Shown: piece after piece, positions 1 to 41,953 of the stretch
Layout: every line of letters starts with the position of its first letter
Position numbering within the stretch: position 1 is the first letter of the stretch
NCBI GenBank assembly: GCA_012269555.1
Contig: JAAXKA010000101.1
Location: forward strand, 1 to 41,953
Length of the DNA stretch: 41,953 nucleotides
DNA from: Alphaproteobacteria bacterium
GTDB taxonomy: Bacteria; Pseudomonadota; Alphaproteobacteria; Puniceispirillales; Puniceispirillaceae
Direction: 5' to 3'
Notes under the pieces: generated by a model
Databases searched by the model: none
The model's input: the letters and a program-made list of their open reading frames with translations, nothing else
Told to the model about the DNA's origin: nothing
Translations under genes and position numbers: made by a program

Positions 1-753
1 GTGCACACCCTCATCTGCTCCAATAGGAACAGAACTAACTGAAGCAACTTCCTTAATTAATTTTACATCGTCGGCAGCGACAGGTTGCTCAAAAAAATCA
101 ACACCTGATATGCTTGCGGATTTTGCAAATTCTCCTGCCTGTTGAAGTTCATAGCCTTCGTTTGCATCAGCTGAAATAAATGCTGCGTCGCCTAGGGCTT
201 CTCTTATTAATGCGCATCTTTTTAAATCTTGTTCTGGAGAAAGAGAGCCTACCTTAACCTTAAATGCTTCGAAGCCCTCCTGTTGTTTTTCTTTTGCGCG
301 CGAAATTTCTTCGTCTAACGTTCCACCAGCTATCATAGTCAGTGCTCGCGCTGATGGGCGTTTTGCGCCACCCAACAGCTCAATAAGAGAACAATTATTT
401 GTTCTGGCAAATAAATCCAGCATTGCCATTTCCATAGCTGAAATAGCGCCATCATTGCCATATAAGGGGGTTTGAATTAATGTTTTAATATCCTGCAAAC
501 TGGAAATAGACGCACCGATTATTCTTGATTTGATGAAGTCCGCTGCCGCGGCCATTCCTTGCACAAACTCGCCAGTCATCGTTGGTGCAGATGATGCTTC
601 ACCCCAACCAACATGTTTATTATCTCCATTTATAGAAATTATAATATTTTCCGCGGTAAGAACAGTCACGCCTGCCATCTTTACAGGTGCTTTAAGAGGA
701 ATAGAAACAGAATAAACTTGTATTTCCTTAATTTTAACATCTTGAAAAGTCAT
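1..753 (-). CDS. Enolase-superfamily racemase/muconate cycloisomerase-like protein (3' end cut by window edge)
   Basis: Reading the minus strand from the ATG at 753 gives 251 codons open to the left edge, so the C-terminus is missing. An N-terminal capping domain is followed by the (beta/alpha) barrel of the mandelate racemase/muconate lactonizing enzyme (MLE) group. Visible active-site elements are a KxK motif (FKVKVG, K165/K167), the first metal ligand D196 in SADANEG, the second E222 in FFEQP, and the third D247 in GADEG. Family members abstract a proton next to a carboxylate (cycloisomerases, racemases, dipeptide epimerases, acid-sugar dehydratases); the KxK form fits the MLE subgroup. 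The gene starts 6 nt after the CoA-transferase stop, so the two are probably co-transcribed. The substrate cannot be told from sequence. Confidence 0.88.
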   Translation of the reverse strand, partial: MTFQDVKIKEIQVYSVSIPLKAPVKMAGVTVLTAENIIISINGDNKHVGWGEASSAPTMTGEFVQGMAAAADFIKSRIIGASISSLQDIKTLIQTPLYGNDGAISAMEMAMLDLFARTNNCSLIELLGGAKRPSARALTMIAGGTLDEEISRAKEKQQEGFEAFKVKVGSLSPEQDLKRCALIREALGDAAFISADANEGYELQQAGEFAKSASISGVDFFEQPVAADDVKLIKEVASVSSVPIGADEGVH

Positions 754-759
754 TAAATA

Positions 760-1956
760 TTAGGGCTCCCGTTTGTTTAATTCGTTAATCTCAGCCTTTG
801 TCATACCCAGAAAACCTTTAAGAATTTCGTTATTATGCTCTCCTAACAAAGGCGGTGGCATATTATTTTTTCGTCCTCTAACATTATCAATTTTGATTGG
901 TAGCCCTAATGATTTTATGAGCCCTGCAGTAGAATGTTGTATTTCAACTACCATGCCGTTTTCAAGTGTTTGAGGGTGTGAAAGAGACTGTGAAACAGTT
1001 CGAACCACGGCTACAGGTATTCCGCTATCTTTTAATACATTGTACCAATAATCTGCGCTATTAGAAGATAGCGCTTCCTCAATTAGCTGTTCTATTTGAT
1101 GTCTATTCTCTACCCGGTTTGCATTTTTTGCAAAGCGAGCATCTGTTATCCATTCGATGTGTCCAACACTCTCAGAAAATTGTTTGAATTGTCCATCATT
1201 CCCAACTGAAATAACGAGACTTCCCTCGCCACACTTAAATAAATTATAAGGTACAATATTAGGGTGGCCATTACCATATCGCTTTGCCTCTGCACCAGAA
1301 ATAAGATAGTTAGATGCTACATTTGCTAGCAGAAAAATACCTGTATTGTATAAATTGACATCAATAACAGACCCAGTTTTTGTTCTGTATCGTTTATTCA
1401 ATGCAGCTAAAATTCCAATAACAGCATTCATGCCTGTAGCTATATCTACCACCGCCACACCAAGTTTCATTGGTGCTCCGTCTGACTCCCCCGTTATTGC
1501 CATTAAGCCCGATTCGGCTTGAAGAAGAAAATCATAACCTGGCATACCTCCATTTGGACCCACTGTCCCATATCCAGTGATAGAACATCTAATAACACTT
1601 GATGCCTCTTGCTCAAACCATCGGCCCGTTAGTCCCAGCTTATCTAAAAGGCCGGGTTTAAAATTATCAATTACAATGTCACTTTTCTTAACGAGATTTT
1701 TTAGCACTTTAAGTCCAGATGGTGATTTAAAATCAAGTGCCAAGCTTTTTTTATTTCTATTTACTCCAAGAAAATATGCTGCTTCGGTATCTGCGAAGGG
1801 AGGGCCCCAATGCCTTGTATCGTCTCCTCTTCCAGGGTGTTCAACCTTAATGACTTCTGCGCCCATATCAGCTAACATTTGAGCACACAAGGGACCCGCT
1901 AGTACCCTTGTCAGGTCTAAAACAACAACCCCATCTAATGCATTACCCTCTGTCAT
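760..1956 (-). CDS. CaiB/BaiF family (class III) CoA-transferase
   Basis: The 398-aa protein has the usual family length and the family opening (VVVLDLTRVLAGP, then a KVEHPGRGDDTR segment). The motif GYDFLLQAESG places the expected catalytic aspartate at D142. Class III enzymes move CoA between carboxylic acids through an acyl-aspartyl intermediate; racemases of the AMACR type share the fold. The start is supported by AGGAAAG just upstream of the ATG at 1956. It lies between a crotonase gene 138 nt upstream and the MLE-type gene 6 nt downstream, which suggests it activates an acid for a CoA-linked pathway. The acyl substrate is unknown. Confidence 0.92.
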   Translation of the reverse strand: MTEGNALDGVVVLDLTRVLAGPLCAQMLADMGAEVIKVEHPGRGDDTRHWGPPFADTEAAYFLGVNRNKKSLALDFKSPSGLKVLKNLVKKSDIVIDNFKPGLLDKLGLTGRWFEQEASSVIRCSITGYGTVGPNGGMPGYDFLLQAESGLMAITGESDGAPMKLGVAVVDIATGMNAVIGILAALNKRYRTKTGSVIDVNLYNTGIFLLANVASNYLISGAEAKRYGNGHPNIVPYNLFKCGEGSLVISVGNDGQFKQFSESVGHIEWITDARFAKNANRVENRHQIEQLIEEALSSNSADYWYNVLKDSGIPVAVVRTVSQSLSHPQTLENGMVVEIQHSTAGLIKSLGLPIKIDNVRGRKNNMPPPLLGEHNNEILKGFLGMTKAEINELNKREP

Positions 1957-2094
1957 ACTTTCCTGCCTCTACACTAAGCAAAAGAAACGTCATGCATACT
2001 TTTAATAAAAAGATAATGCACACTACTAAGTAAATATCTTCAATCAAAAACAATAAAATTTGCAACCAAATTACATTTTTCCAAGATGTTTTTA

Positions 2095-2952
2095 TCAGCC
2101 CTTTTTCATATTATCGTCATTATGAAGTCCATTGAGGTAGTCTTTTACTTCTGCAGCATTTCGTTGCCTAAATTTCTGAAAATCAGGCTTTCGCTTCTCT
2201 AAAAATGCATGCATACCCTCTAATGACTCCTCAGAACCCCATACGTGAGCCAGTAACTCCATTCCATGCTGCCATGATGCATAAAGTTCGTCTGACTCGG
2301 CATTCAATGATTTTTTAGTCTGTCGCAATGTCTGACCACTGTGGCTATTAATCTTCTTAACCCATTCAAGCGTTTCCTCATACAATTTATCTTGAGGAAC
2401 ACACTTATTTATAAGACCAACCTTTACCGCCTCTTCTGCTTTGAATGAACGCGCCAAAAATATCATTTCGCGTGCAATTCGCTCTCCCACTATACGGGGT
2501 AAATATTGTGTTGCGCCAACTGTTGGACATGCACCAACTCGAGCTCCTGTTTGGCCAAGTACTGCATTTTCAGATGCAATTACAAGGTCACACCAAAGCG
2601 CTAATTCATGGCCACCACCCATGCACCAGCCATTCACCATTGCTATGACAGGGACAGTAACGCCTCGGATAGCCATGGCCAGGCCTAGCATACGATCATT
2701 CCAATGAGCTGCATTCACCCAATTTAATCTTTTCATTGCATAAAAATCACCACCAGCTGAAAATGCTTGTTCTCCAGCTCCAGTAATCACTATGCATGAA
2801 ATCGATGGATCATTTCTTGTCTCAAGCACTGCTTCACGCAATTCATCTAATGTTTGTTCACGAAAAGCGTTTCTTACCTCTGGTCTATTTATCGTAATCC
2901 AGGCGGCACTCTCTTTTACTTCAACGAGAATTTCATTATACTTAGTTTTCAT
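2095..2952 (-). CDS. Enoyl-CoA hydratase/isomerase (crotonase) family, BadI/MenB-like
   Basis: The 285-aa protein has crotonase features: an oxyanion-hole segment near residues 63-70 (AGEQAFSAGGDF) and MVNGWCMGGGHELALWCDL near residue 110. The following GQTGARVG and YLPRIVGERIARE segments resemble naphthoyl-CoA synthase MenB and the ring-opening hydrolase BadI more than beta-oxidation hydratases. It overlaps the upstream VOC gene by about 11 nt, so the pair is translationally linked. A role in cleavage of a cyclic or beta-keto acyl-CoA is plausible but inferred. There are no menaquinone genes nearby, which argues against true MenB. Confidence 0.88.
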   Translation of the reverse strand: MKTKYNEILVEVKESAAWITINRPEVRNAFREQTLDELREAVLETRNDPSISCIVITGAGEQAFSAGGDFYAMKRLNWVNAAHWNDRMLGLAMAIRGVTVPVIAMVNGWCMGGGHELALWCDLVIASENAVLGQTGARVGACPTVGATQYLPRIVGERIAREMIFLARSFKAEEAVKVGLINKCVPQDKLYEETLEWVKKINSHSGQTLRQTKKSLNAESDELYASWQHGMELLAHVWGSEESLEGMHAFLEKRKPDFQKFRQRNAAEVKDYLNGLHNDDNMKKG

Positions 2953-3382
2953 ATTTTATTCCTTTTCCATTTTTGTTTTCCACGATTTCAACTAAAATAC
3001 TGCTCGTATCAGAGGGATGCATAAAAAACATCTTTTGACCATGGTGCCCTTCTGACGGTTCACCAAGAACCCTCATTTTATTGTTTTTGATTTTTTTTGA
3101 TGATTCTTCTGCATCTGTTGTTACAGCGCAGAAATGGTGCATAGCACCTTTAGGATTACGCTCCAAAAACTTGGCTATGGGGCTTTGTTCATTTAAGGGT
3201 TCGATAAGCTCGATTTTTACATTCTGAAAATGAATGTAAGCCATTCTAATTCCTTGTTCAGATACAATTTTTGGTAATGTAATCTCAGCGCCAAAAAGCT
3301 TTGAGTACTGCTCTAAAACTGGTTCAATTTTCGGAACAGCAATCGCAATGTGATCAAGTACATTATCTGCAACTTTCTCCAA
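2942..3382 (-). CDS. Methylmalonyl-CoA epimerase-like VOC protein
   Basis: This short vicinal-oxygen-chelate protein has two glyoxalase-like halves. Near the N-terminus is LDHIAIAV with a candidate metal His, centrally GAMHHFCA with a second His, and near the end SILVEIVE with a candidate Glu ligand; all match methylmalonyl-CoA epimerase. The start is a choice. A GTG at 3388 directly abuts AGGGG, whereas the in-frame TTG at 3382 has AGGGG about 6 nt away, so TTG is preferred (MEKVADNV). No methylmalonyl-CoA mutase gene is in the window, so it may act on a related acyl-CoA. It leads the epimerase-crotonase pair, and a TATCGATAA palindrome lies about 35 nt upstream of the start. Confidence 0.8.
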   Translation of the reverse strand: MEKVADNVLDHIAIAVPKIEPVLEQYSKLFGAEITLPKIVSEQGIRMAYIHFQNVKIELIEPLNEQSPIAKFLERNPKGAMHHFCAVTTDAEESSKKIKNNKMRVLGEPSEGHHGQKMFFMHPSDTSSILVEIVENKNGKGIKYEN

Positions 3383-3417
3383 ATTCACCCCCTACTGCAA
3401 ATTCTTTAAATTAAAAA

Positions 3418-3426
3418 TATCGATAA
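3418..3426. promoter_or_regulatory. Candidate operator TATCGATAA (copy 1)
   Basis: TATCGATA palindrome followed by A in the 56-nt gap upstream of the minus-strand epimerase/crotonase genes, about 35 nt before the start codon. Looser inverted arms TGCAAAT (3396-3402) and ATTTGCA (3434-3440) flank it. It is the first of five intergenic copies. The role is inferred from recurrence and position. Confidence 0.5.
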
Positions 3427-3444
3427 TTTTTTTATTTGCAAGTG

Positions 3445-4203
3445 TTATGAACTTAAAATTAATGCAATACCAAGACAAAATAGAACAGCATAGGTAATAT
3501 ATCTGAAATAAATTTCAGACACTATATCAAAGAGGAATATTCCGGTCCTTAACCCGATTGAAAGAGGAACAGACAATAACAATCCCAAGGTAAGAAATCT
3601 TGAGTCAAAACCTTCTACAAAAATAAAATATGCAAAAAAAGATAATATCGTGAAAATAATTACTAATTGAATATTACTTTGAATAACATTTTTTTCAACT
3701 GGGGAAGATAGAAAATAAATTCCGGTAAATGGCCCAGTAGGCACCCCAAAAAACCCTGAGAAAAGTCCTGTTATCCAGCCAAACCCAAGTGAGATAAATC
3801 TTGTTTGCGGACCATTGTACCTCCATCCAGAAAATAAAATTAACGTTCCTACAAGAATAAAGATACCCATGTAAAAAGTGATTTCTGAAATTTCATTTTG
3901 AAAAAGAAAGTTTAGCCCAATGAAGGCTCCAATACATAGTCCCAAACTGTAAAAAAGAGTGATCCTTTTTTGAGAATATTTTACAGCCCTTCTTATTGTA
4001 AAAGTAACTCCCACTAAACCTGATAAGATAATGATGTTCATTCCAGGGATAGGTCCAAGAAGAAGAGTATAGCAAGGCAACATAAATAATGACCCTGCAA
4101 AACCAGTAAATCCTCGGACAACCCCTCCAAGAAAGGCAATTAAAACACAGGTTAACAGAGTGGTTAATTCCAGCTCAAACAATTCAAAAATTCCGATGGT
4201 CAT
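3445..4203 (-). CDS. TauE/SafE family membrane transporter
   Basis: The 252-aa protein is strongly hydrophobic with about eight predicted membrane segments. The family hallmark GGVVRGFTGFAGSLFMLP is near the N-terminus and a second inner repeat, GLFSGFFGVPTGPF, near residue 165. TauE/SafE proteins are inner-membrane permeases, often exporters of sulfite, sulfonates or other small organic anions. AGGA sits just before the ATG. The gene is divergent from the cyclase operon and lies upstream of the epimerase/crotonase genes on the same strand. A second TauE-type gene lies at 24520-25266. Substrate unknown. Confidence 0.85.
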   Translation of the reverse strand: MTIGIFELFELELTTLLTCVLIAFLGGVVRGFTGFAGSLFMLPCYTLLLGPIPGMNIIILSGLVGVTFTIRRAVKYSQKRITLFYSLGLCIGAFIGLNFLFQNEISEITFYMGIFILVGTLILFSGWRYNGPQTRFISLGFGWITGLFSGFFGVPTGPFTGIYFLSSPVEKNVIQSNIQLVIIFTILSFFAYFIFVEGFDSRFLTLGLLLSVPLSIGLRTGIFLFDIVSEIYFRYITYAVLFCLGIALILSS

Positions 4204-4391
4204 ATTCCTAAACAGGGAGAAAAATTTGTTAGTCGTTTGTACTTATATCGTGCAGGTGAAGTTATTAATAGTTGTTTTTTACTCTGGAAGTAGATTAACA
4301 TTTTTTCAAATAAACCAGATAATTAATTGTGCATTGTTAATCGGTTGCTAGTAGAAATACTTGTTTTATTCTAAAATAGAGGGAGAAGGAA

Positions 4392-5363
4392 TTGACAAAA
4401 AAGAAAATTACCAGAGAGGATTTAAGCATAGCAGCTGAAAAGTATAAAAATTGGGGTAAATGGGGAGCGAATGACGAAATAGGCACCTTAAATTATACTA
4501 CAGCAAATGATATTGTCGAAGCATCAAGGCTAGTTAATCAAGGCAAAGTAATCTCTCTTGCTTTAAATTTTGACTCTAGTGGTCCTCAAGGTGCTAAATC
4601 TAAATATCAATCATTAGGCAGAATAAACCCACTTCATACAATGTTGAGAACCGGAACTGATGCTTATTCTGGTGTTCTCGACCAGCGTGGTATTCGAGCG
4701 GCAGACGATATGATTGTAATGCCACTTCAATCTGGGACCCAATGGGATGGTCTCGGACATGTATTTTACGAAAATTATATGTGGAATGGATATGATTGCA
4801 GAGAGGTGACTTCTTCAGGTGCTCAAAAATGTGGAATAGAGAAAACCAAAAATAAAATGGTGGGTCGAGGCGTTTTGCTTGATGTTCCCAGAGAAATGGG
4901 GGTTGCGCGACTTGAGGATGGTTATGGTATCACATGCGAAGATTTGGATAGAACTGCTAAATCTCAGCAGGTAGAAATTAAACGTGGAGATTATGTTATT
5001 GTTCGTACTGGCCAGATGGAAGAAATGCTTAAGGCCGGCAGTTGGGATGGTTACCCAGGAGGTGATGCACCAGGGTTTGCCTTTGAGACGCTAGACTGGC
5101 TGCAAGAAAAAGAAATTTCTGCAATAGCATCAGATACTTGGGGATGCGAAGTGCGACCCAATGAAGCAGAAGAGGGTATCAACCAACCGTGGCACTGGAT
5201 TACAATTCCTATAATGGGGATCACAATGGGTGAGATATTTTTTCTTGGTGATTTAGCATCAGATTGTGCAAGTGATGGGATTTACGAATTTATGTTTGTT
5301 GCGCCTGCGTTGCCGATTACGGGTGCAGTTGGTTCCCCTACTAATCCGCTTGCTATAAAATAA
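4392..5363 (+). CDS. Cyclase family protein (PF04199, kynurenine-formamidase-like fold)
   Basis: The 323-aa protein starts at TTG with GGGAGAAGGA directly upstream. The family metal/catalytic motif is HxGTHxDxPxH; here it reads QSGTQWDGLGH at residues 113-123, keeping D119 and H123 but with Gln at the first two His positions and Leu for Pro. GTQWDG variants occur in this family, so this is a divergent rather than a broken enzyme. SDTWGCEVRPN and a late His-rich segment (QPWHW) also fit. Family members hydrolyse amides or lactones or cyclise polyketides. It is the first gene of a four-gene plus-strand group. Confidence 0.85.
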   Translation: MTKKKITREDLSIAAEKYKNWGKWGANDEIGTLNYTTANDIVEASRLVNQGKVISLALNFDSSGPQGAKSKYQSLGRINPLHTMLRTGTDAYSGVLDQRGIRAADDMIVMPLQSGTQWDGLGHVFYENYMWNGYDCREVTSSGAQKCGIEKTKNKMVGRGVLLDVPREMGVARLEDGYGITCEDLDRTAKSQQVEIKRGDYVIVRTGQMEEMLKAGSWDGYPGGDAPGFAFETLDWLQEKEISAIASDTWGCEVRPNEAEEGINQPWHWITIPIMGITMGEIFFLGDLASDCASDGIYEFMFVAPALPITGAVGSPTNPLAIK

Positions 5364-5422
5364 AGTGATGGGTGAGAATCCTGCTAACTTGAATTTAGTT
5401 AAACATAATGGAACTTTAAAAA

Positions 5423-7099
5423 ATGAAAAAACAAACAGGTGCAGTTGTACTAGCTGAATTACTGAAATCCTTGGGCGTAACTCATATTTTTATGGTTCCA
5501 GCTGTTTTAAGAAGAACTATGGTTGAGATTGAGAAAAGGACCAACATCAAAAGACTCCATGTACATTCAGAAAAATCTGCTGCTTACATGGCAGATGGTT
5601 ATGCACGAGTATCTCACAAACCTGCTATTTGCATGGCCCAAATAATTGGTGCCTTAAATATTGCAGCTGGGCTCAGAGATGCCTTCCTCGCCCATTCACC
5701 AGTAATCGCTTTGACAGGTGGACGTGAACCAAAGACAAAATTTAAAAAAGTATATCAGGAAATCGATGATATGCCTGCTTTTGAACCAGTAACAAAATTT
5801 AATGCTACGATTGATGATGTAAATCGTTTTTCAGACATGATGGAACAAGCTTTTAGAGTTGCCACTTCAGGTTCACCAGGTCCAGTTCACTTGCAGTTTA
5901 GAGGAAATGAAGCGCAAATAGACCTAGAAGAAACAGAGGTAGAGGTTACTATAAATGAAATCAACATCCAAATTCCTCCTCATCGGCCCATATGTGCTGA
6001 TCGTGTTTTAAAAAAAGCACTTGAGGCCATTCAAAAAGCCACTAAGCCTATTATTGTTGCCGGAGGAGGCGCAAGACATTCTGGATGCTCGAAAGAATTA
6101 CTAACGTTTGCTGAAAAACTTAGCATACCTATCGCAACCTCCCTCAATGGGAAAGACTTAATCAAATCAAACCATCCTCTTTCTTGTGGCGTTGTAGGCA
6201 CTTACTCTCGGGAATCAGCCAATCTATCTGTAAAAGAAGCAGACCTAGTAATCTTTATTGGCTCCGAAACAGGCTCTATGACAACCCACTTTTGGGCTGT
6301 TCCATCCAGTAAAGTTAGGGTTATTCAAATTGATATTGAACCTGAAAATCTAGGTAGAAATTATAATCTTGAAGTAGCCATTCATGGAGATGCAAAAGTT
6401 GTTTTAGAAAGAATGACCAAACTCGCTGATTCAAAAAATTTTCCAGAGAGAACAGAATGGCTCTCGCTGATAACAAAATTACGCAGTGATTGGTATAATA
6501 AATATCAACCACTAATGGAGAGTGACGCTAAACCTATTAGACCAGAAAGATTATGTCAGGAAATTAGCAATGCTGCCCCAAAAAACGCAGTATTTGTGGT
6601 AGATACGGGTCATGCAGGCATGTGGATGGGGGGTATGTTTGATTTAACTCATTCAGAACAAACCTATATAAGGAGCGCAGGCCATCTTGGATGGGCCTTC
6701 CCTGCCTCTCTTGGTGCAAAATGTGCTTTACCTGATAAACCAGTTATTTGCTTCACTGGAGATGCTGGTTTTTGGTACCATATTGCCGAAATTGAAGTAG
6801 CCGTTAGATGGAATATAAATACAATAGTGATTGTAAATAATAATAGTGGCGGCAATCAATCTAAGCGTGGATTTGATAGAGCTTATGGCGGAGAGCAAAC
6901 AGAGGAAGGACGTCAACTTTGGACATTTAATAATATAAATTTTGCCGCTATAGCTGAAAACATTGGTGCCGTAGGTATAAGGGTGGAAAACGCGAAAGAA
7001 ATAAAGCCAGCCATCGAAAAAGCTATAGAGTTAAATAAACCCGTTATTATTGATGTTGTAACTGACATCAATGCGTTAGCGCCATTGGCTACTGTTTGA
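5423..7099 (+). CDS. ThDP-dependent enzyme, acetolactate synthase-like
   Basis: The 558-aa length fits the acetolactate synthase/benzoylformate decarboxylase superfamily with Pyr, central and PP domains. The cofactor-activating glutamate is E50 in HSEKSAAYMADGYAR. The diphosphate/Mg motif starts GDAG at 446-449 and ends with NNN at 472-474. The central domain carries PIIVAGGGARHSG. It is too generic to name: possibilities include acetolactate synthase-like lyases, 2-oxoacid decarboxylases and ring-cleaving 1,2-dione hydrolases. No small regulatory subunit (IlvN) follows, which argues against a biosynthetic IlvB. It sits 59 nt after the cyclase gene in the same direction. Confidence 0.88.
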   Translation: MKKQTGAVVLAELLKSLGVTHIFMVPAVLRRTMVEIEKRTNIKRLHVHSEKSAAYMADGYARVSHKPAICMAQIIGALNIAAGLRDAFLAHSPVIALTGGREPKTKFKKVYQEIDDMPAFEPVTKFNATIDDVNRFSDMMEQAFRVATSGSPGPVHLQFRGNEAQIDLEETEVEVTINEINIQIPPHRPICADRVLKKALEAIQKATKPIIVAGGGARHSGCSKELLTFAEKLSIPIATSLNGKDLIKSNHPLSCGVVGTYSRESANLSVKEADLVIFIGSETGSMTTHFWAVPSSKVRVIQIDIEPENLGRNYNLEVAIHGDAKVVLERMTKLADSKNFPERTEWLSLITKLRSDWYNKYQPLMESDAKPIRPERLCQEISNAAPKNAVFVVDTGHAGMWMGGMFDLTHSEQTYIRSAGHLGWAFPASLGAKCALPDKPVICFTGDAGFWYHIAEIEVAVRWNINTIVIVNNNSGGNQSKRGFDRAYGGEQTEEGRQLWTFNNINFAAIAENIGAVGIRVENAKEIKPAIEKAIELNKPVIIDVVTDINALAPLATV

Positions 7100-7153
7100 T
7101 TTTATATAATCCGTGAAATTATGTTAGATACTTAAAAGCTACAGGAGAATTTT

Positions 7154-8335
7154 TTGAGATATCCCAGTATAGACAAAGATAACTATCCACTTGGTTTTTT
7201 ATTCATTAATGGAAACGAACAACCGAGTATTGTAAAGGGCGGTAGCGGTAAAACAACCTTTAAGACCCATGCCAGACAAATGGCATTATTCCAGAAAGAA
7301 GCGCTTGTTCAAGAAGGCGAGAGAGGCAGCAGATGGAGGCTTTCATCAGATGAAGGAAAACATCTTTCTGGGACTGACCTCGCTCCATTTCCTCTTGGTT
7401 TTTTTAATGCTGCTCTTCATGGTGATTTGATTGGACGAATTCGTCATTTTGCAAATGTTGATAACCTAGATATCAAACAAATAGATATGGAAGTGTCTAA
7501 TTTTTACTACATGACTGGCTCTTTTGTAAAAGGGGATGCAGCAGGACATGCAGAGCCTCCTTTAATTGAAATATCTTTTAGTGCAAAAGCAAACCCGGAA
7601 GAGATAAACCAGATAGTTGCAAAAGCTTTATTGGCCTCCCCATTTATCTATGGCTATAAAAATGCCCTCCATAGTCGTTTTTCTTTGTTCATAAACGGGA
7701 CTCAAAAAAAACTCTCAAATTTGCCGAATTGTCCCGTGGACGCAGCTGAAGATCCCTTCATGATTTACAAGGCATCTCCTGCACCTAAAGAAGGTTTTAA
7801 ATTTATGGAGAACATAATCCGAAAAACAGGAACTGAATTAGAGGGTGAAATAACAAAAGCCCCAACCGGTACAACAACGAAAATTATTCGTAATATCTAT
7901 GGAGAAAGCCACAGTGATTTAAAATCAAGCAGAGTAATTGCTGATACGGTGCTTGGTCTTCCTGGAATGACACGCTTTGAGATTGGAAGTGACGAGGGCG
8001 GAAATACTGGCCCTTCTGGCTTAAGCCATCTATGCGCAGGCATATCTTTTTGCTTTTTAACACAGTTGCACAGATATATCGAACATCAAAAATTCTCTAT
8101 AAATAATATGCGTCTTACTCAGACAATTGACTTTGAAGTAAGTGAAGAGGAAAATATTAAAACTGGAAAGATGGCCGCAGTTGACACGCATCTTTTTATG
8201 AACGGTGAAGCCTCAGAAGAAGAATATGAAAGGCTTTTGGAATTATCTGCTAGGTCCTGTTATCTTCATGCGACCCTTGCAACACCATTAGAACCAAAAG
8301 TAGAAATTTGCTTAAATGGAAATTCTATTTCATAA
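7154..8335 (+). CDS. Tandem OsmC-like protein (two OsmC-type halves in one chain)
   Basis: The 393-aa protein starts at TTG with AGGAG 7 nt upstream. The N-half (about 30-190) and C-half (about 225-390) each show an OsmC-like pattern: a long helix after a glycine/proline turn, a strand segment, then a second helix (ALLASPFIYG in the N-half, LSARSCYLHATLATP in the C-half). OsmC/Ohr proteins are normally about 140 aa and dimerise; here the dimer seems fused. Cys294 (SHLCAG) and Cys369 (ARSCYL) in the C-half fit the two-cysteine peroxidase centre, whereas the N-half has no Cys at either position. The assignment rests on pattern recognition. It lies between the ThDP enzyme and the hydrolase. Confidence 0.68.
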   Translation: MRYPSIDKDNYPLGFLFINGNEQPSIVKGGSGKTTFKTHARQMALFQKEALVQEGERGSRWRLSSDEGKHLSGTDLAPFPLGFFNAALHGDLIGRIRHFANVDNLDIKQIDMEVSNFYYMTGSFVKGDAAGHAEPPLIEISFSAKANPEEINQIVAKALLASPFIYGYKNALHSRFSLFINGTQKKLSNLPNCPVDAAEDPFMIYKASPAPKEGFKFMENIIRKTGTELEGEITKAPTGTTTKIIRNIYGESHSDLKSSRVIADTVLGLPGMTRFEIGSDEGGNTGPSGLSHLCAGISFCFLTQLHRYIEHQKFSINNMRLTQTIDFEVSEEENIKTGKMAAVDTHLFMNGEASEEEYERLLELSARSCYLHATLATPLEPKVEICLNGNSIS

Positions 8336-8366
8336 AATAAAAAACTGAGAGGCCAAAAAAATAAAA

Positions 8367-9590
8367 ATGAAATCACTTAGAACCAAACGAGATGAACAAC
8401 AATGGATGCTTGATCTTGCACTTAATATGCGAGGGAGAGTCCAAAATTTTGAACGAGATGATTGGGAAACACCAAAACGCGCTCATAATTATCGGATGCT
8501 TCCAAAAATGTGGAGACAAAAAGCAGAACATGATGAGGCTTTAGCAAAACAGGCTGAAAAACAAGGTTTCCTAATGACCGCTTTAGAGCATTATGAACAT
8601 GCAGTTGAAGCCTACAGAATGGCACAGCACCCCATTTATTTTGACGACAATCCTGTAAAAATATATTTGACTAAAAAACTTGCTGAAATGGTGGATAGAA
8701 GAAGCGCCATTTCTCCTTACCCGATAGAACGCATAGAGGTACCATTTGATGATGGTAAAACAATTTCCTGTCTTTTGCACTTGCTTCCAGACAGACGTAA
8801 AGCTCCTTGTATAATCTATGTACCAGGAATGGACCAAACAAAAGAATATTTTCCAAAGGTAATGAATAATCTAGCTATAAACAGAGGAATGCATGTCATT
8901 TCTATGGATGGTCCGGGGCAGGGCAACTCAAATATGCAGAAAATTCGTGCTGTTGGAAATAATTATGAGCGTGCTGGTGCTGCTGTTATCTCATACCTTC
9001 AGACAAGAGAAGAAATAGATAGCGAACGCATTGGTATTTATGGAGTAAGTATGGGGAGCTATTGGTCGCTTCGTTTAGCAAGTTATGACCATCGAGCCGC
9101 TGCCATAGCTAGTGGTGTTGCGTGTTTTAATCCCAATAATACTATTTTTTCTGTCTCTTCACCACGCTTCAAACAGATGTTTATGTATATGGCAGGAATG
9201 GAGGATGAGAATGAATTTGATAAAATGTCGTCTGAAATGACAGTAAAAGGATATTCCGATAAAATTACTTGTCCAACATTGCTAGCCACCGGTGAGTTTG
9301 ATCCATTGTGCCCATTAGAGGATGCTATTGAAGTTTTCGAGGATCTCAAATGTAGAAAAGAAATGTGGGTAATTGAAGACCAATTTCATCCTTTATGGGG
9401 AATACCCAATTTAGGTAAACTAGACTGCCATCATTATATTATGGACTGGCTACAACGCGTGCTTTTTTCCAAAAATCCTGAAGAAGGATTAGCAAACGGA
9501 CGCATTGCATACGTCGCGAATAATGGTGACGGGCCATGGGGTGACTGCCAATGGGAACCTCCGATTAGTAGTAATGATTCCTATTTTTAA
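8367..9590 (+). CDS. Alpha/beta hydrolase, 2,6-dihydroxypseudooxynicotine hydrolase/FrsA-like
   Basis: The 407-aa protein has an N-terminal helical region (about 1-115, TPR-like AxxHYEHAVEAYR) and a C-terminal alpha/beta hydrolase domain. The nucleophile elbow GVSMGS gives Ser228, the acid is Asp312 in GEFDP, and the base His341 in DQFHPLWG. The architecture matches the C-C-bond hydrolase of nicotine breakdown and its relatives, which cleave 1,3-diketone-type bonds. It ends the plus-strand group and is followed at once by a terminator. The true substrate is unknown; a generic esterase role is the alternative. Confidence 0.82.
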   Translation: MKSLRTKRDEQQWMLDLALNMRGRVQNFERDDWETPKRAHNYRMLPKMWRQKAEHDEALAKQAEKQGFLMTALEHYEHAVEAYRMAQHPIYFDDNPVKIYLTKKLAEMVDRRSAISPYPIERIEVPFDDGKTISCLLHLLPDRRKAPCIIYVPGMDQTKEYFPKVMNNLAINRGMHVISMDGPGQGNSNMQKIRAVGNNYERAGAAVISYLQTREEIDSERIGIYGVSMGSYWSLRLASYDHRAAAIASGVACFNPNNTIFSVSSPRFKQMFMYMAGMEDENEFDKMSSEMTVKGYSDKITCPTLLATGEFDPLCPLEDAIEVFEDLKCRKEMWVIEDQFHPLWGIPNLGKLDCHHYIMDWLQRVLFSKNPEEGLANGRIAYVANNGDGPWGDCQWEPPISSNDSYF

Positions 9591-9593
9591 GAT

Positions 9594-9636
9594 AGAAAAA
9601 AAGGCGGCTTGAATTGACAAGCCGCACTTTCATTTT
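9594..9636. terminator. Bidirectional Rho-independent terminator
   Basis: Perfect 8-bp stem GCGGCTTG (9604-9611) / CAAGCCGC (9618-9625) with loop AATTGA. A run of seven A on the left gives a U-tract for minus-strand transcripts, and a T-rich stretch on the right serves plus-strand transcripts. It sits between the convergent hydrolase and amidohydrolase genes. Confidence 0.88.
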
Positions 9637-9649
9637 TTATTAATACTTG

Positions 9650-10714
9650 TTAAAGCCCTAAAAGCTTTTCAGCGTTACCCCCAACAATTTTTGCAATATC
9701 CTCTTCAGTCAAGGAAGTGGTGCCCGTAACATGACCTATTGGGTCATCCTCTGCCATATCATACGGATAATCTGTACCCATTACAATTTTGTCAGAACCA
9801 TATATTTTAACCAGATAGTCCAACTGCTCATAAGTAAATACTACTGTATCAAAATATATTTTCTTTAAGTAGTCAGATGGCTTGTTCTTTATAATTTCAC
9901 GACAATCTGGACGAGCGCCCCAGGCGTGGTCTATTCGTCCTGCGTATGCTGGGAGGTATCCACCCCCGTGAACGGCAAGAATTTTCAAGCCTGGGTATCT
10001 TTCAAGAGTGCCATCAAAAATTAAATGATGAATTGCAACCGTTGTATCTAGGGGGTTTCCAATAACATTATTAAAATAGTGATTTAAGAAGCGGTCACCT
10101 TGAGGATATCCATTAGGATGCAAAACCATCAAAGTATCAAGCTTTTCTGCCATCTCCCACATTGGGTCTAGACTTCTGTCTGATAATTCAGAGCCGTTGA
10201 CTGAACCCAGTACCTGAAATCCTTTTAATCCTAATTCTTTGACTCCTCGTTCCATCTCTTTGGCAGCAGCATCTCCATCTTGCAGCGGCAAATGCCCAAG
10301 AGCTAGAAATCTATCAGGGCGAGATTGAGCAATTGAGGATAATTTATTGTTAATTGTTTGTATGGCTTTATGCCCAACAGAATTTCGAACTGAATAATAT
10401 GCCTGAAAGGGAACAGGAATAAGCACCTGCATATCGATACCTTGTCTATCCATATCGCGAAGACGTTGGTCTAAATCTGTTAGGTGGACGATTCTATCTT
10501 CTTGGTTTTGTTTTACATTTTGAGCGGTAGTACGCGGATTTGAATATCTAACAGCCGGTATAGCCATCGGATTTAAAATCCCGTCAACTAAATCATGTGC
10601 TTCCTGAACGTGTAAATGACAATGTGCATCAATTGTAAGACGTGAAGGGCGTGTTTCAGCTCCTGACTTGCCATGTTCTCTGGCAGCGGTTGCGCCATAA
10701 GGTCTTAATTCCAT
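9650..10714 (-). CDS. Amidohydrolase family 2 protein (ACMSD-type metal-dependent decarboxylase/hydrolase)
   Basis: The 354-aa protein has the N-terminal HxH metal motif in IDAHCHLHV, a mid-protein His in MVLHPNG, and the C-terminal Asp in GTDYPYDM, all typical of the amidohydrolase_2 family, which includes 2-amino-3-carboxymuconate-6-semialdehyde decarboxylase and gamma-resorcylate decarboxylase. GGAGG sits just before the ATG. It converges on the hydrolase operon across the shared terminator and diverges from the CoA-transferase genes. It probably acts on an aromatic-acid-derived or ring-cleavage intermediate, but no specific substrate can be assigned. Confidence 0.88.
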   Translation of the reverse strand: MELRPYGATAAREHGKSGAETRPSRLTIDAHCHLHVQEAHDLVDGILNPMAIPAVRYSNPRTTAQNVKQNQEDRIVHLTDLDQRLRDMDRQGIDMQVLIPVPFQAYYSVRNSVGHKAIQTINNKLSSIAQSRPDRFLALGHLPLQDGDAAAKEMERGVKELGLKGFQVLGSVNGSELSDRSLDPMWEMAEKLDTLMVLHPNGYPQGDRFLNHYFNNVIGNPLDTTVAIHHLIFDGTLERYPGLKILAVHGGGYLPAYAGRIDHAWGARPDCREIIKNKPSDYLKKIYFDTVVFTYEQLDYLVKIYGSDKIVMGTDYPYDMAEDDPIGHVTGTTSLTEEDIAKIVGGNAEKLLGL

Positions 10715-10838
10715 TTTTATCCTCCGAAAAAACCAAAAAGTATACCATTTCCATTCTTTGCTTAAATTACAAAAGAAATAGCCTATTAATATTTACCTGC
10801 TTTATACGTGAAACTTGTAATATTCACATCTAGCAAAA

Positions 10839-10847
10839 TATCGATAA
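10839..10847. promoter_or_regulatory. Candidate operator TATCGATAA (copy 2)
   Basis: Palindrome plus A in the 248-nt divergent gap between the amidohydrolase (minus) and CoA-transferase (plus) genes, about 116 nt before the latter start and 125 nt from the former. It could serve either promoter. The rest of this gap is A/T-rich with no gene recognised. Confidence 0.45.
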
Positions 10848-10962
10848 TATGCTACAAACAACACACATAAAACAACAAATATTTTACATAAAACAAAATA
10901 AAAATCATATTTTATAAAAATGTAATCTTGATTTAGCAATATGTTTATGGCGTCATCTGAAA

Positions 10963-11838
10963 ATGGTAGATAAAATAATGACTGCTCAACAAGCAGTGAA
11001 AAAATACGTAAATAATTCTGATATGGTTTTTGTTGGTGGTTTTGGTCATGCAATTCCATTTTCAATAGCGCAGGAAATCGTTCGTCAAAAAAAATATGGC
11101 CTGCACTTGATAAAAACTGGGGCTGATATCGTCTTCGATATGCTGGTTGCAAGTGGTTGTGCCCAACGTTTAACGTGTGGTTGGTATGGCAATCCAGGCA
11201 TGGGCATGAGTAATGTTATTAGACAGGCGGTTGAGTCAGACACACTTGAATTGATCGAAAGCACAAATTTTTCAATGATGTTGCGCTTACATGCAGGAAA
11301 ACTTGGCGTACCGTTTATTCCTTCTCCTATTCTTTCCGATGGCGATCTTGCACACACAGTTTCAGGAATAAAATCTATAAAGTGTCCGTTTACAGATGCT
11401 GAAATCCAAGCTCATGGTTCCTTAAATCCCGATGTTGCTATCGTTCATGCACAACGCTCCGATGTAAATGGCAACGTGCAACTATGGGGCTCTATTGGCG
11501 ATACTGTAGATGGATGCGAGGCATCAAAAAAAATTATTTGTTCCGTTGAAGAGATTTGCCGAGATGATGAAATTGCTCTTATGCCTCATCTTACAAAATT
11601 ACCAGCACACAAAGTTGTTGCCGTCATAGAGCAACCCTTTGGGGCCTATCCTTCCTATTTACATGGTTTCTATCAAAGAGATGAAAAATATTATGCAGAC
11701 CATAGTATCAATACCAAAGATGCTTTAAAAACAGAGGAATGGCTTCAATCAACTATTTACAATCATAATGATTTTAATAGCTATCTTCAAAGCCTACCAG
11801 ATGACTTATTAAAAAAGCTAGAATGGACTAATTCATGA
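10963..11838 (+). CDS. CoA-transferase family I, subunit A (GctA/AtoD-like)
   Basis: The 291-aa protein opens like family I CoA-transferase alpha subunits: MTAQQAVKKYV followed by a glycine-rich VFVGGFGHAIP, with later segments HAQRSDVNGNVQLWG and ACPV-like CSVEEI. Two starts are possible, ATG at 10963 or 10978; neither has a strong SD, and the longer is kept. It overlaps subunit B by 4 nt (ATGA). Such pairs transfer CoA to glutaconate, 3-oxoacids and similar acids. The related IpdAB-type proteins open rings in steroid breakdown, so a hydrolase role is possible. Confidence 0.87.
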   Translation: MVDKIMTAQQAVKKYVNNSDMVFVGGFGHAIPFSIAQEIVRQKKYGLHLIKTGADIVFDMLVASGCAQRLTCGWYGNPGMGMSNVIRQAVESDTLELIESTNFSMMLRLHAGKLGVPFIPSPILSDGDLAHTVSGIKSIKCPFTDAEIQAHGSLNPDVAIVHAQRSDVNGNVQLWGSIGDTVDGCEASKKIICSVEEICRDDEIALMPHLTKLPAHKVVAVIEQPFGAYPSYLHGFYQRDEKYYADHSINTKDALKTEEWLQSTIYNHNDFNSYLQSLPDDLLKKLEWTNS

Positions 11839-12593
11839 AAACTAAGATAGTGAACGAAGGTGCTCAGAAACAAAAAATATCAGATGATTCGATTTCACAA
11901 ACAAGAGCAGCTTTCATGGCATCCAGTGAAATCTTAGAGTGTAAAACAATTTTTGTTGGCATTGGATTGCCATGTTTAGTTGCTCACATAGCCCAGAATT
12001 ATACATCACCAAACTGTCACCTTGTGTTTGAGTCAGGACTAATGGAGGTAATGTGCAAAACACAACCTTTATCTACTGCAAGCGCAAATATTGCAAAAAC
12101 TTCAAAAATGCATGGTTCTATGCTGGATGTATTCAGTATGCTCCAGAGAGGCGAGATTGATGTTGGTTTATTATCTGCAGCTCAAATAGATGTGAACGGA
12201 AACCTTAACAGCAGCAAGCTCACAACAAAATCTGGAAAAACTATATCATTACCAGGCTCAGGAGGAGCTCACGATATTTCGGTGTTGGCAAATAAAGTAG
12301 TTGTTGTTATGCCATCTGACCCAAGACGCTTTGTAAATAATGTTGATTTCATCACTTCTCCAAATATGCCATATGGTGATAGAAAGGGTGTGGTTGGCGT
12401 TGCTATGCCAGATGCATATTTCAGCTTCAAAGCAGGAAAGGCTGTCTTACAAAAAATTTATTCTGATAGGAGTGCTGAGGAAATCAGAACCTCTTTAAAT
12501 TGGGATGTGGAAATCTCGTCAACACTAGAAAGGATTGATCCGCCGTCAAATAGACTACTAGAGGGTGCGGATATATTTTTACAGAATAATTAA
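11835..12593 (+). CDS. CoA-transferase family I, subunit B (GctB/AtoA-like)
   Basis: The 252-aa beta subunit has FVGIGLPCLVAHIAQ near residue 40, VFESGL with candidate catalytic Glu66, and the family-typical RGEIDVGLLSAAQIDVNGNLNSS in mid-protein, followed by GSGGAHDIS. The ATGA overlap with subunit A implies coupled translation and a heteromeric enzyme. Having Glu in the ESG segment favours transfer through a glutamyl-CoA intermediate, though IpdB-like hydrolases have a similar fold. No terminator is visible downstream. Confidence 0.87.
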   Translation: MKTKIVNEGAQKQKISDDSISQTRAAFMASSEILECKTIFVGIGLPCLVAHIAQNYTSPNCHLVFESGLMEVMCKTQPLSTASANIAKTSKMHGSMLDVFSMLQRGEIDVGLLSAAQIDVNGNLNSSKLTTKSGKTISLPGSGGAHDISVLANKVVVVMPSDPRRFVNNVDFITSPNMPYGDRKGVVGVAMPDAYFSFKAGKAVLQKIYSDRSAEEIRTSLNWDVEISSTLERIDPPSNRLLEGADIFLQNN

Positions 12594-12684
12594 AATATTA
12601 TTGAATTTTAAATTAACTTAAAAAGATAAATAAATTTTTGTATGGACAAATTTTTCTTTATTGTTACACCCTAAATATAAAAAT

Positions 12685-12693
12685 TATCGATAA
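12685..12693. promoter_or_regulatory. Candidate operator TTATCGATAA (copy 3)
   Basis: Ten-base palindrome at 12684-12693, about 40 nt before the ATG of the lactonase-like gene at 12733. A weak promoter-like pair, TGGACA (12643) and TACACC (12665), would put the site just downstream of transcription start. The promoter is tentative. Confidence 0.48.
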
Positions 12694-12732
12694 ATTAATG
12701 ATCGTTAAGCATAATAAATTTTGGAGAGAGTT

Positions 12733-13626
12733 ATGACTATCAAAGATTGTATAGCACCAGATAGAAACCCACGAAAACCCAGCATAACCCTGCCGACCGG
12801 CAGTATTGATACACATGTACATATTTTTGAGAGTCATTTCCCCTTATTTGAAGGAAGAGGATACAATCCACCAGATTCTACATTGGAAGATTTAATACAT
12901 CTTCACCAAACACTTGGAATAGATAGAGTTGTTTTTACTCAGCCATCTGTTTATGGAGTAGATAATTCGGCCATTTTAAAAGGAATGAATGTTTTAAACG
13001 AAAAGATTCCAAACAAAGCACGTGGTGTTTGTGCCATTAAAATGGATGCGTCTGAAAATTTCCTTCAGGAATTGCATGAACAGGGCATTAGAGGAGTTAG
13101 ACTTAATCTAGATAACAAGGGCGGAATGCCGCTTGAACTGAAAGAGATTTCAAAACTTGAAGATAAAATAAAAGGCCTTGGTTGGCATTTAGAGTATTTG
13201 TTTCCAGGCAAAGATATTGTGGAACTAGAGCCGGTGCTCTCTAATGCATCTGTTCCCATATCAATAGGTCACTTTGCATATCAACCTGCTACGGCTGGTA
13301 TCAATTCAGATGGATTCAAAACATTATTGAAGCTTGTAAAAGATGGAAATACATGGATTAAAATATCAGGAGCTAACCGCGTAAGTGAGACAGATCTTCC
13401 ACCTTATGATGATGTTTTGCCAATGGCCAGAGCACTTGTTGAAGCTAATTCTGATAATGTAATGTGGGGTACAGACTGGCCTCATCCAAATAAATATGAA
13501 GTAAATCCAAATGATGGAGACCTGGTAAATTGGTTTGGGGAATGGATAACTGATGATACCATGCGAAAGCAAATTATGGTTACCAATTCAGAATTATTTT
13601 ATGATTTTGGTGATTATCACGGGTAA
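12733..13626 (+). CDS. COG3618-type amidohydrolase/lactonase (LigI- or sugar-lactonase-like)
   Basis: The ATG at 12733 is preferred over an in-frame TTG at 12721, because GGAGAGAG (12723-12730) is the ribosome site and would otherwise be coding. The 297-aa product has HxH in SIDTHVHIFE, DRVVFTQPSVYG, and the terminal metal Asp in MWGTDWPHP. This is the branch containing 2-pyrone-4,6-dicarboxylate lactonase and L-fucono-lactonase. Because an SDR and an IlvD/Edd dehydratase follow, hydrolysis of a sugar lactone or similar is the favoured inference; an aromatic pyrone lactone is the alternative. Confidence 0.83.
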   Translation: MTIKDCIAPDRNPRKPSITLPTGSIDTHVHIFESHFPLFEGRGYNPPDSTLEDLIHLHQTLGIDRVVFTQPSVYGVDNSAILKGMNVLNEKIPNKARGVCAIKMDASENFLQELHEQGIRGVRLNLDNKGGMPLELKEISKLEDKIKGLGWHLEYLFPGKDIVELEPVLSNASVPISIGHFAYQPATAGINSDGFKTLLKLVKDGNTWIKISGANRVSETDLPPYDDVLPMARALVEANSDNVMWGTDWPHPNKYEVNPNDGDLVNWFGEWITDDTMRKQIMVTNSELFYDFGDYHG

Positions 13627-13700
13627 ACAAATTAATAAATTTTATTGTAACATACCTTTTTAAATAAGCCGGTGTGTTCTTCATAAATTGGAGCAAATTA

Positions 13701-14462
13701 ATGAACCAAACTCAAATAAAGGTCGCACTGATTACTGGAGGTGGGACAGGCATCGGGAGATCAGCAGCAATAGCTCTGCAAAATGATAATTTTAATGTTA
13801 TCGTTTGTGGGAGAAGAAAGGAACAGCTTGAAGAAACCGCATCTATTGGAGCAACTGATAAGCCAAAAATTCGTGCCATTGTTGCCGATGTTACCGATGG
13901 TAGTTCGGTTAAATCAATATTCACAGAAATAGAAAATAACTATGGTAGATTAGATGTGCTATTCAATAATGCTGGCATGGGTGCACCTCGTGTTGAACTA
14001 GACGAATTAAGTGAAGAGGCTTGGCGTCAATGTGTTGATGTAAATCTCACTGGTAGTTTTTTGTGCGCACAAGCAGCTTTCAAATTAATGAAATCTCAAT
14101 CTCCGCAAGGAGGAAGAATAATAAATAATGGTTCAATAAGTGCCCATTCACCAAGACCTAATACAATCGCATATACAGCAACTAAACATGCTATTACAGG
14201 AATGACGAAAACAATAGCCCTAGACGGAAGGCCTTACTCTATCGCATGCTCGCAACTCGACATAGGTAATGCTGACACAGCCATTGGAAATAGATTTACA
14301 AAAGGAGTTCCTCAAGCTAATGGTGACATTATGGTTGAGCCAGTAATAGAATCAGATGAGTGTGGCCGCGCGGTAGCTTATATGGCAAGCCTTCCACTCG
14401 ATACAAATATTCTTAACATGACTATTATGGCAACAAACATGCCTTTTGTTGGCAGAGGATAA
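13701..14462 (+). CDS. Short-chain dehydrogenase/reductase (SDR)
   Basis: The ATG at 13701 follows TGGAGC by about 6 nt, so the longer reading from 13674 is rejected. The 253-aa classical SDR has the cofactor motif TGGGTGIG near residue 15, NNAG around residue 92, a catalytic Ser in INNGSISAH and YxxxK in YTATKHA. It is an NAD(P)-dependent alcohol or aldose oxidoreductase. Its place between a lactonase-like gene and a sugar-acid-type dehydratase suggests oxidation of a sugar or hydroxy acid; this is inference. Confidence 0.88.
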   Translation: MNQTQIKVALITGGGTGIGRSAAIALQNDNFNVIVCGRRKEQLEETASIGATDKPKIRAIVADVTDGSSVKSIFTEIENNYGRLDVLFNNAGMGAPRVELDELSEEAWRQCVDVNLTGSFLCAQAAFKLMKSQSPQGGRIINNGSISAHSPRPNTIAYTATKHAITGMTKTIALDGRPYSIACSQLDIGNADTAIGNRFTKGVPQANGDIMVEPVIESDECGRAVAYMASLPLDTNILNMTIMATNMPFVGRG

Positions 14463-14528
14463 AAATACAGAAAAACTCAAACTTGTATTTTTGAAAAATT
14501 CAATTCATTAGAACAGAGAAATTTTAAA

Positions 14529-16220
14529 ATGGATGATAAAAAAACTGGGATAAGACAAAATTTAACAAATTACGGGGATCTTGGTTTTTCCACATTTTTG
14601 CGTAAATCATTTATTAAGGGTCTTGGTTATTCTGATGAAATGCTTGATAAGCCGATTGTAGGTATAATAAACACATTTAGCAATTACAATTCATGCCATG
14701 GAAATGTACCTGATCTCATTCAAAGTTTAAGAGCTGGTGTTTTAGCGAAGGGCGCTATACCTCTAGAATTCCCCACAATTTCAGTCCATGAAGCCTTCAC
14801 ATATCCAACTTCTATGTATCTTCGTAATCTTATGGCAATGGATACAGAGGAAATGATTAGAGCACAACCAATGGATTCATGTGTTCTCATTGGTGGCTGT
14901 GACAAAACAGTTCCTGCCCAATTGATGGGTGCATTGAGTGTAGATATGCCAATAGTGCAATTGGTAACTGGCCCTATGCTCACGGGCTCTCATAGAGGAG
15001 AACGTGTCGGTGCCTGCACGGATTGCAGGAGACTATGGGCTAAATTCCGAGCAGAGGAAATTGATCAAGCAGAAATAGCTGAAGCAAATAATCAGCTTGT
15101 GCCAACTGTCGGGACTTGTGGCGTAATGGGTACAGCCAGCACAATGGCGATGATCGCTGAAACACTTGGATTGATGCCACCAGATTCTTCCTGTGCGCCT
15201 GCTGTCTCTTCTGAAAGGCGTAGAATTGCTGAGTATACCGGGGAAATAGCAGTTGAAATCGCAACACAGAAACGAAGGCCAAGTAGTATTCTAAGTGCAA
15301 AATCATTCGAAAATGCTTTAATTGTTCTTCTTGCGATTGGCGGTTCTACAAATGGATTAGTTCATCTAACAGCGATTGCGGGACGAATGGGTATCCAACT
15401 GGATATGGATTCATTTGATGCCCTATCAAAGGATATCCCAGTAATAGTAGACTTAAAGCCTTCTGGTGAGGGTTATATGGAGGACCTGCACAAAGCTGGC
15501 GGACTCCCAAGAATACTCTTGGAATTGAAAGATAAGTTGCATTTAGACACACACACTATTACTGGAAAAACTTTGGGGGAAATTATTGACGAAACTAATT
15601 TTTCTTGGAAACAAAAAATTGTAAAATCTGCAGGGAACCCTGTATACCGAGAGGGTGGGATAGCCGTTCTTAAAGGAAATCTTGCGCCTAACACCGCTAT
15701 TATTAAGCAATCAGCAGCAAGTGAGTCATTACTCACCCACACAGGAAGAGCGGTTGTATTTGATGGCCTTGAAGATTTAGCAAGCAGAATAGATAGTGAA
15801 GACTTGGATGTAAATGAAGATGATATTCTTGTTTTAAGATACATTGGACCAAAAGGAGCACCTGGAATGCCGGAGGCAGGATTAATTCCAATTCCTAAAA
15901 AGCTTGCTAAAAGAGGTGTTAAAGATATGGTGCGGATTTCAGATGGTCGAATGAGCGGCACCGCATCTGGAACCATAATTCTGCATGTTTGTCCTGAGGC
16001 AGCAGATGGTGGGCCACTTGCACTTGTCAAAAGTGGAGATATCATTAGCCTTGATGTGGCTACCAGAAATTTGCATCTTCACGTAGATGAGCAAGAGCTT
16101 GAAAAACGAAATAAATCTCTTGACCTTAGCAAATTTGTAGCAAAACGGGGCTATCATAAATTATATATGGACCATGTTTTGCAAGCGGATAAAGGAGTCG
16201 ATTTTGATTTTCTTATTTAA
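14529..16220 (+). CDS. IlvD/Edd family dehydratase, sugar-acid (pentonate) dehydratase-like
   Basis: The 563-aa protein has the three family Fe-S cysteines at C56 (SCHGNVPDL), C124 (GGCDKTVPAQ) and C197 (VGTCGVMGTAST), consistent with a [2Fe-2S] enzyme. Segments such as ACTDCRRLWAKFRAEEI and FPTISVHE resemble arabinonate/xylonate dehydratases more than dihydroxy-acid dehydratase IlvD. The catalytic-serine region is RISDGRMSGTASG. It converts a 2,3-dihydroxy acid to a 2-keto-3-deoxy acid. It lies 66 nt downstream of the SDR on the same strand. Substrate specificity is not resolved. Confidence 0.88.
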   Translation: MDDKKTGIRQNLTNYGDLGFSTFLRKSFIKGLGYSDEMLDKPIVGIINTFSNYNSCHGNVPDLIQSLRAGVLAKGAIPLEFPTISVHEAFTYPTSMYLRNLMAMDTEEMIRAQPMDSCVLIGGCDKTVPAQLMGALSVDMPIVQLVTGPMLTGSHRGERVGACTDCRRLWAKFRAEEIDQAEIAEANNQLVPTVGTCGVMGTASTMAMIAETLGLMPPDSSCAPAVSSERRRIAEYTGEIAVEIATQKRRPSSILSAKSFENALIVLLAIGGSTNGLVHLTAIAGRMGIQLDMDSFDALSKDIPVIVDLKPSGEGYMEDLHKAGGLPRILLELKDKLHLDTHTITGKTLGEIIDETNFSWKQKIVKSAGNPVYREGGIAVLKGNLAPNTAIIKQSAASESLLTHTGRAVVFDGLEDLASRIDSEDLDVNEDDILVLRYIGPKGAPGMPEAGLIPIPKKLAKRGVKDMVRISDGRMSGTASGTIILHVCPEAADGGPLALVKSGDIISLDVATRNLHLHVDEQELEKRNKSLDLSKFVAKRGYHKLYMDHVLQADKGVDFDFLI

Positions 16221-16259
16221 ATTCTCCTTCTTAGATTTGAAACTATATCAAAAATCGGC

Positions 16260-17165
16260 ATGAAATCGGATAAAATTATTGGTGCTTTATGGATGGTAGT
16301 CACTACCATTTGTTTTTCGCTCACGCTGACGTTTGTTAGATATATTGGTACTGATATGCCAGCCACCCAAGCTGCTTTCATAAGGTATTTATCAGGCGCA
16401 ATAATGCTAGCACCTTTTTGGGTGCCTGTAGTGCGCCGATTATTAACCACCGGGAAAAACCAAACGGAAGAGGCTCAGAAGATAAAAAGAAAGAGTTTAG
16501 GGTTTTTTATGTTAAGGGGCGCTATTCATAGTATAGCTGTAATTTTATGGTTTTATGCCACGATGCACATTCCAATAGCTGAAGTCACTGCAATCGGATA
16601 TTCAATTCCATTATATGTAACCATGGGAGCTGCTTTATTTTTTGGAGAGCAGATGAAGCCATATCATTTTATGGCACTTACTATAGGGTTTATTGGAGCC
16701 CTGATTATAATCAGACCAGGGTTTCAGGAAGTCTCGCTTGGACAATTAGCTCAAATAGTTGCATCTCCTATTTTTGCAGCTTCTTATCTAATGGCAAAGA
16801 GACTTTCTTTTAAGGAAAGCTCAATGGTGATTGTTGGAATGCTGAGTCTATTTGTATCTATGGCGCAAATACCAATGGTTCTATTAGTCTGGGTAACGCC
16901 TAATTTTTTTGATGTAATGTGTCTTGGGTTTGTTGCTATTCTTGCGACAACAGGTCATTACGCAATGACACAATCCTTTCGTCTTACACCGATGACAATC
17001 AGCCAACCAGTGACTTATTTACAGCTAGTCTGGGCTACTGTTATGGGAATATATCTATTCGGTGATATATTTGATATTTATGTTATCATAGGTGGAGCTA
17101 TGATAACACTGTCAGCAACGGTAATCGCGTATTTGGATACCAGAAATCCTAGCAAATCAATCTAA
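16260..17165 (+). CDS. DMT-superfamily (EamA) transporter
   Basis: The 301-aa protein has ten hydrophobic segments in two repeated EamA halves; the first opens with IIGALWMVVTTICFS and carries RGAIHSIAVILWFYA, and the second ends in GGAMITLSATVIAYLDTRNP. These inner-membrane proteins export or exchange small metabolites. It starts 39 nt after the dehydratase stop, so it may serve the same module. Its stop overlaps the convergent matB-like gene by 4 nt. Substrate unknown. Confidence 0.87.
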   Translation: MKSDKIIGALWMVVTTICFSLTLTFVRYIGTDMPATQAAFIRYLSGAIMLAPFWVPVVRRLLTTGKNQTEEAQKIKRKSLGFFMLRGAIHSIAVILWFYATMHIPIAEVTAIGYSIPLYVTMGAALFFGEQMKPYHFMALTIGFIGALIIIRPGFQEVSLGQLAQIVASPIFAASYLMAKRLSFKESSMVIVGMLSLFVSMAQIPMVLLVWVTPNFFDVMCLGFVAILATTGHYAMTQSFRLTPMTISQPVTYLQLVWATVMGIYLFGDIFDIYVIIGGAMITLSATVIAYLDTRNPSKSI

Positions 17166-18709
17166 TTTACTTCAAAAAGGCTTTTAAACTGTTCTCTTAA
17201 AATATTTTTCTGTACTTTTCCCATACTATTTCTAGGCAGATTAGATACAAATGCGACATGTTTTGGGCGTTTATAATTTACAAGTTGGCTTGAAACATAT
17301 CCAATTATATCTTCTTCAGATAATGATGCTTGTTCTTTTTTCACCACAACAGCTACTACTGCCTCTCCAAAATCTGCATGATAAACCCCAATAATAGCGC
17401 TCTCTATTACATCGGGCAACTCATCTAAAACGGCTTCAATCTCCTTAGGGTAAATATTAAATCCACCAGAAATAATAAGGTCTTTTTCCCTCCCAACTAT
17501 AGAAATGTAACCATCACTATCACGGCAAGCTAAGTCACCAGAAATAAAATACCCATCTTTACGAAATTCTGAGGCTGTCTTCTCTGGATTTTGCCAATAA
17601 CCAGAAAATAAATTTGGACCTTTGATTTCAAGACTGCCCACTTGCCCTTCACCAACCTCTTCCATTGTTTCTTGGGAGGTAATACGAACTTTAATATCCT
17701 CTAGTGGCATACCAACAGTCCCTGCCTTTCTGACACCCATATAAGGATTTGATGTAACCATATTGGCTTCTGTCATACCATAACGTTCTAAAATTGCATG
17801 GCCTGTCTTCTCCCTCCATTCTTCATGAGTTTGCGCCAATAGAGGTGCTGACCCAGAAATAAACAATCGCATATGCTGGGTGGCGAAAGTTAAATCAGCA
17901 TGCTGTAGAAGCCGTGTATAGAAAGTAGGAACACCCATTAATGATGTAGCAAATGGCATTGCTTTAATAATTTTATCTGAGTCAAATTTATCTAAAAATA
18001 TTAGCTTTGCACCACTTACAAGTGCGACATTTGTTGCAACAAATAATCCATGGGTGTGAAAAACCGGCAGTGCATGAATAAGCACATCTTGACTAGTAAA
18101 ACGCCATTCTTTTTGGAGTATCAATGCATTTGAACTTAATGCCCTATGAGAAATCATTGCACCTTTAGGTTTTCCTGTAGTACCAGAAGTATACAAAATT
18201 GCTGCAATATCCTCCTCTTTTCTGGGGACAGCTTCTGTGAATTTGGCATCTCTTAAATAAATTTCTTCATAAAATGTGCCTGTATCTTTTGTTCCAATCG
18301 TATAAGTAAACGGTACATTTGATTCGCTCGCAATTTTTATCAATGACTCTGCTCGTTCTGGCATGCAAATAAATATAGTAGGTTTAGAGTCATTTAAATA
18401 ATAAGATACCTCTGCGTCCGTAAAATCGGGGTTCAATGGTATGTATATACCACCAGCCATTATCGCAGAAATATACAAGCATAGACTGTCTGTAGTTTTT
18501 TGTGATTGGACTACTATCCTATCACCAGGTTTGATTCCAATTTCCAAAAAAAATGCACAATAACGCTCGCACGCAGAAAAAAATGCCTGCCTTGTTATCT
18601 GAGAATCATTTTCTAAAAATCGAATGAAGGTTTCATCTGGTGCGTTATCTAGGCCAATGGATAGAATATTTAGAAGTGCATTAGAAGAATAAAAAGAAGA
18701 TAATGACAT
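17162..18709 (-). CDS. matB: Malonyl-CoA synthetase-like acyl-CoA ligase (MatB-like)
   Basis: The 515-aa ANL-superfamily ligase has the P-loop ILYTSGTTGKPKGAMISH, the A5 motif ERYGMTEANMVTSNPY, hinge GREKDLIISGGFNIYPKEIE, and the C-terminal lysine in PRNSMGKVQKN. The TSNPYMGVRKAGTVGMPL and HADFGEAVVAVVV segments closely resemble malonate-CoA ligase MatB. It would make malonyl-CoA (or methylmalonyl-CoA) from the free acid, ATP and CoA in the cytoplasm. No malonate decarboxylase or MatC lies next to it. It is tail-to-tail with the DMT transporter. Confidence 0.82.
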   Translation of the reverse strand: MSLSSFYSSNALLNILSIGLDNAPDETFIRFLENDSQITRQAFFSACERYCAFFLEIGIKPGDRIVVQSQKTTDSLCLYISAIMAGGIYIPLNPDFTDAEVSYYLNDSKPTIFICMPERAESLIKIASESNVPFTYTIGTKDTGTFYEEIYLRDAKFTEAVPRKEEDIAAILYTSGTTGKPKGAMISHRALSSNALILQKEWRFTSQDVLIHALPVFHTHGLFVATNVALVSGAKLIFLDKFDSDKIIKAMPFATSLMGVPTFYTRLLQHADLTFATQHMRLFISGSAPLLAQTHEEWREKTGHAILERYGMTEANMVTSNPYMGVRKAGTVGMPLEDIKVRITSQETMEEVGEGQVGSLEIKGPNLFSGYWQNPEKTASEFRKDGYFISGDLACRDSDGYISIVGREKDLIISGGFNIYPKEIEAVLDELPDVIESAIIGVYHADFGEAVVAVVVKKEQASLSEEDIIGYVSSQLVNYKRPKHVAFVSNLPRNSMGKVQKNILREQFKSLFEVN

Positions 18710-18888
18710 GAGAATTTTTTTGAAAACTTTAATGTAAGAAATTCATACCGGTATTAGTTATGAGTTTAAAGGACCATTTTTGATAATATTACGATATATA
18801 ATAACCATATCCAACTAAAACACTATTTCTTTATTTCCTGTAAAAATAAAAACCTAGTTACTTTTTTTAAAAATATTCCATTTTATTG

Positions 18889-18916
18889 TTGATCTGCTGG
18901 AATGCAGTGCTACACT
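18889..18916 (+). promoter_or_regulatory. Predicted promoter of the ABC importer operon
   Basis: TTGATC (18889-18894), 16 nt, TACACT (18911-18916). Transcription would start near 18923, inside the TATCGATAA site. The remainder of the 263-nt gap 18710-18972 is A/T-rich and shows no other gene. Confidence 0.45.
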
Positions 18917-18920
18917 TTTT

Positions 18921-18929
18921 TATCGATAA
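18921..18929. promoter_or_regulatory. Candidate operator TTATCGATAA (copy 4)
   Basis: Ten-base palindrome at 18920-18929 over the predicted start site of the ABC importer transcript, 44 nt before the ATG. An imperfect dyad around TGTACA follows at 18931-18950. The position fits a repressor site; the regulator is unknown. Confidence 0.5.
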
Positions 18930-18972
18930 TCTTGGTTGTACAAACCTAAGATAAGTCTTTAAGGGGGAAAAT

Positions 18973-19764
18973 ATGGCTGCTACAGCTAAGAAAAAAGCGA
19001 AGAAATCATCATTTGGCCAAACTGTTATAGAAGGAAAAAACGTAACAAAAATTTTCGGTGAAACAGTTACCGCACTTGAAGGAGCTGACTTCAACATTAA
19101 AGCAGGCGAATTCATCTCTCTCGTAGGCCCCAGCGGATGCGGAAAATCTACACTTCTTCGTTTAGTGGCAGGATTAATCGAAAAAACTAGTGGTGATTTA
19201 ACAGTTAATAATGAGGTTGTGACAAAACCACGAACAGATATTGGAATGATGTTTCAGAAAGCTGTGCTGCTTGATTGGAGAACCGCTATTGAAAACGTTC
19301 TTCTTCCATCAGAAATACAACACCGAATCACACAAGACGATAAAAATAAAGCGATGGCGTCACTAGATTTGGTAGGCCTGAAAGGCTTTGAATTTCACTT
19401 TCCAAAACAATTGTCCGGTGGAATGCAGCAACGAGTCGCACTAGCACGACTTATCCAAACTGGCGCAAATATTATGTTGATGGACGAGCCCTTTGGAGCG
19501 CTAGACGAATTCACTAGGGAGCGTCTAAATATTGAGCTAGAGCGTATTGTTGGTGAATTAAAAGCAACAACCCTATTTGTCACACACAATATTCAAGAAG
19601 CAATTTTTCTAGCTGATCGAGTATTAGTTATGACACCCCGGCCAGGAAGAATTGCAAAAATTATTGATGTAGAATTTGACCGACCAAGAGATATCTCCAT
19701 ACAGACCAGCCGTGAGTTTAATATCATTGTTGAAGAAGTCAGAGATACACTCGGAGGACATTAA
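18973..19764 (+). CDS. ABC importer ATP-binding subunit (nitrate/sulfonate/taurine type)
   Basis: The 263-aa ATPase has Walker A GPSGCGKST, Q-loop MMFQKAVLLDWRT, signature LSGGMQQR, Walker B IMLMDEP followed by FGALDE, and H-loop FVTHN. The Leu-Leu-Asp-Trp-Arg Q-loop pattern is typical of the SsuB/TauB/NrtD/ThiZ group. The start has AGGGGGAA 5-8 nt upstream. A lysine-rich N-terminal extension of about 15 aa precedes the domain. It energises the two permeases encoded directly downstream (4 nt gap). Confidence 0.95.
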   Translation: MAATAKKKAKKSSFGQTVIEGKNVTKIFGETVTALEGADFNIKAGEFISLVGPSGCGKSTLLRLVAGLIEKTSGDLTVNNEVVTKPRTDIGMMFQKAVLLDWRTAIENVLLPSEIQHRITQDDKNKAMASLDLVGLKGFEFHFPKQLSGGMQQRVALARLIQTGANIMLMDEPFGALDEFTRERLNIELERIVGELKATTLFVTHNIQEAIFLADRVLVMTPRPGRIAKIIDVEFDRPRDISIQTSREFNIIVEEVRDTLGGH

Positions 19765-19767
19765 AAG

Positions 19768-20625
19768 ATGTCATATTCAACAACAGATCAGACTAAACAT
19801 ATTAGTATTTTTAAAACGCTTCCATTTCATTTGCTAATTTTCGCAGGTCTTATTCTTTTGTGGGAAATGGTTAATCTTTATGGATTTGAAGACCAAATTC
19901 AAGCGGACATGATAGCGCCTAGGCCTACTAATATAGTACTAGCAATGATTGATATTTTTATCATTGACCAAACAGTTTGGAAACACCTCATATCTACGTT
20001 TCAAAAAGCTCTCCTTGGAGCAAGTATAGGAACGGCGATTGGGATGGGACTCGCAATATCAGCAACGTTAAGTTTAACATTTAGGAAATACATCAAGCCA
20101 TGGATTATTCTTATGGAGGCTACACCTAGAATTGCTGTTGGCCCTATTTTTGTAGCTCTATTGGGATTTGGTTTATGGGCTGCTGTAGCCTTAGCTGCCC
20201 TAGTTGCCTTTTTCGGCCCCTTTGTAAATACCTTCCAGGGACTTATGGAGATAGATGAAGAAGCCGAAGAAATGTTTCGTTCTTTGGGCGCTTCACGATT
20301 CCAAACGTTCTGGAAGCTAAGATTCGCATCTGCTATGGAATTGATTTCTGCTGGTTGGAAGCTTGCAACTGCCTCTGCTTTTGGGGGAGCATTAGTTGCA
20401 GAATTTATTCAAGCCAGTGAAGGCATGGGAGTTTTAATCTCTCAATATGTCATAATGATAACCATGGATTATGCCTTCGCAGCACTTCTTTCAGTAACTA
20501 TCTTTGGTTTCATTTTATTTAAGATAATGGATTTTTTGGATTATCGTCTGATTTTTTGGAAAAATGATCTTCTCCTGCTTAAAGAAAGTGAAAAAAGAAG
20601 AAAGAAAGCAGGTATTGTATCATGA
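19768..20625 (+). CDS. ABC importer permease subunit 1
   Basis: The 285-aa protein has about six membrane segments. The EAA-loop region reads EEAEEMFRSLGASRFQTFWK around residues 155-175, typical of SsuC/TauC-type permeases, and ends in a basic tail (KESEKRRKKAG). It overlaps the second permease by 4 nt (ATGA), giving coupled translation and suggesting a heterodimeric membrane channel. Confidence 0.92.
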   Translation: MSYSTTDQTKHISIFKTLPFHLLIFAGLILLWEMVNLYGFEDQIQADMIAPRPTNIVLAMIDIFIIDQTVWKHLISTFQKALLGASIGTAIGMGLAISATLSLTFRKYIKPWIILMEATPRIAVGPIFVALLGFGLWAAVALAALVAFFGPFVNTFQGLMEIDEEAEEMFRSLGASRFQTFWKLRFASAMELISAGWKLATASAFGGALVAEFIQASEGMGVLISQYVIMITMDYAFAALLSVTIFGFILFKIMDFLDYRLIFWKNDLLLLKESEKRRKKAGIVS

Positions 20626-21458
20626 AAACAATGAACTTTATAATATCGTTTTTAAAATACTCCCTTAGCTTTGTCATTGTATTGGGATTATGGGAAGCAT
20701 ACGCACGTTATGGCGGGCTAAATGAATTATTCTTGCCACGACCCTCCAAAATTGGTGATAAGCTCTATAATTTATTTTTCAAATTTGAAGTTATAGAACA
20801 GGGTACTATTTATTGGCACTTTTTTGCAACATTGGCACAGATGTCAATTGGCTTTTGTTATGGAATAATTATAGGAAATACCCTTGCTGTTTTAGCGGCT
20901 TTTAATGAGACATTTAGAAGATATATAGCACCATATGCGGTTGTATTTAATGTTACCCCAGGCATTGCTGTCCTGCCTTTAATAATTGCCTGGTTTGGAT
21001 TTGGATGGGAGTCAAAAATTGCTTTAGCAACATTAGTTTGTTTTTTTCCACCTTTTATTAATACATTGACTGGTTTATTGAAAAAAAATGATGAGGCTAT
21101 TGAATTATTTCAAACAATTGGCGCAACTCATTCACAATATTTTTGGAAGCAACAGCTTCCAAACGCCCTTCCAGAAATTTTTGCTGGGCTTAAACTTGCA
21201 ATTACCACAGCATTACTTGGAACTATCGTAGCACAATTTGGGTCAGCTACAGAGGGTGTTGGAATTCTAATGCAGCGATTTGCATTCCGGTTAGATATGG
21301 CTGGTTCATTTGCTTCATTAGTTACGATGGCAATCATGGGACTTTTAGTTTTCACTATTGCAGAAGTCTTGGATAGACGTATTGTTTTTTGGAGAGATAC
21401 CAAAGGATTAGAGCGTGTTTCCAGAAAGAAGCAAAGAAAACTATCGTCTAATGATTAG
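20622..21458 (+). CDS. ABC importer permease subunit 2
   Basis: The 278-aa six-segment permease has EAA loop DEAIELFQTIGATHSQYFWK around residues 150-170. It is clearly homologous to, but diverged from, the permease encoded just upstream. Relatives of the taurine/sulfonate importer usually have one permease gene working as a homodimer, so two adjacent genes imply a heterodimer. The C-terminus is basic (RVSRKKQRK). Confidence 0.92.
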   Translation: MKTMNFIISFLKYSLSFVIVLGLWEAYARYGGLNELFLPRPSKIGDKLYNLFFKFEVIEQGTIYWHFFATLAQMSIGFCYGIIIGNTLAVLAAFNETFRRYIAPYAVVFNVTPGIAVLPLIIAWFGFGWESKIALATLVCFFPPFINTLTGLLKKNDEAIELFQTIGATHSQYFWKQQLPNALPEIFAGLKLAITTALLGTIVAQFGSATEGVGILMQRFAFRLDMAGSFASLVTMAIMGLLVFTIAEVLDRRIVFWRDTKGLERVSRKKQRKLSSND

Positions 21459-21471
21459 CCATTATAAGGGG

Positions 21472-21490
21472 AAGCCTTATTTTAAGGCTT
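21472..21490 (+). other. Intercistronic hairpin before the binding-protein gene
   Basis: Perfect inverted repeat AAGCCTTA (21472-21479) / TAAGGCTT (21483-21490) with a 3-nt loop and no long T-run. It lies between permease 2 and the binding-protein gene, 28 nt before the latter start. Such stems can stabilise mRNA ends or partly terminate transcription; the function here is inferred. Confidence 0.6.
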
Positions 21491-21517
21491 TGTAATTGAG
21501 CGTAAAGGGAGAGAAAT

Positions 21518-22567
21518 ATGCTTAAAAAAATATTGGCAACCGCATTAGCTGTTGCTGTAATATCGCCCATGTCAGCTATGGCTGGTGGACATTTAGATAA
21601 AATCACTATTATACAACCATCATATCCTTCAATGATTTTCTGGCCATCACACATTAGTGCTCAGCTAGGCTTTTATGAGGAAATGGGAGTAGACCCAACT
21701 TATCTAGATGGTGACACAACTGTACCTTATCAGGCTTTTCTTTTAAATGGACAAGCTGATTTTGCAATGCTTGATGGACCGCAAGTTTTCCAAGGTGCAT
21801 CCGCTAATATGGGTCTAAAGACTGTATATTCAGTTCACAGTTCAGCACCAGAGGGTGTTTATGTAAGTGACGATAGCCCACTTCAGAGCGTAACAGAACT
21901 TAAGGGTAAGACTGTTGGTCTAGCATCTGACCGTGACCTTGCATCTCTAAAAGTTGCAATGGCACACGCTGGTTCAAACATTGATGGTGTAAGCACTGTT
22001 GTTGTTGGTGACGCCGGCCCAACATTAGCAAACGTGTTCCTAAAAGGAACAGCTGCTGCATTTGCTGGTTCAATTTCTGACTTGGCCGCACTTGCAACAA
22101 AAGGTGTTGTGGTTAGAGATATCACACCTCCATCTGCAAAAGTCGCTCCTGCGAATACATATGCTGTAAATGGTGCAACTATGATGGATAACTATGACAA
22201 ATATTGTCGTTTCTTAAAAGCATACTCAATGGGTGTTCACGTTGGTCAGTACAACTTGGATATTATTGCAGCTATGTCAAAAGCAAAAGATGGCGCTCCT
22301 CATCAGTGGGAAGTTGAAGAAGTAGGTAATTCATACCTTAAAGCAGTTGCAAAGCTTCAATTGCCACCAGCAGGTGATACATCCTATGGCTTAGTTGCAG
22401 AGTCAGCATGGTTGACTGTTAACAATGATATGAAGATGATTGGCGCTGTTGATGAAGATTACAACACTAATGATTATCTTTCACACGTGTTTGAAGGTTG
22501 TGCAAACAACTTTGACCGTGCAGCAGTTGAAGCAGCTGCTGATGCATGGATGGCTAAAAACGGCTAA
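21518..22567 (+). CDS. ABC importer periplasmic binding protein, NMT1/THI5-like
   Basis: The 349-aa protein has a Sec signal peptide (MLKKILATALAVAVISP, likely cut after AMA near residue 22). The mature part has the NMT1/SsuA-type layout: FWPSHISAQLGFYEEMGVDP, then DFAMLDGPQVFQ and ELKGKTVGLASD. GGGAG precedes the ATG. It would capture the ligand in the periplasm for the upstream permeases. The family binds sulfonates, pyrimidine (thiamine precursor), riboflavin or aromatic acids; no thi genes are nearby, so the ligand is left open. It ends the operon before a strong terminator. Confidence 0.9.
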   Translation: MLKKILATALAVAVISPMSAMAGGHLDKITIIQPSYPSMIFWPSHISAQLGFYEEMGVDPTYLDGDTTVPYQAFLLNGQADFAMLDGPQVFQGASANMGLKTVYSVHSSAPEGVYVSDDSPLQSVTELKGKTVGLASDRDLASLKVAMAHAGSNIDGVSTVVVGDAGPTLANVFLKGTAAAFAGSISDLAALATKGVVVRDITPPSAKVAPANTYAVNGATMMDNYDKYCRFLKAYSMGVHVGQYNLDIIAAMSKAKDGAPHQWEVEEVGNSYLKAVAKLQLPPAGDTSYGLVAESAWLTVNNDMKMIGAVDEDYNTNDYLSHVFEGCANNFDRAAVEAAADAWMAKNG

Positions 22568-22587
22568 TTCCTATAATTAAAATATTA

Positions 22588-22622
22588 GGGCGTCTTAGTT
22601 TACACTAAGGCGCCCTTTTTTT
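22588..22622 (+). terminator. Rho-independent terminator of ABC importer operon
   Basis: Stem GGGCGTCTTAG (22588-22598) pairs with CTAAGGCGCCC (22605-22615), with one G-T wobble and a 6-nt loop, followed by seven T. It lies 20 nt after the binding-protein stop. Confidence 0.95.
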
Positions 22623-22652
22623 ATGATAGTAACTTAATCTTTTTATCAATTA

Positions 22653-23522
22653 TTAAATCACTGGATTTGTTAGAGAACCTAATCCAGTAACATTGATGGT
22701 AACCTTATCCCCTGATTTTAGAAACTTTGGTGGTGAAAAACCTATACCCACTCCAACTGGCGTTCCAGTTGCAATTACATCACCTGCAAGCAACGTTCCT
22801 GTTAGAGTTAATGTTTCAATTAATGTTGGTATATCAAAAATTAGGTCCCGGACTTCTGCCTGCTGCCGGATCTCATCATTTACAAGTGTCTGGATCTGCA
22901 TAGATGGCAGATCGTCGATTTCATCTTTGGTAACTATATAAGGTCCCATCGGCCCAAATGTGTCCAGACCTTTACCTATTGTCCATTGATTATGTTTTTT
23001 TTGTAATTCTCGTGAAGTTACATCATTAATTATAACATATCCAAAAACATAATCCTGCCAATCGTCTTTAGCGACACGACGAGCGGTCTTACTAATTACC
23101 ACACCAAGCTCTCCCTCATAATCAACTGAACCAGTTGGGTCTATTGAAGTGTCAATAGCATCATCTGGACCAATTAGGGATGTCATAGCCTTAGTGAAAA
23201 TTATGGGCTCTGATGGAATAGTCTCTTTCTGGGTTGCATCAAAACCTGAATCAAAAAACTCCTTGGCATGAGCATAATAATTTTTACCTACGCAAATCAT
23301 ATCTCGCAACAAGTAAGGTATTGGCGCCAATATTTTTATTTCACTTAGTTTTTTCCTGGGAGCAATCTCTAACATTGCTTGCCATTCAGATATATTACCA
23401 GAACTTATCATAGCTAAAACAGCTGTAGTTGCATTTTTGCTTTCATCACAGCAGACAAACTCTTCTCCCACTATCATTCCTGCTTTAATTTTACCATTAT
23501 CAGATATAGTTGCGAGTTTCAT
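22653..23522 (-). CDS. Fumarylacetoacetate hydrolase (FAH) family protein
   Basis: The 289-aa protein has a short N-terminal domain and a FAH catalytic domain: MICVGKNYYAHAKEF, metal-binding SVDYEGELGVVI (E and D ligands), WTIGKGLDTFGPMGP, and GDVIATGTPVGVG. AAGGAG precedes the ATG. Members hydrolyse or decarboxylate acyl-pyruvates and include 2,4-diketo-3-deoxy acid hydrolases of sugar-acid pathways. Because the window also holds an IlvD/Edd dehydratase and an SDR, cleavage of a diketo acid is possible. It is divergent from a beta-hydroxyacid dehydrogenase gene. Confidence 0.9.
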   Translation of the reverse strand: MKLATISDNGKIKAGMIVGEEFVCCDESKNATTAVLAMISSGNISEWQAMLEIAPRKKLSEIKILAPIPYLLRDMICVGKNYYAHAKEFFDSGFDATQKETIPSEPIIFTKAMTSLIGPDDAIDTSIDPTGSVDYEGELGVVISKTARRVAKDDWQDYVFGYVIINDVTSRELQKKHNQWTIGKGLDTFGPMGPYIVTKDEIDDLPSMQIQTLVNDEIRQQAEVRDLIFDIPTLIETLTLTGTLLAGDVIATGTPVGVGIGFSPPKFLKSGDKVTINVTGLGSLTNPVI

Positions 23523-23567
23523 GATGCTCCTTCCCTTAATTATTTTACTATAAACACTCTAGCCAAT

Positions 23568-23576
23568 TATCGATAA
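23568..23576. promoter_or_regulatory. Candidate operator TTATCGATAA (copy 5)
   Basis: Ten-base palindrome at 23567-23576 in the divergent gap between the FAH gene (minus, start 46 nt away) and the dehydrogenase/TauE genes (plus, ATG 81 nt away). For the minus strand it overlaps the -35 region of a possible promoter whose -10 is TATAGT. Confidence 0.5.
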
Positions 23577-23656
23577 ATGTGAAAATAATAATATTCTCGA
23601 TCAGGGTTTTAATAGATAAATTAAACATCAACCTCAAATTAAAAAACGGAGTAATC

Positions 23657-24523
23657 ATGAGTGTAGGAATAATAGGGCTTGGTGCAATGGGTGGAGCTTA
23701 TGCGCGTAACTTATTGGCTGGCGGAATCGCTGTTCATGGATTTGATCCAGACCCATCAGCACAAAAAATGCTAACAGAGGCTGGTGGAACTCCGCAATCT
23801 GATTATGGAGACTGGTTGCGTGACTGTGAGATGATTATATTATCAATAGCAAGCACTCAGATTCTTGCTGATTCAATTAATAAACTTTGTAAAATACTGA
23901 AACCAGGTCAGGTTGTTCTTGAAACAGGCACTTTTACTCTTGATACAAAGCAAGCAGCAAAAAATGACTTGGATAACTGTGGTGCAGTCTTACTTGATTG
24001 TCCAGTAAGCGGAACTGGTGCTCAAGCCGCGGTCGCGGACCTTGTTATGATGGCGAGCGGTCCTGAAAATAGCTATTTAAAAATAGCTCCCCTACTTGAG
24101 CATTTTACGAAAAAAGTAATTTATGCTGGTCCATTTGGAAATGGATCAAAGTTAAAATTTGTAGCAAACCATGCTGTCTATGTCCATAATTGTGCCGCTG
24201 CAGAAAGTTTAAATTACGGGGTCTCACTTGGCCTAGATCCCAAAATGATATTTAAATTACTATCAAACGGAGCTGGGCAGTCAAAAATGTCCGATTTGCG
24301 TATGCCACTAATGATAGATCATGCTTACGAACCAGCCACAGCTAATATGCCAATTGCGTATAAAGATATATCTGTAATAAGTGAAGATATAAAGAGTAAT
24401 AATTGCTCTACACCACTTTTTGATGCTACCCAAAAACTATATGACATAGCTAAAGAAAATGTTCCAGCTACATATGATACCGGCGCAGTTTACGAAGTTT
24501 ATAGGCAAAAATTAGTTAAATGA
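23657..24523 (+). CDS. NAD-binding beta-hydroxyacid dehydrogenase (3-hydroxyisobutyrate dehydrogenase family)
   Basis: The real start is ATG at 23657 with CGGAG upstream; the longer reading from 23579 adds a non-homologous leader. The 288-aa product has the Rossmann motif GIIGLGAMGGAYARNL, a substrate motif around DCPVSGTGAQAA (usual DAPVSGG form), and the catalytic lysine in GNGSKLKFVANH. It oxidises a 3-hydroxy acid or reduces a semialdehyde. It overlaps the following TauE gene by 4 nt (ATGA), so the two form an operon, divergent from the FAH gene. Confidence 0.88.
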   Translation: MSVGIIGLGAMGGAYARNLLAGGIAVHGFDPDPSAQKMLTEAGGTPQSDYGDWLRDCEMIILSIASTQILADSINKLCKILKPGQVVLETGTFTLDTKQAAKNDLDNCGAVLLDCPVSGTGAQAAVADLVMMASGPENSYLKIAPLLEHFTKKVIYAGPFGNGSKLKFVANHAVYVHNCAAAESLNYGVSLGLDPKMIFKLLSNGAGQSKMSDLRMPLMIDHAYEPATANMPIAYKDISVISEDIKSNNCSTPLFDATQKLYDIAKENVPATYDTGAVYEVYRQKLVK

Positions 24524-25266
24524 TTTTTGAACCATATGGTTACTTGACTATAGCCTCAATAATGTTTGCCTTAGTGCTTTCTGGAAGTGTAAAGGGAATA
24601 TTTGGAATTGGTTTTCCTGTTGTTGCCATGGCAACACTACCTTTATTCATTACTCCCATTACAGCCATAACAGTGATTGCATTGCCAATTGTTGTAACTA
24701 ATATCCAGCAGCTTTTTTCCGAAAAAAAATGGAAACACATCATTTATAAATATAGGTATATGGCAATTTTTATGATGTTAGCTAGTTTCTTATCTAGTCA
24801 AATACTAACCCAAATATCGGTGGATCTCATCACTGCTATAATTGGTTTTGCTCTTGCATTATTTGCAATTTACAGTTTGTTCAATTTCACACTTCCAATC
24901 AACACCCAACCCATTTGGCAGATCTTCGCCGGAGCTAGTTCTGGACTTCTGAGCGGAATGACTGGCATTCAATCTACTGCTATTATTTATTTTGCCTCAT
25001 TAGATATAGACAGGGATGAATTTGTTGGTGCCGTTGGGTATATTTTTTTGGTAGGTGGGTTGGGCCTTAGCATTGGTCTTATCAACAATAATATGCTAAA
25101 TTCAAATTCAGCTGTTCTCAGTATAGGAGCTATTTTGTTTAGCGTAGTAGGATTCAAATTAGGCTCCCTACTACGCCCTTATATTGGGTCAGAATTATTT
25201 AAAAAAATGCTTTTTGTTATGATGCTTTTAATCGGCATCAAACAAATATATCAGTTTTTTGTTTAA
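24520..25266 (+). CDS. TauE/SafE family membrane transporter (second copy)
   Basis: The 248-aa protein has about eight membrane segments and the family repeats GSVKGIFGIGFPVVAMATLP near the start and GASSGLLSGMTGIQ in the middle. It is likely a small-anion permease or exporter. The ATGA overlap with the dehydrogenase gene links transport with oxidation of the same or a related compound (inference). It is distinct from the TauE gene at 3445-4203. Confidence 0.86.
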   Translation: MIFEPYGYLTIASIMFALVLSGSVKGIFGIGFPVVAMATLPLFITPITAITVIALPIVVTNIQQLFSEKKWKHIIYKYRYMAIFMMLASFLSSQILTQISVDLITAIIGFALALFAIYSLFNFTLPINTQPIWQIFAGASSGLLSGMTGIQSTAIIYFASLDIDRDEFVGAVGYIFLVGGLGLSIGLINNNMLNSNSAVLSIGAILFSVVGFKLGSLLRPYIGSELFKKMLFVMMLLIGIKQIYQFFV

Positions 25267-25281
25267 TTCCTTTTTTACTTA

Positions 25282-26274
25282 TTATAACTCTACAACCTCC
25301 CCTTTTTCAGCAGATTTGATAATCGCATTTAAAACTTCTATATTATGCATCATTTCAAAATTTTTATTTAAATATTCTGTGCCATTAGTAATTGCTGAAG
25401 CCCAATTCTCAAGATTAGCTGATACAGAATCCGACCAATCATAACGAGTTGTATTTGTATCTTCCAGAGAATGATAAACCTGTAAATCTGCTACACCTGA
25501 GGTTTCATCAGGATGGGTACTATTTCTAACTTCTGCCCACATCTTTGACCCAAAAATATGTGTTCTAAGGAAATGAGGAGTATGAAGAATAGCCTGTATA
25601 TTTGCTGTCATGCCAGCTTCGAATAATAGCTGAACAACCACAACATCGCCGGTCTCCCATCCAAGAGAGCGACTTGAGGTATTGGCATAAACTGATTTCA
25701 CTTTTCCAAAATACCAAATTAAAATATCCGTAAGATGAATGCCCATCTGTGTCATGCCAGCAGCTGGGGCAAATTCTTTTGTTGTTCTCCAGCTTCCAGG
25801 TGGAAGATGGATTAATTTATCATGGCTAAATGCTAATTCAGCATGCATTATGTTTCCAAATGCATTTTCATCTAGAAGACGTTTAATTTCCATAACAGCT
25901 GGTTCAAATCTGCGCTCATGTCCAATTCCCAAGACAAGCCCTGCCTTTTCACACGCTTTTACACTATTTCGAGCACCCTCAAACGTAAGTGAAAGCGGCT
26001 TTTCGCAAAAAACATGTTTTCCTTCCGCGACGCATTGCGCAATTTGTGAGTCATGAAAATCATTTGGCGATGTAAGAATAAGGGCGCTCACATTTTTCAT
26101 TTTTACAGCTTCGTCAAAATCTAAAATAGGTTTTAACCCCATCTCTTTAATGTCGCTATGTACATCTGAATTTGGTTCAACGACACACACTAATTCAAAC
26201 AAACTATTTTCTTTTAGTCTTGAGGCTATGGTTCGACCCCACCAACCAAACCCGACAAGTGCTACTGATAACAT
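25282..26274 (-). CDS. Gfo/Idh/MocA family oxidoreductase
   Basis: The 330-aa protein has the N-terminal Rossmann motif LVGFGWWGRTIASRL and the family hallmark EKPLS (HVFCEKPLS, about residue 94), then the C-terminal alpha/beta domain with a candidate His in MTQMGIHLTDILIWY. Members are NAD(P)-dependent sugar, inositol or amino-sugar dehydrogenases. AAGGA precedes the ATG. It lies 13 nt downstream of another dehydrogenase gene on the same strand. Confidence 0.9.
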   Translation of the reverse strand: MLSVALVGFGWWGRTIASRLKENSLFELVCVVEPNSDVHSDIKEMGLKPILDFDEAVKMKNVSALILTSPNDFHDSQIAQCVAEGKHVFCEKPLSLTFEGARNSVKACEKAGLVLGIGHERRFEPAVMEIKRLLDENAFGNIMHAELAFSHDKLIHLPPGSWRTTKEFAPAAGMTQMGIHLTDILIWYFGKVKSVYANTSSRSLGWETGDVVVVQLLFEAGMTANIQAILHTPHFLRTHIFGSKMWAEVRNSTHPDETSGVADLQVYHSLEDTNTTRYDWSDSVSANLENWASAITNGTEYLNKNFEMMHNIEVLNAIIKSAEKGEVVEL

Positions 26275-26287
26275 TTAAAATCCTTTC

Positions 26288-27163
26288 CTAAAATTTACTG
26301 CTACGCCAAGCGGCTAGCAAAGAGGCATCATGGACTGCCCAACCATCTTCTGCTGCATCTTCAGCAGTTTTACGTGCCGCATCAATAATAGGGCTCTCAA
26401 AACCCATTGATTGAGCAGTGCCAACCATTAGTTTCATATCTTTAATCGCGTTAAACATCGTAAAGTTTGAGGCTGCTGACTGGCCTTCTTCAATCATTTC
26501 TAATATTGGCTGGCATCTTACTTTTGCTGCTCCAATGGCCCCTGAACTATCTACCAATATGCTCATAGCCTGTTCTGCGGGAATATCTTTTTTTGTTGCC
26601 ATCGCTACAGCTTCTCCTAAAGCCCCCCAGTAGACCATCAAAGGTAAATTAATTGCTAGTTTCATAGCGGCAGCAGCACCAGTATCACCAAGATACTCTA
26701 TTCTTCTGGTGATTTGCTTTAAAATAGGTTCAGCACGGTCAAATGCATCCTTGTCCCCTGCCACCAGCCCTAATAGCGTTCCCTCTCTTGCAGGCTTGAC
26801 AGTGCCTCCCACTGGGGCTTCAACAAATTGCCCACCTTTTTCTTTAACCGAATTTTCAAGCTCAACAGCACGTTCTGGTGAAGTTGTACATATTTCAATT
26901 ATCAATTTTCCGTGAAGTGATATGCTGGTTAAACCACCCTCATCAAAATAAGCTGCCTGAGTCGCATTATCATTTGCTAAAATGGAAATAATTATATCTG
27001 CAGATGATGCGACTTCTGCAGGATTAGAGGCAACTGTAACACCTTTTAGGTCAGATATTTTTTCTAAAGAGCGGTTCCAAACTATAAGCTCGTTACCTGT
27101 TTCCATAAGACGCTCACAAATTGCACGCCCCATCTTACCAACGCCTATTAATCCGAGTAACAT
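26288..27163 (-). CDS. Beta-hydroxyacid dehydrogenase, 3-hydroxyisobutyrate dehydrogenase family (second copy)
   Basis: The 291-aa protein has Rossmann motif GLIGVGKMGRAICERL, substrate motif EAPVGGTVKPA, and catalytic Lys in AAAMKLAINLP. AAGGAG sits 8 nt before the ATG. It likely works as a 2-hydroxy-3-oxopropionate (tartronate semialdehyde) or 3-hydroxyisobutyrate-type dehydrogenase. It is co-directional with the Gfo/Idh/MocA gene and differs clearly from the copy at 23657. Confidence 0.9.
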   Translation of the reverse strand: MLLGLIGVGKMGRAICERLMETGNELIVWNRSLEKISDLKGVTVASNPAEVASSADIIISILANDNATQAAYFDEGGLTSISLHGKLIIEICTTSPERAVELENSVKEKGGQFVEAPVGGTVKPAREGTLLGLVAGDKDAFDRAEPILKQITRRIEYLGDTGAAAAMKLAINLPLMVYWGALGEAVAMATKKDIPAEQAMSILVDSSGAIGAAKVRCQPILEMIEEGQSAASNFTMFNAIKDMKLMVGTAQSMGFESPIIDAARKTAEDAAEDGWAVHDASLLAAWRSSKF

Positions 27164-27360
27164 AGTTTAAACTCCTTGTTTAATAACACATAAAATTATA
27201 CTAATTTGTTAAACTAATTGGAAACATAAAGATAAAAAATTTTTTATATAGTTTTTTTATTTAGGGGAGTTTATTACACTGCCATCAAAGATGAAGCTGA
27301 CTTCTGCTTCGCAACTTGATTGCTATGCTATTCAAAAGCGTTTAATACAACATAACAGAT

Positions 27361-27380
27361 ATAAATTATTGATAATTTAT
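27361..27380. promoter_or_regulatory. 20-bp palindrome containing TATTGATAA (variant operator, copy 6)
   Basis: ATAAATTAT-TG-ATAATTTAT: nine-base arms are perfectly complementary around a TG centre. Its core TATTGATAA differs from the recurring motif by one base. It lies 78 nt upstream of the flavin reductase gene in the 294-nt divergent gap 27164-27457, where I see no other gene. Confidence 0.45.
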
Positions 27381-27457
27381 GGACTCATCAAACTATAGCC
27401 TTAGATTATGCAAACCAGCAAAGATAACATAATTAATGTTACGCAAAAGAGAACTGA

Positions 27458-27949
27458 ATGACACAATTTGATACTAGACAATTACGAAATGCTTTTGGTT
27501 GTTTCCCTTCAGGAGTAACAATCGTTTCTCTTAAAGATGAGAAACAAAACCCAACGGGTATTACCGTGAGCTCGTTTTCCTCCCTTAGCCTTGACCCACC
27601 TTTATGCCTTTTTTCAATTGGAAAGGAGCAGGCAAGCAGGCCTTTATTTGAGAGAAGCAACCACTTTGTAATTAATGTGCTATGTGCAGAACAAGAAAAT
27701 ATAGCTTGGCAATTTGCAAAGCCTATTGAAAACAAATTTGAGAATGTATCCTATAATGAAGACGCAAACGGCATGCCTGTTATTGATGGTAATTTGGCCT
27801 ATTTTTCTTGCAAAAAATGGGCTCTTTATGAAGGTGGTGATCATATTATAATCGTAGGTGAAGTATTAGATTTTAAGCAAACAGATTTGGATGCACTCAT
27901 TTTCTTTAAAGGGAAAATTGATACCATTTCTAACCCTCATTCAAATTAA
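27458..27949 (+). CDS. Flavin reductase family protein (FMN-binding)
   Basis: The 163-aa protein matches the flavin-reductase-like (HpaC/FRE) family: RNAFGCFPSGVTIVSL near the N-terminus, GITVSSFSSLSLDPPLCLFSIGK, FVINVLCAEQ and GDHIIIVGEVLDF near the end. It supplies reduced flavin to a two-component monooxygenase, or acts on other substrates. No recognisable oxygenase partner is encoded in the window. It is followed 17 nt later by the CMD-family gene, probably in one transcript. Confidence 0.9.
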   Translation: MTQFDTRQLRNAFGCFPSGVTIVSLKDEKQNPTGITVSSFSSLSLDPPLCLFSIGKEQASRPLFERSNHFVINVLCAEQENIAWQFAKPIENKFENVSYNEDANGMPVIDGNLAYFSCKKWALYEGGDHIIIVGEVLDFKQTDLDALIFFKGKIDTISNPHSN

Positions 27950-27966
27950 AGAGAGTTCAGATTATT

Positions 27967-28557
27967 ATGAAACAGCCAAGATTACCTGAACTTGATTTAA
28001 GCACCTTTTCGGAAAAGCAGGCAGAGGTTTATAAAACTATTGAAAACGGTCCAAGGGGGCGTGTCGCTGGTCCTTTGCGCATTTGGATGCGAAATCCAGA
28101 ATTAGCCGAACACGCACAAGCGCTTGGTCAATACGCACGTTTTGATAGCTGTCTTCCACCACGATTATCAGAATTAGCTATCTTAGTGACAGCCCGCTAT
28201 TGGTCTGCGCAATTTGAATGGGTACATCATGTGCCTTCCGCAAGGAAGGCAAAAATAGCAGACGATATAATAAATGCTATTTCGTATGCAAAAAGGCCAC
28301 ATTTTACTGACTCTTCCATGCAGGCTGTTTTTGACTACTGTGCCGAATTACATCGAGATAAACTTGTTTCAGACAATAATTATGAAAATGCTATTTCAAG
28401 CCTTGGAACCGCAGGTGTAATTGATTTAACAGCAATATGTGGGTATTACACACTCATATCAATGACCATCAAAGCTTTTAATATTGAAGATATTTCAGAT
28501 ATAATATTACCAGATATCACGCTTGATCAAAGCGACTATTTTTTATCAGACTACTGA
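27967..28557 (+). CDS. Carboxymuconolactone decarboxylase (CMD) family protein
   Basis: The 196-aa protein has the CMD-domain pattern LPPRLSELAILVTARYWSAQFEWVHH around residues 58-83, with no CxxC pair, so it is not an AhpD-type peroxidase. It resembles the long CMD proteins often found in catabolic clusters. It probably acts on a ring-cleavage lactone or related acid, but this is unproven. Its stop lies 5 nt from the convergent deacetylase stop. Confidence 0.87.
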   Translation: MKQPRLPELDLSTFSEKQAEVYKTIENGPRGRVAGPLRIWMRNPELAEHAQALGQYARFDSCLPPRLSELAILVTARYWSAQFEWVHHVPSARKAKIADDIINAISYAKRPHFTDSSMQAVFDYCAELHRDKLVSDNNYENAISSLGTAGVIDLTAICGYYTLISMTIKAFNIEDISDIILPDITLDQSDYFLSDY

Positions 28558-28562
28558 ATTAT

Positions 28563-29444
28563 TTAATCTTTTAATTTAGCCATTTCACCTGTATACCAGT
28601 CACCGATTTCAGATGCTGTCATGAAAACTGCTTCGTCATGTTCCATCACATAATCCAATAAGGCTTCAAGATATTTAATTCTGTGTGGTACACCTGTAAT
28701 ATAAGGGTGTACAGATATCACCATAATTCTTGCATTATGTTCAGCTTCTTCATAAAGCCTATCAAATTGTCCCTTCCCTCTATTTAAAAATTCATCTGAT
28801 TTATGCTGTTGCAACGCGTATATAGTAATATCGTTTGTCTCAACCGAATAAGGAACTGTAGTGATGGTGCCAAAAGGAGTTGCTATTTCCTGTGGAAGGT
28901 CATCAATTACCCAATCAGCAACATACTCAATTCCAGCGGCTCGCAAGAAGTCAAGTGTTTCTTCTGTTTCCGTTAAACCAGGGCTTTCCCAGGAGCGCGG
29001 CTGTTCACCAACAAAATTTGCTATTGAGTCCACAGCACGCTGGATAGTCTCTTTTTGGTAGGTAAGTCTGTGCGTGGGGCCTTGCAAAAAACCGTGGCCC
29101 ATAAATTCCCACCCTGCTTCTTTTGCAAAGCTTGCCACTCGAGGATATGAATTACAAACATTTCCATTAATTGCAACCGTAGCTCTAATATTTCTGTCCG
29201 TAAGGGCTTTAAATTGTCGCCAAACGCCTGCACGCATTCCATATTCGTGCCAAGACCAATTTGGTACATCGGGGAGCAATGGCTGACCCATCGGAGGAGA
29301 TAGCACCATGCGAGGCATAGGTCCTTCTATTCTCCACTCTTCTATGTTAACACACACCCAAACTGCCATTCTTTTTCCATTTGGCAATTTTAATTTTGGT
29401 CTATCCACAATGGCTTGGTAGGGAATTCTATCAGAGAGTGCCAT
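28563..29444 (-). CDS. Polysaccharide deacetylase family protein (PuuE-like)
   Basis: The 293-aa NodB-fold protein has family segments WVCVNIEEW, ATVAINGNVCNSYP, WEFMGHGFLQGPTHR, and SVHPYITGVPHR near the C-terminus. The architecture resembles cytoplasmic allantoinase PuuE and related amide hydrolases, not secreted chitin deacetylases, since there is no signal peptide. GAGGA precedes the ATG. The first NodB motif (normally DD) is replaced by NIEEW, as in PuuE-like members. Substrate unknown. Confidence 0.88.
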   Translation of the reverse strand: MALSDRIPYQAIVDRPKLKLPNGKRMAVWVCVNIEEWRIEGPMPRMVLSPPMGQPLLPDVPNWSWHEYGMRAGVWRQFKALTDRNIRATVAINGNVCNSYPRVASFAKEAGWEFMGHGFLQGPTHRLTYQKETIQRAVDSIANFVGEQPRSWESPGLTETEETLDFLRAAGIEYVADWVIDDLPQEIATPFGTITTVPYSVETNDITIYALQQHKSDEFLNRGKGQFDRLYEEAEHNARIMVISVHPYITGVPHRIKYLEALLDYVMEHDEAVFMTASEIGDWYTGEMAKLKD

Positions 29445-29576
29445 AATATATCCTCACTATTTTAAACTCTAAGCATATATATTATGTTACGCATTTCTAG
29501 CACCAAATAAATAGATTTCTGACTAATTTTTTAGAAAAGGGATAGATTTCAATGCTAACATAATTATTAAAAATTA

Positions 29577-30512
29577 CTAATATTGACGAACAGGATCAAC
29601 AATATTTTCTGGTACACGACCAGACTTTATTGCATGAATTGCCTCTATAACTTGTTCCACTGCAGTTTCTGGATTCGTTTGTGCTGCTACATGCGGCCAT
29701 ATTGATATTTTTTTCTCCTCCCAAAATGGATGAGATACTGGCAAAGGCTCTTCACAAAAAACATCGAGCGCAGCTCCAGATAAATGTTCGATGTGCACAG
29801 CGTTCAGCAGAGCTATCTCATCCACCTGCTCACCTCTCCCAGCATTTATAAAATATGCACCCTTAGGCATTTTCATAAATGCCTCTTGATTAAATAATTT
29901 CTTTGTACTTAAAGTCAGAGGCAACAAACAAATATGAATGAGATTATTCGAAAGTAAATTTTGAAAACCTTCTGTTCCAATTTCCTGTTTGAACAAAAGA
30001 TGTGGCTTCCTCGTCTGTGCCCAACCAGTTACTTCAAAATCAAAATTTCTTAATTTATTGGCAACAACTGAACCAATGGCTCCAATGCCGTAGACGGCCG
30101 TTTTCGTTGCATAAGTACTGCGTTGGGGTAATTTATTAAATTCGCGTTTTTCTCTATTCTGGCGATAAAACGAGCCATCCCTTAAAAAATCAAGAAGAAC
30201 TGCCATTACCCACTGGCTCAAAGCATGAGACATATTAGCATCTACTAATCTAATAATTGGAATAGATAAAGGTATGTGCCGATCTTTCCACAAATGATCT
30301 ACACCCTGACCAAGTGAGCAGATTAATTTTAAGTTTGTTAATTCTGCTAACCTTCCCTCTGGGGGATTCCAAACAAGAGCAATTTCTGCTTTATCTGCCT
30401 GCTTTTCGATTAGTGATACAAAGGAAACCTTTTTGTTGAGCTTACTAGCCCAATATCTCCATTCAACTAGACTGGAGTTATTTACGCCGTCATGGAAAGC
30501 AATTAATGTCAT
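29577..30512 (-). CDS. ghrA: Glyoxylate/hydroxypyruvate reductase A-like D-2-hydroxyacid dehydrogenase
   Basis: The 311-aa protein has NAD-binding motif AVYGIGAIGSVVANKL near residue 140, the family Arg/Glu region (INAGRGEQVDEIALLNA), and ALDVFCEEPLPVSHPFWEE followed by WPHVAAQTNPETAVEQV, which is the GhrA subtype. It reduces glyoxylate or hydroxypyruvate with NADPH in the cytoplasm. It starts 25 nt after the HisN/IMPase-like stop on the same strand. The symbol is by similarity only. Confidence 0.82.
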   Translation of the reverse strand: MTLIAFHDGVNNSSLVEWRYWASKLNKKVSFVSLIEKQADKAEIALVWNPPEGRLAELTNLKLICSLGQGVDHLWKDRHIPLSIPIIRLVDANMSHALSQWVMAVLLDFLRDGSFYRQNREKREFNKLPQRSTYATKTAVYGIGAIGSVVANKLRNFDFEVTGWAQTRKPHLLFKQEIGTEGFQNLLSNNLIHICLLPLTLSTKKLFNQEAFMKMPKGAYFINAGRGEQVDEIALLNAVHIEHLSGAALDVFCEEPLPVSHPFWEEKKISIWPHVAAQTNPETAVEQVIEAIHAIKSGRVPENIVDPVRQY

Positions 30513-30537
30513 TACCCAACATTCCTAAACTTTTTAA

Positions 30538-31341
30538 CTACAGCAATGAAAGTGCGCTCGCATGAAGTTCGGGGGTAGAAGCCGCTAGTATCTCTCCGGC
30601 ATTCTGAGTTTTAATCGGCTGACCAGACCAGTCTGTAACCATAGCGCCTGATGCAAGTAGGATTGGTACTAAAGCCATCATATCATACGAAGATAATTTA
30701 TGCTCCATTACTATGTCTATGTGACCAGAGGCAAGTAACGCATAGTTATGACAATCACCTCCATAATAGGTATCTTTACATTTTTCTGAAATTTTCTGAA
30801 ATTTTTGGAAGCCTTCTTTAGAAAAGGCATTTGGAGAGGATGTGGCAATAAGCGCATCTGATAAATCATTTTTTTTTGATGCGGAAATAAATTTTCCATT
30901 CATCTTCACAGAAGATAAATTTTGAACCTCATCAAAAAAACCAATGTAAAGCTCATCCAAACAAGGCATATCAATTGAACCTATAATAGGTTTTTCATTG
31001 CTGCATAAAGCAATAAGCGTCCCGAATATAGGTTTTCCCGCTATGAAGGCTCTAGTGCCGTCGATTGGGTCAATACACCAACCTATTTTTTTATCTAGAC
31101 TGCCTCCATACTCCTCCCCAAAGATAGGATGAGATGGGAATTCTAAATTTAATAGTTCTCTTATTTTTTCTTCAATTAGCTTATCAGCAATTGTAACTGG
31201 CGAATTATCAAATTTGATATCAACTTTATTGATATTGCGAAAGTATTTTATGGCTATTGGTCTTATTGAAGCAGAGACTTCTTCTAGGAAGCTAGCTAAC
31301 TTTTCTATATTTAAATCTAACTGTTCAAGTGGGTATTTAAT
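30538..31341 (-). CDS. Inositol-monophosphatase family protein (HisN-like), no standard start codon
   Basis: Translation back from the stop gives an uninterrupted 267-codon frame to 31341. It has PVTIADK, the metal motif GEEYGG (E76/E77), WCIDPIDGT (D91/D94) and YGGDCHNYALLASGHID, as in HisN-type histidinol phosphatases. The only ATG in the frame is residue 125, after the active site. Upstream an ATG at 31359 reads MKWKK and then an in-frame TAA at 31344-31342, followed by ATT. So the gene starts at a rare ATT/ATA codon, or carries an early nonsense change or a base error. Length otherwise fits the family (about 260 aa). It is upstream of the ghrA-like gene. Confidence 0.78.
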   Translation of the reverse strand: MKYPLEQLDLNIEKLASFLEEVSASIRPIAIKYFRNINKVDIKFDNSPVTIADKLIEEKIRELLNLEFPSHPIFGEEYGGSLDKKIGWCIDPIDGTRAFIAGKPIFGTLIALCSNEKPIIGSIDMPCLDELYIGFFDEVQNLSSVKMNGKFISASKKNDLSDALIATSSPNAFSKEGFQKFQKISEKCKDTYYGGDCHNYALLASGHIDIVMEHKLSSYDMMALVPILLASGAMVTDWSGQPIKTQNAGEILAASTPELHASALSLL

Positions 31342-31395
31342 TTATTTTTTCCACTTCATTTTTTCAATATTCAACTAAACTCAGAGTTTCTGCGA

Positions 31396-31962
31396 TTATT
31401 TTTCTGCATCTATTTGCTCTTGAGACGGTAATGCAACGGGTGAAGCAGACAGACTTCTTAAATATGCGATCATATTAGCCCTATCAGATGGTTTCTTCAA
31501 ACCAGCAAAATTCATTTTTGTTCCTTTTATATAAGCCTTTGGCTTATACAAAAAAGCATTTAAAGATTCATAATCCCATTGGCCTCCCATACCAACCAAA
31601 GCGTCAGAGTACTGAAAACCGTCCTTCTCACCTTTGCCTGCATCTACAATATTCCATAACATCGGACCCGTTTTATTCTTTCCATCCTCGCTAAATTCAT
31701 GACAAGCTGTGCATTTTTTTGCTAACTTCATCCCTGCTTGAATATCTGCTGAGGAAAGTAAAGCTAAAATCGGCTCTGGACCCTGGTCAGTAGGTGCTGC
31801 ACTGTTACCTTCGGTCGACACTTGTTTTACCTCTATAGGATAAGCATTTTCAGCTAGCTCTTCATGTGGAACTAATATTTCCGCAATTTTTCCGCCACCC
31901 ATTGCCAAAAGACCTGCTAGCAAAAATGCCGCCAGAATTTTATTCGTCTTTAGATTATCCAT
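31396..31962 (-). CDS. cycM: Membrane-anchored class I cytochrome c (CycM-like)
   Basis: The 188-aa protein has an N-terminal hydrophobic anchor (ILAAFLLAGLLAMGGG), a linker, then a cytochrome c domain with heme motif CTACHEF, and KMNFAGL supplying the Met ligand. The layout matches CycM/c552, which passes electrons from the bc1 complex to cytochrome oxidase in alphaproteobacteria. GGGGG lies before the ATG. It is divergent from kdsB, a common alphaproteobacterial order. Confidence 0.9.
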   Translation of the reverse strand: MDNLKTNKILAAFLLAGLLAMGGGKIAEILVPHEELAENAYPIEVKQVSTEGNSAAPTDQGPEPILALLSSADIQAGMKLAKKCTACHEFSEDGKNKTGPMLWNIVDAGKGEKDGFQYSDALVGMGGQWDYESLNAFLYKPKAYIKGTKMNFAGLKKPSDRANMIAYLRSLSASPVALPSQEQIDAEK

Positions 31963-32072
31963 GCGAAACCCCCAATATCACAATTATATCTATTAAACAC
32001 TCAAGAGCCTACTTGAAAATAAACACCAATTTTGTTTTATATTTTACACTTTGTGATACCCTAAACTATCAT

Positions 32073-32122
32073 CTCTCTCAAGCCCTAGAGAGTTGACAAT
32101 TGCTGAATTCTTTTGCTGGATA
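32073..32122 (+). promoter_or_regulatory. Predicted kdsB promoter with upstream stem
   Basis: TTGACA at 32093-32098, 18 nt, TGGATA at 32117-32122; transcription would begin near 32130. An inverted repeat CTCTCT/AGAGAG (32073-32092) abuts the -35 box. This argues against translation from the in-frame TTG at 32093. Confidence 0.5.
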
Positions 32123-32131
32123 CACCGAATT

Positions 32132-32905
32132 ATGAAAAAAAACGATATGCCTAACAAAAATAAATTCATTACTGTTATTCCTGCTCGAATGAATTCTATC
32201 CGTTTGCCTAATAAGCCTATGAAAATTATTGCAGGCGAGCCAATGATTATTCATGTCTGGAAACGAGCTGTGGCCGCCAATTTAGGACCCGTTTTGGTTG
32301 CATGTGATGATGATAGTATCCTTAAAGCTATCCAAAAAGAAGGAGGAACCGCCTTATTAACTGACAGTAATCTGCCATCTGGCTCAGATAGAATTTTTGA
32401 AGCTTTATGTGAATTCGACCCAGATGAGACATATCGACGCATAATAAATTTACAGGGTGACCTCCCAGATATTCCAATAAACTATCTCACGCTGTTAGCA
32501 AATATGCTGTGTCAAGATAAGTTTGATTTATGCACATTAGTAGCGCCATGTAAAAAAGATGAAATTAATGCACCACAGGTGGTGAAAGCTGTAATGAGTT
32601 GGAAGTCCGAATATTCTAATTCAGACTTTACAATAGGTAGGGCACATTATTTTAGTAGGGCGCCAATTCCATTTGGTAGTGATATATTTTGGCATCACAT
32701 CGGGGTATATGGATGGAAACGAGATGCGCTAAAAAGATTTGTTGAAAGTTCTCCATCAGACTTAGAACAGACTGAAAAGTTAGAACAGCTCCGGGCTCTT
32801 GAGCTAGGTATGACCATTGGAGCAGGGAGAGTCGATAAACCTGCTGCTGGAATTGATACTCCACAGGATTTGATAGAAATTCGAAAAAAATTAGTGGCCA
32901 TTTAA
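32132..32905 (+). CDS. kdsB: 3-deoxy-manno-octulosonate cytidylyltransferase (KdsB)
   Basis: It makes CMP-KDO from KDO and CTP for lipopolysaccharide inner core. The nucleotidyltransferase signature VIPARMNSIRLPNKPM and GEPMIIHVW lie near the N-terminus, then INLQGDLPDIP and HIGVYGWKRDALKRF. The start at ATG 32132 is chosen; ATG 32147 (MPNKNK) is an alternative, since neither has a clear SD and a promoter seems to end near 32122. About 257 aa, close to the family length. pheA follows after 12 nt. Confidence 0.92.
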   Translation: MKKNDMPNKNKFITVIPARMNSIRLPNKPMKIIAGEPMIIHVWKRAVAANLGPVLVACDDDSILKAIQKEGGTALLTDSNLPSGSDRIFEALCEFDPDETYRRIINLQGDLPDIPINYLTLLANMLCQDKFDLCTLVAPCKKDEINAPQVVKAVMSWKSEYSNSDFTIGRAHYFSRAPIPFGSDIFWHHIGVYGWKRDALKRFVESSPSDLEQTEKLEQLRALELGMTIGAGRVDKPAAGIDTPQDLIEIRKKLVAI

Positions 32906-32917
32906 AAAGAGGTAATA

Positions 32918-33772
32918 ATGAGTAATTTACAGAAGATAGCATTTCAGGGTGTTCCAGGTGCATACTCTCATCTTTCCTGCCAGGCATTTTGCCCCGACTG
33001 GGAGCCTGTAGCTTATGATAGTTTTTCTGGAATGTTAAGAGCTGTACAAAATGGTGAATGCTCTTACGCTATGGTGCCAGTTGAAAACTCAACGGCTGGC
33101 CGAGTTGCTGATATTCACCATATGTTACCTGAATCTGGATTACATATCATTGCAGAACATTTTCAACCTGTAAAACACCATTTACTTGGTATTAAAGGAA
33201 CTAAAATATCTCATATTAAAGAGGTGCATAGCCACGAGCAGGGTTTAGCACAATGCAGAAAAACACTTGAAAGACTTGGTATAGAGCCTGTTATTCATTC
33301 AGACACAGCAGGTGCGGCGCGTGATGTTTCAAGTTGGAATGAACCATCTAAAGCTGCGATAGCTTCAAAATTAGCAGCTGATATTTACGGCCTAGAGATA
33401 TTAATGGATGAAATTACAGATATGACACTTAATACAACTAGGTTCCTAATTATGCAAAAACATATTAAGATTCCTGATACTAAGTTTGATAACACACATT
33501 GTACATTCGTCTTTTCTCTTCGATCCGTGCCAGCGGCGCTCTATAAAGCACTCGGTGGATTTGCAACTAACGGAATAAATTTAACGAAAATCGAATCTTA
33601 TATGTATGGTAATCAAATGCAAGCTGTACAGTTTTATGTGGATTGCGAAGGACATATAGAACAAGAGAATATGCAACTTGCCTTAGAGGAATTAAAATTT
33701 TACTGCCTCCCTGATGCAGTTCGTGTTCTTGGCTGTTATCCTTCAAGCCCATATCGGCAAAATATCAAATAA
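32918..33772 (+). CDS. pheA: Prephenate dehydratase
   Basis: The 284-aa monofunctional enzyme converts prephenate to phenylpyruvate. The catalytic domain has AFQGVPGAYSHLSC, VPVENSTAGRVADIHHML and the TRF motif in LNTTRFLIM near residue 178. The C-terminal ACT domain has LTKIESYMYG for phenylalanine feedback. AGAGGT precedes the ATG. No chorismate mutase domain is fused. Its pairing with kdsB is typical of alphaproteobacteria. Confidence 0.94.
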   Translation: MSNLQKIAFQGVPGAYSHLSCQAFCPDWEPVAYDSFSGMLRAVQNGECSYAMVPVENSTAGRVADIHHMLPESGLHIIAEHFQPVKHHLLGIKGTKISHIKEVHSHEQGLAQCRKTLERLGIEPVIHSDTAGAARDVSSWNEPSKAAIASKLAADIYGLEILMDEITDMTLNTTRFLIMQKHIKIPDTKFDNTHCTFVFSLRSVPAALYKALGGFATNGINLTKIESYMYGNQMQAVQFYVDCEGHIEQENMQLALEELKFYCLPDAVRVLGCYPSSPYRQNIK

Positions 33773-33802
33773 GAAATAATTATCTTCTGACTCTAAAAAA
33801 GC

Positions 33803-33831
33803 TTGTTTGTTGTAATGCTATGTTCCATATT
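33803..33831 (+). promoter_or_regulatory. Predicted promoter of SRP RNA
   Basis: TTGTTT (33803-33808), 17 nt, CATATT (33826-33831). The predicted start, about 33838, coincides with the 5' end of the SRP RNA closing stem. Confidence 0.5.
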
Positions 33832-33837
33832 CTGCTA

Positions 33838-33930
33838 TGAAAGGTTGAATAGACGGTTTGCTCTGCACACCAGGTCAGGTCCGAAAGGAAGCAGCCAGCG
33901 TAGTTTATAATTGGGTTGTTCAACCTTTCG
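33838..33930 (+). ncRNA. ffs: Small bacterial SRP RNA (4.5S)
   Basis: The conserved apical SRP domain CAGGTCAGGTCC-GAAA-GGAAGCAGCC lies at 33871-33896 with a GNRA loop and the asymmetric GGAAGCAGCC side that binds Ffh. The ends pair as GAAAGGTTGAA (33839-33849) with TTCAACCTTTC (33919-33929), closing one long hairpin of about 92 nt. It pairs with Ffh for co-translational membrane targeting. It lies in the 305-nt gap between pheA and dnaX; the remaining 147 nt up to dnaX show nothing further. Confidence 0.93.
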
Positions 33931-34077
33931 CTTTACCTATAGCTATATACGTTGAAATACTCTTTACTAAGTTAGTTTCAACATTAAATAATTGAAGATT
34001 TCCGAGAGGATAGCATTTAAGTAAGGAAAATTATTTTCAATAAATTATAGAGTTAGCATTGTTGAGAGTAAACATTC

Positions 34078-35907
34078 ATGGAACAAAGAAACTCTTCCAT
34101 ATATAGGGTTTTAGCACGAAAATATCGTCCAGATAATTTCGATTCGTTAATAGGTCAAGAAGCGTTAGTTCAAACACTTACTAACGCTATAGAATTAAAT
34201 AGGCTAGCACATGCCTTTATTTTAACCGGTGTTCGTGGAGTTGGTAAAACAACTACAGCAAGAATATTAGCTAAAGGTCTAAACTGTATCGGGCCTGACA
34301 GCACTGCAAAGCCAAACATTAACCCTTGTAATCAATGCGAACCATGCAAAGCGATTCAAATGGGCAACCATATAGACGTCCTAGAAATGGATGCTGCCTC
34401 AAATACCGGGGTAGATGATATTCGTGAAATCATTGACAGTAGCGTCTACCGTCCTGTTTCTGCAAGATATAAAATCTATATAATAGACGAAGTGCATATG
34501 CTGTCAAAAAATGCATTTAATGCCTTGTTGAAAACATTAGAAGAACCGCCAGACACAGTAAAATTTATCTTTGCTACTACTGAAATTCGTAAGGTTCCTA
34601 TAACAATTTTATCGCGTTGTCAGAGATTTGACCTGAGACGCGTGCCTATGGATTTACTAATTACACACCTATCAAATATCGCTACTGCTGAAAATATACA
34701 AACAGAGCCAGAAGCCATCCGCCTTATAGCATATGCTGCCGAAGGATCTGTTCGTGACTGTTTATCCCTACTCGACCAGGCCTGTGCGCTTGGAGCAAAT
34801 AATATCACTACATCTGTAATTGAAAATATGCTTGGCCACGCCAATTCAAATGCTTTGTTGGATTTACTGCAAAGTTGCCTTGAAGGAGATATTCAAATAG
34901 CACTATCATCCTTAAAAAAGGCTGTTGATATAGGTGCTGAACCAGAGCAAATTATATCTGACTTGATGGATTTTACTCATCAGGCGTCACTTATTGCAAG
35001 CAACTCTGATTTACCGGATATCAGTGACTCTGCACGTGAAAAACTTTCAATTCTTGCAAAATTAGGCATCCCACAACTAGCAAGATGTTGGCAAATATTA
35101 CTTAAGGGTTATCAGGAAATAAAATTTGCTCCTAGACCAGAAGCATCTGCAGAAATGTTGATTATCAGACTAGCTCATACATCTCCAATGCCTACCCCTT
35201 CTGAAATTTTAGAAAAACTTCCCAAAGCGCCCATGCAAACAGCGCGAGAGCCAGACAAAAATAGTGAACCTCTTTCTTTTTTGAGGGATGATGACAAAAC
35301 AGTTAACCAATCAAATAATTCTGATGTGTCGAATCAAGAGGAATCCAATATTAAAAAGATTGTAAGCGAACAAAGCCAATCTGAGAAAATAGGTGCCGAG
35401 CACGAACAGTTTGTTAAACCTCTAGATAAAGAAAACAATTCACCATTAACAAATCTGCGCGATATTGCAGAATATTGCGAAAAAAAAGGGGCTCTTATTC
35501 TTGCCGCTGATATCCGTAATTACGTTAAATTAGTTAATTTTAATAGTTCTAGCCTAGAAATTCAATTAGTGGAGGGAGCATCAGAAGATCTGCCTGGTAA
35601 AATTATGCAATTTTTGAACGCTACTACGGATAAAAATTGGCAGATTTCTATCAGCGATAAATCTGGCAACCCTACCCTTCAAGAGGAAGATAAACAAGTA
35701 AGGGAAAAACAATTGTATCTAGCATCTAAACATCCTGTGGCACAAGAGGTGTCAAAAGCATTTCCAGGCGCAAAGGTTATAGATGTTGTTGAGCCAACTC
35801 AATCAGAAAGTCTTTCCTCATCATCATCTATGGAAAAGTCAAATTTTATTACTAATTTGGAACAGTCTGGTTTACAAAAACCTGGAAACAGACAGGAGGA
35901 AATGTAA
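34078..35907 (+). CDS. dnaX: DNA polymerase III subunit tau/gamma
   Basis: The 609-aa clamp-loader ATPase has Walker A GVRGVGKTTTARILAKGLNC, a zinc-binding cysteine cluster (C-x-x-C-x-x-C in CNQCEPC), Walker B IIDEVHML, sensor 1 FIFATTE, and SRCQRFDLRR with the SRC arginine finger. The poorly conserved linker (about 380-450) leads to a C-terminal tau domain. An A8 run at 35480-35487 is followed by a -1 stop at 35508-35510, which would give a 477-aa gamma-like form. ybaB and recR follow closely, the usual arrangement. Confidence 0.95.
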   Translation: MEQRNSSIYRVLARKYRPDNFDSLIGQEALVQTLTNAIELNRLAHAFILTGVRGVGKTTTARILAKGLNCIGPDSTAKPNINPCNQCEPCKAIQMGNHIDVLEMDAASNTGVDDIREIIDSSVYRPVSARYKIYIIDEVHMLSKNAFNALLKTLEEPPDTVKFIFATTEIRKVPITILSRCQRFDLRRVPMDLLITHLSNIATAENIQTEPEAIRLIAYAAEGSVRDCLSLLDQACALGANNITTSVIENMLGHANSNALLDLLQSCLEGDIQIALSSLKKAVDIGAEPEQIISDLMDFTHQASLIASNSDLPDISDSAREKLSILAKLGIPQLARCWQILLKGYQEIKFAPRPEASAEMLIIRLAHTSPMPTPSEILEKLPKAPMQTAREPDKNSEPLSFLRDDDKTVNQSNNSDVSNQEESNIKKIVSEQSQSEKIGAEHEQFVKPLDKENNSPLTNLRDIAEYCEKKGALILAADIRNYVKLVNFNSSSLEIQLVEGASEDLPGKIMQFLNATTDKNWQISISDKSGNPTLQEEDKQVREKQLYLASKHPVAQEVSKAFPGAKVIDVVEPTQSESLSSSSSMEKSNFITNLEQSGLQKPGNRQEEM

Positions 35908-35908
35908 A

Positions 35909-36232
35909 ATGCGCAATCTGGGTGGAATGATGAAAAAAGTGCAAGAAATGCAATCTCAGATAGAAAAAATGCAGAATGAAATAGCAAACCGTCATTTCTC
36001 GGCAACTTCCGGAGGAGGTGCAGTTTCAGTAACAATTACAGGAAAAGGAAGAGTTATTTCAGTCTCCATCACGGAAGATGTTGTAAATCCAAAAGATATA
36101 GAGACGTTAGAGGATTTAATACAGCTAGCAGTAAATAACGCTAAAGATGAAGCAGACAAGGTTTTAACCTCAGAAATGAGTAAGTTAACTGGGGGGCTCC
36201 CCTTACCACCTGGTATGAAACTTCCATTTTAA
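35909..36232 (+). CDS. ybaB: YbaB/EbfC nucleoid-associated protein
   Basis: The ATG at 35909, with AGGAGGA (35895) inside the dnaX end, gives the normal 107 aa; a longer frame beginning at 35783 is an artefact overlapping dnaX. MRNLGGMMKKVQEMQSQIEKMQ is a coiled-coil DNA-binding segment, followed by the SVTITGKGRVISVSI strand region and a C-terminal PPGMKLPF tail typical of EbfC. It binds DNA as a dimer. It lies between dnaX and recR. Confidence 0.95.
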   Translation: MRNLGGMMKKVQEMQSQIEKMQNEIANRHFSATSGGGAVSVTITGKGRVISVSITEDVVNPKDIETLEDLIQLAVNNAKDEADKVLTSEMSKLTGGLPLPPGMKLPF

Positions 36233-36233
36233 T

Positions 36234-36842
36234 ATGGCAGAAGATAACCTAAAGAATCTAATTAAAAGGCTTAGTAAGTTGCCAGGACTCGGGCCTCGCT
36301 CTGCCCAGAGAGCTGCCCTCTCTCTTATTAAAAATAAAGAAAAGGACATGCTCCCACTTTCGAGGGCCCTATATGAAGTCGCTCATTATTATAAGCCCTG
36401 CGTACAATGCAACAATCTAACTGAATCCGATAGATGTTCAATTTGCAACGACCCACGAAGAGACGAAAACCGTTTATGCGTTGTTGAGGATATATCTGAT
36501 TTATGGGCAATGGAAAGGTCAGGTGTTTTTCAAGGAAAATATTTTGTTTTGGGAGGCAATTTGAATATTATGGATGGACGGGGTCCAAGTGAGCTAGGAA
36601 TTGACAAATTGGTTAAATACGTGAGTTTGATGTGTGATACACATACTAGTAACGAAATAATTCTTGCAACCTCTGCAACTGTAGAGGGCCAGACAACCGC
36701 CCACTATATTGCTGAAAGACTTCAGGAATTTTCTATTATTATTTCAAGACTTGCCCATGGCGTGCCAGTAGGCGGTGAGCTAAATTACCTGGATGATGGT
36801 ACTCTTGCACTAGCAATGAAAGCTAGAACACCTGTTGGTTAA
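36234..36842 (+). CDS. recR: Recombination mediator RecR
   Basis: The 202-aa protein has the N-terminal HhH segment (KLPGLGPRSAQRAAL), the C4 zinc finger CVQCNNLTESDRCSIC, and a Toprim domain with LCVVEDISD and LGGNLNIMDGRGP. It works with RecF/RecO in gap repair by loading RecA. The start directly follows the ybaB stop (1 nt). Confidence 0.96.
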   Translation: MAEDNLKNLIKRLSKLPGLGPRSAQRAALSLIKNKEKDMLPLSRALYEVAHYYKPCVQCNNLTESDRCSICNDPRRDENRLCVVEDISDLWAMERSGVFQGKYFVLGGNLNIMDGRGPSELGIDKLVKYVSLMCDTHTSNEIILATSATVEGQTTAHYIAERLQEFSIIISRLAHGVPVGGELNYLDDGTLALAMKARTPVG

Positions 36843-36859
36843 TTAACAAGCTTGAGATA

Positions 36860-37990
36860 TTAGGCTTCATCATCTGTTTCTTTTGATGACCTAGCCACGG
36901 TTTGAATTTCTGAATTTACCACAGAAATATTTTCGTCTTCGGTTACCTCTAATTCTGTAATCCTGTAGCTTCTTTTTGAAATACGTGAAGTAGAGGTTTG
37001 AATTTCTGATATGTCTTTTTGTACTTGTGAAAAATGCCTATTTAAATTTTCTACTCTTGCATCCAATCTTGATACATCCTCAATTAATTTAAGCATTTCA
37101 GACTGAATTATTGCCGTTTGCTCTCTTAGCCTCGCATCGCGCAAAACCGCCCTCACTGTATTGAGCGTTGCCATCATTGTTGTAGGTGACACTATCCAAA
37201 CCCTAGCTTTATAAGAGGCATCGATAACGTCTGGCAAATTGGCATGTAATTCTGCGTATACTGCCTCTGAAGGCAAAAATAAACAGGCTGATTCCGCCGT
37301 ACTGCCTGCAATAATGTATTTATCTTGAATATCTTTTACATGACCCCTAACAGAAATAGCGAGCTGTCTCCTGGCAGCTATTTGTTGTTCCTTTGTTTCT
37401 GAATTCTGCAAATTATACCACGCATCGAGTGGAAATTTAGAATCTATAACAATATCACCTGGCGGGTTTGGCAACTTTAAAATACAATCAGCCCTTTTTT
37501 GATTTGGAAGCGTAACTTGAAAAGCATAGGAATTTGGTGGTAATACTGTTTTAACTAAATTTTCTAGCTGCACTTCACCAAAAGCTCCACGCTCAGTTTT
37601 ATTCGCTAAAATATTATGAAGTTGTGTAACTTGTCCTGTTAATTCAGTAATTTGGCTATTCGCCCTATCAATTACAGCTAATCTTTCAGACAATTTGGTA
37701 AGATTATCATGAGTGGATTGTGTTTGTTGTTGGAGTGATTGACCTAGTTGCTGTCGAAAATTTGAGAGCGTTTGTTCCATTCTAGCAGATTGCTCAGAAA
37801 GTTGGCTTGTAATATTTTGTTGTTGCTGACTTGAAGCCTGCACCATCTGTGACAATTGGCCTTTCAATTCTGCCACTGAATCAGATTGTATATTAGATAA
37901 TTTTTTTCTGCTAATCATTAATAACAATGCAATGATAAGGCAGATTGTTAAAATCAATAAAATACCAAAATATAGGTTTGAAGGAAGCAT
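36860..37990 (-). CDS. rmuC: RmuC-family DNA recombination protein
   Basis: The 376-aa protein has an N-terminal membrane anchor (about 5-25, YFGILLILTICLIIALLLMI), a long coiled coil rich in Gln (about 40-130), then the RmuC nuclease-like domain with GAFGEVQLENL, DIVIDSKFPLDAWYN and FLPSEAVYAELHA. RmuC limits DNA inversion in E. coli. It is convergent with recR and divergent from def. Confidence 0.92.
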   Translation of the reverse strand: MLPSNLYFGILLILTICLIIALLLMISRKKLSNIQSDSVAELKGQLSQMVQASSQQQQNITSQLSEQSARMEQTLSNFRQQLGQSLQQQTQSTHDNLTKLSERLAVIDRANSQITELTGQVTQLHNILANKTERGAFGEVQLENLVKTVLPPNSYAFQVTLPNQKRADCILKLPNPPGDIVIDSKFPLDAWYNLQNSETKEQQIAARRQLAISVRGHVKDIQDKYIIAGSTAESACLFLPSEAVYAELHANLPDVIDASYKARVWIVSPTTMMATLNTVRAVLRDARLREQTAIIQSEMLKLIEDVSRLDARVENLNRHFSQVQKDISEIQTSTSRISKRSYRITELEVTEDENISVVNSEIQTVARSSKETDDEA

Positions 37991-38157
37991 AATTTTTTCT
38001 TTTTATTTTGCCCGTAATTTCAGCTCGCTTGACCTTTGTTCTACCAGTAGCTATTAAATTTTAACAACTCCGTGAAATAATAAAAACAATTTATGTATAA
38101 AATTCAAAAAACCTTAGCACAAGCATGATTGCTAGCTAAATAAAATTAGAAAATATA

Positions 38158-38667
38158 ATGGCTATTAAACCAATTCAGTTTGTTCCAGACCCTGTGCTCC
38201 GCAAAAGTGCGTTGCCTGTTGAAAACATCACAGATAAAACTCTTCAACTGCTAGATGATATGGCGGAAACAATGTATGACGCGCCTGGAATTGGGCTTGC
38301 AGGGCCCCAAGTTGGTGAGTTGAAACGACTGATTGTAATGGATTGTAGCCGGGATGATGAAAAAAGCGAACTATGGCAGATGATAAACCCAGAGGTTATT
38401 GAATTATCAGAAGATAATTCAACTCTTGAAGAAGGCTGCTTATCTATCCCAGGTCATACTGCAGAAGTTTCAAGACCAGATTGGATTAAGTTACGTTTCA
38501 CTGATATAAAAGGTAAAGAACAGCAAATTAAAGCTGAGGGTTTGCTTGCTGCTTGTATACAACATGAAATTGACCATCTTAATGGCATATTGTTTATTGA
38601 TCATATATCAAAATTAAAACGAGATATAATTTGGCGAAAAGTGCTAAAAGAGGCACGCCAGACTTAG
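38158..38667 (+). CDS. def: Peptide deformylase
   Basis: The 169-aa metalloprotease removes N-formyl from nascent chains. All three motifs are present: GIGLAGPQVG, EEGCLSIPG (Cys ligand) and QHEIDHLNG (two His ligands and catalytic Glu). It starts the def-fmt-truA cluster. Confidence 0.96.
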   Translation: MAIKPIQFVPDPVLRKSALPVENITDKTLQLLDDMAETMYDAPGIGLAGPQVGELKRLIVMDCSRDDEKSELWQMINPEVIELSEDNSTLEEGCLSIPGHTAEVSRPDWIKLRFTDIKGKEQQIKAEGLLAACIQHEIDHLNGILFIDHISKLKRDIIWRKVLKEARQT

Positions 38668-38693
38668 TTTTTTAATTTTATTTGGTGAACCTC

Positions 38694-39644
38694 ATGCGTA
38701 TAATATTTATGGGAAGTCCTATATTTGCAGTCAAAAGTTTAGACGCCCTTCATCGACATCATGAAGTCCTTTCCGTTTACACTCAGCCACCACGCCCTTC
38801 AGGTCGTGGAATGCAGGTAAGACCAACGGCAGTTGCTGAATATGCTAAAATCAATAACATTACCTGTTATGTCCCCCCGTCACTTAAATTAGAGAATGAA
38901 ATAACCAGGCTCAATCAAGCTAAACCTGATTTAATAATTGTAGTCGCTTATGGACTAATTCTATCAAAAGCCGTTTTGAATATTCCTCGTTTTGGATGTA
39001 TTAACGGGCACGCTTCACTACTACCAAGATGGAGAGGTGCCGCACCAATTCAACGTGCCATTGAAGCTGGAGATAAACAATCTGGGGTAACTACAATGCA
39101 AATGCAGACTGGTCTTGATACAGGTCCTATGCTGCATCAAATTTCAACAGAGATTAACCACTCTGATACTTTTCAAACATTACATGACAGGCTGGCGATC
39201 TTAACTGCGGAAAGCTTAATTCACACAATTCAGCTAATAGAAAAAAATAAACTAAATCCAATTATCCAGCAGGAATCTGCTGTTTGCTATGCAAATAAGA
39301 TTTCTAAATCAGAAACTGAGCTAGACCTTAGACAACCTGCACAACTAATAAGTAATAAAATTAGAGCTTTCAGTCCAATTCCTGGATGTTGGTTACGTTT
39401 AAGAAATGGAAATAGAATAAAAATTCGTAAAGCAAAAATTAAAGAAAGGGGACCAGAGTTTCCTATCGGAACTGCCGTTATATTAGATGGTCGAAAGAAA
39501 TTGGGAATTGCTATATCAGATAAAAAAGTTCTATTTCTCGATGAATTACAACCCGCTGGTAAAAAGCCAATGAATAGCGCCGATTTTTTAAATGGATATA
39601 CGATTGAGAGTGGAGAAATTATTTGGGAATATGGTAACAGTTAA
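38694..39644 (+). CDS. fmt: Methionyl-tRNA formyltransferase
   Basis: The ATG at 38694 (MRIIFMGSPIFAVKSL) matches the family N-terminus; a TTG 12 nt upstream is rejected. The 316-aa product has NGHASLLPRWRGAAPIQRAI (catalytic Asn and His), QMQTGLDTGPML, and the C-terminal tRNA-binding domain. It formylates initiator Met-tRNA with 10-formyl-THF, reversed after translation by the def product encoded 26 nt upstream. Confidence 0.95.
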   Translation: MRIIFMGSPIFAVKSLDALHRHHEVLSVYTQPPRPSGRGMQVRPTAVAEYAKINNITCYVPPSLKLENEITRLNQAKPDLIIVVAYGLILSKAVLNIPRFGCINGHASLLPRWRGAAPIQRAIEAGDKQSGVTTMQMQTGLDTGPMLHQISTEINHSDTFQTLHDRLAILTAESLIHTIQLIEKNKLNPIIQQESAVCYANKISKSETELDLRQPAQLISNKIRAFSPIPGCWLRLRNGNRIKIRKAKIKERGPEFPIGTAVILDGRKKLGIAISDKKVLFLDELQPAGKKPMNSADFLNGYTIESGEIIWEYGNS

Positions 39645-39645
39645 A

Positions 39646-40410
39646 ATGAACCGTATGCTATTAAGAATTGAATATGATGGAACTCCTTTTGTTGGCTGGC
39701 AAACTCAGGAAAATGGTATTTCTATCCAGAAAGAACTAGAGGTAGCTGCTCAAAAACTTATAGGAGAACCAACTCATATTCAAGGGGCTGGAAGAACCGA
39801 CTCTGGTGTACACGCAGTAGGGCAAGCTGCCCATTTAGATGTCCCATTAAATTATTCAACTCACTCCGTTATGATGGGACTGAACAGCTATCTTAAAGGG
39901 CTACCCATTTCTGTTTTATCTGCAACTAAAGTAGGCGGTGAATTCAACGCACGTTTTGATGCCATCGAAAGACATTATCTTTATAGGATCTTAATTAGAA
40001 GAGCTCCTCCTAGTCTTAACGCATTTCGCGTTTGGCACTTGAAAAATGAGTTAGATTATGAAGCTATGAATATTGCGGCACAATACCTTGTTGGCAAGCA
40101 CGATTTTACTAGTTTCAGAGCATCTCAATGTCAGGCACTCTCACCTATTAGAACAATGAAAACTCTAAAAATTAATAAGGTTGATGATGAAATACACGTT
40201 ATCGCGATTGCAAAGTCCTTCCTTCATAATCAAATTCGAAATATTACCGGAACTCTAGTTGAGATTGGAAAGAGGAAATGGATGCCAGAGAAACTAAAAG
40301 ATATACTGCAAGCAAAAAATAGGCAGGCAGCAGGCCCCAGCGCACCACCTCACGGCTTATATTTAAAAGAGGTTATTTATCCAGAGAGTTCTTTTATAAG
40401 GGAAAATTAA
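39646..40410 (+). CDS. truA: tRNA pseudouridine(38-40) synthase TruA
   Basis: Three ATGs are possible (39631, 39646, 39655). The one at 39646, 1 nt after the fmt stop, gives MNRMLLRIEYDGTPFVGWQ and fits the family length (254 aa). The catalytic Asp is in GAGRTDSGVHA. It modifies the anticodon stem. Its stop overlaps the convergent membrane-protein stop. Confidence 0.95.
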   Translation: MNRMLLRIEYDGTPFVGWQTQENGISIQKELEVAAQKLIGEPTHIQGAGRTDSGVHAVGQAAHLDVPLNYSTHSVMMGLNSYLKGLPISVLSATKVGGEFNARFDAIERHYLYRILIRRAPPSLNAFRVWHLKNELDYEAMNIAAQYLVGKHDFTSFRASQCQALSPIRTMKTLKINKVDDEIHVIAIAKSFLHNQIRNITGTLVEIGKRKWMPEKLKDILQAKNRQAAGPSAPPHGLYLKEVIYPESSFIREN

Positions 40411-40964
40411 CCTATTGAAAAACTTATTCCAGCTGTTATTCCTAAAATAGTCTCTATAAGAAATTTACCTGCAAGAAACCCAAAAGCAACAAAGCGGCTT
40501 ACATTTAATTGTTGCCGAGCAATTCTAATTAACCAATATAAAACCCAGATTAAAGCGGGGATTGAAAAAATACTGAATGCGCCTACACCTGTAACAACTG
40601 AAAAAAGTGTTATAACTGCAAAAAATATCATTTGCATTGTGCTGAGCCACAAATAAGGGACCATGAACTTTAAGTATAAATTACTCTTACTAATGCGTAA
40701 TAAAAAATAATAAACCAGAATTACAAATAAAAGTAGCGACACAAGGGCCGTCGATAAGAATAAAGGGAAAAAATTCCATCCAATCGTCTGCATAGGAATA
40801 ATTGATACGATGCCAGAAATTATCCAGCTAACAAATATAGCCTGCCATAGTCCATTTTCTGATATATCAAAAGAAGCTTCTGGAGATTGTTTGCCAAGCA
40901 TCATTTTTAAAGTAGCTTGAAGATATTTAACAACTGTAAAAGGACTAATATTCATTATGCGCAT
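40407..40964 (-). CDS. Hypothetical membrane protein, possibly Yip1-like
   Basis: I do not recognise this protein firmly. It has about five hydrophobic segments and begins MRIMNISPFTVVKYLQATLKMMLG, with a short soluble N-terminus of about 45 aa and a WVLYWLIRIARQQLNVSRFVAF segment near the end; the layout resembles small Yip1-domain proteins. ATG 40964 or 40955 is the likely start, overlapping the dapE end by 11-20 nt, so it is translated with dapE; an ATG at 40988 is less likely. Function unknown. Confidence 0.68.
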   Translation of the reverse strand: MRIMNISPFTVVKYLQATLKMMLGKQSPEASFDISENGLWQAIFVSWIISGIVSIIPMQTIGWNFFPLFLSTALVSLLLFVILVYYFLLRISKSNLYLKFMVPYLWLSTMQMIFFAVITLFSVVTGVGAFSIFSIPALIWVLYWLIRIARQQLNVSRFVAFGFLAGKFLIETILGITAGISFSIG

Positions 40965-41953
40965 CAAACCTATGTAATATATCTTCATATATGTTGGTTA
41001 AGACATCAATATCTTTTATAGATACATTTTCGTCAATTTGATGCATTGTTTTCCCAACCAAACCAAACTCTGCAACAGGACAAATTTTGGTTATAAATCG
41101 TGCATCAGAAGTACCTCCAATCGTAGAAAGTTCTGGCACTCGTCTCGTTAGCTTTTTTATTGACTGACTTAAAAGTTCTGTTAGTTGACCTTCTTCGGTG
41201 ACAAAGGGGTCTGCATTTGATTTCCACTCTATCTCAAATTGAACACTATGTTCACTTGCTACTTTAATGAAATGCTGTTCCAACTGAGCTATAAGAGTTT
41301 CCTTTGAATGTTCCGTATTAAACCTGATATTGAACATTGCCGTTGCGCTCAATGGAATTACATTCGTAACATTTGATGAAGTAGATAAACCTGTAACCTC
41401 TGCAGTTGTAGGACCAAAATAACTGTTTCCTGTATCCAATTTTTTACTGGAAACGACCGATAACATTTTTATTAAGGCTGATGTTGGATTTTGAGCTAAA
41501 TGGGGATAAGCAACATGCCCCTGCTTACCTTTAACAATCAAACTGCCAGATAAGGAGCCGCGCCTTCCATTTCTAATATTATCACCTATTTCATGTTGGC
41601 TGGTTGGTTCAGCAACAATACACATATCTGGGAGAATATTTTTTTTCTTCATCCACTCTACAATTTTTGCCGTCCCATTTATGGCGTCTGCTTCTTCATC
41701 AGCTGTAATAATAAGGCTAATCTTTGTATTTGATCTTGAAGTTTGCTGCCACTTTCTTATAGCTGAAACAAATGCAGCGATACCGGTTTTCATATCTGAT
41801 GCGCCACGACCGTATAGTGTTCCATCGTTAATTTCTGCATCAAAAGGAGGAAATTTCCAATCTGTAACACTTCCAATTGGTACAACATCAACATGCCCAG
41901 CGAATGCAAAATGAGATGGCCCATCTCCAAATTCTGCATACAAGTTTTCAATT
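40945..41953 (-). CDS. dapE: Succinyl-diaminopimelate desuccinylase (5' end cut by window edge)
   Basis: The frame runs off the right edge and lacks roughly the first 55 residues; the TTG near 41943 is not the start, since codons continue to the edge. M20 peptidase motifs are FAGHVDVVP (metal His/Asp), DEEADAINGT (catalytic/metal Glu), a dimer-domain segment GKQGHVAYPHLAQNP, and GGTSDARF. It hydrolyses N-succinyl-LL-diaminopimelate in lysine and peptidoglycan synthesis. It is followed by an overlapping membrane-protein gene. Confidence 0.94.
   Translation of the reverse strand, partial: IENLYAEFGDGPSHFAFAGHVDVVPIGSVTDWKFPPFDAEINDGTLYGRGASDMKTGIAAFVSAIRKWQQTSRSNTKISLIITADEEADAINGTAKIVEWMKKKNILPDMCIVAEPTSQHEIGDNIRNGRRGSLSGSLIVKGKQGHVAYPHLAQNPTSALIKMLSVVSSKKLDTGNSYFGPTTAEVTGLSTSSNVTNVIPLSATAMFNIRFNTEHSKETLIAQLEQHFIKVASEHSVQFEIEWKSNADPFVTEEGQLTELLSQSIKKLTRRVPELSTIGGTSDARFITKICPVAEFGLVGKTMHQIDENVSIKDIDVLTNIYEDILHRFDAHNEY

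Follow-up and report, generated by a model that had tools for sequence, protein, structure and literature searches.

The predicted four-gene operon described here is one arm of a conserved, apparently catabolic island of SAR116 bacteria, the functional core of which is predicted to comprise an SDR dehydrogenase, a lactonase, a dehydratase, a tandem OsmC protein (OSMC2) and an alpha/beta hydrolase (ABHYD). It lies in a window, i.e., the whole analysed stretch of 41,953 nucleotides, whose host is an alphaproteobacterium of the SAR116 cluster. With a probability of about 0.4, the island is a non-phosphorylative sugar-acid or lactone route resembling Route III, in which ABHYD would cut a C-C bond, OSMC2 would act on a thiol-reactive compound, and the cyclase and the ThDP-dependent enzyme would be additions of the window's genus. 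Bacteria of the SAR116 cluster are common in the surface ocean and their diet is largely uncharted; an island conserved over two families constitutes a defined, testable candidate. No published description of the four-gene set was found in the open-access literature, which is weak evidence of its novelty. The features of the region are listed in Table 1.

Table 1. Features of the catabolic island, with positions in the window.
Feature	Position	Strand	Remarks
CoA-transferase family III (CaiB-like)	760-1956	-	family match
Crotonase (DHNA-CoA synthase/BadI-like ECH)	2095-2952	-	phyletic profile tracks core
Glyoxalase/methylmalonyl-CoA epimerase-like protein	2942-3388	-	exceeds TIGR03081 cut-off
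TauE/SafE-family transporter, divergent partner of operon	3445-4203	-	kept in both families
Invariant 18-bp element TTATTAATAGTTGTTTTT	4262-4279	+	in divergent promoter region
PF04199 cyclase, long subtype, 323 aa	4392-5363	+	TTG start; Pfam match; QSGTQWDGLGH in place of HxGTHxDxPxH
ThDP-dependent enzyme, three domains, 558 aa	5423-7099	+	ATG start; PF02776, PF00205, PF02775; activating Glu in HSEK motif
Tandem OsmC protein OSMC2, 393 aa	7154-8335	+	TTG start; Cys pair C300/C369 in C-terminal half
DHPON-hydrolase-like alpha/beta hydrolase ABHYD, 407 aa	8367-9590	+	ATG start; triad S228/D312/H341
Bidirectional intrinsic-terminator-like hairpin	9604-9625		between operon and convergent ACMSD-like gene
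Amidohydrolase_2 (Amidohyd2a), closest solved relatives ACMSD decarboxylases	9650-10714	-	kept in both families
Two-subunit CoA-transferase family I (A/B)	10963-12593	+	island member in window's genus
Amidohydrolase_2 (Amidohyd2b), LigI/4-sulfomuconolactone hydrolase type, predicted lactonase	12721-13626	+	heads OSMC2-ABHYD operon in sister family
SDR dehydrogenase	13674-14462	+	within OSMC2-ABHYD operon in sister family
IlvD/EDD dehydratase, sugar-acid type	14529-16220	+	immediately 5' of OSMC2 in sister family

The four genes form a genuine, conserved predicted operon of catabolic type, as had been originally proposed. Their common direction and the proposed spacing of 31-59 nt agree with the ORF coordinates (gaps of 59, 54 and 31 nt, in gene order), and both of the anticipated TTG starts, those of the cyclase and OSMC2, are preceded by a Shine-Dalgarno-like sequence. 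The start positions are kept among relatives, the codon there being TTG, GTG or ATG. The terminator expected after the operon corresponds to the hairpin GCGGCTTG-6-CAAGCCGC, with a folding z of -5.75. Since terminator-like sites are no commoner in the region (5) than in shuffled sequences (5.2), the support comes from the stability and position of this hairpin itself. As regards the invariant 18-bp element in the divergent promoter region, the genome holds no second site with at most one mismatch, and a regulon controlled through it was therefore rejected; the element is not evidently retained in the divergent region of the sister family.

Seven other loci of the genus show the same four-gene order, although in one case the contig starts within the cyclase gene, and the encoded proteins are 77-99% identical to those of the window. 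Gene-neighbourhood comparison did not reveal the exact four-gene set outside the genus: in a scan of named genomes, only the genus's seven loci, among the best 80 of 257, carried the cyclase, the ThDP enzyme and ABHYD near OSMC2. The co-occurrence of the four families suggested as a check thus holds across the genus, but was not seen beyond it among those 80 loci. In the sister family the genes run in one direction in the order Amidohyd2b-SDR-IlvD-OSMC2-ABHYD, with neither a ThDP gene nor a long-type cyclase; the window's homologues of the first three lie 3-7 kb downstream of the four-gene operon. The OSMC2-ABHYD pair recurs in a distant alphaproteobacterium (38-45% identity) near SDR and SMP-30 lactonase genes, and in L199, which lacks ABHYD, OSMC2 is still found with IlvD. 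It is these associations of OSMC2 and ABHYD, with lactonase, SDR and IlvD in the sister family and with SDR and SMP-30 in the distant species, that define the predicted core, to which the cyclase and the ThDP enzyme appear to be a genus-specific addition. Among 136 genomes of the order, ABHYD orthologs are present in 19, all of which also have OSMC2 and the lactonase; OSMC2 occurs in one genome more, and the lactonase in three further genomes, members of the genus whose contigs end near the operon. The counts come from two clades only. True absence of the operon from G004, G008 and G009 was rejected, as their contigs stop near it.

The predicted structure of ABHYD is closest to 2,6-dihydroxypseudooxynicotine (DHPON) hydrolase (2JBW; Z 37.2, rmsd 2.7, 343 residues aligned), followed by FrsA, AntI and Ayg1. 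The match takes in the N-terminal helices, residues 1-35 of the model being of low confidence. The Ser-Asp-His triad is invariant among 17 homologs and, together with the fold, bears out the earlier description of the protein as DHPON-hydrolase-like. The same fold includes peptidase- and esterase-like members, so that it does not by itself prove C-C cleavage, and ABHYD is best regarded as a putative C-C cleaving hydrolase.

OSMC2 was correctly described as tandem. Its C-terminal half exceeds the cut-offs for PF02566 and NF041052; the N-terminal half has no Pfam match and carries neither active-site cysteine, but is OsmC-like both by profile, which aligns it to 2opl, and by predicted structure, in which 2opl covers residues 31-181; structural matches to OsmC/Ohr entries have Z 8.2-12.6. 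Both cysteines are present in 89/89 OSMC2 relatives, where the search pattern partly forces C300 but not C369; a selenocysteine variant was rejected, none being found at these positions in the 89. R62 and R307 are invariant too. OSMC2 is thus predicted to be a pseudo-dimer of two OsmC halves within one chain, the conserved cysteine pair being its only thiol site. The protein is not unique: it belongs to a large, widespread single-chain family, for which no assigned function was found. The entry 9WO1 was rejected as a solved tandem OsmC, as only its C-terminal part matches; it is more likely another type of protein, perhaps a hydrolase-OsmC fusion.

OSMC2 could be a plain peroxide detoxifier that accompanies catabolic genes with no role in the pathway, an explanation compatible with any of the pathways considered here. 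The OsmC/Ohr fold with its conserved cysteine pair speaks for it, and so does the presence of IlvD, as Fe-S dehydratases of this type are oxygen sensitive. The gene neighbourhoods, however, are catabolic rather than stress related, and peroxidase activity was absent from a hydrolase-OsmC fusion esterase in which the two cysteines are retained (PMC5113044). On balance, plain detoxification seems rather unlikely. Slightly less probable still is that OSMC2 is not a detoxifier but a thiol-dependent catalyst of an undescribed catabolic pathway, where it would prepare or rescue the compound that its partner C-C hydrolase cleaves.

In the Route III-like scheme, the SDR would form a lactone by oxidising a cyclic alcohol or hemiacetal, and the LigI-like amidohydrolase would then open the lactone ring. 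The IlvD enzyme, which exceeds the PRK06131 cut-off and has a dihydroxyacid dehydratase and L-arabinonate dehydratase as its closest solved relatives, would remove water from the hydroxy acid so formed, yielding a 2-keto-3-deoxy acid. Oxidation of the latter would give a 2,4-dicarbonyl compound, and ABHYD, as a serine hydrolase, would cut its C-C bond to release a keto acid and a hydroxy acid, taking the place of the FAH-family hydrolase of the known versions of Route III. The products would pass to the CoA-transferases and the crotonase. The tandem OsmC would most likely have as its target a thiol-reactive compound that arises in the hydrolase step, either as an intermediate or as a by-product, and the cyclase and the ThDP enzyme may have been gained in the genus to handle a further intermediate or an alternative one. 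In favour of the scheme, OSMC2 relatives have ALDH, SDR and FAD-monooxygenase genes nearby. The scheme leaves the cyclase and the ThDP enzyme unexplained, which counts against it, as does the fact that the LigI-like protein would suit a pyrone or a muconolactone no less than a sugar lactone; the genes for the crotonase, the CoA-transferases and the ACMSD-like protein likewise suggest ring-derived over sugar chemistry.

Alternatively, the island may serve to break down a lactone or muconate of aromatic origin. ABHYD would then cleave a product of ring fission, and OSMC2 would handle or guard against reactive by-products. The affinities of both amidohydrolases (Table 1), the crotonase and CoA-transferase genes, and the LigI, PrpF and PobA-type genes near some distant OSMC2 loci point in this direction, but the enrichment of LigI/PrpF near OSMC2 is small (5 near, 2 far, duplicates included) and an IlvD dehydratase is not a usual member of such routes. 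Moreover, no ring-cleaving oxygenase was found among the window genes scanned, and a PF02900 search of the 95.7% complete genome gave no match for a LigAB-type extradiol dioxygenase of protocatechuate 4,5-cleavage. An aromatic origin of the substrate is unlikely, with a probability of roughly one in four.

The cyclase matches the PF04199 model with 77.4 bits (cut-off 23.1), but has QSGTQWDGLGH where HxGTHxDxPxH is expected, while the short cyclase of the sister family retains HTGTHVDAFSH. As the long subtype lacks the usual motif and its sole solved relative is an uncharacterised protein, the proposal that it opens a lactone or amide is weak. The three-domain architecture of the ThDP enzyme was confirmed, but its best NCBIfam score is 341.8 against a cut-off of 673 and the cut-off is reached in 0 of the 25 families listed, which leaves the choice between the proposed carboligase and lyase activities undecided. 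Within the order its close relatives are confined to the window's genus; its GC (0.397) and GC3 (0.269) are similar to those of neighbouring genes and give no sign of horizontal gain. Plasmid relatives of the ThDP enzyme (43%) and ABHYD (at most 35%) have neighbourhoods that are unrelated or of the SMP-30/TTT kind. The original prediction of a self-contained route for an alicyclic or N-heterocyclic substrate, opened by the cyclase and cut by the ThDP enzyme and the hydrolase, draws on the gene order kept across the genus, the resemblance of ABHYD to a nicotine-breakdown enzyme and the occurrence of cyclohexane-1,2-dione hydrolase among the solved ThDP relatives, but is improbable given that BbmA, hydroxyacyl-CoA lyases and glyoxylate carboligase are much better matches to the ThDP enzyme than this hydrolase is, that the cyclase lacks the HxGTHxD metal motif, and that the set was found in this genus only, the sister family pairing OSMC2-ABHYD with lactonase, SDR and IlvD instead.

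The closest known system is Route III, which comprises an aldose dehydrogenase, a lactonase, a dehydratase, a 4-dehydrogenase and a C-C hydrolase (PMC6336799, PMC11199699). In its versions for L-fucose, L-rhamnose and pentoses, genes for a dehydrogenase, a lactonase, an acid dehydratase, a C-C hydrolase and a transporter are clustered as they are here, and in the sister family a dehydrogenase, a lactonase, a dehydratase and a hydrolase, as judged by protein family, share one operon. The lactonase of the L-fucose route is a COG3618 amidohydrolase, and the core lactonase is also an amidohydrolase. Unlike in Route III, the candidate C-C hydrolase is an alpha/beta hydrolase: the core contains no FAH-family diketo hydrolase, the one FAH protein (22653-23522) lying outside it. 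The tandem OsmC is extra, and the second dehydrogenase has no assigned gene, the core having one SDR with Gfo and HIBADH-type enzymes nearby. The ThDP enzyme shares its three domains and activating Glu with enzymes of the acetolactate synthase, BbmA and glyoxylate carboligase types, but falls below every listed NCBIfam functional cut-off. ABHYD has the full-length fold, triad and TKE motif of 2JBW, to which it is 22% identical, and lies outside any nicotine cluster. OSMC2 shares the fold and the Cys pair with OsmC/Ohr peroxidases (e.g., 3CJE and Ohr), both of its halves being OsmC-like; it differs in having two halves per chain, with the active-site cysteines in the C-terminal one only. Finally, in OsmC-domain carboxylesterases such as EstRM (PMC5113044), an alpha/beta hydrolase is likewise tied to an OsmC domain with both active-site cysteines. 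EstRM is a fusion with a small esterase, whereas here the two proteins are encoded by separate ORFs (7154-8335 and 8367-9590), the OsmC part is doubled and the hydrolase is of the DHPON/FrsA type. This recurring partnership, which takes the form of a fusion in EstRM and of adjacent operon genes here, could help to reveal what catabolic OsmC proteins do; were OSMC2 catalytic together with its hydrolase, the same coupling would account for the enigmatic fused hydrolase-OsmC esterases.

The locus is best read as a catabolic island of the sugar-acid or lactone type, in which a predicted alpha/beta C-C hydrolase (ABHYD) is paired with a tandem OsmC protein (OSMC2). The host genome (2.47 Mb in 247 contigs, 95.7% complete) has SAR116-cluster assemblies as its closest named records, and its OSMC2 is 96% identical to that of AG-894-M09. 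The original prediction of a catabolic operon was correct, and the operon is conserved: the cyclase-ThDP-OSMC2-ABHYD order recurs in seven other loci of the genus (G001, G002, G003, AG-894-M09 (G005), G006, whose contig starts within the cyclase gene, G007 and MAG PBCW01). Its absence from G004, G008 and G009 is unproven, because these contigs begin, respectively, within the next operon, just beyond the ACMSD-like gene and within that gene. The four predicted reading frames also stand, with gaps of 59, 54 and 31 nt, start positions kept in relatives and Shine-Dalgarno-like sequences upstream of both TTG starts. The predicted terminator is a stable hairpin after the last gene (z -5.75) with T tracts on either strand, serving the convergent ACMSD-like gene as well; terminator-like sites are by simple count no more frequent than in shuffles, so the call rests on the hairpin itself. 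An 18-bp element, TTATTAATAGTTGTTTTT, identical in every genus relative possessing the region and occurring once in the genome with up to one mismatch allowed, may be an operator or promoter for the divergent pair; TTATATCGTG, just 5' of it, is largely conserved too.

Coordinates of the features discussed (window unless stated)
Feature	Position	Strand
Wide catabolic island	760-30512	
Crotonase (ECH)	2095-2952	-
TauE/SafE transporter (TauE)	3445-4203	-
18-bp element	4262-4279	
Cyclase	4392-5363	+
ThDP enzyme	5423-7099	+
OSMC2 (393 aa)	7154-8335	+
ABHYD (407 aa)	8367-9590	+
ACMSD-like gene	9650-10714	-
LigI-like lactonase	12721-13626	+
SDR	13674-14462	+
IlvD/EDD dehydratase	14529-16220	+
ABHYD paralog, host contig C114 (L046)	27098-28252	
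EgtB-EgtD-like fusion, L048	1616-3760	
EgtB-EgtD-like fusion, L053	15541-17685	
Tandem-OsmC pair, L064	9977-12383	
G438 cluster, L199	10425-18670	

The proposed four-step pathway is unsupported as one unit, and the functional core is larger than, and different from, the four-gene set. In the sister family, adjoining OSMC2 (44-49%) and ABHYD (82-84%) genes lie downstream of LigI-like amidohydrolase, SDR and IlvD/EDD genes, which the window also carries, and this five-gene core is divergent from TauE, glyoxalase, ECH and CoA-transferase genes, as in the window. Of the order's 136 genomes, 19 have ABHYD orthologs; OSMC2 occurs in the same 19 and G438, the lactonase in the same 19 and the three genus members with broken contigs, and ECH in 21, counts that stem from two clades rather than from independent events. 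In G438 OSMC2 adjoins IlvD without ABHYD; a HIBADH-type enzyme, a zinc alcohol dehydrogenase, a Gfo-type enzyme and a molybdopterin-domain protein accompany them. Far outside the order, an ABHYD gene (45%) in G797 immediately precedes OSMC2 (38%), close to SDR, GST, second ABHYD and SMP-30 lactonase genes, and the ABHYD gene of G867 (74%) shares its cluster with genes for a glyoxalase, a Gfo-type enzyme and a single OsmC. One sister genus has an EgtB-EgtD-like fusion, of the ergothioneine biosynthesis type, between TauE and the lactonase operon. The surrounding island encodes a malonyl-CoA-synthetase-like ligase, an FAH hydrolase, two 3-hydroxyisobutyrate-dehydrogenase-type enzymes, a flavin reductase, an NMT1/SsuA-type ABC transporter, a CMD protein and a polysaccharide-deacetylase-family protein.

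The cyclase and ThDP genes are best described as a genus-specific addition. Metal-dependent PF04199 members carry HxGTHxDxPxH, at which position the cyclase, a member of this family, has QSGTQWDGLGH; its sole solved relative, 5IBZ, is uncharacterised, and its paralogs or homologs elsewhere in the order are 49-65% identical. The ThDP enzyme retains its activating Glu and is complete in all three domains; its top solved relatives are BbmA, hydroxyacyl-CoA lyases and glyoxylate carboligase, it reaches no curated functional family among those listed, and its relatives (E <1e-80) are confined to the genus within the 136 genomes.

The closest fold to ABHYD is DHPON hydrolase (Z 37.2), then FrsA, AntI and Ayg1, and the triad S228-D312-H341 is invariant. 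A paralog in the host genome, 38% identical, has one in-frame TAA inside the matched stretch, which is open in genus relatives.

The C-terminal half of OSMC2 passes PF02566 and NF041052; the N-terminal half resembles OsmC both in a profile comparison (2OPL) and in the AlphaFold2 model (mean pLDDT 94.3). The model matches OsmC/Ohr entries at Z 8.2-12.6, the next being clearly lower (Z 5), and many single-domain OsmC/Ohr chains align over both halves, as would be expected if OSMC2 were an OsmC dimer built as one chain. Active-site cysteines are found only in the C-terminal half, C300 and C369 being present in 89 of 89 relatives, C300 partly forced by the search pattern. Relatives are encoded by 257 stretches in named genomes, the best 80 spanning many phyla at 371-412 aa; Polynucleobacter rarus has two such genes, convergent and adjoining (39% and 28% identity to OSMC2 of the window). 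The neighbourhood trend is catabolic: across 41 loci whose flanks are complete (some duplicated, many closely related), ALDH genes (19 loci within 5 kb versus 5 beyond), one SDR type (11 versus 1) and PobA-type monooxygenases (8 versus 2) concentrate nearby, and GST is not enriched (9 versus 8).

A ring-derived lactone is a possible substrate, as LigI-like, ACMSD-like, crotonase and CoA-transferase genes are present, but no LigB dioxygenase was found in the 95.7% complete genome. Returning to the sugar-acid- or lactone-type island, its pathway tentatively resembles non-phosphorylative Route III (probability about 0.4), which proceeds through dehydrogenase, lactonase, acid dehydratase and C-C hydrolase. 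The first three step types are matched by family, and the adjacent C-C hydrolase candidate here is an alpha/beta hydrolase; this candidate and the tandem OsmC, with the genus-specific cyclase and ThDP genes, form the variant aspect. A hydrolase-OsmC partnership also occurs as a fusion in proteins whose OsmC part, "enigmatic" to the authors, lacks peroxidase activity (PMC5113044), and we therefore think that OSMC2 may act on a pathway intermediate or by-product.
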